Origin: Kineosporia mesophila
Lineage (GTDB): Bacteria; Actinomycetota; Actinomycetes; Actinomycetales; Kineosporiaceae
Length of the DNA: 64,000 nt
Direction: 5' to 3'
Assembly (NCBI RefSeq): GCF_021129235.1
Contig: NZ_JAJOMA010000004.1
Coordinates: forward strand, 1-64,000
Shown: piece after piece, positions 1 through 64,000 of the stretch
Position numbering within the stretch: the first letter of the stretch is position 1
How the letters are laid out: each line of letters begins with the position of its first letter
The notes under the pieces: model-generated
The model's database searches: none
The model's input: only the letters and a program-made list of their open reading frames with translations
Told to the model about the DNA's origin: nothing
Position numbers and translations under genes: made by a program

Positions 1-2319
1 GGTCCCCGGGGGGGGGGCGCCGGGGGGGGGGAGACGTTGGAGGACGCCGTCCTCACCCGCCGCTGTCGGCAAGACTTCCGTCCGGGTCACGAAGGACACG
101 GTGTCCCCCGGGCGCAACTGACCGAGTTTCCAGCGCTCGGAACGGATCACGGTCACCGGGCAGACGAAACCACCGAGTGACGGGCCGTCCGGGCCGAGCA
201 GGATCGGGGTGTCCCCGGTGAAATCGAGAGCCCCCACCGAATAGGCGTTGTCGTGGATGTTCGAGGGGTGCAGCCCGGCCTCACCGCCGTCCCGGCGCGC
301 CCACTGCGGTTTCGGGCCGATCAGCCGCACACCCGTGCGGGCCGAGTTGAAATGCACCTCGTAACGGGAGCTCAGGATCTGGCGCATGTCGTCACGGGTG
401 AAGAACTCCGGGGCGCCGTGCGGGCCGACCGTGACAATCAGTTTCCAGTGGCTCGTGAAGGGCCCGGGCCGCAGAGGGGTCTGGGCCGGCGCCGTCGAAC
501 GGCCCAGACGCAGCACGTCACCGGGCCGCAGCGCCCGCCCACCGTGACCGCCGAACCCACCCAGGGTGAAGGTCGCGGTCGATCCGAGGTACTGCGGTAC
601 GTCGAAGCCGCCGGCCACGGTCAGGTACGTGCGCAGCCCGGCGCTCGCCTCCCCGACCGAAACCACCGATCCGGCCGCGACGTCCACCACGGTCCAGTGC
701 CCGACCGGCGTGCCGTCCACCGTGACCGGCGCGGGCGCCCCGGTCACGCAGATCCGGGCGGCGTGCGTGAACGTCAGTTCCGGCCCGTTCGCCGTGCATT
801 CGAGACCGGCCGCGTTGTCGTCGTTCCCGAGCAGCCGGTTACCGGCCCGCAGCGACCGGTCGTCCATCGCACCGCTCGGCGGCACGCCGACCGGCCAGAA
901 ACCCTGGCGGCCGTCCGCGTCCTGGATCGTCGTCATCAGGCCCGGCCGGCCCACGGTGACCCGCGGCTCGGGATCGCCCAGATCGTCCAGGGTCCCGGTG
1001 TGGTGCTCCAGGCCGGTGAACTCCGGCAGGCTCGTGACCGTGCGCAGCAGGCCGAGATTCACCTCGACCCCGTCGAACCGGGTCTCCCGCAGGGCCTCCC
1101 CGAGACCCCGCAACGCGGTGTCCCGGTCGGCGCCGCTCACGATCACCTTGGCCAGCAGCGGGTCGTAGTCGGTCGGGATCCGGGTGCCGGTGGCGACCCA
1201 GCCGTCCACCCGCACTCCCGGCCGTTCGGGGAACTCGACCCGGGTCAGCAGACCGGCGTTGGGCCGGAACCCGGCCGCCGGGTCCTCGGCGTAGATCCGC
1301 GCCTCCACGGCGTGGCCGCAGACCGGGACCGACCCTTGCGGAAAGGCCGTCAGCAGGTCCTTCTCACCGGACGCGAGCCGCAGCATCCAGGCGACCAGAT
1401 CCACCCCGGTGACCGCCTCGGTCACCGGGTGCTCCACCTGGAGGCGGGCGTTCACCTCCAGGAACGAGGCCTCACCGCGCTGCGCGTCGTAGACGAACTC
1501 GACCGTGCCGGCCGACCGGTAACCGACCGACGCCAGCAGGTTCCGCGCCGAGGAGTGCAGGCGCTCGCGCAGCTCGTCGGGAAGGCCCGGGGCCGGGGCC
1601 TCTTCCACCACCTTCTGGTGCCGCCGCTGCAACGAGCAGTCGCGGTCACCGAGCGACACCACGGTTCCGGCGCCGTCGCCGAACACCTGGACCTCCACGT
1701 GCCGGGCGCGTTCCACGTACCGCTCGGCGAACACCCCGGTGTCGCCGAAACTGCGCTGCGCGAGACCGGAGACCCGCTCGTACCCGGCCCTCAGCTCCGC
1801 CTCGTCGCGGCACACCGACATCCCGATGCCACCGCCACCACCGGTGGCCTTGAGCATGACCGGGTAACCGACGGCGGCCACCGCGGCCACCGCCTCGTCG
1901 GCCGACGCCAGCAGCCCGGTGCCCGGGAACACCGGCACGCCCGCGGCCACCGCCGCGGCCCGGGCGGTGTGCTTGGCCCCGAGCAGACGCAGCTGCTCCG
2001 GGGTCGGGCCGACCCAGATCAGCCCGGCCGCCTCGACCCGCTCGGCGAACGCCGCGTCCTCGGAGAGGAATCCGTAGCCCGGATGCACCGCCTGCGCTCC
2101 CGTGCGCCGGGCGGCGTCGAGCAGGGCCTCCGGATCGAGGTAGCTGCGCGCCGGCCCGATGAGTACCGCCTCGTCGGCCTGCCGTACGTGCGCCGCGGCT
2201 CGGTCGACCTCGGAGAACACCGCGATGGTGCGCATCCCGAGACTCCGCGCCGAGCGGATGATGCGGCAGGCGATCTCGCCGCGGTTGGCCACCAGCAAGG
2301 CGCCGATCCGTTCCGCCAC
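1..2319 (-). CDS. Urea carboxylase, N-terminal 773 codons (runs off window start)
   Basis: Biotin-dependent ATP-driven carboxylation of urea (or guanidine) to allophanate (or carboxyguanidine) in the cytoplasm. The reverse strand read from GTG 2319 gives a biotin carboxylase start (VANRGEIACRII), an ATP-grasp glycine loop (KATGGGGGIGMS) and EVNARLQVEHPVTE. After about residue 450 comes a KipA/AHS2-type carboxyltransferase domain (GRPGLMTTIQD). This order, biotin carboxylase then AHS2, is that of urea carboxylase and not acetyl- or propionyl-CoA carboxylase. The AHS1 and biotinyl domains would lie outside the window. The gene is divergent from the TetR gene, and a perfect palindrome sits 14 bases upstream of the start. 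The last codons before the edge are proline/arginine-rich because of G runs at 1-31, possibly poor sequence. Urea versus guanidine specificity cannot be told here. Confidence 0.88.
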   Translation of the reverse strand, partial: MAERIGALLVANRGEIACRIIRSARSLGMRTIAVFSEVDRAAAHVRQADEAVLIGPARSYLDPEALLDAARRTGAQAVHPGYGFLSEDAAFAERVEAAGLIWVGPTPEQLRLLGAKHTARAAAVAAGVPVFPGTGLLASADEAVAAVAAVGYPVMLKATGGGGGIGMSVCRDEAELRAGYERVSGLAQRSFGDTGVFAERYVERARHVEVQVFGDGAGTVVSLGDRDCSLQRRHQKVVEEAPAPGLPDELRERLHSSARNLLASVGYRSAGTVEFVYDAQRGEASFLEVNARLQVEHPVTEAVTGVDLVAWMLRLASGEKDLLTAFPQGSVPVCGHAVEARIYAEDPAAGFRPNAGLLTRVEFPERPGVRVDGWVATGTRIPTDYDPLLAKVIVSGADRDTALRGLGEALRETRFDGVEVNLGLLRTVTSLPEFTGLEHHTGTLDDLGDPEPRVTVGRPGLMTTIQDADGRQGFWPVGVPPSGAMDDRSLRAGNRLLGNDDNAAGLECTANGPELTFTHAARICVTGAPAPVTVDGTPVGHWTVVDVAAGSVVSVGEASAGLRTYLTVAGGFDVPQYLGSTATFTLGGFGGHGGRALRPGDVLRLGRSTAPAQTPLRPGPFTSHWKLIVTVGPHGAPEFFTRDDMRQILSSRYEVHFNSARTGVRLIGPKPQWARRDGGEAGLHPSNIHDNAYSVGALDFTGDTPILLGPDGPSLGGFVCPVTVIRSERWKLGQLRPGDTVSFVTRTEVLPTAAGEDGVLQRLPPPGAPPPGT

Positions 2320-2332
2320 TGTCCCCGTCACC

Positions 2333-2358
2333 GACTTTCTGTTGATTGACAGAAAGTC
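2333..2358. promoter_or_regulatory. Perfect 10-6-10 palindrome, likely TetR operator
   Basis: GACTTTCTGT, a 6-base spacer, then ACAGAAAGTC: an exact inverted repeat lying just upstream of the urea carboxylase start and 98 bases from the TetR start. Size and symmetry fit a TetR dimer site. A degenerate copy of identical length lies before the ABC importer at 3166-3191. Binding by the neighbouring regulator is inferred. Confidence 0.7.
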
Positions 2359-2455
2359 AAGACAGGGCCGATTGACGCCACGTTCCGCGCCGGTTAAGTC
2401 GGTGTAACACGGTGCGACAGGAGCAGATCCGGAAGCAGGACCTACACTCCTGGCC

Positions 2456-3109
2456 ATGTCGTCCCTAGGTCGTCCCCGCGCGAAGGGGCCGTCCACGTCC
2501 GGCCTCACCACCGAGCAGGACATCCTGGCCGCCGCCGCCCACCTGTTCTGCCAGGCCGGCTACGGCAGCACCAGCACGCACAAGATCGCCGCCCGGGCGG
2601 GCATCAGCCAGGCCTCGATGTATCACTACTTCCCGGGTAAACAGGCCATTCTGCTGCGCCTGCTGCTGGAGACCGTACGGCCCTCGGTGGAGTACGCCAC
2701 GGCCCTGGCCGAGCGCGACGACCCGGCCGACGTGCGCCTGCGGGCCCTGTGCCTCTACGACACCCGGCTGCTGCTGTCCGGGCGCGACAACCTCGGATCG
2801 CTCTACCTGACCCCCGGGCTCGACCAGGACGACTTCAGCGAGTTCCGGCTCGAGCGCGAACGGCTCTACGAGGTCTACCGCGAGCTGGTCGCGGGCGTGC
2901 TCGGGACCGACCCGGAAACTGCCCGGCCGGCCGCGATGCTGGTCATCGGACTGATCGAGTCGGTGATCCTGCGGCGCCGCACCGAGGGTGAGATGAACGC
3001 GGACGAGGTGGCCCCGGCGATCGCCGACGCCGCGCTGCGCATCCTGCGCGTACCCGAGCGCCGACTGCTCTCTGTGGCCCGAGTCACACCCGAAGCCGGT
3101 CTGGTTTAA
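2456..3109 (+). CDS. TetR-family transcriptional regulator
   Basis: 217-residue regulator. After a short basic tail, residues about 20-70 form the TetR helix-turn-helix (ILAAAAHLFCQAGYGSTS, then IAARAGISQASMYHYFPGK), followed by a helical ligand-binding domain. It is divergent from the urea carboxylase gene and lies just before the ABC importer genes. The 26-bp palindrome at 2333-2358 and its copy at 3166-3191 are the natural operators, so it probably represses, or senses a substrate for, both sides of the locus. The effector is unknown; urea, guanidine or the imported compound are possible. The ATG was chosen because it gives the normal TetR length; the spacing after the TACACT hexamer at 2443-2448 would allow a very short leader. 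Confidence 0.9.
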   Translation: MSSLGRPRAKGPSTSGLTTEQDILAAAAHLFCQAGYGSTSTHKIAARAGISQASMYHYFPGKQAILLRLLLETVRPSVEYATALAERDDPADVRLRALCLYDTRLLLSGRDNLGSLYLTPGLDQDDFSEFRLERERLYEVYRELVAGVLGTDPETARPAAMLVIGLIESVILRRRTEGEMNADEVAPAIADAALRILRVPERRLLSVARVTPEAGLV

Positions 3110-3165
3110 CCGAACTCATTGGGCCGCGTATCACTCCGGAAACACTGGGCGGGCTGAATAGGGCC

Positions 3166-3191
3166 GACTTCCTATCAGTTGATCGAAAGTG
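3166..3191. promoter_or_regulatory. Degenerate second copy of the TetR-type operator
   Basis: Aligned without gaps to the perfect palindrome at 2333-2358, this 26-base stretch keeps the outer GACTT and AAAGT and the spacing. It lies 24 bases upstream of the binding-protein ATG at 3215. Shared control of the importer and the carboxylase is inferred from this match. Confidence 0.45.
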
Positions 3192-3214
3192 CCACCGGCC
3201 GAGCGAGGAGCCCC

Positions 3215-4810
3215 ATGAGCCGCCGAATGTCACCTCACCGCAGGCCCCTCCGCCGGAACCTCGGGATCTCGGCCGGACTGGCCACCGTCGCCCTGGCCCT
3301 CGCCGCCTGCTCGGGTGGCGGCTCGGGATCGGCCGGGGCCCGGCCGAAGGACGCGCTGCGCCTGGCCATCTCCTCCGAGATGCCCACGCTCGACCCGCAG
3401 ACCGTGTACCAGTACGAGGGCAACCAGGTTCTCACGGCCGTCTACGAGGGGCTGCTCAGCTACAGCTCCGACTCGACCGACGAAATCGTGCCGATGCTGG
3501 CGAAGTCGTACAAGCTCTCCGACGACGGGCTCACCTACACCTTCGCCCTGCGCGACGACGTCACCTTCGCCGGTGGCCGGGCCATGACCTCCGCCGACGT
3601 GAAGGCGAGCTTCGAGCGCCTGGCCGCCGCCGGTGTGGAGTCCCAGATGGCGTACATGGTGGCCGGTGTCGCCAAGTACCAGACGCCCGACGAGCACACC
3701 TTCGTGGTGAGGCTGAAGGCGCCCAGCAGCTCCTTCCTCTCGCTGGTCGCCAGCCCGTTCGGGCCGAAGGTGATCGACTCGACGGTGCTGGAGGAGAACA
3801 AGGCCGACAACGCCCTGGAGTACCTCAAGACGCACACCGCCGGTACCGGGCCCTACCAGCTCGGCTCGATGACCGCGGGCCAGGAGTACGACCTCACCCG
3901 GCGCGACGACTACTGGGGTGAAGAGCCCTCTTTCGCGACGGTCACGGTGAAGGTCATCAGTGACGTGGCGACCCAGCTGCTCCAGCTGGAGGGCGGCGAC
4001 CTGGACATCGTCACCGGGCAGCCGGTGGCCACGCTGCAGCAGTTCGCCAAGGACGGCGACTACCAGGTGCAGCAGTTCCCGACCCTGCAGAAGGCCAACC
4101 TGCACGTCAAGACCAGCGGCACCCTGTCGGACATGAAACTGCGCGAGGCGCTGCGCGACTCGATCGACCGCAAGACCCTGGTCAGTCAGGTCTGGGGGGA
4201 CTACGCCAAGGTCTCCGGGCAGATGTACCCGGCCGGGATGGTGGCCGACGGCACGGCGACCGACACCTGGCAGACCGCGACCGGCAACCTCGCGACGCTG
4301 GCCCAGGGCAAGACCATCACCCTCGGGTACATCGCCGGGCGCACCGCCGACCAGCAGGCCTCCGAGGCGCTGCAGGCGCAGTGGACCGACGCCGGGGCCA
4401 CCGTCGAGCTGGTCGCCGTGCAGGGCAACGACATCTACGGTCTGTCGGGCAGTCTCGACACCGCGCCGGACCTGCTCTTCGAGACCGCCTACCCGGACTC
4501 GGCCCACCCCGACACCTGGGCCCGGCTGTTCTGGTACTCCGACCTGACCAAGGGCAACGGCGCGCTGAACTACCTGGCCGGCGGAACTCCCGCCGCCGAC
4601 CGGTACATCGACCGGGGCGCCGCGGCCACGGACGAGACGGTCGCCGAGAAGGCCTACGGGGCGGCCGGGGACGCGATCCACAACGACATCTCGTACATCA
4701 CGCTGGCCGACATCGACGACGCGTTCATCATGAGCAAGGACCTCACCGGTGCGGGTCACTGGCTCCCGCTCTCGGTCACCCTCGACCTGCGCACCCTGAA
4801 GCGGAGCTGA
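3215..4810 (+). CDS. ABC importer substrate-binding lipoprotein, SBP_bac_5 family
   Basis: 531-residue extracytoplasmic binding protein of the peptide/nickel/opine class (SBP_bac_5). It begins with a basic signal sequence and a lipobox (LALAAC, Cys32), so it should be a lipid-anchored receptor outside the membrane. Family landmarks include the early segment MPTLDPQTVYQYEG and a GTGPY motif. The ATG at 3215 follows GAGGAG at 5 bases; an upstream in-frame ATG at 3179 would bury the signal sequence. First gene of an operon with two permeases, a fused ATPase and a hydrolase, downstream of a TetR gene. Family membership alone does not fix the substrate. The linked urea carboxylase suggests a nitrogen compound rather than ordinary peptides, which is inference. 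Confidence 0.88.
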   Translation: MSRRMSPHRRPLRRNLGISAGLATVALALAACSGGGSGSAGARPKDALRLAISSEMPTLDPQTVYQYEGNQVLTAVYEGLLSYSSDSTDEIVPMLAKSYKLSDDGLTYTFALRDDVTFAGGRAMTSADVKASFERLAAAGVESQMAYMVAGVAKYQTPDEHTFVVRLKAPSSSFLSLVASPFGPKVIDSTVLEENKADNALEYLKTHTAGTGPYQLGSMTAGQEYDLTRRDDYWGEEPSFATVTVKVISDVATQLLQLEGGDLDIVTGQPVATLQQFAKDGDYQVQQFPTLQKANLHVKTSGTLSDMKLREALRDSIDRKTLVSQVWGDYAKVSGQMYPAGMVADGTATDTWQTATGNLATLAQGKTITLGYIAGRTADQQASEALQAQWTDAGATVELVAVQGNDIYGLSGSLDTAPDLLFETAYPDSAHPDTWARLFWYSDLTKGNGALNYLAGGTPAADRYIDRGAAATDETVAEKAYGAAGDAIHNDISYITLADIDDAFIMSKDLTGAGHWLPLSVTLDLRTLKRS

Positions 4811-4817
4811 GAACACC

Positions 4818-5669
4818 ATGACGGTGGCGACCGCGACGCCGGGACGGCGGTGGTTCCGGCTCGCGGGGCCGCGACGGGGCGGAGCCGGGCAGCTGGAACT
4901 CTGGTGCCTCTACCTGATCGTCGCGCTCACGGTGATCCTGCCGTTCGCCCACTGGCTCGTGCCCTCTGGTGAAACTGAGATCGTGGGGACGCCTTTCACG
5001 GCTCCGGGGGCCCAGCACTGGCTGGGCACGGACGAACAGGGTCGCGACGTTCTCTCCCGGGTGATCCTGGGTCTGGCGTCGTCCTGGTGGGGCGTGCTCG
5101 GGATCATCGTGTGCAGTCTGCTCATCGGGACGATCATCGGGACGATCGCCGGCACGCTCGGCGGCTGGGTGGACGCGGTGCTGATGCGGCTCACCGACGC
5201 CGTTCTCGCGCTGCCCGGGCCGCTGGTCTCGCTGCTCGTGGTGGCGGCGCTCGGCCCGGGCCTGCGCAACGTGCTGCTGGCCGTCACGGCCACCTGGTGG
5301 CCCTGGTACGCCCGGATCGTCCGGAGCGAGGTGCGGGCGGTGCGGGTACTCCCCCACGTGGACGCGGCCCGCTCGGCGGGCATGTCCCCGCTGCGGGTCG
5401 CCCTGCGCCACGTACTGCCGGGTGTGCTGCGCCCGATCGTGGTCGTGGCCTCCCTCGACGTCGGATCGGTGCTGTTGCTGCTGGCCTCCCTCTCGTTCAT
5501 CGGTCTCGGCGCCCCCGCGCCGGCCGCGGAGATCGGGAGCATGTCGGCGGCCGGCTTCACCTATCTGTTCAGTGCGCCCTGGGTCGCCCTGGCACCGGCA
5601 GCGGTGCTCTTCACGGTGACCATGGCCGCCAACTTCGCCGGTGACGGTGTACAGGAGCGGATCGGATGA
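4818..5669 (+). CDS. ABC importer permease, DppC-like
   Basis: 283-residue inner-membrane permease of the dipeptide/oligopeptide class. After the first membrane helix it has the DppC/OppC signature LGTDEQGRDVLSRV, then several hydrophobic helices. The cytoplasmic EAA loop that contacts the ATPase is seen as DAARSAGMSPLRVALRHVLPG. It starts 7 bases after the binding-protein stop and overlaps the next permease by 4 bases, so the genes are cotranscribed. The DppC-type gene preceding the DppB-type gene is the reverse of the usual dpp order. Confidence 0.87.
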   Translation: MTVATATPGRRWFRLAGPRRGGAGQLELWCLYLIVALTVILPFAHWLVPSGETEIVGTPFTAPGAQHWLGTDEQGRDVLSRVILGLASSWWGVLGIIVCSLLIGTIIGTIAGTLGGWVDAVLMRLTDAVLALPGPLVSLLVVAALGPGLRNVLLAVTATWWPWYARIVRSEVRAVRVLPHVDAARSAGMSPLRVALRHVLPGVLRPIVVVASLDVGSVLLLLASLSFIGLGAPAPAAEIGSMSAAGFTYLFSAPWVALAPAAVLFTVTMAANFAGDGVQERIG

Positions 5670-6667
5670 CGGGCTTCGCGCGGCAGTTCGGTATTCGCCT
5701 GGCCTCGATGGCCGGGGTGCTGCCGGTGCTGACCTTCGTGGTCGAGGAGATCCAGCGGCAGTTGCCCTCCGACCCGGCCCGGGTGCTGGCCGGGCGTACG
5801 GCCTCGCCGCAGGCCCTGGCCGCGGCGCGTGAGCGGCTGGGTCTGGACGAGCCGCTGATCACCCACTACGTGGGCTATCTCGGCCGGCTGCTCAGCGGCG
5901 ACCTCGGCACCTCGGTCTCCACCCGGCGGCCGGTGGCCGACGACATCGCCACCTACCTGCCCGCCACGCTGGAACTGGTCCTGGTCGCGGCGCTGCTGGC
6001 CCTGGTCGGCGGGCTGCTGCTCGGCGTGGTCGGGGCCCGGGACGGCCTGACCGGCGGCCTGGTGCGGGTGGTCTCGGTCGCCGGGGCCTCCGCCGCCTCG
6101 TTCCTGCTGGCGATCGTGCTGCTGCTCGTGTTCTACCGCGACCTGGGCTGGTTCCCGGCCGGTGGCCGGGGTGACACGGCCGACGGCCCGACCGGCATGA
6201 CCCTGCTGGACTCGCTCCTGCACGGCGACCCGGGCGGATTTCTCGATGCGGTCCGGCATGTCGTCCTTCCCGCCGTGGTGCTGGCCCTCGGGCCGGCGGT
6301 GGCGATCGGACGGGTGCTCCGGGCCTCGCTGCGGGAGGTGATGGCGGCCGACTTCGTCCGCTCGGCCCGGGCCAAGGGCGCCGGCTGGTGGCTGACGGTG
6401 TGGCGGCACGGACTGCGCAACGCCGCCGGGCCCGCCCTGTCGATGGCCGGGCTCCAGGTGAGCATCATGTTCGGCGGTTCGGTGGTGGTCGAGAGCCTTT
6501 TCTCCTGGCCGGGTCTGGGCCGCTACCTCTCCACCGCGATCGCCGCCTCCGACCTGGCCGCGATCACCGGGGTGGTGCTGGTGCTCGGGGTGGCCTACGT
6601 GCTGCTCAACTTCCTCGTGGACACCCTGCAACTTCTGATCGACCCGCGACTGAGGGAGTCGGAGTGA
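5666..6667 (+). CDS. ABC importer permease, DppB-like
   Basis: 333-residue permease of the dipeptide class. The N-terminal part carries the usual DppB periplasmic segment (ARERLGLDEPLITHYVGYLG), followed by transmembrane helices and an EAA loop near FVRSARAKGAGWWLTVWRHG. The C-terminal VVVESLFSWPGLGR block is typical of DppB/OppB. The start codon overlaps the preceding stop (ATGA), and its own stop overlaps the GTG of the ATPase gene. It should pair with the DppC-like permease to form the translocation pore. Confidence 0.88.
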   Translation: MTGFARQFGIRLASMAGVLPVLTFVVEEIQRQLPSDPARVLAGRTASPQALAAARERLGLDEPLITHYVGYLGRLLSGDLGTSVSTRRPVADDIATYLPATLELVLVAALLALVGGLLLGVVGARDGLTGGLVRVVSVAGASAASFLLAIVLLLVFYRDLGWFPAGGRGDTADGPTGMTLLDSLLHGDPGGFLDAVRHVVLPAVVLALGPAVAIGRVLRASLREVMAADFVRSARAKGAGWWLTVWRHGLRNAAGPALSMAGLQVSIMFGGSVVVESLFSWPGLGRYLSTAIAASDLAAITGVVLVLGVAYVLLNFLVDTLQLLIDPRLRESE

Positions 6668-8199
6668 GCAACATCGTGGCCCGGATCAGCGGTCTGACCG
6701 TCGGTTTCGGGGACAAGCGGGCCGTGGACGGCGTGGACCTTCAGATCCGGGCCGGTGAGATCGTCGCGCTGGTCGGCGAGTCCGGCTCGGGCAAGACCGT
6801 GCTGGGCAGTTGCCTGCTCGGCATCCCACCCGCGCACGCGCAGATCGGCGGCACCATCGACATCGATGGCGTCGACATGCTGCACGGCCCGGAGAAGGCG
6901 CGCCACCACGTGCGGCGGCACCGGCTCGGCGCGGTCTTCCAGGATCCGCTGACCTCGCTCGACCCGACCATGAAGGCGGGGGCGCAGGTCTGCGAACGCG
7001 GCGCCTCGGACGAGCGCGGTGTGGCGGTGATGGCGGAGTGCGGGGTTCCCGAGCCGGAGGCCCGTTTTCACTACTGGCCGCACCAGCTATCCGGCGGCCT
7101 GCGGCAGCGGGTCAGCATCGCCGGGGCGATCGCGACCGACCCCGAGGAGGCGCCCGCGCTGATCGTCGCGGACGAGCCGACCACGGCGCTCGACGTGAGC
7201 GTGCAGGCCACGGTGGTCGCCCTGTTCGCCCGGCTGCGCGAACAGCACGGCTGCTCGGTGCTGCTCATCACCCACGACCTCGGGGTGGCCGCGCAGATCG
7301 CCGACCGCATCGTGGTGATGTCGGCCGGCCGGATCCGCGAGCAGGGCCCGGCGCGGAAAGTGCTGCGTTCGCCGGAGCACCCGTACACCCGGCAGCTGCT
7401 GGCATCGCGCCTGGACATCGCCGGTCCGTTCGGTGCGGCGGAAACCTCGTTCGCCACAGCGAACCCGGTGCTGCGGCTGCGGAACATCACCAAGGACTTC
7501 CCCGTCCCGCACCACCGCCGGGAGAGTCGTCGCGTGCTGCACGGGGTTTCCCTGGACCTGGCCGAGGGCGAGTCGGTGGCGCTCGTGGGTGAGAGCGGCA
7601 GCGGTAAGTCGACCCTGCTGCGGATCGCGGCCGGCCTCGAGCCGGCAACGGGGGGCACGATCGGGAGTGAAGCGGACGCGCGTCCACAATTGATCTTTCA
7701 GGACGCACGCGCCTCGCTGACCCCGTGGATGCCGGTAGGCGCCCAGATCGCGGAGCGACTGGCGCTGGCCGGGGTGGCGAGATCGGACCGGCCGGGGCGG
7801 GTTGCCGAACTGCTGGAGCAGGTCGGCCTGGACCCCGCGGTGGCGCGCTCAAGACCGCGGCAGATGTCGGGCGGGCAGTGCCAGCGCGCGGCGATCGCCC
7901 GGGCCCTGGCCTCCTCGCCCCGGGTGCTGCTGTGCGACGAGCCGGTCAGCGCGCTCGATGCCACACTGGCCACCCAGGTGGTCGAACTGCTCGACAACCT
8001 GCGCCGGACGACCGGGGTGGCGCTGCTGCTCGTGACGCACGACCTGGCCGTGGCCAAGCGCATCGCCGGGCGCATCGCGGTGATGACCGAAGGCCGGATC
8101 GTCGAGGAGGGTGAGGTGCGCAGGGTGTTCGAGGCACCGGAGCACGCGTACACCAAGAGTCTGCTGGCGGCTTCGCCCAGTCTGGCGGCCGTTTCGTGA
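6664..8199 (+). CDS. Fused double ATPase of the peptide-type ABC importer (DppD-DppF fusion)
   Basis: 511-residue protein with two complete ABC domains that are usually separate DppD and DppF subunits. The first domain has Walker A GESGSGKTVLG near residue 40, signature LSGGLRQR and Walker B ALIVADEPTTALD. The second has GESGSGKSTLL near residue 310, MSGGQCQR and VLLCDEPVSALD. Each is followed by the oligopeptide-type motif EHPYTRQLL or EHAYTKSLL. The GTG at 6664 overlaps the permease stop; an upstream ATG in the same frame at 6388 lies inside the permease gene and is rejected. One chain would supply both nucleotide-binding sites of the importer. Confidence 0.9.
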   Translation: MSNIVARISGLTVGFGDKRAVDGVDLQIRAGEIVALVGESGSGKTVLGSCLLGIPPAHAQIGGTIDIDGVDMLHGPEKARHHVRRHRLGAVFQDPLTSLDPTMKAGAQVCERGASDERGVAVMAECGVPEPEARFHYWPHQLSGGLRQRVSIAGAIATDPEEAPALIVADEPTTALDVSVQATVVALFARLREQHGCSVLLITHDLGVAAQIADRIVVMSAGRIREQGPARKVLRSPEHPYTRQLLASRLDIAGPFGAAETSFATANPVLRLRNITKDFPVPHHRRESRRVLHGVSLDLAEGESVALVGESGSGKSTLLRIAAGLEPATGGTIGSEADARPQLIFQDARASLTPWMPVGAQIAERLALAGVARSDRPGRVAELLEQVGLDPAVARSRPRQMSGGQCQRAAIARALASSPRVLLCDEPVSALDATLATQVVELLDNLRRTTGVALLLVTHDLAVAKRIAGRIAVMTEGRIVEEGEVRRVFEAPEHAYTKSLLAASPSLAAVS

Positions 8200-9008
8200 G
8201 CGTGCGCGAGTGGGACGCCGCCCTCGGCCTGGAGGGTCGTCCGCTGCGGATGCACCCGATGATCGTGGGCTACGAGCCGATCCGGGAGCCGATCTCGGTG
8301 CCCGGCGGCGATCCGGCCCGGTTCCTGCTGGAACCGGTGACCGTGGCCGCCGTGGTGTACGCGAACGGCTGGCTGATGTTCGACAGCGGCTTCAACGTCG
8401 ACGTGGTGCGCGATCCGGCCGCCCGGGCGGAGTATCTCAACTTCGAGAGCTACACCGCCCTGCTGCCTCCCGGCGATCCGCTGGCCGATCAGGTCGCGGC
8501 ACTCGGGCTGTCGTGGGACCGGCTCAAGGGGTGCGGCATCTCGCACGTGCATCTGGATCACACCGGGGGCCTGCGCCTGGTCGACGCCCCGGTGCTGATC
8601 CAGCGGGCCGAGTACGAGTTCGCGCGGCGCATCCCGGAACTCGACGACAACTACGTCACGGTGCCGGGCGACTTCCTGCGCGCGGACCTGGACATCGTGC
8701 TGCTGGACGGCGACACCGAACTGGCCGAAGGCGTCACCGCCCTCGACACCCGCGGCCACACCCCGGGTCATCAGTCGTTCCGGGTCGAGCTGCCCACCCG
8801 CACGGTAGTTCTGGCGTGCGACGCGGCGGACCTGCGGCAGAACGTCGTCGAGGCTCTGCCCTGCGGCACCACCATGCGGCCGCAGGACGAACCCCACGCC
8901 CTGACCTCGATCCGGCGGCTCCACGCCCTGGACCAGGAGGACGGGGTCGAGGTCTGGCCGGGTCACGACCCGGACTGGGCACCGTGGCGAGAGACCACGA
9001 TCACCTGA
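8196..9008 (+). CDS. Metallo-beta-lactamase-fold hydrolase (lactonase-like)
   Basis: 270-residue cytoplasmic hydrolase with the zinc motif SHVHLDHTGG (HxHxDH) near residue 113. Later metal ligands appear in GHTPGHQ and in LACDAAD, and a final histidine in WPGHD. The domain layout resembles N-acyl homoserine lactonases and related ring-opening enzymes. GTG 8196 overlaps the stop of the ATPase gene, so it is the last gene of the importer operon and probably acts on the imported compound. With a urea carboxylase next door, a lactam, hydantoin-like or acyl-urea substrate is conceivable but speculative. Quorum-signal hydrolysis is the family alternative. Confidence 0.82.
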   Translation: MSVREWDAALGLEGRPLRMHPMIVGYEPIREPISVPGGDPARFLLEPVTVAAVVYANGWLMFDSGFNVDVVRDPAARAEYLNFESYTALLPPGDPLADQVAALGLSWDRLKGCGISHVHLDHTGGLRLVDAPVLIQRAEYEFARRIPELDDNYVTVPGDFLRADLDIVLLDGDTELAEGVTALDTRGHTPGHQSFRVELPTRTVVLACDAADLRQNVVEALPCGTTMRPQDEPHALTSIRRLHALDQEDGVEVWPGHDPDWAPWRETTIT

Positions 9009-9153
9009 CTGTGAGGTTCCTGTGATCAATTGACCAGATTTTCCGGACCTAAATGTCCTACGATCGCCCCTCCTGATCTACTTTTCACCAGGGGCGGTCG
9101 TAATCTCCACGCGGATCTCACGGCGCAGGCTGTTCCTGCTGCCGATCATCGTC

Positions 9154-9363
9154 ATGCTCGCTCTGGGCCTTCTCCCCTCCGCCGGGAGCGCCCAGGCCGC
9201 GGCCTCGTACAACCCGTCCCACACCCTGGTCGGCATCGACTTCAGCCGGGGCGAACTGCCATTGGCGGCCGGGAAGACGCGGAAGCTCGAGACGGCCTAC
9301 AGCAACTGGTATTCGGGTCTGACGAACAGCGCCCACCCCTACGAGTTCGCGCGCGAGAGCTGA
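9154..9363 (+). CDS. Small secreted protein or broken gene start
   Basis: 69 codons from ATG 9154 giving a short hydrophobic leader (LALGLLPSAGSAQAAA) and a polar tail without recognisable family. The same frame stays open upstream to about 9103 and supplies an arginine-rich, hydrophobic segment (RRRLFLLPIIV), which would complete a normal signal peptide, but no ATG, GTG or TTG is present there. AGGGG at 9090-9094 lies 8 bases before an ATC codon at 9103. Either a rare start is used or this is a decayed gene. Real expression is uncertain. Confidence 0.35.
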   Translation: MLALGLLPSAGSAQAAASYNPSHTLVGIDFSRGELPLAAGKTRKLETAYSNWYSGLTNSAHPYEFARES

Positions 9364-9388
9364 TCACAGCGGCTTCGGCCGGTTCGGC

Positions 9389-11458
9389 TCACCGCCGGAC
9401 CGGCTGGAGCCGGTCCTCGACCGCCCGGACCAGGAAGTCGCGCTCCTCGGCGGTCAGATCGGTGAACTGCAGCCCCAGTAGTGGATTGTCGCCTCCGGTC
9501 ACCCGGACCGCCTGGGCCTTGAGCTGCATCGGACGTCCCAGCACCTCCAGGGCCACCTCGACCCGTTCACCGATCGTCAGGAGAGGGCCGTCCGGTGGCA
9601 GGCAGCCGAGTCCGGTCTCGCTCAGGTCGATCAGGGTCGTCGTCCGGGTCTGCCCGCGATGGCTGATCAGGAGCGGAGTGGAGACCGGAACCCGTTCGTG
9701 GCCGCGGCGTTCCAGGGCCTCGTCCATACGTTCCATACCGTTCAGCCGCTGGATCGTCTCGCTCAGCGAGGCGTCCAGGTGCTCGACCAGCGCCAGTTGC
9801 TGCTCGGCCACCCCGGCCAGTCCGGAGGTGGCCTCGTCGACGCCCTCGATGCTGTCGGCGACCCCGCCGATGGCACCGTGCATCTGCGCGGCGTCCATCT
9901 CGATCTGGTTGATGATGCTCGTGATCTGCTCGGTCGACGAGGCCGTGGTCATCGCCAGGTTCTTCACCTCGGCGGCGACCACGCTGAAGCCGCGACCGGC
10001 CTCACCGGCCCGGGCCGCCTCGATGTTCGCGTTCAGGGCCAGGAGCTTGGTCTGGTCGGCCACCCCGGCGATCAGGTGGGCCATCCCCGCCACCTGGTTC
10101 AGGCTCTCGCCCAGAGCCGTGACCACCCGGTTCGCCTGCTCGGCCCGGGCCACCACGTCGCGGGTGACCTGGTTGGCGCCGGCCACCCGGCCGTCGATCG
10201 TCCCGGCCGCGGCCCGCACCGCCTCGACGTCCCGCACCACCGACTGAAGTTCCTCGACGACCGCCGCGGAGGTCTCGGCGACCACTTCCTTGGCCCGCTC
10301 CCGGGACTGCTTCTCCGCCTCCCTCTGCCGCAGGAAGGTGTCCCGGACCAGGGTCTCCTGGGCGGCATGGGCCGCGCGTAGCTCCCCGGCGGAGGCATTC
10401 AGCTGGTCCCGGGCCACCATCAGCGCCCGGCCGATGTCGCCCATCTCGTCCCGGCCGGACGGGAGCGGGTGGCTCCCCAGGTCCCCCTCCGTGATCGCCA
10501 TCACGCCGGCCACGGTCTGGAGGACATCGTGCCGGGTGCGCCACCAGACCCCGACCGCCAGCCAGACCCCGATCGCGAAGAAGACCAGGGCCAGAGTCAG
10601 GACCCGGTCGCGGCGTTGCTCCAGCCGGTCGATCCGGGTGTCGAGCAGCTTCTCCAGCACGGTGGTGAGCGGGACGACAGCGGCCGTCGCGGCCGTGGTG
10701 AAGTCCTCGGCCCCCACCGCTCCCGGATCGGCCAGACCCCCGCTGAGCTGGGCGGCCAGCGCGCGGCCGGCGTCGGCGAGGGCCGTCGCCGGGGCGAGTT
10801 GCTGATCCAGGCCGTCCAGGGAGCTGTTCGCCGCGGCTGTCTTCACGTCGGCCGCGAGGGTGTCGGCGGAGCTCTGCAGGGTCCCGGCCCGGACCGCCTG
10901 ATCAGCGATCCGGGAACTGAGCGACCCGCCGGTGCCGGGATGGGCGGCGTGCACCGCCACCTGCATCATCCTCGGCAGTTCGACCACCTGCGCGTCCATC
11001 ACGTAGAAGGAGTCGAGGTCCGGGTCGAGAATGAGGTTGGAGTAGTTGCCGATCGCCGTCACCAGCCGGGCCAGGGAATCGATCTGGGCGGTGGGATCGG
11101 CGCCGGCGTCGCGCAGGTCCCGCACGGCGTCGTCCAGCCGCAGTTCGGGATGGTCCCCGGCCAGCGTGGTCAGGGTCGCCAGGTCCGGGGTCCGCCCGGC
11201 CAGCACCTGGATCATCTCGCCGAGCACCGGCTTCAGGGCGTCGGCCCCGTCGCGCTCGTGCCCGGCGAAACCGGTCTGCTCGTTCATCACGGCCGCGAAC
11301 GACCAGGTCGCGACCGCCCCGGGAACCAGCAGCATGACGATGACCAGCATCAGGCGTGAACTGGAACGCAGCCGGTCCGTCACCGCCAGGGAGGGACGCA
11401 GGAACGCCGGTTCCCGGCTCCGGTGATCCACTCCCTGGTCGGCCTCCCACGCGGTCAT
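9389..11458 (-). CDS. Methyl-accepting chemotaxis-type receptor with C-terminal PilZ domain
   Basis: 689-residue membrane receptor. One membrane helix near residues 36-60 and a second near 285-305 flank an extracytoplasmic helical sensor domain of about 220 residues. A HAMP region follows, then a methyl-accepting signalling domain whose hairpin tip reads [20 protein letters not shown]. After about residue 590 comes a PilZ domain with RRGHERVPV and DLSETGLG, matching the RxxxR and D/NxSxxG cyclic-di-GMP motifs. It may couple an external cue and c-di-GMP to motility. No che or flagellar genes are nearby. It is transcribed alone, converging on the small ORF at 9154. Confidence 0.9.
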
Positions 11459-11525
11459 CCCCCCGTCTCGACGGATACCGGCCGATTCTTGATCGCTCAG
11501 CTGCTATCAGACGACCACCAGGCAG

Positions 11526-12953
11526 CTACCAGGCGACGCTGAAGTACTGCGTCTCCGTGTACTCCTCCAGCCCGGCGCGGGCGCCCTCCCGGCCGATGCC
11601 GCTCTGCTTGACCCCGCCGAACGGCGCCGACGGGTCGGAGACCAGGCCCCGATTGACACCGACCATGCCGGCCTCGACGCGCTCGGCCAGCTTCAGTGCG
11701 GCGCCCAGGTCACCGGCGAAGATGTAGGCGGCCAGTCCGTACTCGGTGGAGTTCACCTGGGTCAGCAGGTCTTCGGTGTCGGTCCAGGTGACGATCGGGG
11801 CGATGGGGGCGAACGACTCCTCCCGCACCACGTCCGACTCCGAGGTGACGCCGGTCAGCACCACCGGGGTGAAGAAGTGCCCGGGTGCGGTGGCGGGTTT
11901 GGCTTCGTGGGCGATGCGGGCACCGGTCACCAGGGCGCTCTCGACCAGACGGTGGACGTTCGCCAGGGCTTTCGCGGAGATCAGCGGTCCGATGTCGCAA
12001 CCGTCAGCGGCCGGGCCGACCTTCAGGGCCTCGACGCGCGCACCCAGCCGGGCGGTGAACTCGTCGGCGACATCGGCGTGCACGTAGAACCGGTTGGCCG
12101 CGGTGCAGGCCTGGCCGCCGTTGCGGAACTTGGCGATCATCGCGCCGTCCACCGCGGCGCCCAGGTCGGCGTCGGCGGTGACGATGAAGGGAGCGTTGCC
12201 ACCGAGCTCCATCGACGTGTTCATCACCCGCTCGGAGGCCTGGCGCAGCAGCTGGCGGCCCACGGTGGTGGAACCGGTGAAGGAGATCTTGCGGACGCGG
12301 GGGTCGTCGGTCCAGGCCGCGACGATCGCCGGGGCGTCCTCGCCCGGCACCACGTTGACCACGCCGTCGGGAATCCCCGCCTCAGCCATCAGGGCGGCGA
12401 TGTGCAGGGCGGTGAGCGGGGTCTCGGCGGCGGGCTTGAGCACCACCGTGCAGCCGGCGGCCAGGGCCGGGGCGATCTTGCGGGTCGCCATGGCGGCCGG
12501 GAAGTTCCACGGCGTGACCAGCGCGGCCACACCGACCGGGTGGTGGGTGACGATGGTGCGGGTGCCACCGGCCGGGGAGGAACCGAAGTCACCGTGCGGG
12601 CGCACGGCCTCCTCGGCGAACCAGCGGAAGAACTCGGCCGCGTAGGTCACCTCGCCGCGGGCGTCGGTGAGCGACTTGCCGTTCTCGGCCGCGATCAGCT
12701 GCGCGAGTTCCTCGGCGTCGCGCAGCATCAGCTCTCGGGTCTTCATCAGCAGGTCGGCCCGGGCGCGGGGCGCGGTGTCGGCCCAGGCGCGGAACGCCTT
12801 CGAGGCCGCGTCGACGGCCAGCACGGCGTCGTCCGGGCCGGCGTCGGAGACCTGGGCGATGACCTCGAGCGTGGCCGGGTCGACCACATCGAACGTGCCC
12901 CGGCTGCCCGCCTGCCCGGTGCCGCCGACGAGAACACCCTTGGTGTAATCCAT
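11526..12953 (-). CDS. gabD: NAD(P)-dependent succinate-semialdehyde dehydrogenase
   Basis: 475-residue aldehyde dehydrogenase oxidising succinate semialdehyde to succinate, the last step of GABA catabolism. Visible family features are VTPWNFPAAMATRKIAPALAA, the cofactor loop FTGSTTVGRQLL, the catalytic-glutamate block MELGGNAPFIV and the catalytic-cysteine block NGGQACTAANRFYV. It ends with GVKQSGIGREGARAGLEEY. The ATG at 12953 lies one base after the stop of the upstream GABA aminotransferase gene, so the two form a gabTD operon. The product would enter the TCA cycle. The very similar glutarate-semialdehyde enzyme is an alternative, but the gabT pairing favours SSADH. Confidence 0.92.
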   Translation of the reverse strand: MDYTKGVLVGGTGQAGSRGTFDVVDPATLEVIAQVSDAGPDDAVLAVDAASKAFRAWADTAPRARADLLMKTRELMLRDAEELAQLIAAENGKSLTDARGEVTYAAEFFRWFAEEAVRPHGDFGSSPAGGTRTIVTHHPVGVAALVTPWNFPAAMATRKIAPALAAGCTVVLKPAAETPLTALHIAALMAEAGIPDGVVNVVPGEDAPAIVAAWTDDPRVRKISFTGSTTVGRQLLRQASERVMNTSMELGGNAPFIVTADADLGAAVDGAMIAKFRNGGQACTAANRFYVHADVADEFTARLGARVEALKVGPAADGCDIGPLISAKALANVHRLVESALVTGARIAHEAKPATAPGHFFTPVVLTGVTSESDVVREESFAPIAPIVTWTDTEDLLTQVNSTEYGLAAYIFAGDLGAALKLAERVEAGMVGVNRGLVSDPSAPFGGVKQSGIGREGARAGLEEYTETQYFSVAW

Positions 12954-12954
12954 C

Positions 12955-14274
12955 TCAGATCTCCTTCAGCGCAGCGACAATGACGTCCAGACCCTCGGAG
13001 AGCAGCTCGTCGGAGATGCTCAGCGGCGGCAGGAACCGGATCACGTTGCCCCAGGTGCCGCAGGTCAGGGTGATCACACCCTGCGCGTGAGCATAGGCCG
13101 CGACCGCCTTCGCCAGCGCACCGTCCGGCTCACCGGTCGCCGGGTCGACGAACTCCGCGGCGAGCATCGCGCCCCGGCCGCGGATGTCACCGATCCGGGG
13201 GTCTTTCAGGTCGCGCAGCCGGCCGAGCACCAGGGTTTCGATCTCCTGCGCCCTCCCCAGGAGCCCGTCGGCCTCGATCGTCTCGATCACGGCGAGCGCG
13301 GCGGCGCAGGCGAGCGGGTTACCCCCGTAGGTGCCACCGAGACCGCCGGGGTGAACCGCGTCCATGATTTCCGCGCGGCCGGTGACCGCCGAGAGCGGAA
13401 GCCCACCCGCGATGCCCTTGGCCGAGACCACCACGTCGGGTACGACGTTCTCCTGCTCGACCGCGAACCAGGTTCCGGTGCGGCCGAACCCGGACTGCAC
13501 CTCGTCGGCGACGAAGACCACGCCGTTCGCGGTGCACCAGTCGGCCAGCGCGGCGAGGAATCCGGGGGCCGGGACGATGAAACCACCTTCACCCTGGATC
13601 GGCTCGATCACCAGCGCGGCGAGATTCGCGGCACCCACCTGGGTCTCGATCTGCGCCAGCGCGCGCCGGGCCGCCTCCGGACCGGAGAGCCCGTCGCGGG
13701 AGGGGTAGGACATCGGCGCGCGGTAGACCTCACCGGCGAACGGGCCGAACCCGTGCTTGTAGGGCGCGACCTTGGCGGTCATCGCCATGGTCAGGTTGGT
13801 GCGGCCGTGGTAGGCGTGGTCGAACACCACCACGGCGTCGCGGCCGGTGTGGGAGCGCGCGATCTTGACCGCGTTCTCGACCGCCTCCGAGCCCGAATTA
13901 AACAGGGCCGAGCGCTTTTCGTGATCGCCGGGAGTGAGCCGGGCGAGCGCCTCGGCGACCTGCACGTACGACTCGTAGGGGGTGATCATGAAACAGGTGT
14001 GGGTGAAGTCGGCGACCTGGGCCCGCACGGCCTCGACCACACGCGGGGCGCTGCTGCCGACCGTGGTGACGGCGATGCCCGACCCCAGATCGATGAAGCG
14101 GTTGCCGTCGACGTCCTCGACGATGCCCCCGGCCGCTCGGGCGGCGAAGACCGGCATCGTGGTGCCGACCCCCGGGCTGACGAAGGCCTGCTTGCGCTGC
14201 ATCAGGGCGGCGGACTTCGGACCGGGCAGCGGTGTGCCGAGGTACCGGCTCTGTTCGAGGGGCTCAAGGGGCAT
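12955..14274 (-). CDS. gabT: 4-aminobutyrate aminotransferase
   Basis: PLP-dependent class III aminotransferase moving the amino group of GABA to 2-oxoglutarate, giving succinate semialdehyde. Seen are IPL-type landmarks GSGIAVTTVGS, SGSEAVENAVKIAR, the DEVQSGFGRTG block and the PLP lysine region VVSAKGIAGGLPLSAV. The chosen ATG (14274) gives 439 residues beginning close to the conserved PGPKS segment. An upstream ATG at 14301 is equally open, and one at 14346 overlaps the LysR start. No clear ribosome site decides among them. It is the first gene of a gabTD pair, divergent from the LysR regulator, so GABA-dependent control by that regulator is likely. Confidence 0.9.
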   Translation of the reverse strand: MPLEPLEQSRYLGTPLPGPKSAALMQRKQAFVSPGVGTTMPVFAARAAGGIVEDVDGNRFIDLGSGIAVTTVGSSAPRVVEAVRAQVADFTHTCFMITPYESYVQVAEALARLTPGDHEKRSALFNSGSEAVENAVKIARSHTGRDAVVVFDHAYHGRTNLTMAMTAKVAPYKHGFGPFAGEVYRAPMSYPSRDGLSGPEAARRALAQIETQVGAANLAALVIEPIQGEGGFIVPAPGFLAALADWCTANGVVFVADEVQSGFGRTGTWFAVEQENVVPDVVVSAKGIAGGLPLSAVTGRAEIMDAVHPGGLGGTYGGNPLACAAALAVIETIEADGLLGRAQEIETLVLGRLRDLKDPRIGDIRGRGAMLAAEFVDPATGEPDGALAKAVAAYAHAQGVITLTCGTWGNVIRFLPPLSISDELLSEGLDVIVAALKEI

Positions 14275-14344
14275 GTAACGAGAGTGCGGCGCCAACCTCA
14301 TGTTGTCCAAGACCTGTTCAGCACTAAATTCATGCCTTGTGAGC

Positions 14345-15283
14345 ATGAACCTGCGATTGCTGCGTTACTTCACCGAGACGGTCGACGCCGGCTCGGCGAC
14401 CCGGGCCGCGGCCCGGCTGCACGTGACCCAGCCCGTGCTCTCCCGCCAGCTGCGCCAGCTGGAGCAGGACCTCGGCCTGCCGCTGTTCGAGCGGCAGGGA
14501 CACCGGCTGCGGCTGACCCCGGCGGGTGAACAGTTCCTGCCCCTGGCCCGGAACCTGCTGCGCCAGGCCGACGAGGTGCGGCGGGCCTCGGCGTCGATCG
14601 CCTCGGGGCGCCTGGACCAGCTGCACCTGGCCGTGCCCACGACCACGCTCAACGACGTGCTGGCCCCGTTCCTGGCCACCCTGCACCCCGACGACCCGGT
14701 GCCCATCGTGCGCCAGCTCGACCCCCGCGGCGCCGACGCGGCGCTGAGTTCGGGTGCGGATCTGGCCATCGTGCCCCGGCCCCCGGCCCGGCACCTGGCC
14801 TCGCACGCGCTGGCGGTGCTGCCGATCTGGGCCCAGGTGCGCAGGGACGACGAATGGGCCGACCGCACGACGGTGGACGTCGGTGAGCTCGCCGAGAGGA
14901 CGCTGCTGCTGCTCACCGCCGACTTCCGGCCCCGCCAGCTGCTGGACGAGGCGCTGGACGGTGCCGGCCTGAGTTACCGGGAGGTGGTCGAGTGCACGAA
15001 CGCCCGGGTGGCCCAGGCCCTCGCCGCGGCGGGCCGGGGGGTGGCCGTGGTCTCGGACGATCCCCGTTTCGACCTCACCCCGGTGGCCGTGACCGGCCCG
15101 GCCGGACCGGTCCGGATCAGCCTCTACGCCGCCTGGGACCCGCAGCACCACGCCGCGACCGCCCTGGCCGACCTGGCCGGGCGGCTGGCCGCCTTCTGCG
15201 CCGAGCAGTACGGCCCGGAGGTGGTTCCACCCACCGGAGCCGAAACTTCGGAAACCGTGGGCCCAACCGCGTCCACCCGTTGA
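14345..15283 (+). CDS. LysR-family regulator, probable gab/polyamine regulator
   Basis: 312-residue LysR-type regulator. The N-terminal helix-turn-helix reads FTETVDAGSATRAAARLHVT followed by QPVLSRQLRQLEQDLGLPLF; the rest is a two-lobed effector-binding domain. The start at ATG 14345 was preferred over the longer frame from 14300, since LysR proteins normally begin with about MNLRLLRYF. It is divergent from gabT with only a 70-base gap and lies upstream of the amine oxidase gene, the standard position for a LysR protein controlling both sides. GABA or a polyamine breakdown product is the likely effector (inference). Confidence 0.88.
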   Translation: MNLRLLRYFTETVDAGSATRAAARLHVTQPVLSRQLRQLEQDLGLPLFERQGHRLRLTPAGEQFLPLARNLLRQADEVRRASASIASGRLDQLHLAVPTTTLNDVLAPFLATLHPDDPVPIVRQLDPRGADAALSSGADLAIVPRPPARHLASHALAVLPIWAQVRRDDEWADRTTVDVGELAERTLLLLTADFRPRQLLDEALDGAGLSYREVVECTNARVAQALAAAGRGVAVVSDDPRFDLTPVAVTGPAGPVRISLYAAWDPQHHAATALADLAGRLAAFCAEQYGPEVVPPTGAETSETVGPTASTR

Positions 15284-15373
15284 TTTCGTCGCCGTTAACC
15301 GCGCTTGACGCGAATTCGAGTGCCACCGACACTCATCACGACGATATACGTACCTCCAGGGAGATTCCTGATC

Positions 15374-16711
15374 ATGAGTGCCGCCCTAACTGATGTCGAC
15401 GTCGTGGTCGTGGGGGCCGGCGTCACCGGCCTGACCGCCGCCACCCGCCTCACGAAGGCCGGCCACAGCGTGGTGGTGCTGGAGGCCCGCGACCGTATCG
15501 GCGGGCGCCTGTGGACCGACACGATCGACGGCGTGCGCCTGGAACTGGGCGGGCAGTGGGTCTCCCCCGACCAGTCCGCCCTGCTGGAAACCCTGGACGA
15601 GCTCGGTCTGAAGACCTTCAGCCGCTACCGCGAGGGCAGCAGCGTCTACGTCGGCCGCGACGGGGTGCGCCGCACGTTCGACGGCGCCGCGTTCCCGGTG
15701 TCGGAGTACACCGAGGCCGAGGTCGACCGCCTCACCGTGCTGCTGGACCAGCTCGCCGGGCAGATGGACCCGCTGAGCCCGTGGGACCTGCCCGGAGCCG
15801 CCGAGCTCGACCGCATCTCCTTCTCCACCTGGCTGGAACAACAGACCGACGACGTGGAGGCGCGCGACAACATCGCCCTCTACATCGGCCCGGCCATGCT
15901 GACCAAGCCCGCGCACTCCTTCTCCGCGCTGTCCGCCGTGCTGATGGCCGCCAGCGCGGGCAGCTTCAGCCATCTGGTCGACGCCGACTTCATCCTCGAC
16001 CAGCGGGTGGAGGGCGGCCTTCAGCAGGTGCCGCTGCTCCTGGCCGGGCAGCTGGGCGACCGGGTGATCACCGGCACGCCGGTGACCTCGATCGCGTGGG
16101 ACGCCGACGGCGCCACGGTGAACGGCACCTGGCGGGCGAAGCGGGTCATTGTGGCCGTGCCGCCCACCCTGGTCTCCCGCATCGGTTTCTCGCCCAGCCT
16201 GCCCCCGGTGCACATGCAGGCCCGTCAGCACACCTCGTTCGGCATCGTGCTCAAACTGCACATCACGTACCCGACGCCGTTCTGGCGCGAGGACGGGCTC
16301 TCCGGCACCGCCTTCAGCCCGTACCAGGTGGTGCACGAGTCCTACGACAACACCAACCACGACGAGACCCGCGGAACACTCGTCGGTTTCGTCTCGGACG
16401 AGAACGCCGACGAGCTGCTCAGGCTGTCGCCGGACGAGCGTCGTGCCCGCACCCTGGCCTCGCTGGCCGCCTACTACGGCGAGAAGGCCCTGGAGCCGGA
16501 GGCCTACTACGAGAGCCAGTGGATGGCCGAGGAGTGGACGGCCGGCGCGTACGCCACCAGCTTCGACATCGGCGGCCTGACCCGGTACGGCGCCACGCTG
16601 CGCGAGCCGGTGGGCCCGCTCTCGTTCGGCACGTCCGACGTGGCCGGCCTCGGTTTCCAGCATGTCGACGGGGCCATCCGGGTGGGACGGATGCTCGCCG
16701 ACTCCATCTGA
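15374..16711 (+). CDS. Flavin amine oxidase, probable putrescine oxidase
   Basis: 445-residue FAD-dependent amine oxidase. The dinucleotide-binding start is VVVVGAGVTGLTAATRL, followed by EARDRIGGRLWT; the C-terminal part (EEWTAGAYATSFDIGGLTRY, then GFQHVDGAIRVG) matches actinobacterial putrescine oxidases. It would convert putrescine to 4-aminobutanal, peroxide and ammonia. The start at ATG 15374 follows AGGGAG at about 10 bases; the upstream in-frame ATG adds a non-conserved 23 residues. It sits between the gab genes and a polyamine-type importer, completing a route from putrescine to succinate, although no aminobutanal dehydrogenase is seen in the window. Other primary amines are possible substrates. 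Confidence 0.85.
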   Translation: MSAALTDVDVVVVGAGVTGLTAATRLTKAGHSVVVLEARDRIGGRLWTDTIDGVRLELGGQWVSPDQSALLETLDELGLKTFSRYREGSSVYVGRDGVRRTFDGAAFPVSEYTEAEVDRLTVLLDQLAGQMDPLSPWDLPGAAELDRISFSTWLEQQTDDVEARDNIALYIGPAMLTKPAHSFSALSAVLMAASAGSFSHLVDADFILDQRVEGGLQQVPLLLAGQLGDRVITGTPVTSIAWDADGATVNGTWRAKRVIVAVPPTLVSRIGFSPSLPPVHMQARQHTSFGIVLKLHITYPTPFWREDGLSGTAFSPYQVVHESYDNTNHDETRGTLVGFVSDENADELLRLSPDERRARTLASLAAYYGEKALEPEAYYESQWMAEEWTAGAYATSFDIGGLTRYGATLREPVGPLSFGTSDVAGLGFQHVDGAIRVGRMLADSI

Positions 16712-16743
16712 GGAGCACCTGCCGAGAACTGAAAACAGCGACA

Positions 16744-16773
16744 AGGCCCGGGTTCTGCACAGAGCCCGGGCCT
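16744..16773. terminator. Hairpin after the amine oxidase gene
   Basis: AGGCCCGGG and CCCGGGCCT form a GC-rich stem 33 bases after the oxidase stop. Without a long T run it would be a typical actinobacterial intrinsic-type terminator. The 277-base gap up to 16989 otherwise shows no gene. Confidence 0.6.
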
Positions 16774-16988
16774 CGCTGCGTCATCCGGAACCGTATCTGC
16801 GCAGGTCGCCAACGGGAACCCGGCCGGGTGACGGGGCCCACACTGCGAAATGCGTCAAGGAGAAACCTGCCTACGACGGGTTCCGTCGCCCTCGGCCATG
16901 TCGCGGGACCCGGGATTCACGCACGATTAAGCATCTCGTCATCACGGGGCACGAACCCAGGAAACCACAGGGAAGGACGGATCCAGCG

Positions 16989-17894
16989 ATGAGCGCAAGC
17001 ACCGCAACAGCACCGGCGCGGGGCCTACGGGCACCGGCCCGCGGCACCCTGCTCGGGTACCTCCTGCTGCTGCCGGCCGTCGCGGTGATCGTCCTTCTGG
17101 TCATCGTGCCGATGGCCGTCATCGCCCGGCAGAGCTTCGCCCTGAGTGACCCTCTGCTCGGCGGCACGATGGGCGGTTTCACCTGGGACAACTACGCGAA
17201 GCTGTTCGACCCGGTGTATGCCAAGACGATGGGCTACAGCCTCGGCCTGGCCGCCCTGAACGCGGCGGTCTGCCTGGTGGTCGGCTACCTGCTCGCCTTC
17301 TACATCTCCACCCGGCCGGCGAACCGCCAGCCGGTGCTGCTGATGCTGGTGATCATCCCCTTCCTCACCGACTTCCTGGTGCGCACCTTCGCCTGGATCA
17401 CCCTGCTGGGATCCGGTGGCCCTTACGTGAGGATAGCCCGCGCACTGGGTTTCGACGCCTCGTCGCTGGTGCCCTCGCAGTTCGCGGTGATCATGTCGCT
17501 GCTGTACGCCTTCCTGCCGGTGGCGGTGTTCCCGATCTACGCCTCGATGCGGGCGATCGACCCGTCGCTGCGGGAGGCGGCCTCCGACCTGGGAGCCGGC
17601 TGGTGGCAGACCCACCGGCGCATCTTCATCCCGCTCTCGGCCACGGGCATCGGCTCCTCGATCATGCTGACCTTCGTCCCGACACTGGGGGTCTTCGTGA
17701 TCCCGGTGCTGCTCGGCGGCGGAAAAGACCCGCTGGTCGGCAATCTCATCGTCACGCTGTTCACCGAGTTCCGGAACGAGCCGATGGGCGCGGCCATGTC
17801 GATGGTCGTGCTGGTGCTGATGCTCGCCTCGGTCGCGGTGATCACCGGTCTGCTGCGGCTGCTCTCGATCCGCTCGAACAGGAGGGCCGCCTGA
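16989..17894 (+). CDS. Polyamine-type ABC importer permease, PotB-like
   Basis: 301-residue membrane permease of the spermidine/putrescine family. Six hydrophobic segments are visible, beginning with GYLLLLPAVAVIVLLVIVPM, and the EAA loop reads LREAASDLGAGWWQTHRRIFIPLS. The ATG at 16989 follows GGAAGG, and the upstream in-frame extension from 16662 crosses the terminator region and is rejected. It overlaps the next permease by one base (TGATG). It starts an eight-gene run to 23710 that is probably one transcript. Confidence 0.88.
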   Translation: MSASTATAPARGLRAPARGTLLGYLLLLPAVAVIVLLVIVPMAVIARQSFALSDPLLGGTMGGFTWDNYAKLFDPVYAKTMGYSLGLAALNAAVCLVVGYLLAFYISTRPANRQPVLLMLVIIPFLTDFLVRTFAWITLLGSGGPYVRIARALGFDASSLVPSQFAVIMSLLYAFLPVAVFPIYASMRAIDPSLREAASDLGAGWWQTHRRIFIPLSATGIGSSIMLTFVPTLGVFVIPVLLGGGKDPLVGNLIVTLFTEFRNEPMGAAMSMVVLVLMLASVAVITGLLRLLSIRSNRRAA

Positions 17895-18664
17895 TGGACC
17901 GCGTCGTCGCCTGGTTCTGCCGCCTCGTCTTCGTCTTCCTCTACGTCCCGATCGTCGCGGTCGTGGTCTACAGCTTCAACGCCTCCGAGGTCAGCTACCG
18001 GTTCACCGGGCTCACCACGCACTGGTACAGCGACCTGTTCCACGACGACCGGCTGCTCGCGACCCTGCGCACGAGCATCGTGGTCGGTGTGCTGGCCGCG
18101 CTCGTCGCCACCGCGATCGGCTTCCTGACCGCCTTCTCCCTGGCCCGGTTCCAGGTGAAGGGCCGGGCCTTCTTCCTCGGTGCCATCCTGATCCCGCTGA
18201 TCGTGCCCGAGATCGTGATCGGTGTGTCGCTTCTCGAGGTCTTCAGCAGCATCGGCATGCAGACCGGCATCCTCACCCTGGTGCTGGGCCACATCGTGAT
18301 CACGCTGCCGCTGGCCACGCTGGTGCAGATGGGCGCGATGGCGGCGCTCGACCCGAGCCTGTCCGAGGCCGCCACCGACCTGGGTGCCACCGGCTGGATC
18401 ACGTTCCGGCGGGTGCTCTTCCCGCTGCTGCGGCCCTCGGTCCTGGCGGCCTTCCTCCTCAGCTTCACCACCTCGTTCTCCAACATCGTGATCTCGACCT
18501 TCACCTCCGGGGTCGGGTCCACCACGCTCCCGCTGCGGATCTACTCGTCCCTCCGCACCGGTCTCACACCGGAACTGAATGCCCTGGGAACCCTCCTGGT
18601 GCTCTTCACCCTGGTCGTGATCTTCCTGGTCGGTGTCCGGCAAATGCGGCGGATCCTGGCCTGA
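17894..18664 (+). CDS. Polyamine-type ABC importer permease, PotC-like
   Basis: 256-residue permease of the PotC family with about six membrane segments (FLYVPIVAVVVYSFNAS near the N terminus) and the EAA loop LSEAATDLGATGWITFRRVLFPLL. The ATG shares its A with the stop of the PotB-like gene, a coupling that assures equal synthesis. It should dimerise with that permease to form the channel. The binding protein follows after 53 bases. Confidence 0.88.
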   Translation: MDRVVAWFCRLVFVFLYVPIVAVVVYSFNASEVSYRFTGLTTHWYSDLFHDDRLLATLRTSIVVGVLAALVATAIGFLTAFSLARFQVKGRAFFLGAILIPLIVPEIVIGVSLLEVFSSIGMQTGILTLVLGHIVITLPLATLVQMGAMAALDPSLSEAATDLGATGWITFRRVLFPLLRPSVLAAFLLSFTTSFSNIVISTFTSGVGSTTLPLRIYSSLRTGLTPELNALGTLLVLFTLVVIFLVGVRQMRRILA

Positions 18665-18717
18665 AAGCGCTCTCCCGGTACCGCTTCTCTCACTGCCCCT
18701 GCGTGAAAGGTCCCCCT

Positions 18718-19812
18718 GTGAAGACCAAGGCTCTCCTCGCCGCCGGCCTCGCGGCAACGTCCGTCCTGGCCCTCGGCGCCTGCGGTTCGTCGTCCTCCGG
18801 CTCCACCGCGAGCTCCGGCTCCAAGTCCAGCGACTCGGGAGGCAACCAGACCCTGGCGATCTACGCCTGGGCCGGTGAGATCCCGGACTCGGTGATCGAC
18901 GGTTTCGAGAAGGAGACCGGGATCAAGGTCACCGTCGACACCTTCGACAGCAACGAGACGATGATCGCCAAGCTGGCGACGGGCAAGTCCGGCTACGACA
19001 TCGTCGAGCCCAGCCAGTACGCCGTGCAGCTGATGGTGCAGCGCAACCTGCTCGACACGATCGACAAGTCCAAGCTCGAGGGCTTCGACAACCTCAACAC
19101 CAAGTTCGTGAACCCGAGCTTCGACGCCGACAACGCGCACAGCCTCCCCTGGGCCTGGGGCACCACCGGCATCCTCTACAACGAGAAGTGCACCGGCGGT
19201 GAGATCACCAGCTGGAGCGACCTGTGGGACTCGAAGTACAAGGGCAAGATCTACATGCTGAACAACATGCTGTCGGCGTACATCGCCGGTCTGCAGGTTC
19301 AGGGCCTGTCCGCCACCACGACCTCGCAGGCCGACATCGAGAAGGCCACCACCAAGCTGCTCGAGCAGAAGCCGCTGCTGGCCGGCTACAACAGCGACAA
19401 CTACGCCGACCTGGTCGGCTCGGGTGACGCCTGCATCGCCGAGGCGTACAGCGGCACCACCGCCGCCAAGGCCGTTCAGGCCAACCAGGACGTTCACTTC
19501 ATCATGCCGTCCGAGGGCGGCACGCTCTGGACCGACTCGTTCTCGATCGTGAACGGCACGAAGAACCAGACCGCGGCCTACCAGTGGCTGAACTACACCC
19601 TCAAGCCCGAGGTCGCCGCGCTGCTCACCGACGACGGCTCGCTGGCCACCGCCAACTCGGCGGCCCTGGACCAGATCAAGAACGAGGACCTGGCGAAGAG
19701 CCCGGCCGTCTACCCGTCCGACGCCCAGCTCGCGAAGGCCGAGTTCATCGTCGACCCGGGTGAGGCCCTGACCTACTACCAGGACGGCTGGACCAAGGTC
19801 TCCGCATCCTGA
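18718..19812 (+). CDS. Polyamine-type periplasmic-binding lipoprotein, PotD-like
   Basis: 364-residue binding protein of the PotD/PotF class. A lipoprotein signal ends at LALGAC (Cys22), followed by a Ser/Gly linker. Family features include IYAWAGEIPDSVIDGFEKET, GYDIVEPSQYAV and LPWAWGTTGILYN. GTG 18718 was chosen because AAAGG lies 8 bases upstream; the ORF also opens at a GTG 15 bases earlier. It delivers the substrate, likely putrescine or spermidine given the adjacent oxidase, to the two permeases. The codon use is strongly biased to C/G-ending codons, consistent with high expression. Confidence 0.88.
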   Translation: MKTKALLAAGLAATSVLALGACGSSSSGSTASSGSKSSDSGGNQTLAIYAWAGEIPDSVIDGFEKETGIKVTVDTFDSNETMIAKLATGKSGYDIVEPSQYAVQLMVQRNLLDTIDKSKLEGFDNLNTKFVNPSFDADNAHSLPWAWGTTGILYNEKCTGGEITSWSDLWDSKYKGKIYMLNNMLSAYIAGLQVQGLSATTTSQADIEKATTKLLEQKPLLAGYNSDNYADLVGSGDACIAEAYSGTTAAKAVQANQDVHFIMPSEGGTLWTDSFSIVNGTKNQTAAYQWLNYTLKPEVAALLTDDGSLATANSAALDQIKNEDLAKSPAVYPSDAQLAKAEFIVDPGEALTYYQDGWTKVSAS

Positions 19813-19846
19813 TTTTCCGAATCCTTCAGCACGGGAAGAGCAAACG

Positions 19847-20956
19847 ATGACCCAGACGTCTGCCGTCCGGCTCCGCGGGATCACCAAGTCCTTCGGGAGC
19901 AACCTGGTGGTCGAGCCCCTCGACCTCGAGATCGGCCGCAACGAGTTCTTCAGCATCCTCGGCCCCTCCGGCTGCGGGAAGACCACGCTCATGCGCATGA
20001 TCACGGGTTTCGAGACCCCGACCGCGGGCTCGGTGGAACTGGACGGCAAGACCGTCGACCGGGTGCCCACCCGGCAACGGGACCTCAACATGCTCTTCCA
20101 GAGCTACGCGCTGTTCCCGCACCTGTCCGTGTACGAGAACGTCGCCTTCGAACTGCGGGTGCGCAAGACCGCGAAGGCCGAGCTCGACCGGCGGGTGCGG
20201 GAGGCGCTGGCCCTGGTACGGCTGGAGGACTTCCCGCAGCGCAAGCCCTCGGAGCTCTCCGGCGGTCAGCGTCAGCGGGTGGCCCTGGCCCGCGCCGTGG
20301 TCGGCCGGCCCGCCGTGGTGCTGCTCGACGAGCCCCTCGGCGCCCTGGACCAGAAGCTGCGCAAGGAGATGCAGTTCGAGCTCAAGCGCATGCAGCGGGA
20401 AGTGGGGATCACGTTCATCTACGTGACCCACGACCAGGAAGAAGCACTGACCATGAGCGACCGGATCGCGGTGATGAGCAAGGGCCGCGTGCTCCAGGTC
20501 GCCGGCCCCACCGAGATCTACGACGCGCCGAACTCCCGGTTCGTCGCGAGCTTCATCGGCAGCTGCAACCTGATCGACGCGGTGATGTCGTCCGCGGACA
20601 CCGTGGAGGTGGCCGGGCTCGGCCCGGTACCCGCCACCGTGACCGGCGGTTTCGCGACCGGTACTCAGGTCGTCGTCGCCGTTCGGCCCGAGCGCATGAC
20701 CCTCACCGACCGGCCCACCGAGGGATCTTTCGCCGGTGTCATCTCGGAGCGGGTCTTCCTCGGTGACGAGTGGACCTACCACGTGAAGACCGGCGGGACC
20801 GAGCTCACCGTGCGGGTCCCCAGCGGCGAGACGTCGGCCGCCCTGGCCACCCTGCCCGAGGGCGGCCAGGTCTGGGTCAGCTGGCCCACCGCGGCCGGCC
20901 GGGTGCTCCCCGCGGACGACACCACCTCCCCCTCCCTGATCGGATCTCCCGCATGA
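19847..20956 (+). CDS. Polyamine-type ABC importer ATPase, PotA-like
   Basis: 369-residue ATPase. Walker A is GPSGCGKTT near residue 40, the Q-loop region reads LFQSYALFPHL, the signature is LSGGQRQRV and Walker B is VVLLDEPLGALD. A C-terminal TOBE-type regulatory domain follows from about residue 240 (VVVAVRPERM). The ATG at 19847 has GGGAAGAG at good spacing. The stop overlaps the start of the amidase gene by 4 bases. It energises the PotB/C-like pore. Confidence 0.92.
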   Translation: MTQTSAVRLRGITKSFGSNLVVEPLDLEIGRNEFFSILGPSGCGKTTLMRMITGFETPTAGSVELDGKTVDRVPTRQRDLNMLFQSYALFPHLSVYENVAFELRVRKTAKAELDRRVREALALVRLEDFPQRKPSELSGGQRQRVALARAVVGRPAVVLLDEPLGALDQKLRKEMQFELKRMQREVGITFIYVTHDQEEALTMSDRIAVMSKGRVLQVAGPTEIYDAPNSRFVASFIGSCNLIDAVMSSADTVEVAGLGPVPATVTGGFATGTQVVVAVRPERMTLTDRPTEGSFAGVISERVFLGDEWTYHVKTGGTELTVRVPSGETSAALATLPEGGQVWVSWPTAAGRVLPADDTTSPSLIGSPA

Positions 20957-21777
20957 CCGCCGAAAACCCTTCCCTGCTGGCCGCCGTCGTACAGCTGGCC
21001 CCCACCACCGACGCGGCCGCCAACCGTGAGGTGATCACCTCGCTGGTCGCCGAGGCGGCGGCGGGCGGGGCCCGGCTGGCCGTGCTGCCGGAAGAGGCGA
21101 TGCTGACCGCCGGTGAGGTGAAGGACGAGCCGGTGGCCGACGTGGTCGCCCGCGAGTGGCCTGCGTTCGTCACGTTGCTCTCACGGCTCTCGATTCAGCA
21201 CGACATCTGGCTGATCGCAGGGGGTTACGAGCCTTCCGGACAGGCCCGCCCGTACAACACCCTGGTGGTGCTGAACCCGCGCGGAGAGGTGGTCACCAGC
21301 TACCGCAAGGTGCACCTGTACGACGCGTTCAGCTACAAGGAGTCGGACTACGTGGTGCCCGGCCCGGACCTGCCGCCGGTGGTCATGGTCGAGGGCGTCG
21401 CGATCGGCCTGATCAACTGCTACGACATCCGTTTCCCGGAACTGGCCCGCAACCTGGTCGACCGCGGCGCCGACGTGCTCAGCGTGTCGGCGGCCTGGGT
21501 CGCCGGCCCGGCCAAGGAAGACCACTGGACCACCCTGGTACGCGCCCGGGCCATCGAGAACACTTGCTGGGTACTGGCTTCCGGCACCAGCTCGGCCGAC
21601 TGCATCGGTAACAGCCTGGCCGTGGACCCGCTCGGCGTGGTCCGCGCCGGTCTCGGCCCGGTGAAGACCGGGGTGGGCCTGGTGCGGATCTCGCTGGACC
21701 GCACCGCGGAGGTGCGGGAGATCCTGCCCTCCCTGGCCAACCGCCGCCTCTCCGTGAGTGTCGAGATCCCGGCCTGA
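20953..21777 (+). CDS. Nitrilase-superfamily carbon-nitrogen hydrolase
   Basis: 274-residue amidase of the carbon-nitrogen hydrolase family. The Glu-Lys-Cys triad is visible: Glu in LAVLPEEAM, Lys in SYRKVHLYD and Cys in LINCYDIRFPE. The sequence resembles omega-amidase and deaminated-glutathione amidase types rather than nitrile hydrolases. ATG 20953 overlaps the PotA-like stop by 4 bases, so it is part of the importer operon. It may cleave an amide formed during polyamine breakdown, for example a gamma-glutamyl or acylated polyamine, or remove omega-amides made by transamination; the substrate is not determined. Confidence 0.85.
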   Translation: MTAENPSLLAAVVQLAPTTDAAANREVITSLVAEAAAGGARLAVLPEEAMLTAGEVKDEPVADVVAREWPAFVTLLSRLSIQHDIWLIAGGYEPSGQARPYNTLVVLNPRGEVVTSYRKVHLYDAFSYKESDYVVPGPDLPPVVMVEGVAIGLINCYDIRFPELARNLVDRGADVLSVSAAWVAGPAKEDHWTTLVRARAIENTCWVLASGTSSADCIGNSLAVDPLGVVRAGLGPVKTGVGLVRISLDRTAEVREILPSLANRRLSVSVEIPA

Positions 21778-21804
21778 GCCTCGTCCTCTGCTGTAAGGAA
21801 CATT

Positions 21805-22491
21805 ATGACTCTCACCATCGGCACCCCGCCGCCGGCGCTCTCCCCCGAACTGACCGAGAAACTCGGCCGGGTCTCCTTCCCGACCATCGGCCACTACCTC
21901 GAAGAGGGATTCGTCGAGCCGGCGATCCAGCGCCAGTGCGGTACGAGGAAGGTGGTCGGGCGGGCGATCACGGTGCGCCTGACGGGTCAGGACTCGACCG
22001 TGCTGCACCACGCGGCGGGATACTGCGAGCCGGGTGACGTGTTCGTCATCGACATGGGCGGCGACACCCGTCACGCCCCGGTCGGTGAGGTGCTCGGTGA
22101 GATCCTGCACGCCCGCGGTGCGACCGGCGTGATCATCGACGGCGTGATGACCGACATCGACGAGGTCGAGCCGCTCGGCCTGCCCGTGTACTCGCGCGGT
22201 CGCAGCGTTCTCACCACCAAGCTGCTGCACCTGGACGCCGGTGGGCTGCACGTGCCCGTCAGCATCGGTGGGGTGACCGTGCACCCGGGTGACGTGGTGC
22301 TGGCCGACCGCAACGGGGTCTTCATCGCCGCGCCGACCGTTCTCGAGGGCATCGTCGACACCGCGCTGGCCGATGACGCCGAGGAACCGGAGCTGGTCGA
22401 GCAGGTGCGCCACGGTGAACGACTGGGCGACCTGACCGGCGCCACCACAGCGATCCAGAAGATCCTGGCAGAGCGAGAGGCCACCCGATGA
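21805..22491 (+). CDS. RraA-like / HMG-aldolase-family protein
   Basis: 228-residue protein of the RraA family, which includes 4-hydroxy-4-methyl-2-oxoglutarate/4-carboxy-4-hydroxy-2-oxoadipate aldolases and oxaloacetate decarboxylases. Seen are GDVFVIDMGGDTRHAPVGEVL, the conserved GVIIDGVMTDIDEV (where aldolases keep an Arg-Asp metal/pyruvate site) and HPGDVVLADRNGVFIA. An enzymatic role fits the catabolic operon better than RNase regulation. It starts 27 bases after the amidase and overlaps the DUF849 gene by 4 bases. The exact reaction is unknown. Confidence 0.8.
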   Translation: MTLTIGTPPPALSPELTEKLGRVSFPTIGHYLEEGFVEPAIQRQCGTRKVVGRAITVRLTGQDSTVLHHAAGYCEPGDVFVIDMGGDTRHAPVGEVLGEILHARGATGVIIDGVMTDIDEVEPLGLPVYSRGRSVLTTKLLHLDAGGLHVPVSIGGVTVHPGDVVLADRNGVFIAAPTVLEGIVDTALADDAEEPELVEQVRHGERLGDLTGATTAIQKILAEREATR

Positions 22492-23222
22492 GCACCCTGA
22501 TCAAGGCCGCGATCAACGGCGGCCGCGGATACGCCGAGAACCCGGCTGTGCCGATCACGCCCTCCGAGATCGCCAAGGCCGCCTTCGAGGCCGTGCGGGC
22601 CGGGGCCGATGTGGTGCACGCGCACGCCCGCACCAGCGACGGCGGGCAGACCATCCACCCGGACGACATCGCCGCCCTGGTGCGCGCGGTGAAGGCCGTG
22701 GACCCGAACATCGTTCTGGGCACCACCACCGGCCTGTGGACCTGTTCCGGGCACGCCGAACGGATGACACTGCTCGAGGCCTGGCCGGCCGACGCCCAGC
22801 CCGACTTCGCCAGTGTCGCGTTCTGCGAGGAGGGTGCGGCCGAGGCCGCCCAGCTGGTGCTGGCCAAGGGCATGGTGCTGGAGTCGGCCGTGTGGGCCCC
22901 CGCCGACGTGCCGGCGCTGCTGGCCTCGCCGACCCTGCACCAGAACGTGCGCATCCTGATCGAACCGGAGATCGAGGACGTGGACAAGGCGGTCACGATG
23001 GCCCGCGAGATCGCCGCACAGGTACGTGCCGCCGGGGTGAAGGCCCCGATCCTCTACCACGGCTACGAGGTCACGGCCTGGCCCCTGGTGCGCGCGGCGT
23101 TCGAGGACGGCTGCGAGACCCGGGTGGGCTACGAGGACATGCTCCTGCTCGAGGACGGCACCCCGGCCCTCGACAACGCCGCGATGGTCCGGCTGGCCCG
23201 GGAGATCGAACTGGCACGATAG
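22488..23222 (+). CDS. BKACE-family (DUF849) beta-keto acid cleavage enzyme
   Basis: 244-residue protein with the start KAAINGGRGYAENPAVPITP and the metal/substrate region VVHAHARTSDGGQTIHPDD, typical of BKACE enzymes, which split beta-keto acids with acetyl-CoA in a zinc-dependent reaction. It is somewhat shorter than the usual ~300 residues. ATG 22488 overlaps the RraA-like stop. With the amidase and RraA-like genes it suggests a side pathway for a keto acid derived from an amine, in the same transcript as the importer. Substrate unknown. Confidence 0.82.
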   Translation: MSTLIKAAINGGRGYAENPAVPITPSEIAKAAFEAVRAGADVVHAHARTSDGGQTIHPDDIAALVRAVKAVDPNIVLGTTTGLWTCSGHAERMTLLEAWPADAQPDFASVAFCEEGAAEAAQLVLAKGMVLESAVWAPADVPALLASPTLHQNVRILIEPEIEDVDKAVTMAREIAAQVRAAGVKAPILYHGYEVTAWPLVRAAFEDGCETRVGYEDMLLLEDGTPALDNAAMVRLAREIELAR

Positions 23223-23227
23223 AGCGC

Positions 23228-23710
23228 ATGGCAGTCGACGAGATCGACCGCCGCCTGGTCGAGCTGCTCGGCGAGGACGGGCGGCGCACGTTCACCGAGA
23301 TGGCCGCCGTGGTCGGCGTCTCCGAGGCGACCGTGCGCGCCCGGGTGCAGCGGCTCACCGCCGACGGCACCCTGCGCATCGTGGCCCTGTGCAATCCCCT
23401 GACCCTGGGCCACCAGTCGGTGCGGCTGCTGCTCACCGTGCGCGGGCTCACCCCGCGCGCGGTGGCCAGGAGCCTGCTCGGCCTGCCGATGATCGGTCAT
23501 GTGGGCCTCACCTCGGGCGCGCACGACATCTACGTCGAGGCCACGCCGCGGGATCTCGCCCAGCTGGCCGACCTGCTCGACGAGCTGCGCCGCACGCCCG
23601 GGGTGGCCACGATCGACCAGTACGTGATGACCCGCCTGTACAAGGACTACTCGTGGTCGGGGCTGCGCAACCTCACCGGTGAGCGCGCCCACGGGGGCGG
23701 ATCGACCTAA
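23228..23710 (+). CDS. Lrp/AsnC-family regulator
   Basis: 160-residue regulator: an N-terminal winged helix (IDRRLVELLGEDGRRTFTEM, then VGVSEATVRARVQRL) and a C-terminal RAM/ligand domain. It starts 5 bases after the BKACE gene and is the last gene of the polyamine-importer operon, so it probably gives feedback control by an amino acid or catabolite. Its stop overlaps the oppositely oriented second Lrp gene by 4 bases. Confidence 0.88.
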   Translation: MAVDEIDRRLVELLGEDGRRTFTEMAAVVGVSEATVRARVQRLTADGTLRIVALCNPLTLGHQSVRLLLTVRGLTPRAVARSLLGLPMIGHVGLTSGAHDIYVEATPRDLAQLADLLDELRRTPGVATIDQYVMTRLYKDYSWSGLRNLTGERAHGGGST

Positions 23711-24213
23711 CTCGCACCGGATGTCGGATGGGGACGGGTGGGCCGGTTCACCGGCTCGCGGAAGCCGGCCCAGAGGTAGTCGTCCTTGATCACCTCGAGC
23801 ACAGTTGCCGTCTCCACCGTCTCGACCCCCTGCACCCTTCGCACCTTTTCCGAGAGAAAGGTCGAGAGGTGGGCATTGTCGGTAAATCTGACGTCGACGA
23901 TCAGGTCGAAGCTGCCGATGCAGGCGCCGACGTACTTCACCTCGGGCATCTCCGACAGGGCGGTGGCCACACTGGCGAGCGTCGCACCCCGCACCCGGAT
24001 CGACAGGTGAGCCTCCAGGAAGCCCATTTTCGTGGCATTGGGCATCCCGACGACCTGAACGATGCCGAGGCTCAGCAGCCGCTTGTAGCGAGCCCGCACA
24101 CTGCCCTCGGAAAGCCCGACATACCGCCCGATCTCGCCGAAAGAGCGGCGGCCGTCGATACGCAGCTGATCGATGATCTTGCGGTCGATCACGTCGACGG
24201 CCTCGATCTCCAT
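23707..24213 (-). CDS. Second Lrp/AsnC-family regulator
   Basis: 168-residue Lrp/AsnC protein with DNA-binding segment VIDRKIIDQLRIDGRRSFGE followed by VGLSEGSVRARYKRLL, and a RAM domain (YVGACIGSFDLIVDVRF). It follows the nucleoside hydrolase gene by 10 bases on the same strand and is tail-to-tail with the first Lrp gene. It may regulate the hydrolase, the amine genes or both; the C-terminal end DDYLWAGFREPV resembles that of its neighbour (KDYSWSGLRNL), suggesting a shared subfamily. Confidence 0.87.
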   Translation of the reverse strand: MEIEAVDVIDRKIIDQLRIDGRRSFGEIGRYVGLSEGSVRARYKRLLSLGIVQVVGMPNATKMGFLEAHLSIRVRGATLASVATALSEMPEVKYVGACIGSFDLIVDVRFTDNAHLSTFLSEKVRRVQGVETVETATVLEVIKDDYLWAGFREPVNRPTRPHPTSGAS

Positions 24214-24223
24214 ACGAACGACT

Positions 24224-25153
24224 CTAGGCGTTCTTCAGGCCGAGGAGCCGCTCGAGCAGGAGCGGACCGACCGCATCGTCGATGGCGGTGACCACGTCGA
24301 TCGCCGGACCGGTCTCCACCGGCACGGTGCGGCCCCGCTCGGCGCCCGAGGTCTCGACCCGGATGCCGGTGGACCGCACGGTGGCGGCCGCGACGTCGCC
24401 GACGGCCAGCATCGTGGCCATCGGGTCGTGGAGGGCGCTGACGCGCCGGCCGTACCGGACCTCGTGGAAGCCCAGGTAGCAGTCGAGCATGCCGGCCAGC
24501 GCCACCTGGAAGACGCCCCCGGTGGCCGCCAGCGCGTCCTGGGCGGTGACGTCGAGCATGTGGGTCAGGGTGACGTCCAGCGGCACCAGGGTGACCGGCC
24601 AGCCGGCCCCGAGCACGAGGGCTGCGGCCTCGGCGTCGTTCCCGATGTTGGCCTCGGCGTGGTCGGTGATGTTGCCGGGCACCCAGACCGCGCCACCCAT
24701 GATGGTGACGTGGGCGACCAGCTCGGGCAGGCGCGGCTCCAGCTCGAGGGCCCTGGCCAGGTTGGTGAGCGGCCCGACCGCGACCAGGTGCAACCGGCCC
24801 GCGTGGGCCAGTGCTGCCTCGACGATCTGCTGGGCACCGCTCACCGATTCCGGTTCGCGGGCGGACCGGGCGAGGGTGACGTCGCCGATGCCGTTCCCGC
24901 CGTGCACGTGCGGGGCGCCACCGGCGTAGCTGCCCACCAGCGGGTCGTGCTCGCCGACGGCGACCGGGATGTCGTCACGCCCCAGCACGGCCAGCAGGTC
25001 GAGCGTGTTGCGGGCCGCCTGCGCGGCGTCGATGTTGCCGCTCACCGTGCTGATGCTCACCAGCTCGATGCCGGTGCAGGAAACCAGGTGCCCCAGGGCC
25101 AGGGAGTCGTCGATCCCGGTGTCGCAGTCGAAGTGGACCGGCAGCTCGGACAA
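24224..25153 (-). CDS. Inosine/uridine-preferring nucleoside hydrolase family protein
   Basis: 309-residue N-ribohydrolase. The Ca/ribose motif DxDxGxDD is visible as DCDTGIDDSLA right after the start, and the histidine-containing segment APHVHGGNGIGDV follows. It would release base and ribose from nucleosides. The start is taken as TTG 25153, with GGGAG 5 bases upstream; the frame stays open to ATG 25282 but that part runs into the tRNA terminator hairpin. It is first in a two-gene unit with the second Lrp gene and lies next to the mobile-element insertion point. Confidence 0.85.
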   Translation of the reverse strand: MSELPVHFDCDTGIDDSLALGHLVSCTGIELVSISTVSGNIDAAQAARNTLDLLAVLGRDDIPVAVGEHDPLVGSYAGGAPHVHGGNGIGDVTLARSAREPESVSGAQQIVEAALAHAGRLHLVAVGPLTNLARALELEPRLPELVAHVTIMGGAVWVPGNITDHAEANIGNDAEAAALVLGAGWPVTLVPLDVTLTHMLDVTAQDALAATGGVFQVALAGMLDCYLGFHEVRYGRRVSALHDPMATMLAVGDVAAATVRSTGIRVETSGAERGRTVPVETGPAIDVVTAIDDAVGPLLLERLLGLKNA

Positions 25154-25241
25154 GGTGACTCCCAGGAGAAGGCGAAACGAACAGCCGATCAGCCTATCCC
25201 AGCATCGTTTCGGGCCCGGACCCGGACGGGCCGCCAAACCC

Positions 25242-25283
25242 ATTGAGGCCTGGTCACCGGGGTTCCGGTGACCAGGCCTCAAT
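25242..25283. terminator. Original terminator of the initiator tRNA gene hit by the element
   Basis: Perfect 19-bp arms around a 4-base loop, just beyond the displaced tRNA 3' end. It belongs to the chromosomal tRNA transcript and is now separated from the intact tRNA by the 24.7-kb element. Confidence 0.8.
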
Positions 25284-25287
25284 CTTT

Positions 25288-25332
25288 GTAGCGGGGACAG
25301 GATTTGAACCTGCGACCTCTGGGTTATGAGCC
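25288..25332 (-). repeat. attL: 3' fragment of tRNA-fMet
   Basis: Identical to the T-arm, variable, anticodon 3' part and acceptor end of the intact tRNA at 49995. The identity stops in the anticodon stem, where the 5' half is replaced by element sequence, so it cannot be a functional tRNA. Confidence 0.92.
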
Positions 25333-25407
25333 ACGCGCAGGCGTCAATCCACCCCTGTTCAGCGGTGCCATATTCTAGATAAAGTGCAGGTCAGAGGCAC
25401 AATCAGC

Positions 25408-25441
25408 GTTCGCCGTGGTTCGCTACGAACCGGAGGCGAAC
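25408..25441. promoter_or_regulatory. Nested palindrome between attL and integrase
   Basis: GTTCGCC ... GGCGAAC encloses a second perfect pair GGTTCG-cta-CGAACC. It lies 52 bases before the integrase start, so it may be an operator of the integrase or a recombination-accessory binding site. Confidence 0.45.
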
Positions 25442-25444
25442 GTG

Positions 25445-25476
25445 CTAGTTCGCTAGCTGATTGCCAGCAGATGATC
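25445..25476. repeat. Left arm-type repeats (CTAGTTCGC and TTGCCAGCAGATGATC)
   Basis: CTAGTTCGC (25445-25453) recurs exactly at 49891-49899, and the 16-mer at 25461-25476 matches 13 of 16 bases at 49926-49941. Paired repeats just inside both att sites are what integrase arm-type sites look like. Confidence 0.45.
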
Positions 25477-25492
25477 TTCGAAAGGGCACGGC

Positions 25493-27001
25493 GTGGGGTA
25501 CGTCATCACCAGGCTCGGCAAGAACGGCCACGAGCGTCACACCGGCATGTACCGCGACCTCACCGGCACGCCCCGCTCGGCCGGAACGTACGACAGCAGC
25601 GAGACCGCTCTGCGCAAGGCCAACGCCGCTGAGGACGACGCCAAGGCCGGCCGCGGTGGGAACCCCAAGCGCTCCCGGGCCACTCTGCGCGCCTACATCG
25701 AGACCGAGTGGCTGGTCCACCACGTCATCGAGGACACCACCCGCGAGGGATACCTCTACCTCCTACGCCGGTACGTCTACCCCGAGATCGGTGACCTGCG
25801 CCTGCGCGACCTCCAGCCCGAACGCATCCGGGCCTGGCTCACGCGTCTGTCCAGCGTCCACGACGCTAACCCGCCTACCGTCCGCAACGTCAAGGTCGTC
25901 TTCGACGCCGTCATGACCACCGCCGTGAACGACCAGATCATCCCCACCCACCCCGGACGCGGTATCCGCACCCCACCCGTGGCCCGCAAGCCCCGCCGCA
26001 CCATCACCGCCGAGCACTACCAGCGCCTGCACGAAGCCCTGGCCGACGAACCCCTCATGCAGCTACTCGTCGAGACCGACATCGAGACCGGCCTGCGCTG
26101 GGGAGAACTGTCCGAACTACGCCCCCGCGACATCGACTGGGACAGCTCCATCCTCACCATCTCCCGCGTCGTCATCCACCTGCGCGCCAAGACCACCCAG
26201 GGTGGACCCCAGTTCAAGGTCAAGCACTACCCCAAAGACAAGGAATGGCGTCAGATCAAACTGGCCCCTCACCTGCGAGACAAGCTCCGCGAGCACTGCA
26301 CCAGCCGCCAGCTCAAGCGCGATGACCTTCTCTTCCCCCTGCCCGAGGTCACAGGACCGGCCCGGCGACGACGGCCAATCGTCCTGCCCGACCCCGTGAC
26401 CCTGGGCTTCACCGAGCCGAACGAGAAAGAACGCCGCTACCGTCACGGCACCCTGACCGCCTACCAGGCCGGGCGCTGCCGCTGCCAGTACTGCAAGGAC
26501 GCCGTCGCCGTATACCGCGCCGAACGCCGAGCTGCGGGCAAGGACAACCCACGCAACCCCCGCGAGACCGCCACCGACGCAGAACGGCACATGTCCAACG
26601 ACTGGTTCCGCCACAACATCTGGAACCCCGCCCTCACCCGCGCCGACGTCGGCTTCCGCGTCACCCCACACGGCCTACGTCACGCCCTCGACAACATCCG
26701 TACACCCACCCGCATGTTGGCTCAAAGGTTAATCCCAGAGGCATCTTCCGCTGTCTGTGCACTGCAACCAACTCCTGCAGCAACTTCCCTATCAGCCGAC
26801 ACCGCGATCCAGGGACACAACACCGGCGCCACCGATGGCGAGACCACGGCTCATCTGGCCACCGTCACCGCACTGCCCACACCCAGCACCAACCCCGCTG
26901 AAACCTTACAAGGCATGGATCCTGACCTTGTCCGACTGGTCCTCGCCGGATTACTCAATCAAATACGACCCACAGCTGAACCTACCGAAAAGACCTATTG
27001 A
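25493..27001 (+). CDS. Tyrosine-type site-specific integrase, C-terminal catalytic part apparently lost
   Basis: 502-residue integrase starting at GTG (AAAGGG upstream). It has an N-terminal SAM-like/AP2-like binding region, core-binding domain, first catalytic Arg in TGLRWGELSELRPRD near residue 200 and a Cys-rich insert (AGRCRCQYC) known from actinobacterial integrases. The HxxR box TPHGLRHA is near residue 394. After that box the sequence stops resembling integrases: about 100 residues rich in Ala, Thr and Pro contain a single tyrosine, which is the last residue. The usual GH...T...Y box is missing in all three forward frames. It should have driven insertion into the tRNA gene but may now be inactive. 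Confidence 0.85.
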   Translation: MGYVITRLGKNGHERHTGMYRDLTGTPRSAGTYDSSETALRKANAAEDDAKAGRGGNPKRSRATLRAYIETEWLVHHVIEDTTREGYLYLLRRYVYPEIGDLRLRDLQPERIRAWLTRLSSVHDANPPTVRNVKVVFDAVMTTAVNDQIIPTHPGRGIRTPPVARKPRRTITAEHYQRLHEALADEPLMQLLVETDIETGLRWGELSELRPRDIDWDSSILTISRVVIHLRAKTTQGGPQFKVKHYPKDKEWRQIKLAPHLRDKLREHCTSRQLKRDDLLFPLPEVTGPARRRRPIVLPDPVTLGFTEPNEKERRYRHGTLTAYQAGRCRCQYCKDAVAVYRAERRAAGKDNPRNPRETATDAERHMSNDWFRHNIWNPALTRADVGFRVTPHGLRHALDNIRTPTRMLAQRLIPEASSAVCALQPTPAATSLSADTAIQGHNTGATDGETTAHLATVTALPTPSTNPAETLQGMDPDLVRLVLAGLLNQIRPTAEPTEKTY

Positions 27002-27152
27002 AAGATGCAGACATCGCGCACGCCTGAACGGTTTATAAGGAAACCGGTGAGGCTCTTCCAAAATTGCGAACCGGACGATGAGAGCAAGATTCGAAACGAC
27101 ATTGACCCATGAGAATCAGACGGCGAGCTGGCTTCAGCGATCGGGCACCCTT

Positions 27153-28061
27153 TCAGGGACGAGGGGTCGACCTATCCCACCACAGGCGGATAGGTGGGGG
27201 CTGAGATGCGGGAAGGATCTCACTGTAGTCGTTTTTGAAAAGTGTATTTACAGGAGGAACGTTCCATACTTGGGCATCAGAAATCAGCCATCTGTCGTGC
27301 CAGTCACGCAGACTGTCGTAACGCCACTCGCTCTGCACTCCCTTTAATGCCATCTCTGAAGAGAAGCGGTCAAAATCTTTTCTGGATCTCTCAGTTAGAA
27401 CGTTTGTGTCATTGCCCGAAAGTATACGTATTTCCTTGACGCGCGCCGTATCCGTCTCTTCTGCGAGTTCTTCCAATGCTCGTGCACCAAAGTGTGGATC
27501 GGCCCAAATGACGGTGCCCCCTAGGGAACGAAGTAGGCGACGAAGACGTACCACGTTGAGAAAGGGCGTTTGAGGCGAAATCATTGCGGCCATGTTCTTG
27601 ACCTCTCCAGCATTTGGAGACTTTTCATCCGATCCTTCAATGCGAACCGTCTTAAACTTCTTTGAGTATGTAAGAACCTGAAGTTTATTCAACCATATCA
27701 ACGTGGGTCGCAAGTCCGAGATTGATGTAATGCGACCTGCTGCTCGATGCTTCCGGAGGAGATCAAGGACTCCTTCTTCAGGCACGGCACCCAGCCCGCG
27801 CGTCTCCTGTTCTATTACTTGTATGGGCGTTAATTGACGCAACAATCGCCCCAGAGCCAGCTCGGCTTCGCCGTTCTGCCGTAAAACGTGTCGCAGCTTG
27901 AACAGCGATTCGCCTGCTGCCGTGAGCTGGCCATCAAGCACAAGACCGCAGCGCTGCAGGAGATAGCCCGAGTGATCCTTAGGCGACTCATTCAGAGAGA
28001 AAAGCCGGATAGCTTCTAGCAACTGTTCCGGGTTCGTCACAAAGATTTCGTCGTCGTTCAC
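27153..28061 (-). CDS. Phospholipase-D-like domain protein (HKD variant), unknown system
   Basis: 302-residue protein. The N-terminal ~150 residues are helical with no recognised motif. The C-terminal half looks like a PLD-type fold: GGTVIWADPHFGARALEELA, then IRILSGN, and near residue 265 WHDRWLISD, which fits HxKxxxxD with Lys changed to Arg. Only one such motif is present, so a dimer would be needed for catalysis, or the domain may only bind nucleic acid or phosphate. The GTG overlaps the stop of the winged-helix gene (GTGA), indicating a two-gene operon. Base composition is near 50% GC against about 70% around it, a clear sign of separate transfer. Defence or toxin function is inferred from this setting only. 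Confidence 0.6.
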   Translation of the reverse strand: MNDDEIFVTNPEQLLEAIRLFSLNESPKDHSGYLLQRCGLVLDGQLTAAGESLFKLRHVLRQNGEAELALGRLLRQLTPIQVIEQETRGLGAVPEEGVLDLLRKHRAAGRITSISDLRPTLIWLNKLQVLTYSKKFKTVRIEGSDEKSPNAGEVKNMAAMISPQTPFLNVVRLRRLLRSLGGTVIWADPHFGARALEELAEETDTARVKEIRILSGNDTNVLTERSRKDFDRFSSEMALKGVQSEWRYDSLRDWHDRWLISDAQVWNVPPVNTLFKNDYSEILPASQPPPIRLWWDRSTPRP

Positions 28062-28846
28062 CGATGCCCGAATCCCAGGGTGTGTAAAATATCCAGAACC
28101 TCCGGAGCATCATACTTAGAGAGGTCGATGCTTACGTTTATGCTAGCTTGCGTCGCATATCCGACAGAGGGAATGGGATGTTTCGAACCAACTGATATCG
28201 CTGCCGTGTGACGATCATTTACTTCTGTCGTTTCCTTCGAAACGGTCTGTGCAATATACGCCCCTGCCTGCGGATCGGCATCGTTCAGCAATGCATCCTT
28301 CGACGAATCGGTAAGAAAATTCATCTGAACGGACCCGTCCGCTGCAAGCATGTCCGCGAAGTCAAGACTTTTTAGAAATGCCCCGGCGGCGAGCCTGGAA
28401 TCCTTTGGTGTTTTTTCATACTCGTACCGCAGCTTCGAGGCAAGCTTATCTTTCGATGGCATGGGCGTACCAGAGAACGTTCGGATGAGTTCCTGATACG
28501 CTTTTACATTCTGGACTGCTTGGCGCCTGGCCATAGATTGCTTATCGTCAACCCCATCTTGGACCAGGTTCAGACCAATCTCGCTCAAATAAATCTCATT
28601 TGGACGAGTCTCAATAAGACCGAACGCTCGAAGAAGAGTGATCTTACCCAGGAACGCACCATTTTTTGTACTTCGATGGCCAAGGCTCTTGGCAAGGACT
28701 TCTCGCGTCACTGAGCTGCGGCGTGCTACCTCCCACACTTTGCCAGCATGTGCGCTTGCTACGGAAAGCCCGCTGAGAGGAAGTATGCCCTTGGCGGGCT
28801 TCCTCGCAGAATGATTGTTTTCCGATGGGGGCAACTGCTCGGTCAT
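28058..28846 (-). CDS. Winged-helix-type protein partnered with the PLD-like protein
   Basis: 262-residue protein of unrecognised family. Residues about 25-90 look like a winged helix (VWEVARRSSVTREVLAKSLG, then LLRAFGLIET), the middle is helical and charged, and the C terminus ends in a beta-like stretch INVSIDLSKYDAPEVLDILH. This layout recalls DUF5343-type proteins found in mobile islands, though that is a resemblance and not a match I can prove. ATG 28846 has GGAG 5-6 bases upstream; a GTG at 28864 is an alternative. It overlaps the PLD-like gene by 4 bases and shares its low GC content. Confidence 0.55.
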   Translation of the reverse strand: MTEQLPPSENNHSARKPAKGILPLSGLSVASAHAGKVWEVARRSSVTREVLAKSLGHRSTKNGAFLGKITLLRAFGLIETRPNEIYLSEIGLNLVQDGVDDKQSMARRQAVQNVKAYQELIRTFSGTPMPSKDKLASKLRYEYEKTPKDSRLAAGAFLKSLDFADMLAADGSVQMNFLTDSSKDALLNDADPQAGAYIAQTVSKETTEVNDRHTAAISVGSKHPIPSVGYATQASINVSIDLSKYDAPEVLDILHTLGFGHR

Positions 28847-29136
28847 TGACGCTCCATGGCTCACTTCAACTTCGCTGCCACCGCACGCCCCAGGGCCATG
28901 ACTTCGTCACGCCTCGTGTCGGTGGAGATACGCCGAGTAGAAGAACGTAGCACGCTCGAGCGTCGCGCGCAGTGCTAATGCATGCGCTGCGGCAACGACT
29001 TCCTTGACATCAGGCAGTGGCGACGTTGTGCCTCATCTGCTCTTTCGCGTCATGGATCTCATAGACGCCGAGACGCGTTACAGAGCACGCGCCGCTGAAT
29101 CAGGCATTCGTCCCCGCTTGGGACGGTAAGCGTTGT

Positions 29137-32100
29137 CTAGAGCCTTGGACGCGGTCCACGGTATCGCTGGGGGTCTTGCGGTGGTCGTAGACGGGGGGCC
29201 GCCGATGGTGTGGGGGCGGGCTGGGGCGCCGGTGCTGGCGTGGGGTTCGGGCGCGTATATCGGGTGCGGTTGACGCGGGGCGTCGTAGCCCGCCTGGCCC
29301 GCTGGTCGGCGCCCGCGCTGGGCACCTTCGCCCTGCCGCTGGTGGGGTCGCTGAGGTGCCCGCGTTCGCGCAGGACCTGGTGCAACTGCTGGACGTGGGC
29401 GGGGTGCGTGACGATGGCGTCCAGGTCGGAACCGGCGACGCCAGCCGTGCCGGCTGCCTGGGCTGGGGGTTCGGGACCGAGCCATCGGTGGCCGAGTTTC
29501 GCGGTGATGTCGGCACTGATGGCGAGGCGTTCGGTGTCCGGCAACGCGCGGTACAGGTCGATCGCGATCTGGCGTTCACGGTGCACGGGGTACACCTGGC
29601 CGGAGTGTGACCCAGGGCCGGTGGCCGTTGTCCTGGTGCGTGCTGGTGTCCTGTTCGGGGAGCGCTGCGGCTGGTTGTCAGACGACTGGCTGATCTCGTA
29701 GGCGGTGTGAAGGGCGTGGGCGGCCTGCCAGTAGCCCTGGTGGTGCGGGCTACTCGCATCGATGTAGGGACCCAGGGGTCGCCGGGAGTTCGGGGCGTCG
29801 TTCTCGCTGGTCTGGTCGGTGATCTGGTGCTGGTCGCGGTGCGCGGCTACGACGGCGACCTGCTGCATCCACGCGGCCTGCTGGCGGGGGTCGGTGGGTG
29901 GGATGCCCAAACTCTGGAGCCAGACCGGGCGGGTGGTGATCGCGTGCTGGGCGAGCTGCTCGACGCGCTGGCGCAGTTGTTCGGCGGCGGCGCGGGTGTA
30001 GTCGTCGTGCCGGGCAATGGCTGGAGTCCAGGGCGGCAGACCGGCCTCGACGGGGGCGAGCTGGGTACTGGTGGTGGCGTACCGGCGCACGTGGGTGACC
30101 AGATCGGCCAGGGAGACGGCAGCTGCCTCATCTCCGTCTTGTGTCTTGCGGGGCAGGATCCGGGTGATGTCAGTGCCTGCGTTCTCCTGGGCCTTGAGCA
30201 GCCAGGCCAGCCGCGACCACTGGTCGCTGAGCGTCGTGGTGCTCGTGCTGGATCGCTCCGTCCCCGGGGCCGTTGGGGCCTCGGTGCGAGTACCCGCCGT
30301 AGCGCCTGACTTCCCGGCGTTCGTGCTGGCATGGCTGCTGGTCTGAGAGATGGCGGGGTGGGTGTCGGCGTACTCGCCCAGGCGCCAGGCCAGGACGCTG
30401 CTGATGCTGCGGGCCCCGGCGAGGTCACGCCGGTTTCCGACCTCGCGGAGGACGTTGGCGGGGTCGTGGCCGGCCTCGTCCAGGCGCCTCAGGGCGGCCT
30501 GGACGGCGGGCCAGGCCGCTTCGCGGGTGGTCTGCTCGGCCAGCCGCGAGCCAATGACCGGGCCCAGCAGACCGCTGTAAACGTTGCGACTGGCGACCGT
30601 TTCGGTGCGCCGGATCGGCGCGTACGGGCCCGGATCAGCGGGGGTTTTCAGGGCGGTCGCCGGGTCGAGCGGTTCGTGTGTGGTGGTGATGTCGGCGATC
30701 AGGCGTGCGTATCGGGCGGCGTCCTGGCGGGTGGGCGCAGCCATCGGCGCGGGCGCGTGATGCTGGCTGGTCAGGGTCGTGATGCGCTCGGCCAGGACCT
30801 GCGCGCGGGTCGGTGGGGCCACATCTAGGCTCATCTGACTGAACTGAACCGACGACGTTGTCGACGGCGCCGACGGTACTGACGGGGTTCCGGTAGCGGT
30901 CAGGGGGCGGCCGGGGACGGTGAGTGTGTCCGTCCAGGTGGCGTCGTCCGTGACGACTTTCAGCAGGTCCTTGGGGTTCCATCCGGTGGTTGCCGCGTGG
31001 TGCAGGGCGCGGGCGACGTCGGGCCAGGCCGGGTCGTTCAACAGTGGTGTGGCCGCGCTCTTGCCGAGGAGCTGGGTGAGGTGGCGGCGGTGCTCGGTGG
31101 CGTTCAACCGTTCGACCGCGTGGACGTAGCGGGGCATGAGCGTCGCTAGGGACTCGCTCTCGGTTTGGGCGTCGCGGATGGTCTGGGTCGCGGACACCTG
31201 AGCGCCCTCAGCGGCCAGCACCGTGTGCAGGACGGCCAGGGCTGCGCGGGCGTGGGGGTCGTGGGCGGCGGCGTCGGCGCGGTGGTCTTCATCGACCGAC
31301 AGCAGATGATGCGTGGCCACATACAGGTAGCTGGCTTTCGCGGCGCGGGTCAGGGCGACGTACAGGTGCTCCCGCAACATGCCCGCGCTGATCAGGGCGT
31401 GCATGGTGGCGACGGTGGAGCCCTGGGTGCGGTGCACCGTGGACGCGTACAGCAGCTCCACGTGCTCACGCACGTACGCGCTCGGTAGGCGGATCTGGCC
31501 GCCGTGTTCCAGGTGGCGGACCTGGAGTGAGCCGTCCTCGTGCCGGGACTCCACACGCCAGGCATCGCCGTTACGCACGAAATCCTTGCCCTGGTGGGTG
31601 GACAGGCGCCGGGAGTTGTGGCGGGTGACGATCCAGTCCCCGACCCCGGCACTGTTGCCGTCGTGCAGGGTGATGCCGTCGGTTTCGACCTGCCCGGCCT
31701 TCACGCGGTCGGCACGGGCCCGGGCGGACAGGGCGGTGACGTCGGCGTTGGACGCGGCCGCCATTACCGAGATCTTCCCGGCTTGCACATCGGCCCACCA
31801 GCCACTGTAGGCGGCATCGGTCATCGCCTCGACCGAGCCACCACGGATACGGTCCCGGCTGGCGTAGAAGTCCAGTCCGGCGGTGTCGCCGGTGCGGATC
31901 TTGAGGGTCGCGGCGGCTTCGTCCGAGTCGCGGAAACGGTGCAGCGTGGACAGTTCCACCGCCCCAGCCTCGGCGGCGATCAGCCGCAGAGCACCGCCGG
32001 ACTCGACGGCGGACAACTGCCGGTAGTCGCCCAGCAGCCGCACGGACGCGCCGTGGTGGGCGGCGATGGCGGTGATCCGGTCCAGGGTGAACGTGCCCGC

Positions 32101-34320
32101 CATCCCGGCCTCGTCTACCAGGATCACGTCCCCCCGCCGCACGGCCAGCGGACGCAGATTCGGGGGCAGAGCGACGGCGTGGCCGGTCTCGAAGGCGTGG
32201 CTGTGGTGGCCGGACAGGTGCTCGTGCAGGAACTTGTGGACGTTCTCGGCCGGGACGCCCAGGTCCTTGGCCAGTACCGCGGCCGAGGCCGCGGAGGTGG
32301 CCAGCGGGATGAGGCGTCGCTGCTGCGCTTGCAGGGTGTGCAGGTAGGCCACCATCGTCGTGGTCTTGCCCGTCCCGGCCGCCCCGATGCCCACCGTCAG
32401 GAGACGTTCATCGGTGGCGAACGCGCTCACCATCGCCCGCTGACCGGCATCCAGGGGGCGACCGTGGCCGGCCTCGAACCCGTCCAGCGTCGCACTTATC
32501 CACGCGGCCGAGGGCACGCCGATCGGCTGCGTCACGTTGGTCGCCGATGCCTTGGCGTGAGCCTGGTCGGGGGTGGTGGCAGCGCTCACGAGACGCTGTT
32601 CAGCGTCCAGCACGGCCTGGCTGGTGTACCGGTCGGCGGCGTGCTGGACGAACACCGAGACGCCGTCCGAACGCCTCAGACTCTCCGGCTCGGCCAGCAG
32701 AGTGGGGGCCTCGATGCTGATGCTCAAGCCCCGGGACATGGCCTGCTTGACCACCGCCGCTACGGCGGCCTGGTGCTCCTCCAGGCCAGCAATGGCGACA
32801 GGCGCCTGAGCCACCGCAGGGCCACTGTCTGCGCCGGTGGAGTTGCCCGCCGTGGTGCTGTCGGTGGGGTGGATATTGGTGATCGGTTGGTGCCGGGCGG
32901 CGGTGACCTTGACCAGGCGCTCGGCCTCGGCTCGCAGGTTCCATACCGTCCAGGTGGAGCGTTTCTCGGCCACGTTCGCCACAACCTGCGCAGCCAGCAC
33001 CTGCACCGAAACCGCAGGCACAGAACGCACACCGGGCTGACTGGCGGCGGGATTGCGGTGTGTGGGGTCGGGGACGGCGGCCATGACCTGGCTGATGACT
33101 TCGCGGCCGTGGCGCGTGAAGGCTTGTTCCCTCCACATGGCGCGCATCGTAGGTAGGGACCGGGCAGCGTGCTTGGCCTGGCGGGTATCCAGGTTCGCGC
33201 GGCGGGCCAGCTTGTGCGCCATGGACGCGGACGGTTCGTGCCCGTGCTCGGCCCGGTAGGCACTGGTCAGCTCCTCATACCGCGCAGTGAGAGCGCTGCG
33301 GCGGCGAGAGAAATCCTTGATCAGTGCCGGGCTGATCCCGGCGATCTCGTACACCGGCTGCTTACCCCGGCTCATCTCCCGCGCCTCGAACCGCACACCC
33401 GTCCGGGCGCTCAGGGCGATCTGGAAGGCCGTGTTGTAGTGCTCGGAGGCGGCCACGGTGAGGCGGAACAGGGCGCGCCCGTCCAGGGTCCGCCAGATCC
33501 CGTCGGCGCCTTGGACCTTGTTCGAGATCGCGACGTGCGTGTGGGGATTGGGGTCACCGTCGCGGCTGTCGTAGTGGTCGAAGGAGACGCCGATCAAGCC
33601 CTTGGTCTCGATCTGCGCCACACCGTTCGTGCCGGTCCGGGTGAAAGCCGCGTGCTCCTCCAGCATCGCCAACGTGGCGTCCTTGGCCTCATGGTGGGCG
33701 GCCATCACCGCGTCACGCACCCACGCCCGCTCATCCAGAGCCCACAACAAGGCAGCGGACTTCACCGGCGCGAACACCAGGTCGTACCCGGCCACGGACG
33801 TGTGCTGGCGGCGGGCCTCCTGTGCCCGGATCCGTTTCTCCTCGGCCGGCTCAGGGACGCGGCCGGTCTCCTCGATCAGCGCCGCCACCCGCTCCTGCAC
33901 GCGCTGCTCGAACGGTTCCAGCGCTTGATACGTCGCGAACGGACGCCCAAGCGTCACCGAGCGCAGGGCCTCGCCGTTGACCTTCGCCACCTGCGCCGCG
34001 CTCATGCCCGCGGTGATGTGCGCCTGCTGGTAGGCGGCCATTCTCGCCTCGGCGTCCGGGTGCAGGCCCATCCCGAACAGCGCCCGCATCTGCTCCGCCT
34101 CAACCACCCGGGCGGGCTGGCCTTTCAGCGGGTTCAGGTCCAGGAGGTAGCGTCCTCGCCCGATCCAGACGCCCGGCGGGTTGCCCTCGGCCGTGTAATA
34201 CGCGGTCGCATCCTGGCCCGGCTGGGGCATGAGCTTTTGGTCGGCGTGGGCGGTGGCGATGTCGCGCATCAGGTACAGGTAACCGTCCCCAGCGGTCAGT
34301 TTCGCGATCGTCATCACCAT
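29137..34320 (-). CDS. MobF-family conjugative relaxase with helicase domain
   Basis: About 1727 residues. The start MTIAKLTAGDGYLYLMRD matches TrwC/TraI relaxases, and the HUH metal motif DPNPHTHVAISN lies near residue 260. A RecD/TraI-type helicase follows with Walker A GIGAAGTGKTTT near residue 648 and Walker B VILVDEAGMAG. The last ~500 residues are Ala/Thr/Arg-rich and less conserved. It should nick one strand at oriT and unwind it for transfer. ATG 34320 has GAGGG upstream; ATG 34314 is also possible. It is the only transfer gene seen in the element. The origin of transfer probably lies in the gene-poor stretch just upstream. Confidence 0.92.
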   Translation of the reverse strand: MVMTIAKLTAGDGYLYLMRDIATAHADQKLMPQPGQDATAYYTAEGNPPGVWIGRGRYLLDLNPLKGQPARVVEAEQMRALFGMGLHPDAEARMAAYQQAHITAGMSAAQVAKVNGEALRSVTLGRPFATYQALEPFEQRVQERVAALIEETGRVPEPAEEKRIRAQEARRQHTSVAGYDLVFAPVKSAALLWALDERAWVRDAVMAAHHEAKDATLAMLEEHAAFTRTGTNGVAQIETKGLIGVSFDHYDSRDGDPNPHTHVAISNKVQGADGIWRTLDGRALFRLTVAASEHYNTAFQIALSARTGVRFEAREMSRGKQPVYEIAGISPALIKDFSRRRSALTARYEELTSAYRAEHGHEPSASMAHKLARRANLDTRQAKHAARSLPTMRAMWREQAFTRHGREVISQVMAAVPDPTHRNPAASQPGVRSVPAVSVQVLAAQVVANVAEKRSTWTVWNLRAEAERLVKVTAARHQPITNIHPTDSTTAGNSTGADSGPAVAQAPVAIAGLEEHQAAVAAVVKQAMSRGLSISIEAPTLLAEPESLRRSDGVSVFVQHAADRYTSQAVLDAEQRLVSAATTPDQAHAKASATNVTQPIGVPSAAWISATLDGFEAGHGRPLDAGQRAMVSAFATDERLLTVGIGAAGTGKTTTMVAYLHTLQAQQRRLIPLATSAASAAVLAKDLGVPAENVHKFLHEHLSGHHSHAFETGHAVALPPNLRPLAVRRGDVILVDEAGMAGTFTLDRITAIAAHHGASVRLLGDYRQLSAVESGGALRLIAAEAGAVELSTLHRFRDSDEAAATLKIRTGDTAGLDFYASRDRIRGGSVEAMTDAAYSGWWADVQAGKISVMAAASNADVTALSARARADRVKAGQVETDGITLHDGNSAGVGDWIVTRHNSRRLSTHQGKDFVRNGDAWRVESRHEDGSLQVRHLEHGGQIRLPSAYVREHVELLYASTVHRTQGSTVATMHALISAGMLREHLYVALTRAAKASYLYVATHHLLSVDEDHRADAAAHDPHARAALAVLHTVLAAEGAQVSATQTIRDAQTESESLATLMPRYVHAVERLNATEHRRHLTQLLGKSAATPLLNDPAWPDVARALHHAATTGWNPKDLLKVVTDDATWTDTLTVPGRPLTATGTPSVPSAPSTTSSVQFSQMSLDVAPPTRAQVLAERITTLTSQHHAPAPMAAPTRQDAARYARLIADITTTHEPLDPATALKTPADPGPYAPIRRTETVASRNVYSGLLGPVIGSRLAEQTTREAAWPAVQAALRRLDEAGHDPANVLREVGNRRDLAGARSISSVLAWRLGEYADTHPAISQTSSHASTNAGKSGATAGTRTEAPTAPGTERSSTSTTTLSDQWSRLAWLLKAQENAGTDITRILPRKTQDGDEAAAVSLADLVTHVRRYATTSTQLAPVEAGLPPWTPAIARHDDYTRAAAEQLRQRVEQLAQHAITTRPVWLQSLGIPPTDPRQQAAWMQQVAVVAAHRDQHQITDQTSENDAPNSRRPLGPYIDASSPHHQGYWQAAHALHTAYEISQSSDNQPQRSPNRTPARTRTTATGPGSHSGQVYPVHRERQIAIDLYRALPDTERLAISADITAKLGHRWLGPEPPAQAAGTAGVAGSDLDAIVTHPAHVQQLHQVLRERGHLSDPTSGRAKVPSAGADQRARRATTPRVNRTRYTRPNPTPAPAPQPAPTPSAAPRLRPPQDPQRYRGPRPRL

Positions 34321-34937
34321 GACAGCCGACCCTCGGGCGGGCGGTGAGCACACGCGCGTGCGCTACGGCCTGCACCACCACTCATCGCGTCCATACTCCT
34401 TCGTGAATCCTCTTTCTGGCCTGGTCGTGTGCTCTGGTGGTGGGCCGTGCGCACAGCGGTCAGGCCCCCGGCCTGACCGTTACAGACTGTCCGTGGGAGC
34501 CGCCGAGGCTCGCGGGTCCAGTGCGGCCCGCAGGGTCGTCCGCAGGACCCGAAGGGCACTTGAGGCGCGAGAAGCGGCCCCACAAGCTGCACGGCCCACC
34601 ACCAGAGCACCCACCAAAACCTCTACCTCCAGGGCCATCTCTTGCCATCGGTGAACCCTGATGTACGACAACGAACTTCACCGAACTGAGACGGTTGCCT
34701 GCGGGCTTGGATGGCACTAAAATTGCTTATTCGCAGGTTGTTTCATGGAACTAGGGTCGCTAACTCCGCCGCTTCATGCAAGAGGTGTCTGGCTTTTCCC
34801 GCTCTTGTATAGGCGGATTGGATCTTTCTACCGCTGCCGAGGGCGGGTTCGCGGACGGGGCCCCAAGGACGGCGTACGGACGGCCCCTCTGCTGACAAGC
34901 TGATCCAGGACATCAGCGGGCGACGAGGGAGATCGCG
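34321..34937. other. Gene-poor stretch upstream of the relaxase gene; possible oriT
   Basis: About 617 bases without a convincing gene; short open frames here have no start signals or family. Relaxase genes commonly lie beside their origin of transfer, so oriT is most likely here. I found no unambiguous nick-site motif. Confidence 0.3.
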
Positions 34938-35105
34938 ATGACTGATGGAAAGGCCTCTCGGCGTTCCGAGGGCCGGGTGGACGCTGGGGCGGTGGTCTGG
35001 CTGTTGGTCGGCTTGGCTGACTCAGGGGAGACGACGTACGACCGACGGCACCTGGAAACTTCTGGGAGCGTGCGGCTGCCGGTGGACGAACTGGTGTATG
35101 CGTAA
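34938..35105 (+). CDS. Small protein, 55 residues, unknown
   Basis: ATG 34938 follows GAGGGAGA at good spacing and runs 55 codons to TAA. The product is mixed charge with a short hydrophobic core (AVVWLLVGLADSGETTYDRR). The clear ribosome site and GC-rich third positions support translation. It lies 134 bases before the sigma-factor gene. No family recognised. Confidence 0.45.
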   Translation: MTDGKASRRSEGRVDAGAVVWLLVGLADSGETTYDRRHLETSGSVRLPVDELVYA

Positions 35106-35239
35106 CCTTCAGCGGTAGGTGGCGTGGTTCTCGCAGCAATAGAGCATGCATCCCTGCGGGTTAAGAGGATTCCTGGCCAGCGAATCGGTCAGACGGGTGC
35201 TCCCTGTAACGCCCGGTGCTCATGCGGGGAAGCAAGGAC

Positions 35240-35809
35240 ATGACGACCAGGACTCAGGGGCGCGACGTGCGGACCGTCGCGACCCAGCCTGAGCAACTTG
35301 AGGCTTTCTACCGTGAGCACCTGCCCTTCGTCCGCAGCTACGTGGCCCGCCGGCTGGACGACCCCTACGACATCGCGGATGTGACGGCCGACATCTTCCT
35401 CCGCGTGATCAGGTCAGCAGCCACCTACCAAACGCAGCTCGGACCGCCGCGCGCCTGGTTGACCGGGATAGCCAGGAACGCGGTCGCCGAGCACCGGCAG
35501 GTAAGCGCCCAGTACGAAGCCACCGTCCGCCAGGTCAGCGGGAGGCGGTGGCTGGACGAGGATTCTGCTGACCGCATCGTGCAGCGGGTCGCCGCCGAAG
35601 CGGACGCCCGAGTGGTGCTCGGCCTCATCTGCGAGATCCCGGCCTCCCTGCGGGCAGTCGTCGAACTGGTGGCGGTCGACGGCCTCGCGGTCGCCGAGGC
35701 AGCTGCCGTCCTCGGGATCAGCGCCGGAGCCGCACGGGTGAGATATCACCGCGCCCGCCGCCTGCTGCGTGAGTTCCCAACCTTCCCCCGACATGAGGTG
35801 ACGCCGTGA
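35240..35809 (+). CDS. ECF-type RNA polymerase sigma factor
   Basis: About 189 residues. Sigma region 2 is visible as FYREHLPFVRSYVARRLDDP and DIADVTADIFLRV, and region 4 as LRAVVELVAVDGLAVAEAAA followed by a helix-turn-helix (LGISAGAARVRYHRARRLL). The start at 35240 has GGGGAA 8 bases upstream; an in-frame start at 35216 is also open. The stop overlaps the next gene's GTG, which encodes a membrane protein, the usual sigma/anti-sigma or sigma/effector arrangement. It may link an external signal to the element's genes. Confidence 0.88.
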   Translation: MTTRTQGRDVRTVATQPEQLEAFYREHLPFVRSYVARRLDDPYDIADVTADIFLRVIRSAATYQTQLGPPRAWLTGIARNAVAEHRQVSAQYEATVRQVSGRRWLDEDSADRIVQRVAAEADARVVLGLICEIPASLRAVVELVAVDGLAVAEAAAVLGISAGAARVRYHRARRLLREFPTFPRHEVTP

Positions 35810-36369
35810 TCAACCGACCCGGTCCAGAACTGGACGCTTTCGAGAAGCAGTTGCTGGCCCAGTTGAAGACCGTGGTGGGCACCCAGGCCTCCGCCGCACC
35901 ATCGGTGCCCGTCCAGCGACGCCAGCCGCGGCTCTGGTATCTGCCCGTCGCCGCGGCAGCCGGCGCCCTAGCAGTCACGCTTGTCGCGATGGCGCTGCGG
36001 CCAACCCCCGCCTACGCGGTCTCGGGCGGCAACGGCAAGGAAGTGACCGTGAAAGTCAACCGCCTGGAAGGCGCCCAAGCCCTACAGGCTGCGTTGCGCG
36101 AACGCGGGATCACCGCCGACATCACGTACCTGCCGAGCAATAAGGCCTGCGAGTCCGGACGCTACTCCGAAGTCGACACCCCAGGCCTTTCCCTGACCGT
36201 CAGCGCCGACAAGTTCAAGGTGACGATTCCCGCGGGCGCGGTCGGCACGCAAGACACCTTCGTTCTTTCGGCCTCCGTGACGCCCATCGATCACGGCGTC
36301 CAGGCCATCGTCGACTTCGGAATTACTCAGGGCGCAATCGCGCCCTGCTCTGTAGTCGACGCGTCATAG
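35806..36369 (+). CDS. Single-pass membrane protein coupled to the sigma factor
   Basis: 187 residues: a cytoplasmic N-terminal ~45 residues, one membrane segment (LPVAAAAGALAVTLVAMAL) near 46-64, and an external domain of about 120 residues with two cysteines. Translationally coupled to the ECF sigma gene (GTGA overlap). Position and topology suggest a regulatory partner, perhaps an anti-sigma factor, but the N-terminal part lacks a recognisable zinc-binding anti-sigma motif (HxxxCxxC), so this is tentative. Confidence 0.7.
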   Translation: MINRPGPELDAFEKQLLAQLKTVVGTQASAAPSVPVQRRQPRLWYLPVAAAAGALAVTLVAMALRPTPAYAVSGGNGKEVTVKVNRLEGAQALQAALRERGITADITYLPSNKACESGRYSEVDTPGLSLTVSADKFKVTIPAGAVGTQDTFVLSASVTPIDHGVQAIVDFGITQGAIAPCSVVDAS

Positions 36370-36542
36370 GATCCCTGGCGTTGAAGATTCGTCTCAATCG
36401 AGGAACTCTCGGCGGATACGTGGCGGTCGGCCTTCCGACGACGGTCGACCGGGCATGGCGGGGTCTCATGAGACTGGTCCGCATTAATTCTCGGTTAGCC
36501 CCTGCTATCCGGACGTTTTCCGTACGCTGGGCCGTTACCGCG

Positions 36543-36623
36543 GCGCTGATCGGGTACGCACGGTGTTCGACTGGCGAGCAGTAGCTCGCAGCCCAGCGCG
36601 AAGTCTCCGCCGGTCTCGGAGTG
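36543..36623 (+). pseudogene. Serine-recombinase (resolvase) N-terminal relic with nonsense codon
   Basis: The frame reads ALIGYARCSTGEQ, a TAG stop at 36582-36584, then LAAQREVSAGLGV. This matches the resolvase start IGYARVSTxxQxLxxQ with the stop in place of one residue. The catalytic-serine segment is present but the rest of the gene is gone. It marks an older mobile element. The remainder of the 353-base gap shows no gene. Confidence 0.7.
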
Positions 36624-36722
36624 GTTGAGAAGCGCGACGGTTCGGTGGATACCGATGTAGCCATCTGGCGGAGATCTCGTAAATGGGCGGTGACCGTAGC
36701 TCTCCGTCCGTAGCTTGCTCAT

Positions 36723-37187
36723 ATGCCAGCCCACCGCCCCGTGAGAGTTACCTGTCTAGTTGTCGCACTAGCACTTAGCGCCTGCGCAGGTGCGAGCGAT
36801 GGCGATCCGATGGCTGAACCTGGCTCAGCCGCTCAACTGGCAGCGGATGCCCCCTCGCCGTCCTCATCTGCCATCACCGATCCGCTGAGCTACTGCCGGG
36901 AATTAATTGATCACAACCAGACCGCACTGGCAGCAATGCAGACATTCATCGATGACCCAAGTGGTCAGTCCACAGACGTGATCGGCGTCAAGGCAGCACG
37001 GGCCACGCTGACCCGAGATGCTGAGACGGCACCAGCGCAACTGCGACCGGACCTCGAGAAGGAGGCCGCGGTCCTGGGAGACATCATCGAGGCGCTTGAC
37101 ACGGGCGTGAACCGGACGATCGAGACCGGCACATTCAGCAGTGCCTCCATACGGGTCCTTACCGGTTGCGAAGGCGCGGCCAGATGA
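36723..37187 (+). CDS. Small lipoprotein, unknown function
   Basis: 154 residues with a lipoprotein signal ending in LALSAC (Cys21), a Ser/Pro/Ala linker and a mostly helical domain with two further cysteines in the mature part, one near the middle and one close to the end. It should be anchored to the outer face of the membrane. It is transcribed alone after the sigma-factor pair and could be a target or sensor for it. No family recognised. Confidence 0.65.
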   Translation: MPAHRPVRVTCLVVALALSACAGASDGDPMAEPGSAAQLAADAPSPSSSAITDPLSYCRELIDHNQTALAAMQTFIDDPSGQSTDVIGVKAARATLTRDAETAPAQLRPDLEKEAAVLGDIIEALDTGVNRTIETGTFSSASIRVLTGCEGAAR

Positions 37188-37300
37188 CCCTCTTCGCAGC
37201 AGGTGTCGGAGCGATCGCTTCTTGACACCTAACGTGAAACCTGGGGCAGAAGGGCCCTGCCAGGTGTTGCGGTCGCTACATAGGTTGCCCGGGTTGCTCC

Positions 37301-37341
37301 ACGCCGGGACCCGGTCCCGGCGTGATGGCCGCCGGGCCATC
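37301..37341. terminator. Double hairpin between convergent units
   Basis: A 23-base perfect palindrome (11-bp arms, ACGCCGGGACC) is followed directly by a second stem GATGGCC/GGCCATC. It lies in the 340-base gap between the lipoprotein gene and the end of the leftward operon and may terminate both. A tandem GGTGGACTTTC-like repeat at about 37472-37490 is also present; nothing else is seen. Confidence 0.6.
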
Positions 37342-37527
37342 ACGTTGATCTCTCACAGTCCGAACTGGTGTGGGGGGTCATCGATCCGGGGTCTCTCTGA
37401 AAGCCCTGTTCCCCGTCCCGGTCTGCGGTTTTCTTCAGCCAAGATCTGCTGAGCGTGCTGGATCTCTGGGTCGGTGGACTTTCGGTGGACTGAGGCAGAC
37501 CCGCTCCGATCTCGGTAAGCCGTTTGG

Positions 37528-38709
37528 TCACGCGGACTGATTGCCTGATGGCGATGTCGGGTTCCCTGGCCACGATGGTTCGTCCGGCGGCTTCGGGAGC
37601 GACGGACGCACCCTGCTCGGAGGCGAGATGCGCAGGGATCGGGATGCTGGAACCGGATCCCGATCAGGTTCCGGTGGGGGTGAGGAAGGCGTGGTCACGG
37701 TAGCCCGGGCCAAGTGCCATCGTGTTGCTTGTGTTGCGCTCATACGACCGATCTGAGCTCGGCGTCGGCCGACGAGGGCGGCGACGCCCGAAATCAGATT
37801 CGTCCGGGTGCTCCAGCCGAGTGTCTGGGCGGCTCTCGTGGGGTCGAGCTGCATGCGCGGAATGTCGCCGGCCCGGACCTGGCTCGGACGGGTTTGGGTA
37901 CGTGGGACAAGGTTGACGACGAGCTGCTGCAGGGTCTGGATGCTGGTTTCGATGCCGCTACCGATATTGACCCGGCCGGCCGGAGTAGTGCTGGCTGCCG
38001 CGACAAATGCTGCGGTGACGTCGTCGATGTGGACGAAGTCGCGGGTCGCGGTGCCTGCACCGTTGATCCGGATCGCGTTCCCGGAGAGCGCTTCGGCGAC
38101 GAACCGGTCGATGACGGCGTGCTGGTTCCCGGCTCCGTAGACGTTCCCGAGGATCAAGGTGGTCACTTTGAGGCCACGCTCGACCGCGAACCAGTCGAGA
38201 TACTCCACAGCCGCGGCCTTGCTGAGGCCGTAGGGGCTCATGGGCGCCAGACGGGCTGTCTCCGGTACAGGAAGCCGTTCCGGGCGTCCATAAATGGCAC
38301 AGGTAGCCGCGAAGATCAGGTGCGCCCCAACCTCAGCGGTGGCTTCGGCCACGAGGAGGCTGCCGCGAAGGTTCACGTCGGCGTCGTGGACGGGATAGGC
38401 CACGGAAACCGGGACTGAGGCCTGGGCGGCCAGGTGCATGACCACCTCGGGCTGGTACTGCATCATCGTGGCTCGGACGCCGCTGGAGCGGATGTCCTGC
38501 CGAACGGTCTGGCGATGGTTGCGCCAAAGCCTGGGTTGGGGTCCTGAGTCGGCGATGTCGAGTCCGACGACCTCGGCTCCCGCGTCGTTGAGTCGCTGGA
38601 CGAGGTGGCGGCCGATGCCTCCGGAGGATCCGGTGACCAAGATGCGGCGGCCTTGCAGACTGCTCGCAGAGGGCAGCACCCAGGGTGCGTCCAACGGGCG
38701 GTCGTTCAT
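37528..38709 (-). CDS. NAD-dependent sugar epimerase/dehydratase (extended SDR)
   Basis: 393 residues. The nucleotide-binding turn is LVTGSSGGIGRHLV near residue 25, and the active-site Tyr-Lys pair is in SPYGLSKAAAVEY. GNVYGAGN and TRDFVHIDDV are typical of nucleotide-sugar 4-epimerases and dehydratases. The C-terminal 60 residues are a Pro/Ser/Arg-rich tail not part of the fold. It is the last of seven overlapping genes and would make or modify an NDP-sugar for the glycosyltransferases upstream. The sugar cannot be told from the sequence. Confidence 0.85.
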   Translation of the reverse strand: MNDRPLDAPWVLPSASSLQGRRILVTGSSGGIGRHLVQRLNDAGAEVVGLDIADSGPQPRLWRNHRQTVRQDIRSSGVRATMMQYQPEVVMHLAAQASVPVSVAYPVHDADVNLRGSLLVAEATAEVGAHLIFAATCAIYGRPERLPVPETARLAPMSPYGLSKAAAVEYLDWFAVERGLKVTTLILGNVYGAGNQHAVIDRFVAEALSGNAIRINGAGTATRDFVHIDDVTAAFVAAASTTPAGRVNIGSGIETSIQTLQQLVVNLVPRTQTRPSQVRAGDIPRMQLDPTRAAQTLGWSTRTNLISGVAALVGRRRAQIGRMSATQATRWHLARATVTTPSSPPPEPDRDPVPASRSLRISPPSRVRPSLPKPPDEPSWPGNPTSPSGNQSA

Positions 38710-39365
38710 CGGATACCTGCCAGGTGCGCGGTGTCGTTGTGGCAGATCAGAGCCCAGCGCTGTCCAGCGCCGGGGCGCAGCCAGGACACCGGCTGCTGGC
38801 TCCAGGTGGTGAGGGCGGACTGGTGAGCGGCGAAACCGATGGGCAGGGTGGCGGTGCTGTCCAGGCCGCAGAACAGATGGTGGGCTGCGGTAACGGTCTC
38901 GCCGTGCCCGACCAGCAGCACCCGCTGACCGCGGTGACGTCCCAGCACGTCGCGAAGAATCTGGTGGACGCGTTTCTGGTGGTGATACCAGGACTCAGCG
39001 CCGGCGGCCACGGGCCGGTCCGGGTGCAGGCTCGGAGCGGCACCGAACAGGGCGACGACCTCGTCCCACGGGGAGCCGTCGGCTGAGCCGTAGTCGGGTT
39101 CGCGTAGGTCGTCCATCACGGTGGGCGCCAGGCCGGTGGTGATGGCGATCGCGTCGGCTGTCTGCCGGGCTCGCAAGATCGGGCTGGTGTACAGGGCGGT
39201 GTAGGGCGCGTGGGCGTGTTCGATGCCCAGGCGCTGGGCGAGACGTTCGGCCTGCTGGTGGCCGGTGGGCGTCAGGCCCCGGCAGCGGTTCGGTCCTTCG
39301 ATGGTCTGGTCGATGTTGCACCAGGCCTGCCCGTGGCGGGCGATGGTCAGTTCCCCGTTCTGCAT
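38706..39365 (-). CDS. Histidine phosphatase (phosphoglycerate-mutase-like)
   Basis: 219 residues. The phosphohistidine motif RHG is in TIARHGQAW near residue 10 and the second catalytic His in LLVGHGETVTAAHH. ATG 39365 has a strong AGGAGA site 6 bases upstream, and overlaps the glycosyltransferase end by 19 bases; its stop overlaps the epimerase start by 4. In this operon it may dephosphorylate a sugar-phosphate intermediate. True mutase activity is less likely, as the flanking motifs differ. Confidence 0.85.
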   Translation of the reverse strand: MQNGELTIARHGQAWCNIDQTIEGPNRCRGLTPTGHQQAERLAQRLGIEHAHAPYTALYTSPILRARQTADAIAITTGLAPTVMDDLREPDYGSADGSPWDEVVALFGAAPSLHPDRPVAAGAESWYHHQKRVHQILRDVLGRHRGQRVLLVGHGETVTAAHHLFCGLDSTATLPIGFAAHQSALTTWSQQPVSWLRPGAGQRWALICHNDTAHLAGIR

Positions 39366-40507
39366 GACGTTCTCCTGACGATCTCTCGGTAGAAGGACAA
39401 GCACGAAGCTGCGTGGGCAGCAGCCGTGAACTGCGGCGACCGCGCCTCGGCGGCCTCACATAGACGGCTGCGGTGCTTGCTGTCGAGGGCCAGACGGTCG
39501 AGCGTTGCGGCCAAGGCCGTGGGGTTGCCGGGTGGCACGGCGGTACCGGCGTCCTGTATTAGCTCGCGCATGTTGGCCACATCGGTCGCGATGATGGGGC
39601 GCCCGGCGACAAGGTAGTCAGCGATGGCGCCGGAGCCCTGGAACGTTGCGTGGGGCTGGTACGGGAAGAGCCCTGCGTGGCTATCGGCCACAAGGGCGGC
39701 CCGGGACGGGCCGTCCAGATAGTGCGGCAGGACGACGAATTCGGCAGCGCGCCCCAGGTGAACGGCCGTCCCGACGGCTGCCCGCAGGTCGGCCCCAGCT
39801 TGAGCTGGGTCGTCCCAGAACGGGCCGGCCAGTACGACCCGCAGCTGGGATCGGGTGAGGTTCAGAGCTTTGATCAGACCGGAAATGTCTTTCCAAGGCG
39901 CGGCATATCCGCTCAGGGTCAGCTTTGTAACGCCGGGGCGAGAATCGTGCAGCGCGGCGTCCAGGTGCGGGTTGCTTGAGGGGTTGACGTCGTCGGGAAT
40001 GGTGGTGGGCAGCGGGATCGTGCGCGAGGGCACGTCGGTGGTGTCGGGCAGGTGCGTGCTGAGGATGCGACGTCCGTAGTCTCCGAAGTACACCAACGCG
40101 TCGGCCGTGGCGAACGTCTGGTCCACGGACGCCCTGAGTTGGGTATTCGGGCGATGCGTCGTGAACAAGGTGGGGTCGAGGGCGTGCACGTGGATCACCA
40201 CGGGTACGTCACCGGTCCGGTGCTGGTGGTGCCAGATCATCGGCAGGAGCTGCTCGATCTCGAGGTTGCCGAAGTGCAGGCTGACCACGTCGTACGCGCT
40301 GGGCTCGGCCTGGATGGCGAGGTGGCTAGCGTCGGCCAGCATGCGCTCAACCGTGAGGAACTGCCCTTCCTTCTCGTCGTAGGGCACCCCGGCTGATCCG
40401 AGCCGATCGACGTGAACTCCCAGGCGGCGCAGGTGGATGGCCAGGACGTCCAGGTAGGGCGGGAGACTTCCTTCAGCGTGCTCGGGGCCGACCAGCAACA
40501 CCTTCAC
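39347..40507 (-). CDS. Glycosyltransferase, GT-B fold
   Basis: 386 residues from GTG 40507, which overlaps the stop of the preceding gene. The N-terminal lobe starts VKVLLVGPEHAEGSLPPYL; the C-terminal lobe has LTLSGYAAPWKDISGLIKAL and GSGAIADYLVAGRPIIATDV, the usual donor-binding region of GT4-like enzymes. It should transfer a sugar from an NDP-sugar donor to a small-molecule or lipid acceptor, in the cytoplasm, since no signal sequence is visible. Confidence 0.8.
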   Translation of the reverse strand: MKVLLVGPEHAEGSLPPYLDVLAIHLRRLGVHVDRLGSAGVPYDEKEGQFLTVERMLADASHLAIQAEPSAYDVVSLHFGNLEIEQLLPMIWHHQHRTGDVPVVIHVHALDPTLFTTHRPNTQLRASVDQTFATADALVYFGDYGRRILSTHLPDTTDVPSRTIPLPTTIPDDVNPSSNPHLDAALHDSRPGVTKLTLSGYAAPWKDISGLIKALNLTRSQLRVVLAGPFWDDPAQAGADLRAAVGTAVHLGRAAEFVVLPHYLDGPSRAALVADSHAGLFPYQPHATFQGSGAIADYLVAGRPIIATDVANMRELIQDAGTAVPPGNPTALAATLDRLALDSKHRSRLCEAAEARSPQFTAAAHAASCLSFYREIVRRTSCRTGN

Positions 40508-41646
40508 CCGCTCACCGCCGGGCTGAGCAAGTCCTGGTAGGCCCGGATCGTGGCGGCGGCGTTGTGCTCCCACCGGAAGGTGGAGGGCAGGGCGCCCTGC
40601 AGAGTCGGGCGCCGTCCGAGCAACTCCAGCAGGTCGCCTTCGTCCCGCCACCGGTAACCGGTGCTGGCGTGGGTCACGAGCTCGGAGCCCGCGGCCAGGT
40701 CCGCCGGGATCAGGGCCGGGGTGCCGCAGGCCAGGGCCTCGGCGATAGCCAGGCCGTAGCCCTCCCAGCGGGAGGTGCTCAGCAGATAATCAGCGCGTCG
40801 GTACACCGCGGGCAGGTCGTCGGTGCCGAAGTCCTGGCACACCAGCACGTTTCTCGGGAGATCGACCGGGTACTGCACGATCCCGTGCCCCAGAACGATC
40901 AGCAGTCGCACCGACTCCCCGAACCCCGTGGCCAGGCGCTGCAGACGGTCGAATCCCTTCATCTGCGTGAGCTTTCCGACCCACACCAGACGTAGCAGAC
41001 CGTCGTCAGCGCTGTTGTTGAAGTACTCGCTCCAGGCCGGGGCCGAGGTAATGAGCTCGGGCAGGGACTGGCGTGCGATGACCGCTCCGCTCCGGTCGAG
41101 CTCGACGGCCCAGCCGGACTCCGGGCGTGTGAGCCCGCTAGCAGTGAAACGGTCCCTATCGACGCCGTTTGCAATGACAGCCGGCCGGTCGATGCCGTAG
41201 GCAGCGGCCAGGTCATCGGCCGCGAACCGGCTGACAGCCACTACCTGATCGGCCCGATGGCACAGCTGCTGCTCCTCGGCCGCCAGCTCGACGGCGTTCA
41301 TCGTCGCCGCAGACAGGTCCCCGCGCACCAGCACCGGGGCCCGGGTGCTGCGCGGGCGTTCCAGATAGGTGAGCAGTTCGGCTTCCCAGGTCGAGCACTC
41401 CACGACGTCCGCGGCGACCTGATCGAGAGCCCTAGCGGCGGCTACCCGGTGCGCTGCCAGGTTGTTGGTGCGCGGCAGCGTCACCACCCTCACGCCCTCA
41501 CGCTGCACCGGGTACGGGGTCTCCTGGGTGATCAGGATGACATCGAGCCCAGCCTTCACGAGCTCCTCGGCCAGGGCCAGGTAGAGCGTGCAGATCCCGC
41601 CGCGCACGACCTGGTGAAGATCCCGGTGGACCAGTGCAACCCTCAC
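40504..41646 (-). CDS. Glycosyltransferase family 4 protein
   Basis: 380-residue GT4 enzyme. The N-terminal lobe begins MRVALVHRDLHQVVRGGICT, the middle has VAVSRFAADDLAAAYG and VIANGVDRDRF, and the C-terminal lobe carries LSTSRWEGYGLAIAEALACG with the conserved ExxxxxxxE donor-binding pattern. The GTG start overlaps the APH-like gene's stop by 4 bases. It likely adds a second sugar to the product of this operon. Confidence 0.88.
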   Translation of the reverse strand: MRVALVHRDLHQVVRGGICTLYLALAEELVKAGLDVILITQETPYPVQREGVRVVTLPRTNNLAAHRVAAARALDQVAADVVECSTWEAELLTYLERPRSTRAPVLVRGDLSAATMNAVELAAEEQQLCHRADQVVAVSRFAADDLAAAYGIDRPAVIANGVDRDRFTASGLTRPESGWAVELDRSGAVIARQSLPELITSAPAWSEYFNNSADDGLLRLVWVGKLTQMKGFDRLQRLATGFGESVRLLIVLGHGIVQYPVDLPRNVLVCQDFGTDDLPAVYRRADYLLSTSRWEGYGLAIAEALACGTPALIPADLAAGSELVTHASTGYRWRDEGDLLELLGRRPTLQGALPSTFRWEHNAAATIRAYQDLLSPAVSG

Positions 41647-42551
41647 GACAGCTCCCCGGCCAGATCATCGGCCAGGGCACCAACGCGGCCCCGCACATCC
41701 GCCCAGGTCCGCGTCAAGTACGCCAGCCGCTCGGCACGCACCGGCCCGGCGGGAATCTCTCGGTGGGTACGCAGCTCTCGGGTGCATATCGTCGACACGT
41801 TGCACCAGAACCCTGCCTGCGCGATCGGCTCGTCTCCCACCAGCTGCTCGATGCGCTGACGCACAGTCGGGATGCGGCCGAGCAGGAGCCACAGCACGGC
41901 GGCATCCAGGCCCGGCAGGAAGAGCCCGGCGAACTCCCAGTCCAGGACCCCACTGAGCCCCGCGCCCGGCGCGCTGAGCACGTTGCCGGGCAGCAGATCG
42001 CCGTGGGCCAGACGCATGGGACCGGCGGCCTTGGCCAGGACGTTCAGCGCCGCCTGGTCGCGTTCGTTCAGGATCTGATAAGCCCGGTAGCGGGTGAACC
42101 GGTCCGGGTAGTTCCACACGACAGGAAAGGCACCGGCAGGCGCTGACCACGTTCGCAGGTCGTCGGCAGCCTCTAGCAGTGCTCCGACCTGTTCGACGCT
42201 GAGGTCGTCCGGGTAGCGATCGTGAGAGATCGGTGTGCCGAGCAGCCGGGTCATCACCAGGACCGCGGCATCGGGGTCTGCGGTCACCAGGCGGGGTGCG
42301 GGCACCGGCGGGGGGTGCTCCTCGAAGACTCGGTAAGCGGTGATCTCCTGCGCGAACTTGGCCTGCCAGAAAGGACTATCGTCCAGGAGCACCTTGACCA
42401 CGACAGGCTGGTCCCCGGTTTCCGCAGCCAAAAGCGCGGCCTTGCCATTGCGGTGGATGAGCAGGTCCGGCCCGTCAGCCAAGACCAGGTCACATTCGAG
42501 GTCGGTGGTAGCGGAGCGGACTCGCTCGAGCCAGGTGCCGGGCACGTTCAC
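41643..42551 (-). CDS. Aminoglycoside-phosphotransferase-fold small-molecule kinase
   Basis: 302 residues. The catalytic loop is LAHGDLLPGNVL (HxDxxxxN with Gly) near residue 180-190, followed by the metal-binding VLDWEFAG. The N-terminal ATP lobe contains VVVKVLLDDSPFW. The family phosphorylates sugars, choline, antibiotics or similar hydroxyls. Placed between two glycosyltransferase genes with 4-base overlaps, it may activate a sugar, phosphorylate the product or give self-protection against it. No resistance subclass can be assigned. Confidence 0.85.
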   Translation of the reverse strand: MNVPGTWLERVRSATTDLECDLVLADGPDLLIHRNGKAALLAAETGDQPVVVKVLLDDSPFWQAKFAQEITAYRVFEEHPPPVPAPRLVTADPDAAVLVMTRLLGTPISHDRYPDDLSVEQVGALLEAADDLRTWSAPAGAFPVVWNYPDRFTRYRAYQILNERDQAALNVLAKAAGPMRLAHGDLLPGNVLSAPGAGLSGVLDWEFAGLFLPGLDAAVLWLLLGRIPTVRQRIEQLVGDEPIAQAGFWCNVSTICTRELRTHREIPAGPVRAERLAYLTRTWADVRGRVGALADDLAGELS

Positions 42552-43513
42552 CAGATGACCTCCTCATGGTGGAGGGCGGGGCTGGTGGCCGGGTCGGCTA
42601 CCAGGGCCAGCTGCTTTTTGGTCTCCTCACGAGGCAGGTCCCCGTTGATGGAGGCGGCGATCAGCCGCAGCGTCCGCTCGTAGTAGTACATGTCCGTCGG
42701 CAGGCCGGCACTCAAGCGGGCCTCCAGGACCTCGTACATCCGAAAGAACATCTCCCGGTGCACGCCAGCCACACTCGTGGGGTCCACGGGCCAGCGCTGG
42801 TGCAGGAGACGCTGTCCGTGTTCGAACTTTCGTGACCCGGCGATCGTCCTGGCGGCGTCGCCGGTCATCGACGTCGCCGCGGCGATGCGGTGATAGACGG
42901 TGGTCGGCGTGTTGAGGTGTTTCATGTGCCAGCCGTGCCCGTTGACCAGGCCGAGCCACAGCGCGTAGTCCTCCTGCAGGACGTTGCCCGGGTTGAGGGC
43001 CGCGTCGTGCGGGTCGAACCGGCGGGTGACGACGGAGATCACCGGTGTCAGGTTGGTGACGGCCAGAAGATCCGGGTTGAACGCGTGATCGAAGCGGTGC
43101 CGGGACGGCACTACCTGCCCAGGTTCGGCCGGGGCGTGCGCCACCAGGCATGTTGTGTAGACCGCGTCGACGCCCTCCTCACCAAGCCCTCTCAGAGCAG
43201 TGCGCAGGTGATGAGGCAACCAGACGTCATCATCATCCAGGAACGCCACGTACTCACCCTCGGTCGCGGCGATGCCGACCTTCCGGGCCGCAGATAGACC
43301 CAGATTCACGCTCAGGTTGATCAGGCGGATCGTCGCCGACGTTCGCTGCCTGGCCTCCTGCACGACAGCGCTCACGTCGCTGCCGCCGTCGTTGATCAGG
43401 ACGATCTCGTGACCGTCCACGTCCTGGGCGCCGGCGCTGTCCAACGCGCGGCGTAGGCCTTCCGGCCGGTTGTACGTCGTGATAACCGTACTCACCGTTG
43501 CCTGCGCACTCAT
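42548..43513 (-). CDS. Glycosyltransferase family 2 protein
   Basis: 321 residues. The GT-A start TVSTVITTYNRPEGLRRALD and the metal-binding aspartates in VAFLDDDDVWLPHHL near residue 95 are clear. No membrane helix is seen, so it acts on a soluble or loosely bound acceptor. Fourth-codon overlaps with both neighbours tie it to the seven-gene operon. Confidence 0.9.
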   Translation of the reverse strand: MSAQATVSTVITTYNRPEGLRRALDSAGAQDVDGHEIVLINDGGSDVSAVVQEARQRTSATIRLINLSVNLGLSAARKVGIAATEGEYVAFLDDDDVWLPHHLRTALRGLGEEGVDAVYTTCLVAHAPAEPGQVVPSRHRFDHAFNPDLLAVTNLTPVISVVTRRFDPHDAALNPGNVLQEDYALWLGLVNGHGWHMKHLNTPTTVYHRIAAATSMTGDAARTIAGSRKFEHGQRLLHQRWPVDPTSVAGVHREMFFRMYEVLEARLSAGLPTDMYYYERTLRLIAASINGDLPREETKKQLALVADPATSPALHHEEVIW

Positions 43514-44544
43514 GAAGCCTTCTCCCTCAGGAAGTGGAGCAGCGGTGCGGGGTCGCCCGCGTGCTGATACCGCATGCTGGAGGCCGTGGCGGCCAGCTGG
43601 CCGGTCAGCCTGACGCCGTCTCTGGCGAAAGTCATTGCGTCACGGTGACTGCTGGCAATGAATCGCTCGCTGAGCCGACCCTCCGTCAGCCAGTCCAGCC
43701 GCAGATGATCCGCCAGTGCCCCGGCCGAGCTGACGGCACCAACTTCGCTGACCACAGGTGCTTCACCATCAGCGGCCGACAGGTAGGACGGAAAGACCAG
43801 AGCAATTCGCAAGTTCTTCAGTGGCAGCAGGACGGGGTTCGCTTGCTGAAATCTGGAAAAGGTGAAGTAGACAGCGTCATCCGCCCGATAACGCTCTGAG
43901 GGCGGAATCCGCCGCCAATGATCGACATCGAAGTCGTTGAAGTCCCAAGGTTCTGGAAGTCGGTCCCACAGATCCACCACTGTCCCGGCCTTGACCGGGA
44001 TTGGGGTCGGCAAAGACGTTGCTAAAAGACCTCGCTCACGATCGCGCAGCAGAATAAGGTGGTCGTTCGACAACCATCGCCATCCGTGATCGAGGACGCA
44101 CCGCAGGGCCAAGGTCGTCTTCCCACCGCGCTTATCCGCGGCGAACACGATCACCTGCTCATCGTTGTAGACCGCCGAGGCATGAACCATTGTGTACCCG
44201 GCCGTCTCGCACGACTCCAGGAACACCTCACGCACCAGCTTCCGGGTTGTTACGGCCAGGCTGAAGGCAGACTCCGACCGTAGTCTCACTGACCGATGAC
44301 GACGGTCCAGATCAACCCCGACACCGAATCCAGTGTGAATCGTAGCCCCGTCCGCAGGCGCCGCCTCGGCGGTGAACGTCCACGACGGGGCCTGGTCAAC
44401 GGTGGCGAGCGGATAGAACTCAGCCACCGTCTCCAGCACCAGCTTCACCCGAGAACGAACGGCGACGACGGCATCGCCCAAGCGCACCCGCACCGTGACC
44501 TCATCCGCGAACCTCATGCCACCGCCACCTTGCGCATCAAGCAT
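43510..44544 (-). CDS. HprK-like kinase-fold protein
   Basis: 344 residues from ATG 44544, which has GGAGGAG 9 bases upstream; the open frame runs further but into the intergenic promoter region. Near residue 130-150 are YTMVHASAVYNDEQVIVFAA and the P-loop ADKRGGKTTLA, then WRWLSNDHLILL, the layout of HPr-kinase-related proteins. Such proteins occur in biosynthetic clusters (for example with lasso-peptide or other RiPP genes) and phosphorylate Ser or a small molecule. No HPr protein or precursor peptide gene is seen nearby. It is the first gene of the operon. Confidence 0.78.
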   Translation of the reverse strand: MLDAQGGGGMRFADEVTVRVRLGDAVVAVRSRVKLVLETVAEFYPLATVDQAPSWTFTAEAAPADGATIHTGFGVGVDLDRRHRSVRLRSESAFSLAVTTRKLVREVFLESCETAGYTMVHASAVYNDEQVIVFAADKRGGKTTLALRCVLDHGWRWLSNDHLILLRDRERGLLATSLPTPIPVKAGTVVDLWDRLPEPWDFNDFDVDHWRRIPPSERYRADDAVYFTFSRFQQANPVLLPLKNLRIALVFPSYLSAADGEAPVVSEVGAVSSAGALADHLRLDWLTEGRLSERFIASSHRDAMTFARDGVRLTGQLAATASSMRYQHAGDPAPLLHFLREKAS

Positions 44545-44811
44545 CGAACGTGCTCCTCCCCGTGTGTCCAACCCTCGTGTCAGGACTCGCGTCAAGCCGT
44601 TCACGACTTCGCTTACGGACCTCGCCACAACCAAATAACCGATCAGGCCCCCCGTGCGCAGCAGATCTCTGCCGTGAGACGCGAAAGCTTCAACTGTGCA
44701 GGCATTGACGCGGTACCGATCGAGCTGAACTGCCCAGTTCGCCGGTAGAGACAAGTCAATGCCAAGAGCTGCCCGGGGAGCTAGAGTTGAAAGCGCGGTA
44801 GGGCGTTTATC

Positions 44812-44823
44812 CGGTTTAAACCG
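44812..44823. promoter_or_regulatory. 12-bp palindrome touching the regulator start
   Basis: CGGTTTAAACCG, a perfect palindrome ending at the base before ATG 44824. Being between the divergent operon and the XRE/TPR gene, it may be an autoregulatory operator. Confidence 0.45.
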
Positions 44824-46197
44824 ATGGAGTTCTTCGTGGGCACCACGCCAGCTCAGCGTTCCCAGAACCAGCTCCTGCGCCAGTACCTGCGCGAGCTGGA
44901 TATGACCTACGATTCCCTCGCCCGCGCCGTCTCCAATGTCGCGGCCGAGAATGGTGAAGTGTTGCGCACCAACAAGTCCGCTGTGGCTCACTGGATCGCA
45001 GGTACCGAACCCGAGGACCGGACCATCCTTTACATCGTTGAGGCCCTCTCACGCCGCGCCGGGCGAACGATTTCGCCGCGACGGCTTGGCTTTCGAGACG
45101 TTGCACAACTTCTCCTACCGGTTCAGCATCCTGGGCAGAGCGCGGCAGTGCTGTCCCGTATGGATCTGGAACGTCCGGGTGTCCTGGCCGCAGCCGTCTA
45201 CACGGTCACCGCAGCACAGGTACCGCTGACCTACGATCCAGAGCCCGTCTCACGCCTCCTGCGGGCAAGTTCCGGATGCGCACGCATTGGCAGCCAGGAC
45301 GTGAGCGTCGTGCGAACCGTCACCCAGGCCTTCGCATCCGCAGACGAGATTCTCGGCGGAGGGCATGGATTGTCCACCGTCGCGACCTATCTCGCCGATA
45401 CTGCGGCCCCGATGCTGAGCGGTCGCTTCGCCACCGAGAAGGTCCGCTGCGAGGCATTCGCCGCAGCCTCCGAGCTGGCCTGGCTGCTGGGCTGGAAACA
45501 CCATGACCTTGGGCACGAAGGCGCGGCCCAGCAGTACTACCTCCTTGGCTACCAGCTCGCCATGGAAGCTGATCCACAAGCACACGCTGCCTGGATGATG
45601 CGCGCCATCGCCCACCAGGCCCTGAGCCTGAACCATCCCCAGCACGGACTTGTCATTCTCCAGAAGGCTCTCCAGCAGGCCCGAGGCAGCCTTGACGGCT
45701 CCACCGAGGCTCTCCTGCACATCACGCAGGCCAGAGCCCACGCCGCACTACAAGAACGCACCTTGGCAGCCCGCGCCCTCCTGGCTGCCGAGGACGCCCT
45801 CCGTCGTCCTGCCGAGCCCCAGCCAAGCTACTCGCGGCTGATGGGGCCGCCCCAGGCCGCTGTGGACTCGCACACCGCCAGGACTCTCACCGAGATCGGA
45901 GATCACGCCGGTGCGGCGCATCGTCACCGAGCAGCCTTCGCCTCCTGGGACCTGCGAATGTACCCGCGTGTGCACCTTCTGACGCACATGGATCTCGGCG
46001 ACAGCCTCGCCGCCCAGGCCCACGCCGACGAAGCCATCAACGCCTGGAATCAGGCAGTTGACCTGGCCGAAGGCCTGGACTCCGGGCGCAGCCGATCGGC
46101 CTTCGAGTCAATCCGCAGCACGCTCAGCATCTACCGCCGCAGGCGGGTTCCGGGCGCAGCTGGGCTCGCTCAGCGGGTCCACGACCTCGCATCTTGA
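44824..46197 (+). CDS. XRE-type helix-turn-helix regulator with TPR domain
   Basis: 457 residues. The N-terminal ~75 residues form a lambda-repressor-like fold (YLRELDMTYDSLARAVSN, then KSAVAHWIAG). The remainder is alpha-helical repeats, with several TPR-like helices such as LHITQARAHAALQERTLAAR. Such regulators often sense a peptide or small ligand through the repeats. It is divergent from the seven-gene operon and followed by a NUDIX gene, so it is the likely regulator of both. A palindrome abuts its start, and a leaderless or near-leaderless transcript is possible. Confidence 0.8.
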   Translation: MEFFVGTTPAQRSQNQLLRQYLRELDMTYDSLARAVSNVAAENGEVLRTNKSAVAHWIAGTEPEDRTILYIVEALSRRAGRTISPRRLGFRDVAQLLLPVQHPGQSAAVLSRMDLERPGVLAAAVYTVTAAQVPLTYDPEPVSRLLRASSGCARIGSQDVSVVRTVTQAFASADEILGGGHGLSTVATYLADTAAPMLSGRFATEKVRCEAFAAASELAWLLGWKHHDLGHEGAAQQYYLLGYQLAMEADPQAHAAWMMRAIAHQALSLNHPQHGLVILQKALQQARGSLDGSTEALLHITQARAHAALQERTLAARALLAAEDALRRPAEPQPSYSRLMGPPQAAVDSHTARTLTEIGDHAGAAHRHRAAFASWDLRMYPRVHLLTHMDLGDSLAAQAHADEAINAWNQAVDLAEGLDSGRSRSAFESIRSTLSIYRRRRVPGAAGLAQRVHDLAS

Positions 46198-46211
46198 TTA
46201 GGATCATCCCC

Positions 46212-46688
46212 ATGACGGACACCGCACTGCCGGCGGCCATCGACTCACACACGCTCCTGGTCGCCGCGGTCATCGTCCACGACCAGGACAAAGAACAGGT
46301 ACTACTGCTGCAACGAGCCGCTGGGGCCAAGTTCGCCCCCCTGCACTGGGATCTGCCGGTCGGCAAGGCCGAAAAGGGCGAGGCCATTACGACAACGGCA
46401 GCCCGTGAACTGCATGAAGAAACCGGCTTGATGGTCAAAGCGGAAGACTTGCAGGTTGCTGGCATCATCCATGGAGCCTGGGGCGTCGAGGCACCCAATG
46501 GATTCTTGACCGTCGTCTTCGTGACCACGTGCTGGACCGGTGAGCCCATCAATGCGGAGCCGCATAAGCACAAGCAGGTCAGCTGGCATCCAACAACCAA
46601 CATCCCCACCGACTTCGTCTCCACCACCCGGGCGGCCCTCGGCAACTATGTAGACAGGAACGTCTCCGTATTCACCGAGGGCTTCTGA
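46212..46688 (+). CDS. NUDIX hydrolase
   Basis: 158 residues with a Nudix box visible as GKAEKGEAITTTAARELHEETGL (GxExxxxxAxRExxEExGx). The ATG at 46212 has AGGAT 8 bases upstream; the frame also opens at a TTG 18 bases earlier, overlapping the regulator's end. It hydrolyses a nucleoside-diphosphate-linked compound, perhaps an NDP-sugar or a damaged nucleotide. It follows the XRE/TPR regulator by 14 bases on the same strand and overlaps the DUF6082 gene end by 43 bases from the other strand. Confidence 0.88.
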   Translation: MTDTALPAAIDSHTLLVAAVIVHDQDKEQVLLLQRAAGAKFAPLHWDLPVGKAEKGEAITTTAARELHEETGLMVKAEDLQVAGIIHGAWGVEAPNGFLTVVFVTTCWTGEPINAEPHKHKQVSWHPTTNIPTDFVSTTRAALGNYVDRNVSVFTEGF

Positions 46689-47191
46689 CTGACAACTGAT
46701 TCAGCTACGCGGGCGCCGGGCTGTGCTGAATGGCGGTCTTGGCGGCGGCCTGAAGCGCCGGCCGCGGCCGCTTCTTGAAGGACCTGCGCAAAGCGCTGGC
46801 TGTGTTCATCGTGTTTGGGGTGCTGGAAGCGCTCCAGCGCCTGCTGGCAGTAATCCTGGCCAGCCTCCGTCGCGAACAGGCGCGTGAGGTTGTCCTCCAG
46901 CCGCGACCATGACTCCACGCCCGTGCGGACCATCATGTCGTGGTACATCACCCAGCCGTTCAGATACAGGTGCGCGCCGCTGTGGCCCGGGAAAACCGTC
47001 TCGCGCAGGTCAGGGTCATCGATCCCCTTCTCGACCAGGCGCAGGTGGATGTCCCGGGCCGCATGCTGGAGGTCGGTCGTGATCTTGAGCGCGGCGGAGT
47101 TGGCTACCGATGCTGCCGAGACAGCCGCCCACACCGCCGAGGCTGCCGCCACAGCGGCACTACCAGCGACAACTGCGGAACAGTACTTCAT
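46646..47191 (-). CDS. DUF6082-like membrane-associated protein
   Basis: 181 residues from ATG 47191. An N-terminal hydrophobic, Ala-rich segment (AVVAGSAAVAAASAVWAAV) is followed by a helical domain with the segment PGHSGAHLYLNGWVMYHDMM, which resembles DUF6082 proteins found beside XRE regulators in actinomycetes. The longer upstream frame is rejected because it crosses a terminator. Function unknown; the family often appears near NUDIX and regulator genes as here. Confidence 0.65.
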   Translation of the reverse strand: MKYCSAVVAGSAAVAAASAVWAAVSAASVANSAALKITTDLQHAARDIHLRLVEKGIDDPDLRETVFPGHSGAHLYLNGWVMYHDMMVRTGVESWSRLEDNLTRLFATEAGQDYCQQALERFQHPKHDEHSQRFAQVLQEAAAAGASGRRQDRHSAQPGARVAESVVSQKPSVNTETFLST

Positions 47192-47277
47192 GCGAAACTC
47201 ACTTTCGTAGAAAATCTTTGAGGTTTTTGGCCTCCTGCCTGCCGTCTGATGGCTCGTACCAGAGAGGCGGAGGTGAG

Positions 47278-47329
47278 GCGCCGGGACGGGTGGAGGGTGT
47301 CGGCGGGTGACTGTCACCCGTCCCGGCGC
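47278..47329. terminator. Hairpin after the DUF397-like gene
   Basis: GCGCCGGGACGGGTG and its exact complement form 15-bp arms 24 bases downstream of the stop at 47353 on the minus strand. A typical strong terminator. Confidence 0.65.
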
Positions 47330-47352
47330 TGTTTCCCGGGGTGCGCCCGGGT

Positions 47353-47616
47353 CTAGAGGGCCGACGTCCAGGCGGAGACGGCATCGATCACGTCGTCCGC
47401 GGGCTCGACCGGCGGACCGGCGGGTCGGTTGAACTCGCCCAGGGCCGCGCCGTGCAGGAATTCTTCCCACTCTTTCGGGGTGAACATCAGCTCTTCCCCA
47501 TCGATGTTGCGCGCACTGCGCACGAACACGTATTTGCTCGCGTGCCTGACCTCGACACCCGAGGGGACCTCAGGGTCGGCGACCGAGGATCGCAACCATG
47601 TTCGGAATCCCTTCAC
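47353..47616 (-). CDS. DUF397-like small protein
   Basis: 87 residues from GTG 47616, with AAGGAG 6 bases upstream deciding the start. The core VFVRSARNIDGEELMFTPKE followed by WEEFL resembles the end of DUF397 proteins (VVVRDSKxPxGxxLxFxxxEWxxF). DUF397 proteins pair with XRE/DUF5753 regulators in actinomycetes and are linked to development or antitoxin-like roles; the full pair in this window is at 48572-49707. The role here is unknown. Confidence 0.65.
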   Translation of the reverse strand: MKGFRTWLRSSVADPEVPSGVEVRHASKYVFVRSARNIDGEELMFTPKEWEEFLHGAALGEFNRPAGPPVEPADDVIDAVSAWTSAL

Positions 47617-47725
47617 GTTCTGCTCCTTTCGGCCCGCCAGCGCCCCCGTGGCGCTTGGCGGGAGACTGTGAGTGTTCTCGGCGGGGCCGGTGCTCGCCCT
47701 GACCTGAGGAACGGGCACCGGCTCC

Positions 47726-48085
47726 TCACTGCCCGCGAAGCCGGTGCTGGATCCGGCGAGACGGGCCTTCGGGCCGACGCGGCGCAACGGAGGGAAGACG
47801 CGTCGCGGCAGCAACTCGCGACGTGGATTCGCAGGGCTCCTTAAAGGTGATGTAGAAGGTCACATCGGCCTGGGGCGACGATGCCCAGGCCACGTCGGTG
47901 GCCTGGGGAATGAGCCTGGCGATCCTGATCGGGTCGATGCCTTCAGACAGGCCGGCGCGGCTGATCTGCACGAGGTAACGTCCGTCTTCAACCGGCAGGA
48001 CCAGCACCGCCGGACCCCGGCGCTCCACCAGGAACCGTTTCGCCTGGTCAGGGGTCGGTCGTGGTTCGGGGGTCTTCAATGGCAC
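47726..48085 (-). CDS. Hypothetical protein, about 119 residues
   Basis: Opens at GTG 48085 after a G-rich ribosome site. It has a folded-looking middle (VLVLPVEDGRYLVQISRAGL, then IARLIPQATDVAW) and a basic, disordered C-terminal tail. It lies 109 bases before the DUF397-like gene on the same strand. No family recognised; codon bias supports a real gene but not strongly. Confidence 0.5.
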   Translation of the reverse strand: MPLKTPEPRPTPDQAKRFLVERRGPAVLVLPVEDGRYLVQISRAGLSEGIDPIRIARLIPQATDVAWASSPQADVTFYITFKEPCESTSRVAAATRLPSVAPRRPEGPSRRIQHRLRGQ

Positions 48086-48571
48086 GTTGAGCCCCCCTCA
48101 AGGCGTCACGGTTCACGTACGGTTGGAGGGCAGCGGGATGCCCGGGGTTCACCCGGACTCCCGCCGCCGTCTAGCGCTCAGCGTCTGCGCGCAGCAGCGA
48201 GACTCCGCCGTCCCGGCGTCCTGTGACACCGAGAAGCGGAACGGCAGACCCTGAGCAGTCTGTGAGGTGCTATCTCGGACCGGCATCGCCCAGCGACGCG
48301 CTGAGCGACGAGCGCGCTTCAGCGCCCAGCAGGGAAAGGACCCGAGGTGGAGGCTGGCGGTTCGCAGATGGCGCTGAAGCTGTCAGGGCACAGGGAAAGC
48401 GTTGCAGGCGAACAGTCTTGGCACATTGCTGGTTCCTCCCCAGTAACCTCGCACCGTCGACCTACAACCACTATGACGACACTCTGCGTCGCGGCGCTAC
48501 GTCGCCTTTCTGGACGCAGGAAACCCGACATGACTGGGGCGACACTGCGCACTGCTGCCTACACTGGCGAC
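48086..48571. other. Intergenic region with probable promoter of the DUF5753 regulator
   Basis: About 486 bases; frames here are open but look non-coding. TACACT at 48560-48565 lies close before ATG 48572, which suggests a leaderless transcript. A near repeat of the start context (GACATGAC-GGGGCGA) occurs 42 bases apart at 48529 and 48571. Confidence 0.4.
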
Positions 48572-49498
48572 ATGACGGGGGCGAAGTCACCACAAAAGAG
48601 ACAGGTCGCGCGGCCAGCTACAACGAGGAAGACCGAATCCAAGGAAGCCTCTATCAGAACCGCTACGAAGGCGACGGCCACGAAGAGGGGCTCCGGGGTC
48701 AACCTGCCCGGATATCTGCTGGCTGTATCCCTCAAGCGCTACCGGCTACAGCGCGGCCAGCGCCACGAAGACCTTGCTGCCCTGGGGTATGGCTCCCGAT
48801 CCAAGTGGTCGGAACTGGAGAACTTCGACCACCCCTACAAGCTCGCCGACGTCATCGCCCTGTGCGAGCTGTTTCAGGTCCCCCTCTCCCAAACTGCGCA
48901 GATGAAGAAATGGGCACGTCAGGCTCGCGCCGTAAACTGGGCCGACGGAGAAAGCCCGCTGCTCGCGGACGACTCGCAATGGTCGACCTATCTAGGCTCC
49001 GAGGGCCTGGCCGTCGGCATCCGAATCGCCTCCCACGTCATCCCCGGCCTGCTCCAGGCCCGCGGCTACGCCGAGTTGGCCGCGAGCGTGCCCGGGATGA
49101 GCCCAGAACGGCTGGATAAGGTCGTCGGCCTGCGGTTCGACCGGCAGGATCAGCACATCGGCCGGGCCGTGGTCGAGGTCGCGCTCGGAGAGGAGGCGCT
49201 GTATCGCTTCGGCGGCATCCCCGCCATTATGGACGAGCAGATCCGGCATCTGCTGTACCTGGTCGAGCGGGGAGCGGACATCCGCATCCTGCCCTACGAT
49301 TCCGGCGGTCTTCTCACCCTGTGGGGAGAAGTCACAATTCTGACCTTCCCCGAAGACACCGGTCTGACACCAGTGATCTACGAGGAGGGCCACTCCGGCG
49401 GAAAATACAGTTCCACCCCGGGCGTCGTCGGGCGCACGATCACACGTACGACAGCGATGTTCGAGCAAGCAGTTCCGATCAAGGAGTTCCTGGAATGA
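48572..49498 (+). CDS. Helix-turn-helix regulator with DUF5753 domain
   Basis: About 308 residues. A basic, Lys/Thr-rich N-terminal tail precedes an XRE-like helix-turn-helix (LPGYLLAVSLKRYRLQRGQ, then LAALGYGSRSKWSELE). The DUF5753 domain follows (IASHVIPGLLQARGYAELAA; ALGEEALYRFGG; ILPYDSGG). These regulators are abundant in actinomycetes and pair with a DUF397 gene. The stop overlaps the DUF397 ATG by 4 bases. The start at 48572 was chosen because it follows TACACT closely and drops a non-conserved 75-residue extension. Confidence 0.85.
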   Translation: MTGAKSPQKRQVARPATTRKTESKEASIRTATKATATKRGSGVNLPGYLLAVSLKRYRLQRGQRHEDLAALGYGSRSKWSELENFDHPYKLADVIALCELFQVPLSQTAQMKKWARQARAVNWADGESPLLADDSQWSTYLGSEGLAVGIRIASHVIPGLLQARGYAELAASVPGMSPERLDKVVGLRFDRQDQHIGRAVVEVALGEEALYRFGGIPAIMDEQIRHLLYLVERGADIRILPYDSGGLLTLWGEVTILTFPEDTGLTPVIYEEGHSGGKYSSTPGVVGRTITRTTAMFEQAVPIKEFLE

Positions 49499-49707
49499 GC
49501 GAGTCCAACACCACCGACACCACCCAGTGGCAGAAATCGTCCTTTAGCGGCGACCAGAACTGTGTGGAGGTCCGCCGCAACGGCGACCGGATCGAGGTCC
49601 GCGACACCAAGAACCGTGCCGCTGGCGTGCAGTCTTACACCTTCGCGGAGTGGGCTGCGTTCGAGGCCGGCATCGGAGCAGGCGAGTTCAGCCACCTGAC
49701 CCGGTAG
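49495..49707 (+). CDS. DUF397-family protein
   Basis: 70 residues, typical DUF397: WQKSSFSGDQNCVEVRRNGD followed by VRDTKN and FAEWAAFEAG. ATG 49495 overlaps the DUF5753 regulator's stop, so they are translationally coupled. Known pairs of this kind act in Streptomyces development or as toxin-antitoxin-like modules. It is the last gene before attR. Confidence 0.9.
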   Translation: MSESNTTDTTQWQKSSFSGDQNCVEVRRNGDRIEVRDTKNRAAGVQSYTFAEWAAFEAGIGAGEFSHLTR

Positions 49708-49738
49708 TTCCGGCATCGGGAGACTCCTATAACGTCCA

Positions 49739-49775
49739 GACGCCCCGGCCAACCGAGTGAGGTAGCCGGGGCGTC
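49739..49775. terminator. Hairpin after the DUF397 gene
   Basis: GACGCCCCGGC and GCCGGGGCGTC form an 11-bp stem 31 bases after the stop. Confidence 0.7.
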
Positions 49776-49890
49776 CTCTGTGCGTATGAAGCCCCGGCCA
49801 TCGGGGCCAGCCTCGTCGTTCCCCTGCTGCCGCTTGCGGAGCCGCGCCCTCACCCGGCAGTAGTCCGCTCAACAGCCGCCCGGACCCGTC

Positions 49891-49941
49891 CTAGTTCGCA
49901 GTGACGTATTCGTCCTGCCAGCAAATTGCTAGCAAACGATC
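49891..49941. repeat. Right arm-type repeats matching the left end
   Basis: Holds CTAGTTCGC at 49891-49899 and TTGCTAGCAAACGATC at 49926-49941, the partners of the left repeats. Their position just inside attR supports an integrase-binding role. Confidence 0.45.
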
Positions 49942-49981
49942 ACTGGCCTGGTCCCTCTCATGAGGGACCAGGCCAGTGATC
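49938..49981. terminator. Element-supplied terminator for the restored tRNA
   Basis: Perfect 20-bp arms around TCAT, 14 bases beyond the tRNA 3' end. It lies inside the element and replaces the chromosomal terminator that was left at 25242. Confidence 0.75.
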
Positions 49982-49994
49982 TGCACTTTCACAG

Positions 49995-50068
49995 TAGCGG
50001 GGACAGGATTTGAACCTGCGACCTCTGGGTTATGAGCCCAGCGAGCTACCGAGCTGCTCCACCCCGCG
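49995..50068 (-). tRNA. Initiator tRNA-Met (CAU), restored by the element; contains attR
   Basis: 74 bases without encoded CCA. It starts CGCGGGGTGG, where C1 cannot pair normally at the acceptor end, and its anticodon stem ends in GGG/CCC around CUCAUAA, the marks of bacterial initiator tRNA. The last 45-base stretch is identical to attL. It therefore hosts the integration site and remains intact. Confidence 0.93.
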
Positions 50069-50147
50069 TCGGTAACTCAAGACTGTCACACCCGGGCCGA
50101 GAACGCGAATCGGTTGCTCCACCAGAACCGCTCCGCCAGGAACGAGT

Positions 50148-50181
50148 GAAGCCCGACCCTCAGGATCAAGGGCCGGGCTTC
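50148..50181. terminator. Hairpin after the second initiator tRNA gene
   Basis: 13-bp arms (GAAGCCCG...) with one mismatch, 14 bases beyond the tRNA 3' end on the minus strand. Confidence 0.65.
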
Positions 50182-50195
50182 GTTCACTGCGCTTG

Positions 50196-50269
50196 TAGCG
50201 GGGACAGGATTTGAACCTGCGACCTCTGGGTTATGAGCCCAGCGAGCTACCGAGCTGCTCCACCCCGCG
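50196..50269 (-). tRNA. Initiator tRNA-Met (CAU), second copy
   Basis: Sequence identical to the tRNA at 49995 over the whole gene, including the C1 start and GGG/CCC anticodon stem. It shows what the uninterrupted target looked like. Confidence 0.93.
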
Positions 50270-50325
50270 TCGGTAGTTTAAGAGTGTCACACCCCGTCCG
50301 GGAACGCGAATCCGCTGACCCGGAC

Positions 50326-50355
50326 GGGCCCGGTCCTCGCCTGAGGACCGGGCCC
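50326..50355. terminator. Hairpin after the GH12 gene
   Basis: GGGCCCGGTCC and its complement form an 11-bp stem 15 bases beyond the stop of the glycanase gene. Confidence 0.65.
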
Positions 50356-50370
50356 GATCGCCGCTGGGGG

Positions 50371-51546
50371 TCAGGCGGCGCTGCAGCTCAGCTTCGGGGT
50401 GGTGGACGCACCGTCCACCTGCATCCCGAACTGGGTGGTGCCGTTGGAGGCGACCGCACCGTTGTAGTTCAGGCTGGTGGCGGTGGCCTTGGTGCCCGAC
50501 TGGGCGGAGGTGGCGTTCCAGCTGGAGACGACCTTCTGGCTCGCGGGCCAGGTCCAGGAGACCTTCCAGTTCTTCGAGGTGGTGGCGCCGGTGTTCTTCA
50601 CCGTGACCTCACCGATGAAGCCCGAGCCCCAGGACTGGGAGACCTTGTAGGTCGCGGTGCAGGTGGCCGAACCCGTGCCCGTACCGGTGCTGGGAGCGGT
50701 CGTGGTGGGAGGCGTCGTGGTGGTGGCCGTCGGCGTCGCCGCCGGGACGGTCGGCGCTGCGGTCGTCACGACCGGGGTCGAGCCGCTGGTGCCCTTGGTG
50801 ACCGCGAAACCGGAAATCCCGAGGCCCTTTCCACCACTCCACGGCTCGAAGCCGGCCTGGATGCTGGTGAGGTACCAGGAGCTCTGCGCGTAACCCCGCT
50901 GCACGGCGTCGTTGTAGAAGTCCGTCACCTTGAAGTCGACGGACGAGGCCGCCGAGGTGCGCACGTACGAGATCACGTTCCAGCCGGTGTTGCCGTACCA
51001 GACGTCCCACGTGCCGCCGGCGGTGGTGACCGTGCCGACCTTGGAACCGACCGGCGAGGCGCCACCGGAGTGGTTGGCCCAGACCATCAGCTCGGCGCCG
51101 GTGTTCTGGCCGTCCTTGCGCGCGGTCGGGTCGAACCAGATGTCGTACGAGGCGTTCCAGACGCCGCCGGAGACGTACTTCAGCGAGGCCTTGGAGCCGA
51201 GCCCGATGAACTCGGTGGAGCTGGCCTTGATCGGCGAGAAGTTGTTGGTGCAGTTGTTGTAGTGACAGCCCCAGACCAGCGAGGGGTAAGCCGTCGGGGC
51301 CCCGCCGGAGTTCACACCGTCCTGCTGGGTGATGGTGAACCCGTCGTCGCTGACGTCGATGCACTGGGCGGCACCGGTTCCCCAGCGGTTGTTCTGGACG
51401 ATGTACTCACCGCCCTGCACCTTGGTGGAGGCGTACTGGTCGCAGAGGGTTGTCTCGACGGCCGAGGCCGGGCCGGACAGCATGATGCCGCCCCCGACGA
51501 CGGCGGCGGCCACAGCGGCGGCGGCCAACGCGATACGAGCCTTCAT
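50371..51546 (-). CDS. Secreted GH12 endoglucanase/xyloglucanase with CBM2
   Basis: 391 residues. A Sec signal (RIALAAAAVAAAVVGGGIML) ends near ASA-VE at residue 29. The GH12 domain spans about 35-255; the likely nucleophile Glu is in GAELMVWANHSGG and the acid/base Glu in QAGFEPWSGG. A Pro/Thr linker follows and a C-terminal family-2 cellulose-binding domain from about residue 295, with flanking cysteines and conserved tryptophans (WKVSWTWP, SWNATSAQSG). It cuts beta-1,4-glucans such as cellulose or xyloglucan outside the cell. It lies between the second and third tRNA genes, alone. Confidence 0.92.
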   Translation of the reverse strand: MKARIALAAAAVAAAVVGGGIMLSGPASAVETTLCDQYASTKVQGGEYIVQNNRWGTGAAQCIDVSDDGFTITQQDGVNSGGAPTAYPSLVWGCHYNNCTNNFSPIKASSTEFIGLGSKASLKYVSGGVWNASYDIWFDPTARKDGQNTGAELMVWANHSGGASPVGSKVGTVTTAGGTWDVWYGNTGWNVISYVRTSAASSVDFKVTDFYNDAVQRGYAQSSWYLTSIQAGFEPWSGGKGLGISGFAVTKGTSGSTPVVTTAAPTVPAATPTATTTTPPTTTAPSTGTGTGSATCTATYKVSQSWGSGFIGEVTVKNTGATTSKNWKVSWTWPASQKVVSSWNATSAQSGTKATATSLNYNGAVASNGTTQFGMQVDGASTTPKLSCSAA

Positions 51547-51901
51547 GAAGGGTGTCTTCTCTTTCCGGTGTCAGGGCACGCGGCGTCGAAAGCCACGATC
51601 GGACGGTTACGCCTGTCCAGTTGTCGGCCACCGGCCGAAAGTTGCCCAGCGACTTGGATTTAGGATCGATTTAGCGAAGGTGCCTGGCAACGGGCCCTTT
51701 TGCCGAGGCTGGAGATATCGAGGAGAGCAAGGGGACGAGCGTTCCCCCTGGGGTCCGGCTCCCTACGCACCCCACACGGGACCCGCGCGACCCACTCCGA
51801 TGAGGCCTGAAACCGACTCGCACATCGGCGTCCTCAATCCCGGAGACAAACGATTGAGGCCCGGTCTTCTCAGTGAGAAGACCGGGCCTCAATATCTTTG
51901 G
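51547..51901. other. GH12 upstream region
   Basis: About 355 bases with no supported gene; it should hold the GH12 promoter near its left end. The third tRNA's terminator is in its right part. Confidence 0.4.
51853..51893. terminator. Hairpin after the third initiator tRNA gene
   Basis: 19-bp perfect arms starting ATTGAGGCCC with a 3-base loop, 9 bases beyond the tRNA 3' end. Confidence 0.75.
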
Positions 51902-51975
51902 TAGCGGGGACAGGATTTGAACCTGCGACCTCTGGGTTATGAGCCCAGCGAGCTACCGAGCTGCTCCACCCCGCG
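51902..51975 (-). tRNA. Initiator tRNA-Met (CAU), third copy
   Basis: Identical to the copies at 49995 and 50196 over 74 bases, with the same initiator features and no encoded CCA. Confidence 0.93.
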
Positions 51976-52042
51976 GCGATGTCTCAACCATAGGCCGTCC
52001 TCAGGACAGACAGCAAATCGACACCGCCGCGAGGCGTTGCGT

Positions 52043-55000
52043 TCAGTTCGACGTCGGACTGGCGGCCGCCTTCGCGCTGGGGCTCGTACTGACGCTGGGA
52101 CTCGCACTCGCACTCGCGCTGGGCGACGCGCTGGGCGCCGGCGTCGCATCGGCGGCCGTCTGCGCGGCCTTCAGCGCGGCCTCCGCCTCCGTCGCCCGTT
52201 CCAGTGCGCTCTCCAGGGTCTTCTGCGCCTCGCCGTAGGCGGCGAAGTCATTGTTCTGCAGAGCCGTGCGCCCGTCGGTGAACGCCTTCTGGGCAGCCTC
52301 CAGAGCGCTGTTCAGGCGCTGCTGGGCGTTGGCCACCGCCGTGTCACCGGTACCGCCGGAGTCGCCACCGGATCCTCCGGTGTCTCCGGTGTCGCCGGTA
52401 CTGGCCTCCCCGAAGACCTGGTCGAGCGCGCCGTTCAGGTCGTCGGCGAACCCGATCTCGTCACCGAACGAGACGAGCACCTTCTGCAGCAGCGGGTACG
52501 AGGTGTTGCCGCTGCCCCGCACGTAGACCGGCTGTACATAGAGCAGACCACCGGCCAGGGGCAGCGTGAGCAGGTTGCCTCGCTGCACCGAACTGTCGTT
52601 GCCACGTTGCAGCTGGTTGAGCAGGTAGGAGACGTCCGGGTCGGAGTTGAACGAGTTCTGCACCTGGCCCGGGCCGGATATCACCGTGTCCTTGGGCAGT
52701 TGCAGCAGTCTCATCTGCCCGTAGTCGGACCGGGGTTTGCCCGGATCACTGCCCGCGTCCGCGTCCACCGCCAGGAAGCCGGTGAGCACGCTGCGGGTCC
52801 GGCCGGCCGGGATGAAGGTGGACGTCAGCGAGAAGTTCGTGGTGTCCGTGCCCGGCATCTGCAGGGTCAGGTAGTACGGCGGCTGCAGGGCGTTGGCCGT
52901 GGTCTTCGTCGGGTCGTCCGGCACCGTCCAGAAGTCCTGCTGCGAGTAGAACGCGTTCGCATCGGTCACGTGGTACTGCTGCAGCAGCTCGCGCTGGACC
53001 TTGAAGAGGTCTTCCGGGTAGCGCAGGTGCGACATCAGGTCGGCGCTGATGTCGCTCATCGGCTCGACCGTGTTGGGGAAGACCTTGGTCCAGGCCTTGA
53101 GGATCGGGTCGTCGTTGTCCCAGGTGTAGAGCTTCACCGAGCCGTCGTAGGCGTCGACCGTGGCCTTCACCGAGTTACGGATGTAGTTGACCCGGGTGTT
53201 GTCCAGGGCGCTGACTGCCGTGGTGGTCTTGGTGATCGAGTCGGACGTCGCGTCTTCCAGCGTCTGGGTGCGGGAGTACGGGTACTGCGAGGTGGTGGTG
53301 TACGCGTCGATGATCCAGGTGATCCGGCCGTTCACCACGGCCGGGTACGGGTCGCCGTCGAGGGTGAGGAACGGCGCGACCTTCTCGACCCGCTCGCGCG
53401 GCGTGCGGTCGTAGAGGATCTGCGAATCGGAGTTCACCTGCTTCGACAGCAGGATGTTCTGGTCCTGGAACTTGATCGAGTAGAGCAGCTGGCGCAGGGT
53501 CGAGCCGACCTTGACGCCACCGTCGCCCGTGTAGGTGTAGTTCTGCTGGCCGCTGGTGGCCTTGTCGTCGGGGATGTCGAGTTCCTGCGGGCTGGCCCCC
53601 TCGGGTGCGCCCACGATCGAGTAGTCCGGGGAGTTCTCGCCGAAGTAGATGCGGGGCTCGTACTCACCGAGCTCCCCGGTGCTGGGGATGCTCGACTCCA
53701 TGAACACCGGGCGGCCGTCCGCGGAACGCTCGTTGCCGTAGGCCGCGACCATGCCGTAGCCGTGGGTGTAGACGATGTGGTCGTTGACCCAGTTGCGCTG
53801 CTCGCTGGGGGCCGCGTCGATGTTCAGCTCGCGGGCGGCCACCACGGCGTCGCGGGTCTCCCCGTCGATGTCGTACTTGTCCACGTCGAGGGTGTCCGCG
53901 AACGAGTAGTACTGCTTGATCTGCTGAAGCTGCGAGAACGTGGGGCTGACCAGCGAGGGGTCTTGCAGGCGGATGCCCGGGATGCTCTCCGCGCTGTCGC
54001 GCAGATCCTTCTCGTCGGCCTCGGACTGCGCGTTGTAGGTCTCGGTCTTGATGTTCTCCAGACCGTACGCGTCCCTTGTCGCCTTGATGTTCTTCTGGAT
54101 GTAGGTGCGCTCCAGCTCCTGCGCGCTCGGCTGCACCTGGAACCGCTGCACGGCGGCCGGGTAGATGCCGCCGATGACGATCGCGGAGACCACGAGCAGC
54201 GCGGTGCCGTAGAGCGGGATCATCCGCCAGCGGTCGACGAAGGCCGCCACGATGAACAGGATCGCGATGATCACCGCGATCCCGGCCAGCACGCCGCGCG
54301 AGGTCAGCCCGGCGTTGGCATCGGTGTAGGTGAGACCGGTGATGAGCCGCGAGTCTTTGGTGGAGAGCGCGTACCGGGCGAGCCAGTAGTCCAGGCCGCG
54401 CAGCACCAGGAACGAGCCGGCCAGCACGAACAGGTGGATACGGGCGGCCGAGGTGAGGCGCTGCCCACCGCCCTGGACCCGCAGGCCGCCGTAGAGATAG
54501 TGCGTCACTAGTGCAGCGATCGCGGCCAGGAACACCGCGGCGGTCAGGAAGCTGACCAGGAACTGCAGCCACGGCAGCGTGAACACGAAGAACCCGATGT
54601 CCATCTTGAACTGCGGGTCTTTCTGGCCGAACGGCACCCGGTGCAGCCACAGCTGAACGGTCTGCCACTGCTGGCTGGCCGCCGATCCGGCGAACAGGCC
54701 GAGCACGATCGGCACGGCGATGCCGACCAGGCGGCGCAGCGGCTCGATGCTCTCGCGGTAGCGGTCCAGCCCCACCTGCTCGGTGGAGATCGGGGCGTAG
54801 ATCGGGCGGCTGCGGTAGCCGATGATCAGCGAGGCCGCCACGGCCGCGCCCATCACGGCGGCGCCCAGCACGAACAGGACGATCTTGGTGATCAGCTCGG
54901 TCCGATACACCTTCGCGAATCCGACCGACTGGTACCAGAGCACCTCCGTCCACATCTGGGACGCGATCAGACCCAGCACGATGAGCACGCCGAGAGTGAT

Positions 55001-55078
55001 CAGCGTAGGTGCCAGAGCTCCGCGCCTGCGTTTGTTCAGGACCGGCCGTGGGCCTCGGGGGTCGCGCTCGTAGGTCAC
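52043..55078 (-). CDS. UPF0182-family membrane protein
   Basis: 1011 residues, the usual length for this family. The N-terminal ~330 residues carry about seven membrane helices (first LITLGVLIVLGLIASQMW), followed by a large extracytoplasmic domain with TYNAQSEADEKDLR and VYTHGYGMVAAYGNERS. The C-terminal ~80 residues are a Ser/Ala/Pro repeat tail, probably wall-spanning or disordered. The family is nearly universal in Actinobacteria, of unknown function. It is divergent from the PPA1309-like gene. Confidence 0.93.
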   Translation of the reverse strand: MTYERDPRGPRPVLNKRRRGALAPTLITLGVLIVLGLIASQMWTEVLWYQSVGFAKVYRTELITKIVLFVLGAAVMGAAVAASLIIGYRSRPIYAPISTEQVGLDRYRESIEPLRRLVGIAVPIVLGLFAGSAASQQWQTVQLWLHRVPFGQKDPQFKMDIGFFVFTLPWLQFLVSFLTAAVFLAAIAALVTHYLYGGLRVQGGGQRLTSAARIHLFVLAGSFLVLRGLDYWLARYALSTKDSRLITGLTYTDANAGLTSRGVLAGIAVIIAILFIVAAFVDRWRMIPLYGTALLVVSAIVIGGIYPAAVQRFQVQPSAQELERTYIQKNIKATRDAYGLENIKTETYNAQSEADEKDLRDSAESIPGIRLQDPSLVSPTFSQLQQIKQYYSFADTLDVDKYDIDGETRDAVVAARELNIDAAPSEQRNWVNDHIVYTHGYGMVAAYGNERSADGRPVFMESSIPSTGELGEYEPRIYFGENSPDYSIVGAPEGASPQELDIPDDKATSGQQNYTYTGDGGVKVGSTLRQLLYSIKFQDQNILLSKQVNSDSQILYDRTPRERVEKVAPFLTLDGDPYPAVVNGRITWIIDAYTTTSQYPYSRTQTLEDATSDSITKTTTAVSALDNTRVNYIRNSVKATVDAYDGSVKLYTWDNDDPILKAWTKVFPNTVEPMSDISADLMSHLRYPEDLFKVQRELLQQYHVTDANAFYSQQDFWTVPDDPTKTTANALQPPYYLTLQMPGTDTTNFSLTSTFIPAGRTRSVLTGFLAVDADAGSDPGKPRSDYGQMRLLQLPKDTVISGPGQVQNSFNSDPDVSYLLNQLQRGNDSSVQRGNLLTLPLAGGLLYVQPVYVRGSGNTSYPLLQKVLVSFGDEIGFADDLNGALDQVFGEASTGDTGDTGGSGGDSGGTGDTAVANAQQRLNSALEAAQKAFTDGRTALQNNDFAAYGEAQKTLESALERATEAEAALKAAQTAADATPAPSASPSASASASPSVSTSPSAKAAASPTSN

Positions 55079-55200
55079 GCATGGAGAACTTACCCACCAT
55101 CCGCCCGGTTCCCTACCTGACGCAGCTGATGTGGCGCTGTGAATCCCGGGTCCGGCAGTTGGGGAAGCCCGAAGATCTTTCGGGTGGAAGGATGCGGGCC

Positions 55201-55752
55201 GTGACAGAAGAACTCGCCGACCCCCGCTCGCTCTCCGTCCGCCGCGTGATCGTGGAGCTGGAACGTCACGTCGCCACCGCCGGCTGGGACGCCCCGGTGC
55301 GGGTGTTCGCCCTGGTCAAGACCGCGGCCGCGCTCCAGCGAGACCCCTCCCTGGGCTCCCGGCTGCCGACCGAGGTGATCAACGCGTCGCAGGAAGACCC
55401 CGACCACCTGACCGCCGTCGAGCAGGAGGGCCTGCCGCAGGCCCAGAACCTGGAAGAACTCCTGCACCAGATCGCCTGGCCGGAGTCGGTGGACGGCTGC
55501 GCCGTGGTGGTGGAGCGCACGGTGCTGCCGCCCGAGGTGGAGGAGCAGATCCCGGACGACGAGGAGTCGGCCGCCGCCTGGATCGAGCAGCACCCCGACC
55601 GCCGTGACGTGCGGCTGGGCGCCGCGGTGCTGCGCTCGGGCGAGTACTGCTGCGCCGTGCGGGCCCGCGACCACGACGCCGACGACAACGTGGCGGTCGG
55701 CCGTGACCTCGCCCCCGGTCTGGTCGAAGGGGTGGCCGCGACCCTCGACTGA
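55201..55752 (+). CDS. PPA1309-like actinobacterial conserved protein
   Basis: 183 residues. Conserved blocks are VIVELERHVATAGWDAPVRV, FALVKTAAAL and QIAWPESVDGCAVVVERTVL, which identify the PPA1309-like family near UPF0182 genes in actinobacteria. GTG 55201 has GGAAGG about 10 bases upstream; the frame is open from 55009. Function unknown; probably soluble and cytoplasmic. Confidence 0.85.
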   Translation: MTEELADPRSLSVRRVIVELERHVATAGWDAPVRVFALVKTAAALQRDPSLGSRLPTEVINASQEDPDHLTAVEQEGLPQAQNLEELLHQIAWPESVDGCAVVVERTVLPPEVEEQIPDDEESAAAWIEQHPDRRDVRLGAAVLRSGEYCCAVRARDHDADDNVAVGRDLAPGLVEGVAATLD

Positions 55753-55812
55753 CGGGACCGACACCGCCGGTGCGGTGCCTCGTCCTCAATTGATTCAGGA
55801 ACCGCGATTAAT

Positions 55813-56925
55813 TCAGGAACCGCACCCGGCCAGCCCGGACGCGTTGCCGGCGGCGATCTTCTCGACGTCGGTGCGCGCCTGGTCGAGCGTCTTGACCTTG
55901 ACCACCTGCAGGCCGTCGGGCACGTGCCCGACCACCTCGTTGCAGTTGTCCGCCGGGGCCAGGAAGTACTCGGCGCCGGCCTCACGGGCTCCGACCAGCT
56001 TCTGCCGGATGCCACCGATCGGGCCGACCGTGCCGTCGGCGTCCATCGTGCCGGTGCCGGCGATGTCCTTGCCGTTGGTGAGGTCGCCCGGCGTGAGCTT
56101 GTCGATGATGCCCAGCGCGAACATCGTGCCGGCGCTCGGGCCGCCGATGTCCTCGATCTGGATCTTCACGTCGAACGGGAAGTCGAAGTCCGGCGTGATG
56201 TAGATGCCGAGCACCGTGTCACCGTCTTCGGCCTGGACGGTCTGCGTGGTGACCGTGCGGGCCCGGCCGTCGCGGCGGACCTTCACCGTCACGTCGTCGC
56301 CCGGGTTCGTGACCGCCAGCCGGGTGCGCAGCTCGGCCAGGTCACCGACGGTCTTCCCGTTCAGGCCGAGGATCACGTCGTCCTTCTTCAGCGCGTCGGC
56401 CGCCGGCGCGGACGGGTCGGTGCCCGCCACGGTCAGCGTGGTCGGCACGTCGATGCCCAGCGCCCACAGGGCCGCGGCGGTCGCGCTCTCCTGTGACGAT
56501 GTCATCTCGGCCTGGTTCTCGGCGTCCGACTGCTCCTGGGTCTCCCCCGGCGTGAACACCTGCTCCTGCGGCACCACCGCGCTGCTGCGCCGCAGCCAGC
56601 CGTCGATGACCTGGATCAGGGTGACCTTCCGGTCCGGACCGCCGAGCACCGAGACCGTGGTCAGGTCGAGCGTGCCGGAGGTCTCGTAGGTCTGGTGGCC
56701 GGAGATCGAGATCAGCGGCTTGTCGTCGACCTTGCCCAGGGTGTTCAGCACCGGACCGGGCTTGAGGATCGCGTACTTCACCGGCAGCAGCACCACCACG
56801 GCGGACAGCACCACCGCGAACAGGCAGGCGATGAGCATCACCGCGGTGCGCGGGTCGATCAGGCCCGACCGGGGCGGAACCCAGTCGTCGTGGTGTTCGG
56901 GCTGGGCTCCGGGCTGGTCGGTCAC
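55813..56925 (-). CDS. PDZ-domain Lon-like (S16) membrane protease, YlbL type
   Basis: 370 residues. One N-terminal membrane helix (AVMLIACLFAVVLSAVVVLL), then a PDZ domain near residues 160-240 (LKKDDVILGLNGKTVGDLAE) and a C-terminal S16 Lon-type domain. The catalytic Ser is in EDIGGPSAGTMFALGI and the Lys in VGPIGGIRQKLVGA. A membrane-bound protease facing the outside of the cytoplasm. Its GTG start overlaps the stop of the Rossmann-protein gene by 4 bases, so both belong to one operon. Confidence 0.9.
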   Translation of the reverse strand: MTDQPGAQPEHHDDWVPPRSGLIDPRTAVMLIACLFAVVLSAVVVLLPVKYAILKPGPVLNTLGKVDDKPLISISGHQTYETSGTLDLTTVSVLGGPDRKVTLIQVIDGWLRRSSAVVPQEQVFTPGETQEQSDAENQAEMTSSQESATAAALWALGIDVPTTLTVAGTDPSAPAADALKKDDVILGLNGKTVGDLAELRTRLAVTNPGDDVTVKVRRDGRARTVTTQTVQAEDGDTVLGIYITPDFDFPFDVKIQIEDIGGPSAGTMFALGIIDKLTPGDLTNGKDIAGTGTMDADGTVGPIGGIRQKLVGAREAGAEYFLAPADNCNEVVGHVPDGLQVVKVKTLDQARTDVEKIAAGNASGLAGCGS

Positions 56926-58397
56926 GGCTCAAGGGTAGAGCGGCGGCGTTTGGACTGACGCGACCTGGCCTGCCGCACGATCGCGGCGGTTCCCAGCAAC
57001 GCCACGGCCGCCCCGGCCGCACCCATCGCGGCATCGCGCCCGCCGACCCTTCGACCGCTCGGTGTGGCCCGGCGGCGACGCTGGTCGTCGAGCAGCCCCT
57101 TCAGGCAGGACTCGTTGTCCTGCTGCGCCTCCCACCCCGCGGCGAGCAGTCCGGCCGAGCCGATCACCCAGGGGTGCACGACGTAGGCCAGCTCACTGGC
57201 CGGGGTGTTCAGCACCCCGACCCGGTTCAGCCGCTCGGCGGTGCTGAAGGCCAGACCGGCGGGCACCTCCAGGCGCCGCATCCCACTGATCGTCTCGACC
57301 TGGGACTCGTCCAGCGACCCGGCCGCGCCCACGGTCAGCGAACCGTCCAGCCCTCGGGTGATCGCCGTCCAGATCGCCGCGGACAGGTCGTCGACGTGAC
57401 AGAACTGCCACTGCGTACCGGTGCCGCGCAGCACCAGCAGGCGGGGCGCCTCGAAGTGCCGGGTGACGGCCGTGTCCACGCCCGGGCCGACCAGGGCCGC
57501 GGGGCGCAGCAGGGTGAAGGCCAGGCCCGGGTGCACCCGGGGGATGCGCTCGAGCACCCGCTCGACCTCCAGCAGGTCGCCCACCTGTCCCTCGTCGGGC
57601 TCGGCACGGCAGGTCGCGTCGTCGGCCAGGGGCACCGGGTTGTCGGGGCGGGCACCGAGCACCATCGCACTGGTGACCGCGACCAGTCGGCGCGCTCCGA
57701 CCGCGGCCGCGGCCATGCTCACGGCCTGCGCCGCGCGGACGGCCCGCAGCCTTCGGTCCGAGGCACTGCCGGTGACCGACTCGGCCAGGTCGTCGGCGGT
57801 GGCCAGGTGGATCACGACGTCGGCGGAGTCCAGGGCGGTGACCACGTCGGGCGAGGAGATGTCGGCCGGGCGCCAGTCCACCCCGGTGTCGGTGCCGGGG
57901 ACGATGCCCAGTTCCGGGACGGAAGGCTTGGGTTTCGGGTCTTTCGGCTTCGGCTCGAGGCGGGCGGAGAGCCCGGCGGGGAGGTAGGAGCGGCGGCGGG
58001 GCCGCTCTTCGGCGGTGCTGGTGGTGTCGGGAATTGAGGACGAGGTGGCACCTTCGTCGGTCGGTGCCCCGTCGCTGCCGGGGTCGGCGGTGACGGGCGG
58101 GTCCGGGTCGATCTCCTCGGCGGAGTACTCCAGGCCGGGCTCGGGAGCGAGTTCCGGGGTGGGCTCGGGGTGCTTCACCGGGGCAGGCAGGACCAGCCGC
58201 TCGATCCGCTCGGCCGAGTCGATCGCGATCACCCGCAGCGGCGCCGGCCCGGAGCCGCTGGTTTCACTCATCCGGGCCAGCAGGGCGCGCACCAGCGCCC
58301 GGCCGGCGGGACCGGCGGCGCCCGTGACGGCGATCACCCCTGGAACCGGCTGACCACCTGATCCGGGCAGGAGACGGGGGCGGCGTGTCGGGGTCAC
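56922..58397 (-). CDS. NAD-dependent epimerase/dehydratase-like protein with long linker
   Basis: 491 residues. The Rossmann turn GVIAVTGAAGPAGRALVRAL is near the start. A low-complexity acidic/Pro-rich insert of roughly 100 residues follows, then the rest of an atypical SDR domain (DVVIHLATADDLAESV; LVAVTSAMVLGAR). A basic C-terminal segment AMGAAGAAVALLGTAAIV looks membrane-associated. The usual SDR Tyr-x-x-x-Lys pair is not seen, so a binding rather than catalytic role is possible. Paired with the PDZ protease gene. Confidence 0.75.
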   Translation of the reverse strand: MTPTRRPRLLPGSGGQPVPGVIAVTGAAGPAGRALVRALLARMSETSGSGPAPLRVIAIDSAERIERLVLPAPVKHPEPTPELAPEPGLEYSAEEIDPDPPVTADPGSDGAPTDEGATSSSIPDTTSTAEERPRRRSYLPAGLSARLEPKPKDPKPKPSVPELGIVPGTDTGVDWRPADISSPDVVTALDSADVVIHLATADDLAESVTGSASDRRLRAVRAAQAVSMAAAAVGARRLVAVTSAMVLGARPDNPVPLADDATCRAEPDEGQVGDLLEVERVLERIPRVHPGLAFTLLRPAALVGPGVDTAVTRHFEAPRLLVLRGTGTQWQFCHVDDLSAAIWTAITRGLDGSLTVGAAGSLDESQVETISGMRRLEVPAGLAFSTAERLNRVGVLNTPASELAYVVHPWVIGSAGLLAAGWEAQQDNESCLKGLLDDQRRRRATPSGRRVGGRDAAMGAAGAAVALLGTAAIVRQARSRQSKRRRSTLEP

Positions 58398-58509
58398 GGG
58401 GGAATCCCATCATCACCAGCCGATTCCTGGCACCCCGGGGCACCGGGGCAACAGCACGAGTACGGATGGACGACGTTGTCAGGCGCAGCACCTCGAGAAC
58501 CGCCCCTTT

Positions 58510-58600
58510 CCTCCGTGATCATGCAAAACCTCCCCGGAGTTCTAGAACTTTGACGCTTACAGTTCTAGAACTCTGGGGAGGTTTTGCATGATCACGGAGG
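58510..58600. repeat. 91-bp near-perfect inverted repeat (possible dispersed palindromic element)
   Basis: Two 40-base arms matching at 39 positions around an 11-base loop at 58550-58560. Each arm contains AGTTCTAGAACT, itself a palindrome. It lies in a 462-base gap between divergent genes, from which nothing else was recognised. Its length and symmetry fit a REP/MITE-type repeat or a very strong bidirectional terminator. Confidence 0.8.
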
Positions 58601-58859
58601 GTTTGGGAGGGGCTTGGCGAGGTTGGGGGCGTTCGCCGTGGGCGGATGCGGTCCGGGGCTCGATCGGGTCGGCCCGGTCGTTGGGACTGCTGACGAGGTC
58701 GTGGACGGCGGTGTCGGCGCGGTCGGCTGGGTCGGTTCGCCGGATCGGTGCGACCCTGGTGCCCAGGACCTCAACGGCCTGGAACGATCTTCGGTAGGAC
58801 GGGGCCATCCGGCTCCGGGCGACGGCGGCAGCCGACAGCCAGCGAGGGAGACACAGAAC

Positions 58860-60431
58860 ATGAGCGAGGGAAACCGGGACGGCCAGGACGCTGAGTCCGA
58901 CGGCCCCCGCGACGACGAGAGCGGCGAGCCGGGCTCGAACACGCCGGACGTACCCACCGGCGGTGAGCCCCGCCGGGGCACCGGCCCCCGCATCGGCTTC
59001 GGCTCCGACCTGCCCACCGGCGGCCGGGACAGCGCCCCGAAGAAAGAGCCGGAAGACCCGCTGGCCGGGCTCTTCTCCGCCTTCATGGGGGGCGGGGCCC
59101 AGCTCCCGCCGGACGTGCTCGGCAATCTCCCGCCCGGCATGATGAACCTGCCCGGTATGCCGCAGGACCCGCAGGCGCTGCAGGCCATGCTCAGCCAGGT
59201 GCAGCAGATGATGAGCACCGGCGGCGACGGCCCGGTGAACTGGGAGCTCGCCACCAGCGTGGCCCGTCAGGCCGCGGCCGAGGGCGGCGACCCGAGCGTG
59301 GGCGAGGCCCAGCAGCGCAAGGTCGCCGAGGCCCTGCGCACGGCCGACCTGTGGCTCGACCGGGTCTGCGACCTGCCCGCCGCGACTGCGCGCACCGAGG
59401 CCTGGAGCCGCGCGGAGTGGATCGAGAACACGCTCGGCGTCTGGAAGATCATCGTCGAGCCGGTGGCCGACAGCGTGGGCGAGGCAATGGCCAAGGCCCT
59501 CACCGAGCAGTCGCCGGAAGAGATGCGCGGTCTGCTCGGCAACGCCCTGCCGATGATGCGCAAGATGGGTGGCACGTTCTTCGGCGCCCAGCTCGGCCAG
59601 GCCCTGGGTGGTCTGTCGCGGGAGGTGATCGGCGGTGGTGACGTCGGCCTGCCGCTGCTGCCCGCCGGCCGGGTCGCGCTGATCCCCTCCAACCTGACCG
59701 AGTTCGGCAGCGGCCTGGGTCTGGAGGAGGACGAGGTCCGGCTGTACCTGGCCCTGCGCGAGGCCGCCCACGCCCGGCTGGTGGCGGGGGTGCCGTGGCT
59801 GCGGGCGCACCTGCTGTCGCTGGTCGAGGAGTACGCGCGCGGCATCGTCATCGACACCGACCGCATCGAGTCGGCGATCCGCGAGATCGACCCGACCGAC
59901 CCGCAGGCCATGCAGGCGGCGCTGGCGTCCGACATCTTCGAGCCCGAGCGCACCCCGGCCCAGCAGGCCGCGCTCGACCGGCTGGAGATGGCGCTGGCCC
60001 TGGTCGAGGGCTGGGTGGACACCGTGGTCGACGAGGCCGCCCGCACCTCCCTGCCGCACGCGTCCGCCCTTCAGGAGACCATCCGCCGGCGCCGTGCCGC
60101 CGGTGGCCCGGCCGAGCACACGTTCGCCTCCCTGGTCGGTCTGGAGCTGCGGCCCCGCCGTCTGCGCGAGGCCGCGGCGGTGTGGTCGGCCCTGACCGCC
60201 GCCCGCGGGTCCACCGGCCGGGACGCGCTCTGGGAGCACCCCGACATCGCCCCGGGCGAGGCCGCGTTCGCCGACCCGATGGGCTTCGCCCAGGTCGACA
60301 AGGCTGACGACGACATGGACGCGGAACTGGCGAAACTGCTGGACGGCGGTCTCGGGGACGCCCCCGGCGAGGACGGCAGCGCCCCGGGCCGGTCCAAGGA
60401 CGACAAGACCGAGGACGACGAGGACCAGTGA
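58860..60431 (+). CDS. Zinc-dependent metalloprotease-like protein (DUF2342 family)
   Basis: 523 residues. The N-terminal ~90 residues are acidic and disordered, with GEPRRGTGPRIGFGSDLPTG. The helical core includes WSRAEWIENTLGVWKIIVEP, QLGQALGGLSREVIGGGDVG and LREAAHARLVAGVPWLRAHL. The last is the HExxH-like position of the family, here EAAHARL. ATG 58860 has GAGGGAG 9 bases upstream; the long upstream frame crosses the palindrome and is rejected. The stop overlaps the NUDIX gene start. The family is actinobacterial and of unproven substrate. Confidence 0.85.
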   Translation: MSEGNRDGQDAESDGPRDDESGEPGSNTPDVPTGGEPRRGTGPRIGFGSDLPTGGRDSAPKKEPEDPLAGLFSAFMGGGAQLPPDVLGNLPPGMMNLPGMPQDPQALQAMLSQVQQMMSTGGDGPVNWELATSVARQAAAEGGDPSVGEAQQRKVAEALRTADLWLDRVCDLPAATARTEAWSRAEWIENTLGVWKIIVEPVADSVGEAMAKALTEQSPEEMRGLLGNALPMMRKMGGTFFGAQLGQALGGLSREVIGGGDVGLPLLPAGRVALIPSNLTEFGSGLGLEEDEVRLYLALREAAHARLVAGVPWLRAHLLSLVEEYARGIVIDTDRIESAIREIDPTDPQAMQAALASDIFEPERTPAQQAALDRLEMALALVEGWVDTVVDEAARTSLPHASALQETIRRRRAAGGPAEHTFASLVGLELRPRRLREAAAVWSALTAARGSTGRDALWEHPDIAPGEAAFADPMGFAQVDKADDDMDAELAKLLDGGLGDAPGEDGSAPGRSKDDKTEDDEDQ

Positions 60432-61021
60432 CCGACACGCCCCGGGGCGGCACCGTACTTCTCGACGACGTCGGCGCCGCCCTGCGCGACGCCCGGCCGG
60501 ACGGCCCGGACGAGCGCTTCGAGCAGACGGCGTGGCTGGCCCTGCTCGCGAGCACGGGCGACGGCCTGCTGCGCCGCACGCAGGCCCCGGCCCACCTGAC
60601 CGCCTCGGCGGCGGTGCTGAACGAGGACGGCTCCCAGACCTGCCTGGTGTTCCACCACAAGATGCGGAAATGGGTGCAGCCCGGGGGCCATTTCGAGCCG
60701 GACGACACCAGTGGCGCCCAGGCCGCGGCCCGCGAGGTGGTCGAGGAGACCGGGCTGACGGGCCGGGTGCTCGGTGCACCGGTACTGCTGTCCCGGCACG
60801 GCGCCCCGTGCGCCCCCGGCGTGGTGGACTGGCACCTCGATCTGCAGTACCTGATGGTCACGCCGGTGGTCGAGCCGACGCCGAGCGACGAGTCACCGCA
60901 GGTGAAGTGGTGGCCGGTCGGCGAGCTGCCCGACAACCTGGCCTCCGGCGTCCCGGAGCTCGTGCACCGGGCCGGTCAGGTGCTGGCCACCACGCTCAGG
61001 ACACCCGGGACGTCTCGCTGA
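60428..61021 (+). CDS. NUDIX hydrolase
   Basis: 197 residues with a Nudix box spread over GGHFEPDDTSGAQAAAREVV followed by EETGL. The spacing is looser than the standard GxExxxxx box, as often in this subfamily. Translationally coupled to the metalloprotease gene (ATGA-type overlap). Substrate unknown; a housekeeping nucleotide or cofactor pyrophosphatase is likely. Its end overlaps the oppositely oriented metalloprotease gene by 26 bases. Confidence 0.87.
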   Translation: MTDTPRGGTVLLDDVGAALRDARPDGPDERFEQTAWLALLASTGDGLLRRTQAPAHLTASAAVLNEDGSQTCLVFHHKMRKWVQPGGHFEPDDTSGAQAAAREVVEETGLTGRVLGAPVLLSRHGAPCAPGVVDWHLDLQYLMVTPVVEPTPSDESPQVKWWPVGELPDNLASGVPELVHRAGQVLATTLRTPGTSR

Positions 61022-61640
61022 CCTCGACCTCTTCCTCGGTCTCGGTGTCACCGTGCTCGGCCCGGTCGGCCGGGGTCTCGCCGTCGGACGTGGAACCGGG
61101 CGGGTCGTCGTCCACCGGCAGGTCGCGGGCCGCGGAGAATCCCTCGAGGAAGCCGCGGGCCCGCTCGGTGCGGGGATAGGTGTCGAGCAGCGACCAGAAG
61201 TCCGGCCCGTGACCCGGCTGGATCAGATGGGCGAGCTCGTGCAGCAGCACGTAGTCGAGCACCCACGAGGGCATGCCCAGCAGCCGGGTGCTCAGCCGGA
61301 TCGAGCGGTCGGCGGGGGTGCACGAACCCCATCGGGTGTTCTGGTTCTGCACCCAGGTGACGCTGGCCGGGGTGGCCAGCCCTCGTAGATGCCGCTCGTT
61401 GAGGGTGAGGGCCCGGGTCAGCAGCTCCTCGTCGCCCGGGCGCCGGCGGCGCTCCTGGGCGGAGAGCCGGTCCAGCATGCGCTGCACCCACTCCTGCTCC
61501 TGGCTCCGGGTGAAACGTGCCGGTATGAGCACCACGGTCCGGCCCCCCTCGCGGTAGGCCGTGACCGTGCTGCGGCGCCGTCCGCTCCGGCGCACCTCGA
61601 CCCGCGGGTCGTCCGACGGTTCCGGCGTGCTATTGGCCAC
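60996..61640 (-). CDS. YgjP-like (M48-type) metal-dependent hydrolase
   Basis: 214 residues. The zinc motif HELAHL is in LDYVLLHELAHLIQPGHGPD, with the third ligand region FWSLLDTYP. Upstream NQNTRWGSCTPADRSIRLS is the family hallmark of YgjP/UTP pyrophosphatase-type proteins. The C-terminal 40 residues are an acidic tail. Single gene, divergent from the small zinc-ribbon gene. Confidence 0.88.
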   Translation of the reverse strand: MANSTPEPSDDPRVEVRRSGRRRSTVTAYREGGRTVVLIPARFTRSQEQEWVQRMLDRLSAQERRRRPGDEELLTRALTLNERHLRGLATPASVTWVQNQNTRWGSCTPADRSIRLSTRLLGMPSWVLDYVLLHELAHLIQPGHGPDFWSLLDTYPRTERARGFLEGFSAARDLPVDDDPPGSTSDGETPADRAEHGDTETEEEVEVSETSRVS

Positions 61641-62208
61641 CTCCGCACCGTACCCGGCGAATGCCCTGAGAATCAGTGATCAAACGCAGTGTGATCGCAG
61701 AACCGCAACTGGAAATGTCCGGCGGTGAACGGTCCAGAAGACTTCCAAATCCCGACATAGCCGCCCTATCCACAGGTCCGGCCCCTAATCCCACAGAGTT
61801 ATCCACAGGCGCGAGGGCACCGGGGCACCTTCGATGCAGTCCGGGGGTGCATGAACGATTGACTGCACGGCGAGTACCTCATAGCGTGATCCACGAGGGC
61901 TCCGGGTAACGATCTTCGCGCGCTGGGGAAGGCGCACGGTGATCGGCCCGGGGTCCCTTTTTCATGTGGCGGTTCTTACTACGAGTACCCGGACAGGGCG
62001 TTACAAAACCGACATCTTGCCTCACACGGGCAGTCTCCCGGCGCGCCGAATAGCCGTCTAAGCAGGCACGACCTGCGTGCTGGGCTAATGTGACCTTCCG
62101 ACCGGGCCGGGGAGTCGCCGCGGAAGGCGTTACGCCCAGTCAGGGCATCGCCTCGTTACGAGCGGTCGATGCGTCCAGACCAATTCACAACCCGTAACAG
62201 GAGCGAAC
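61641..62208. other. Intergenic region, 568 bases
   Basis: No supported gene. Short open frames lack ribosome sites. Several TTATCCACA-like stretches (61798, 62519) resemble DnaA boxes by chance or design but are too few and spread to call an origin. It probably holds divergent promoters. Confidence 0.35.
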
Positions 62209-62364
62209 ATGTCGGACACCTACAGCGGCGAGTTCTACTGCGTGAAGTGCAAGGAGAAGCGTCAGGCCGAGGGCAAGGTCGTCGAGACCAACGGCCGTCG
62301 CATGGCCAAGGGCGTGTGCCCGGTGTGCGGGACGAACCTGAACCGCATCCTCGGCAAGGCCTGA
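62209..62364 (+). CDS. Small zinc-ribbon protein, DUF5679 type
   Basis: 51 residues from ATG 62209 with AGGAG 6 bases upstream. Two CxxC pairs are visible: FYCVKCKEKRQ and GVCPVCGTNL, a zinc-ribbon layout. Small proteins of this kind are widespread in Actinobacteria. Function unknown; nucleic-acid or ribosome association is the common guess. Confidence 0.88.
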   Translation: MSDTYSGEFYCVKCKEKRQAEGKVVETNGRRMAKGVCPVCGTNLNRILGKA

Positions 62365-62467
62365 CCAGCACCTTCGGGCAGTCGTGGGGTCCGGGAGGAT
62401 CCCTCGGCTCCGTGGGCCGGCCCAGTGACGACAGACGTCGGCGGGCCGCAGGTGCGGCGGTGGCGCG

Positions 62468-62495
62468 GGCCAGGGCACGGTGACGAGCCCTGGCC
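62468..62495. terminator. Hairpin after the zinc-ribbon gene
   Basis: GGCCAGGGC and GCCCTGGCC form a 9-bp stem about 104 bases after the stop; distance makes the assignment moderate. Confidence 0.45.
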
Positions 62496-62605
62496 GCCAC
62501 CCAGGCATTTTCACCCTAGTTATCCACAACCCCGGGTCGTCCTGTGGACGGCCCCGCGCACGACGTCGTCCTTCCTGACACCCTTCACAGGTCGAGGGGA
62601 AAATC

Positions 62606-63712
62606 GTGCGCATTCGTCTCAAGCCGGGGTTCCGGCGGGCCTGGCGGGATCCGGCCACGTTGCAGATCGGGCTCTCCCGGCGACGGGGCACCGTGATCAC
62701 CGGCCTCACCCTGCAGGACATTCCCCTGGTCGAGGCTCTTCAGCACGGTATCGACACCTCGGTGCCCGGATCGCTGTCCTCGTACGGCGATCCCGAGCGG
62801 GGCGGCGCCCTGATCGGACTCCTGCGCGACTGCGGGGTCCTGGTGTCGTCCGCGTCGTCCGGGCCCGGTCTCCCCGGTCCGGCCCGCCTGGGGCGGGCCG
62901 GTGCGCGGCTGGCTCCCGATGCGGCCGTCTGGTCCGTGGTGCACCCGCACTGCGGCGACGGCTGGCAACTCCTCGCCGGCCGGGCCGACCGCCGCGTGGT
63001 CGTGCGCGGCGCGGGGCGGCTGGGCAGCTCGATCGCCGCCACCCTGGCCGCGGCCGGGGTCGGCACCGTCGTGGTGCAGGACCCGGGCCGGGTCACCGCC
63101 GCCGATCTGGCCCCGGCCGGAGCCGGTCTGCCCGACCTCGGCCGCCCGCGGATCGCAGTCGGCCAGGACCTGGTGCGGCGCGCCGGCGGGCACTCCCCGC
63201 AGCCGGGCAACCCAGGCACGCGACCGTCCGCCCGGCGCCCCGAACCCGATCTGGTCGTCCTCGTCGACCACGGCACCGCCGACGCCACCCGCGCCGACGC
63301 CCTGATGAGTGCAGACGTCTCCCATCTCTCGGTGGTGGTGGGTGAGGACGGCGTCGTGGTCGGTCCCCTGGTACTTCCGGGCGCCAGTCCCTGCCTGCGC
63401 TGCCTGGACCTGCACCGGAGAGATCGCGACCCGGCCTGGTCCGCCCTGGCCGGCCAGCTGCGCAACCAGGGTGAGACACCGCAGGAGTCGGCGAGCTCGG
63501 CCCTGGCCGCCGGGCTGGCGAGTCTGCAGGTCCTGGCCCACCTGGACGGTCTGGCCGAGCCCGCCGCCGTCGGCGCCACGCTCGAGGTGGAGCTGCCCGA
63601 CGGCCTGGTCGCGCGCCGTCCCTGGCCGGTGCATCCCGGTTGCGGTTGCTCCTGGCCCGGAACCGCGGACGATGCGGACGCGCGCGCTACCGCACGAGAA
63701 GGGAGAATGTGA
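62606..63712 (+). CDS. ThiF-family adenylyltransferase-like protein
   Basis: 368 residues from GTG 62606 with GAGGGGA upstream. The nucleotide-binding Rossmann start RRVVVRGAGRLGSSIAATLA is near residue 130, and ASPCLRCLDLHRRDRDP later resembles the cysteine-containing ThiF/E1 zinc region. The N-terminal ~120 residues do not match ThiF. The classical GGxGxxG loop is altered (GAGRLGSS), so adenylation is uncertain. Its stop overlaps the start of the ABC1 kinase gene. Confidence 0.75.
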   Translation: MRIRLKPGFRRAWRDPATLQIGLSRRRGTVITGLTLQDIPLVEALQHGIDTSVPGSLSSYGDPERGGALIGLLRDCGVLVSSASSGPGLPGPARLGRAGARLAPDAAVWSVVHPHCGDGWQLLAGRADRRVVVRGAGRLGSSIAATLAAAGVGTVVVQDPGRVTAADLAPAGAGLPDLGRPRIAVGQDLVRRAGGHSPQPGNPGTRPSARRPEPDLVVLVDHGTADATRADALMSADVSHLSVVVGEDGVVVGPLVLPGASPCLRCLDLHRRDRDPAWSALAGQLRNQGETPQESASSALAAGLASLQVLAHLDGLAEPAAVGATLEVELPDGLVARRPWPVHPGCGCSWPGTADDADARATAREGRM

Positions 63713-64000
63713 CAGTGACAGATCTGCCGCGTCGCGCGGTCACCCGGACGGCGAAGCTGGCGTCCCTGCCGTTGACCGCTGCCGGGCGTACCGCTCTGGG
63801 ACTGGGTAAGCGTCTCGGTGGGAAGCCGGCCGAACTGGTCGCGGCCGAGATGCAGGCCCGCACCGCGGAGCAGATGTTCCGCGTGCTGGGCGAGCTCAAG
63901 GGCGGGGCGATGAAGTTCGGCCAGGCCCTGAGCGTCTTCGAGGCCGCGCTGCCCGAGGAGGTCGCCGGGCCCTACCGAGCGACCCTGACCCGGCTGCAGG
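63709..64000 (+). CDS. ABC1/AarF-family atypical kinase, N-terminal part
   Basis: 97 codons before the window ends. The signature KGGAMKFGQALS (KxGQ-type motif of ABC1/UbiB/AarF proteins) is near residue 65. GTG 63709 overlaps the ThiF-like stop; GTG 63715 is also possible. The family includes atypical kinases acting in quinone or lipid metabolism. Confidence 0.85.
   Translation, partial: MTVTDLPRRAVTRTAKLASLPLTAAGRTALGLGKRLGGKPAELVAAEMQARTAEQMFRVLGELKGGAMKFGQALSVFEAALPEEVAGPYRATLTRLQ

What the first reader, a model, noticed from the sequence alone, without database searches (positions are those of the whole stretch)
37528..44544. Seven-gene overlapping operon: HprK-like kinase, three glycosyltransferases, APH-like kinase, phosphatase and epimerase
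All genes overlap by 4-19 bases. Two different kinase folds, a phosphatase and three glycosyltransferases with a sugar epimerase imply a phosphorylated, multi-sugar small molecule or a modified peptide. No PKS, NRPS or obvious precursor is present. It is carried on a mobile element next to an XRE/TPR regulator and a NUDIX hydrolase.
Basis: inference. Interest (0 to 1): 0.74.

Follow-up and report, generated by a model that had tools for sequence, protein, structure and literature searches.

The report
Mobile phospho-glycoside biosynthesis operon, product unknown
An actinobacterium carries, on a piece of mobile DNA, a compact nine-gene unit that looks built to make an unknown sugar-decorated, phosphorylated compound; a relative keeps the same nine genes together elsewhere in its genome, so they seem to work as a unit, but what they make is not shown.

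Summary
Confirmed: seven minus-strand genes, 37528-44544, overlapping by 4, 4, 4, 4, 19 and 4 bases, divergent from an NsdA-family TPR regulator that overlaps a NUDIX gene. They lie on a 24.7-kb element (integrase, TrwC relaxase) inserted at tRNA-Met: 45-47-bp repeats, and an empty site in a relative. All nine genes recur in the same order in a second genome (66-86% identity, dN/dS 0.12-0.29) in another context; a distant genome keeps a five-gene core (HprK-like, GT2, APH, GT4, GT4); two other records hold remnants. No exporter, polymerase, scaffold enzyme or conserved short ORF was seen. NsdA-family regulators on plasmids sit divergently beside enzyme genes in 10 of 13 loci read (3 lasso-peptide clusters). 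Best reading: a self-contained, horizontally moved biosynthetic operon that phosphorylates and glycosylates a small acceptor; the chemistry is inferred only. The HprK-like protein is below family cut-offs, and a genome holding the cluster has no HPr match, so it is not a classical HPr kinase. Peptide or lipid acceptors remain open. Some genes also occur apart (a lone HprK-like gene; APH with a GT4a fragment).

The parts
25286..25332 (.). left attachment repeat: 47-base copy of the tRNA-Met 3' part
   Evidence: exact repeat of 47 bases with 50193 and 45 bases with 49994 and 51901; empty site in G004
25493..27001 (+). tyrosine integrase
   Evidence: Pfam Phage_integrase E=7e-5 plus central and SAM-like integrase domains, each below cut-off
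29137..34353 (-). TrwC-type relaxase/helicase
   Evidence: Pfam TrwC E=7e-72, AAA_30 E=2e-51
37528..38709 (-). GalE-like NAD-dependent sugar-nucleotide epimerase
   Evidence: Pfam Epimerase E=1.4e-50; nearest solved structures are UDP-glucose 4-epimerases, E=1.4e-44
38706..39365 (-). histidine phosphatase (ATG start that gives the 19-base overlap)
   Evidence: Pfam His_Phos_1 E=4e-31; RHG motif
39347..40507 (-). GT4-like glycosyltransferase b, without an E-x7-E motif
   Evidence: Pfam Glyco_trans_1_4 E=3e-10; no E-x7-E; FQGSGAIADYL in 3 of 3 aligned
40504..41646 (-). GT4 glycosyltransferase a
   Evidence: Pfam Glyco_transf_4 E=1.4e-17; E-x7-E at residue 295
41643..42551 (-). APH-family kinase
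   Evidence: Pfam APH E=9e-18; HGDLLPGN and VLDW motifs
42548..43513 (-). GT2 glycosyltransferase
   Evidence: Pfam Glycos_transf_2 E=1.7e-24; PglI structure E=2.5e-40 over residues 7-293
43510..44544 (-). HprK-related P-loop kinase-like protein, first gene of the operon
   Evidence: NCBIfam HprK_rel_A E=2.1e-8, below cut-off; GKT, HAS and SND invariant in 4 of 4 aligned (positions)
44545..44823 (.). divergent promoter region; GTTTA-N7-TAAAC at 44805-44821 is a candidate operator
   Evidence: 279-bp gap and motif; the block next to the regulator start is conserved with G002
44824..46197 (+). NsdA-family TPR-like regulator
   Evidence: NCBIfam NF053720, 305.9 bits, cut-off 75
46194..46688 (+). 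NUDIX hydrolase, overlapping the regulator by 4 bases
   Evidence: Pfam NUDIX E=3e-20; NUDIX box
49994..50068 (-). tRNA-Met holding the right attachment repeat
   Evidence: ARAGORN, repeat

Best explanation
It is a complete, horizontally moved biosynthetic operon with its own divergent NsdA-family regulator. It makes a phosphorylated glycoside from a small acceptor taken from general metabolism. Proposed route (inferred, not shown): the HprK-like protein and the APH-family kinase phosphorylate hydroxyls of the acceptor or of an intermediate; GT2, GT4a and GT4b add up to three sugars in turn; the GalE-like enzyme supplies a C4-epimerised sugar nucleotide; the histidine phosphatase removes a protecting or activating phosphate at the end. 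The regulator represses the divergent promoters, and the NUDIX enzyme trims a nucleotide-diphosphate compound linked to the pathway. Shown here: the gene set, its joint inheritance, its purifying selection, its mobility, recognisable motifs and the regulator family. Inferred: every chemical step, the acceptor and the direction of regulation.
For: Nine-gene synteny in G002 with dN/dS 0.12-0.29 for all nine genes. Five-gene core in the same order in G084. Insertion of the 24.7-kb element at tRNA-Met against an empty site in G004, while no tRNA gene lies in the 60 kb scanned around the G002 copy: two different contexts. Kinase, phosphatase, epimerase, GT2, GT4a and NUDIX motifs present. No clear membrane segment by a crude hydropathy scan. 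NsdA-family regulators: in 10 of 13 plasmid loci read, the divergently adjacent genes include annotated enzymes, 3 of the 13 being lasso-peptide clusters (family membership). HprK-like plus APH plus NsdA recur in a different sugar-enzyme-type cluster on Streptomyces plasmids (47, 48, 101).
Against: No exporter or dedicated resistance gene, which many antibiotic clusters have (recalled). No scaffold-forming enzyme, so the acceptor is a guess. HisP and epimerase are not seen next to the G084 core (contig ends 370 bases on). A second HprK-like gene in G084 has none of the other genes downstream. One record has only APH plus a GT4a fragment. No control set of random regulators was read for the NsdA count, and the loci read are the closer relatives of the regulator. 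The first genes of the Streptomyces clusters L016 and L018 have no NCBIfam hit of their own; they are called HprK-like by similarity to the window protein only.
Confidence: 0.5

Rival explanations
1. The operon modifies a peptide (RiPP-like): the HprK-like or APH-like kinase phosphorylates Ser/Thr of a precursor encoded elsewhere, and the GTs glycosylate it.
For: HPr-kinase homologues phosphorylate lasso peptides (PMC8498205, passages). The APH-like CaoK phosphorylates the cacaoidin precursor (PMC9486802, passages), and the cacaoidin cluster has two GT2 and one GT4 (PMC8068269, passages). NsdA-family regulators sit beside lasso clusters. HprK_rel_A is the best NCBIfam hit, with a weaker one to ScmC (E=0.0015), and the GT2 has a below-cut-off hit to the mycofactocin glycosyltransferase MftF (E=2e-16).
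Against: No short ORF that looked conserved between window and G002, by eye, in the intergenic and flanking stretches listed. No lasso, lanthionine-synthetase or RRE family among the hits shown for the nine proteins (for the epimerase only the best 25 of 127 were shown). Precursors encoded elsewhere were not searched.
Confidence: 0.2
2. A cell-surface glycan or glycolipid modification operon: the GTs build a short oligosaccharide on a lipid or envelope acceptor.
For: GT2 resembles PglI, which acts on a lipid-linked glycan; GalE-like epimerase; several below-cut-off NCBIfam hits are to exopolysaccharide GTs.
Against: No initiating transferase, flippase, polymerase or ABC exporter among the nine proteins and no clear membrane segment in any. 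Two kinases and an NsdA-family regulator are not expected there (recalled).
Confidence: 0.13
3. A defence or resistance cassette of the mobile element, with the kinases and GTs inactivating an incoming antibiotic or marking a target.
For: Carried on an element; APH family; NUDIX has a PADLOC hit PDC-S07, E=1.2e-12.
Against: Eight of nine proteins have no PADLOC hit at E<=0.01. The APH has only marginal similarity to solved macrolide phosphotransferases (E=0.004). Seven tightly coupled enzymes are more than inactivation needs (inference).
Confidence: 0.08
4. Unrelated genes that hitch-hike together on the element.
For: The element carries other genes with no evident link; some of the nine also occur apart.
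Against: Same order, overlaps and purifying selection in G002 in another context; five-gene core in G084.
Confidence: 0.03

Closest known systems
Phosphorylated / phosphoglycosylated lasso-peptide clusters (paeninodin, pseudomycoidin)
   Same: HPr-kinase homologue as tailoring kinase, and sugar attachment (PMC8498205, passages); NsdA-family regulators stand beside other lasso clusters
   Different: No B1, B2 or C protein and no precursor seen; three GTs, an APH and a phosphatase here
Cacaoidin and other class V lanthipeptide clusters
   Same: APH-like kinase, GT2 and GT4 glycosyltransferases; cacaoidin has two XRE regulators and a regulator annotated as a TPR protein (PMC8068269 and PMC9486802, passages)
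   Different: No precursor and no HopA1-like hit among the nine proteins
Streptomyces plasmid clusters L016, L018, L023 (HprK-like, AP-endonuclease-type protein, APH, large Gfo/Idh/MocA protein)
   Same: Divergent NsdA-family regulator, HprK-like first gene, a phosphotransferase (48, 101); HprK-like profile match, probability 95.9% over 77 columns
   Different: No GTs annotated; further weak HprK hits and oxidoreductase/isomerase-type enzymes; the APHs of window and L016 do not align significantly (E=0.29)
HPr kinase/phosphorylase
   Same: P-loop GKT, a preceding histidine and a following aspartate invariant in 4 of 4 (their roles are recalled)
   Different: Below Pfam and NCBIfam cut-offs; G002 has no HPr match

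Membership tests
HPr kinase/phosphorylase (PF07475) | match to the family model above its cut-off | tested here: not met
   no hit for the window protein at E<=0.5; 1 of 4 aligned members at E=0.0058; own genome 0 matches at E<=0.001
HPr kinase/phosphorylase (PF07475) | HPr substrate protein in the genome | tested here: not met
   G002, which has the whole cluster, has 0 PTS-HPr matches at E<=0.001; but G000 has 1, inside an 825-aa open frame; both genomes are about 97% complete
HprK-related kinase A (TIGR04352) | score above cut-off 200 | tested here: not met
   33.6 bits, E=2.1e-8: relative, not member
NsdA-family TPR-like regulator (NF053720) | score above cut-off 75 | tested here: met
   305.9 bits over residues 17-451
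Lasso-peptide cluster | B1/B2 protease-RRE and C cyclase with a precursor | tested here: not met
   no such hit shown for the nine proteins; no conserved short ORF seen by eye; rest of the genome not searched
Class V lanthipeptide cluster | HopA1-like lyase and a precursor beside the APH-like kinase | tested here: not met
   no such hit shown for the nine proteins; precursor not seen
Cell-surface polysaccharide locus | initiating transferase, flippase/ABC exporter, polymerase | tested here: not met
   none among the nine; highest 19-residue hydropathy 1.82; G002 flanks read only as ORF lists
Integrative mobile element (ICE/IME-like) | integrase, attachment repeats, empty site, relaxase | tested here: met
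   the integrase domains are each below the Pfam cut-off
Integrative mobile element (ICE/IME-like) | own DNA translocase or mating-pair genes | tested here: inconclusive
   none among the ORFs scanned; 27001-29137 has almost no coding-like ORF
Phosphorylated glycoside pathway | isolated product | not testable with these tools
   needs expression and mass spectrometry

The most novel reading that the evidence does not exclude
The window and the Streptomyces plasmid loci belong to an undescribed class of small-molecule clusters, marked by an HprK-related kinase plus an APH-family kinase under a divergent NsdA-family regulator, in which HprK-type kinases phosphorylate free sugars or cyclitols rather than proteins, and the product is a phosphorylated oligosaccharide signal or antibiotic.
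Probability: 0.2. Interest if true: 0.72.

Novelty: new variant of a known kind. Interest (0 to 1): 0.42.

Why it matters
If right, it is a small, mobile, ready-made cassette for an unknown phosphorylated glycoside that cluster finders keyed on PKS, NRPS or RiPP genes may pass over (recalled, not tested). It would give HprK-related kinases a role outside carbon control and lasso peptides, and it would make NsdA-family regulators a practical beacon for overlooked clusters in actinobacteria.

Tried and rejected
AlphaFold of the HprK-like protein alone gave mean pLDDT 33: discarded, no fold search made. The genome-contig scan used only two short peptide patterns and gave 1 relative from 12 matching stretches, so rarity there means little. 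Viral contigs with the HprK-like protein: no match to its six patterns. Solved structures with the HprK-like profile: 0 hits at E<=1. A possible HD-type phosphohydrolase after GT4b in G084 (L009 6788-7084), guessed by eye, had no Pfam hit at E<=1: dropped. The better of two G084 phosphatase homologues (40%, on another contig) lies among genes that read, by eye, as nucleoside and acyl-CoA metabolism, with no other cluster gene found there. Promoter and terminator scans gave no more than shuffles. The second HprK-like gene in G002 (L007, weak HprK_rel_B hit) lies in a different gene set by eye. (order of G084) covered the same 35 genomes. Considered and rejected: classical HPr kinase; chance grouping. 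Literature: no paper in the library holds 'hpr kinase', 'glycosyltransferase', 'aminoglycoside phosphotransferase' and 'biosynthetic gene cluster' together, and none holds 'kineosporia', 'biosynthetic gene cluster' and 'saccharide'; that is all I can say on what is in print. PMC12224297 (passages) reports a 65.2% in-BGC ratio for XRE-like regulators in Streptomyces, mostly in terpene clusters, and has no mention of NsdA. The other papers were seen only as search listings.
Full report
WHAT WAS CHECKED. The window lies on contig C34 (364 kb) of a 7.8-Mb, 61-contig actinobacterial genome. The seven genes are present at the stated coordinates. Reading the minus strand: HprK-like 43510-44544, GT2 42548-43513, APH 41643-42551, GT4a 40504-41646, GT4b 39347-40507, histidine phosphatase 38706-39365, epimerase 37528-38709. 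Overlaps are 4, 4, 4, 4, 19 and 4 bases. Divergent from them, 279 bases away, is a TPR-like regulator (44824-46197) whose last 4 bases overlap a NUDIX gene (46194-46688).

FAMILIES. Pfam places six of the seven enzymes and the NUDIX protein above cut-off. The HprK-like protein has no Pfam hit; NCBIfam gives HprK-related kinase A at E=2.1e-8 and B at 7.8e-6, both far below their cut-offs. A histidine (HAS), a GKT P-loop and an SND motif are invariant in 4 of 4 aligned homologues; that they are catalytic is recalled from HPr kinase. The regulator is a clear NsdA-family member (305.9 bits, cut-off 75), though Pfam finds no domain in it. The GT2 resembles PglI (E=2.5e-40), and the epimerase resembles UDP-glucose 4-epimerases (E=1.4e-44). 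GT4a keeps an E-x7-E motif; GT4b has none, and FQGSGAIADYL stands in all three homologues. By a crude hydropathy scan no product has a clear membrane segment (highest 19-residue mean 1.82, in the APH). PADLOC hits only the NUDIX protein.

THE ELEMENT. A 47-base copy of the tRNA-Met 3' part stands at 25286, and tRNA-Met genes with the same 45-47 bases stand at 49994, 50195 and 51899. Between them are an integrase (its Pfam domain hits are each below cut-off) and a TrwC relaxase. GC falls from 0.70 outside to 0.64-0.67 inside. In G004, the relative with the most similar flanking gene (93%), the left flank (91% identical) and the right flank (93%) meet inside one tRNA-Met with nothing between. 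The insertion is therefore about 24.7 kb.

CONSERVATION. In G002, a genome of the same genus, all nine genes recur in the same order and orientation, at 66-86% protein identity. All nine pairs show purifying selection, dN/dS 0.12-0.29 (Nei-Gojobori). No tRNA gene lies in the 60 kb scanned around the G002 copy, so it is not in the same kind of site. In G084, which shares only the class, a contig holds HprK-like, GT2, APH, GT4a and GT4b in that order at 34-50% identity and ends 370 bases later with no phosphatase reading; beside it is a GntR-type regulator instead. A second G084 contig begins with an HprK-like gene, followed by other genes; its upstream side is cut off. An Actinobacteria MAG contig has an HprK C-terminal piece, APH and a GT4a fragment, and a Prauserella marina plasmid has APH and a GT4a fragment. 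The five-gene run HprK-GT2-APH-GT4a-GT4b is the core on this small sample.

DISTRIBUTION. HprK-like query: 2 of 6 genomes of the genus, 2 of 13 of the family, 2 of 394 of the class draw (itself and G084), 1 of 35 of G084's family, 2 of 396 of the order draw (itself and G002). GT4a query: 1 of 396 of the phylum draw (itself). The draws share genomes, and in the large draws only the best 4 or 5 candidates per genome were scored. On these terms it is rare and patchy.

REGULATOR CONTEXT. The regulator finds 114 plasmid records. I read 13 of them, taken from the best rows and the upper rows of a spread list, so the closer relatives (read); all 13 regulators are NsdA family above cut-off. By annotated names, in 10 of 13 the divergently adjacent genes include enzymes: 3 lasso-peptide clusters (L030, L040, L042), an asparagine-synthase-type locus (L029), two ACP/ketosynthase loci (L028, L043), a sugar-isomerase/Gfo-Idh locus (L039), two cupin/aldo-keto-reductase loci (L012, L026) and an epimerase locus (L013). 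L012/L026 and L028/L043 are two pairs of like loci. The other 3 (L027, L041, L044) are unclear. In 5 of 13 the next gene downstream is a glycosyltransferase, and in 2 of 13 a NUDIX gene on the opposite strand. No random-regulator control was read. NsdA itself represses antibiotic production in Streptomyces (PMC5567329, passages).

A WIDER GROUP. HprK-like searches of plasmids gave 9 Streptomyces records; I read 6, of which one (L025) has no annotation there. Of the 5 annotated loci, 3 (L016, L018, L023) have a divergent NsdA-family regulator and 2 (L017, L024) show none, with incomplete gene tables (family). L016, L018, L023 and L024 also carry an annotated phosphotransferase and a Gfo/Idh/MocA protein of about 907 aa. 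Other genes of L016, L018 and L023 have weak HprK-family hits; the first genes of L016 and L018 have no NCBIfam hit themselves and rest on similarity to the window protein and on a profile match of probability 95.9% over 77 columns. The two APHs compared do not align significantly. This suggests, without proving, a broader type of cluster built on an HprK-related kinase, an APH kinase and an NsdA-family regulator.

HOW IT PROBABLY WORKS. With no membrane protein, polymerase, PKS, NRPS or precursor seen, the simplest reading is that the operon decorates a soluble acceptor: two kinases phosphorylate it or an intermediate, three GTs add sugars, the epimerase supplies one sugar nucleotide, and the phosphatase removes a phosphate at a late step. 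The regulator would repress both promoters; a 17-base GTTTA-N7-TAAAC site directly before its start codon is identical in G002. Every chemical step is inferred. HPr as the substrate is unlikely, since G002 keeps the cluster and has no HPr match (completeness 97%); the window's own genome does have one HPr domain, in an 825-aa frame.

AGAINST THIS READING. No exporter or self-resistance gene; phosphatase and epimerase not seen in G084; a lone HprK-like gene in G084; and the peptide route has biochemical precedent for both kinase types: HPr-kinase homologues on lasso peptides (PMC8498205, passages) and the APH-like CaoK on the cacaoidin precursor (PMC9486802, passages). The GT2 also has a below-cut-off hit to the mycofactocin glycosyltransferase. 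No conserved short ORF was seen by eye in the intergenic and flanking stretches, but a precursor elsewhere in the genome was not sought.

VERDICT. Observation confirmed; interpretation partly supported. A real, mobile, selected unit, most likely biosynthetic, of unknown product, and a new variant of a known kind rather than a new kind. Interest 0.42.

Noticed in passing
L030, L040, L042 (Streptomyces plasmids): NsdA-family regulators are divergent from annotated lasso-peptide clusters; they may serve as beacons for such clusters.
   Followed up: partly
L016 9647-18441, L018, L023, L024: Streptomyces plasmid cluster with HprK-like proteins, AP-endonuclease-type protein, phosphotransferase and a Gfo/Idh/MocA protein of about 907 aa; three of these four have a divergent NsdA-family regulator.
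   Followed up: partly
window 35216-36369: ECF sigma factor gene overlapping a second small gene near the operon; the sigma factor has a relative (E=8e-17) near the HprK-like cluster of L023, beside a CU044_5270-family gene.
   Followed up: no
window 27001-29137: Two kilobases of the element with almost no coding-like ORF between integrase and relaxase; perhaps decayed transfer genes or a non-coding transfer region.
   Followed up: no
window 39347-40507: GT4b lacks the E-x7-E motif but has FQGSGAIADYL conserved in 3 of 3 homologues.
   Followed up: partly
window 44805-44821: GTTTA-N7-TAAAC inverted repeat two bases before the regulator start, kept in G002; candidate operator.
   Followed up: partly
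window 43510-44544: The HprK-like gene has a single TTA codon in both the window and G002 (in G002 GT4a and GT4b have one each as well), as in genes under bldA control (recalled).
   Followed up: no
window 49994-51975: Three tRNA-Met genes, identical over 75 bases, form a repeated attachment site; G004 and G005 also have three at the matching place.
   Followed up: no
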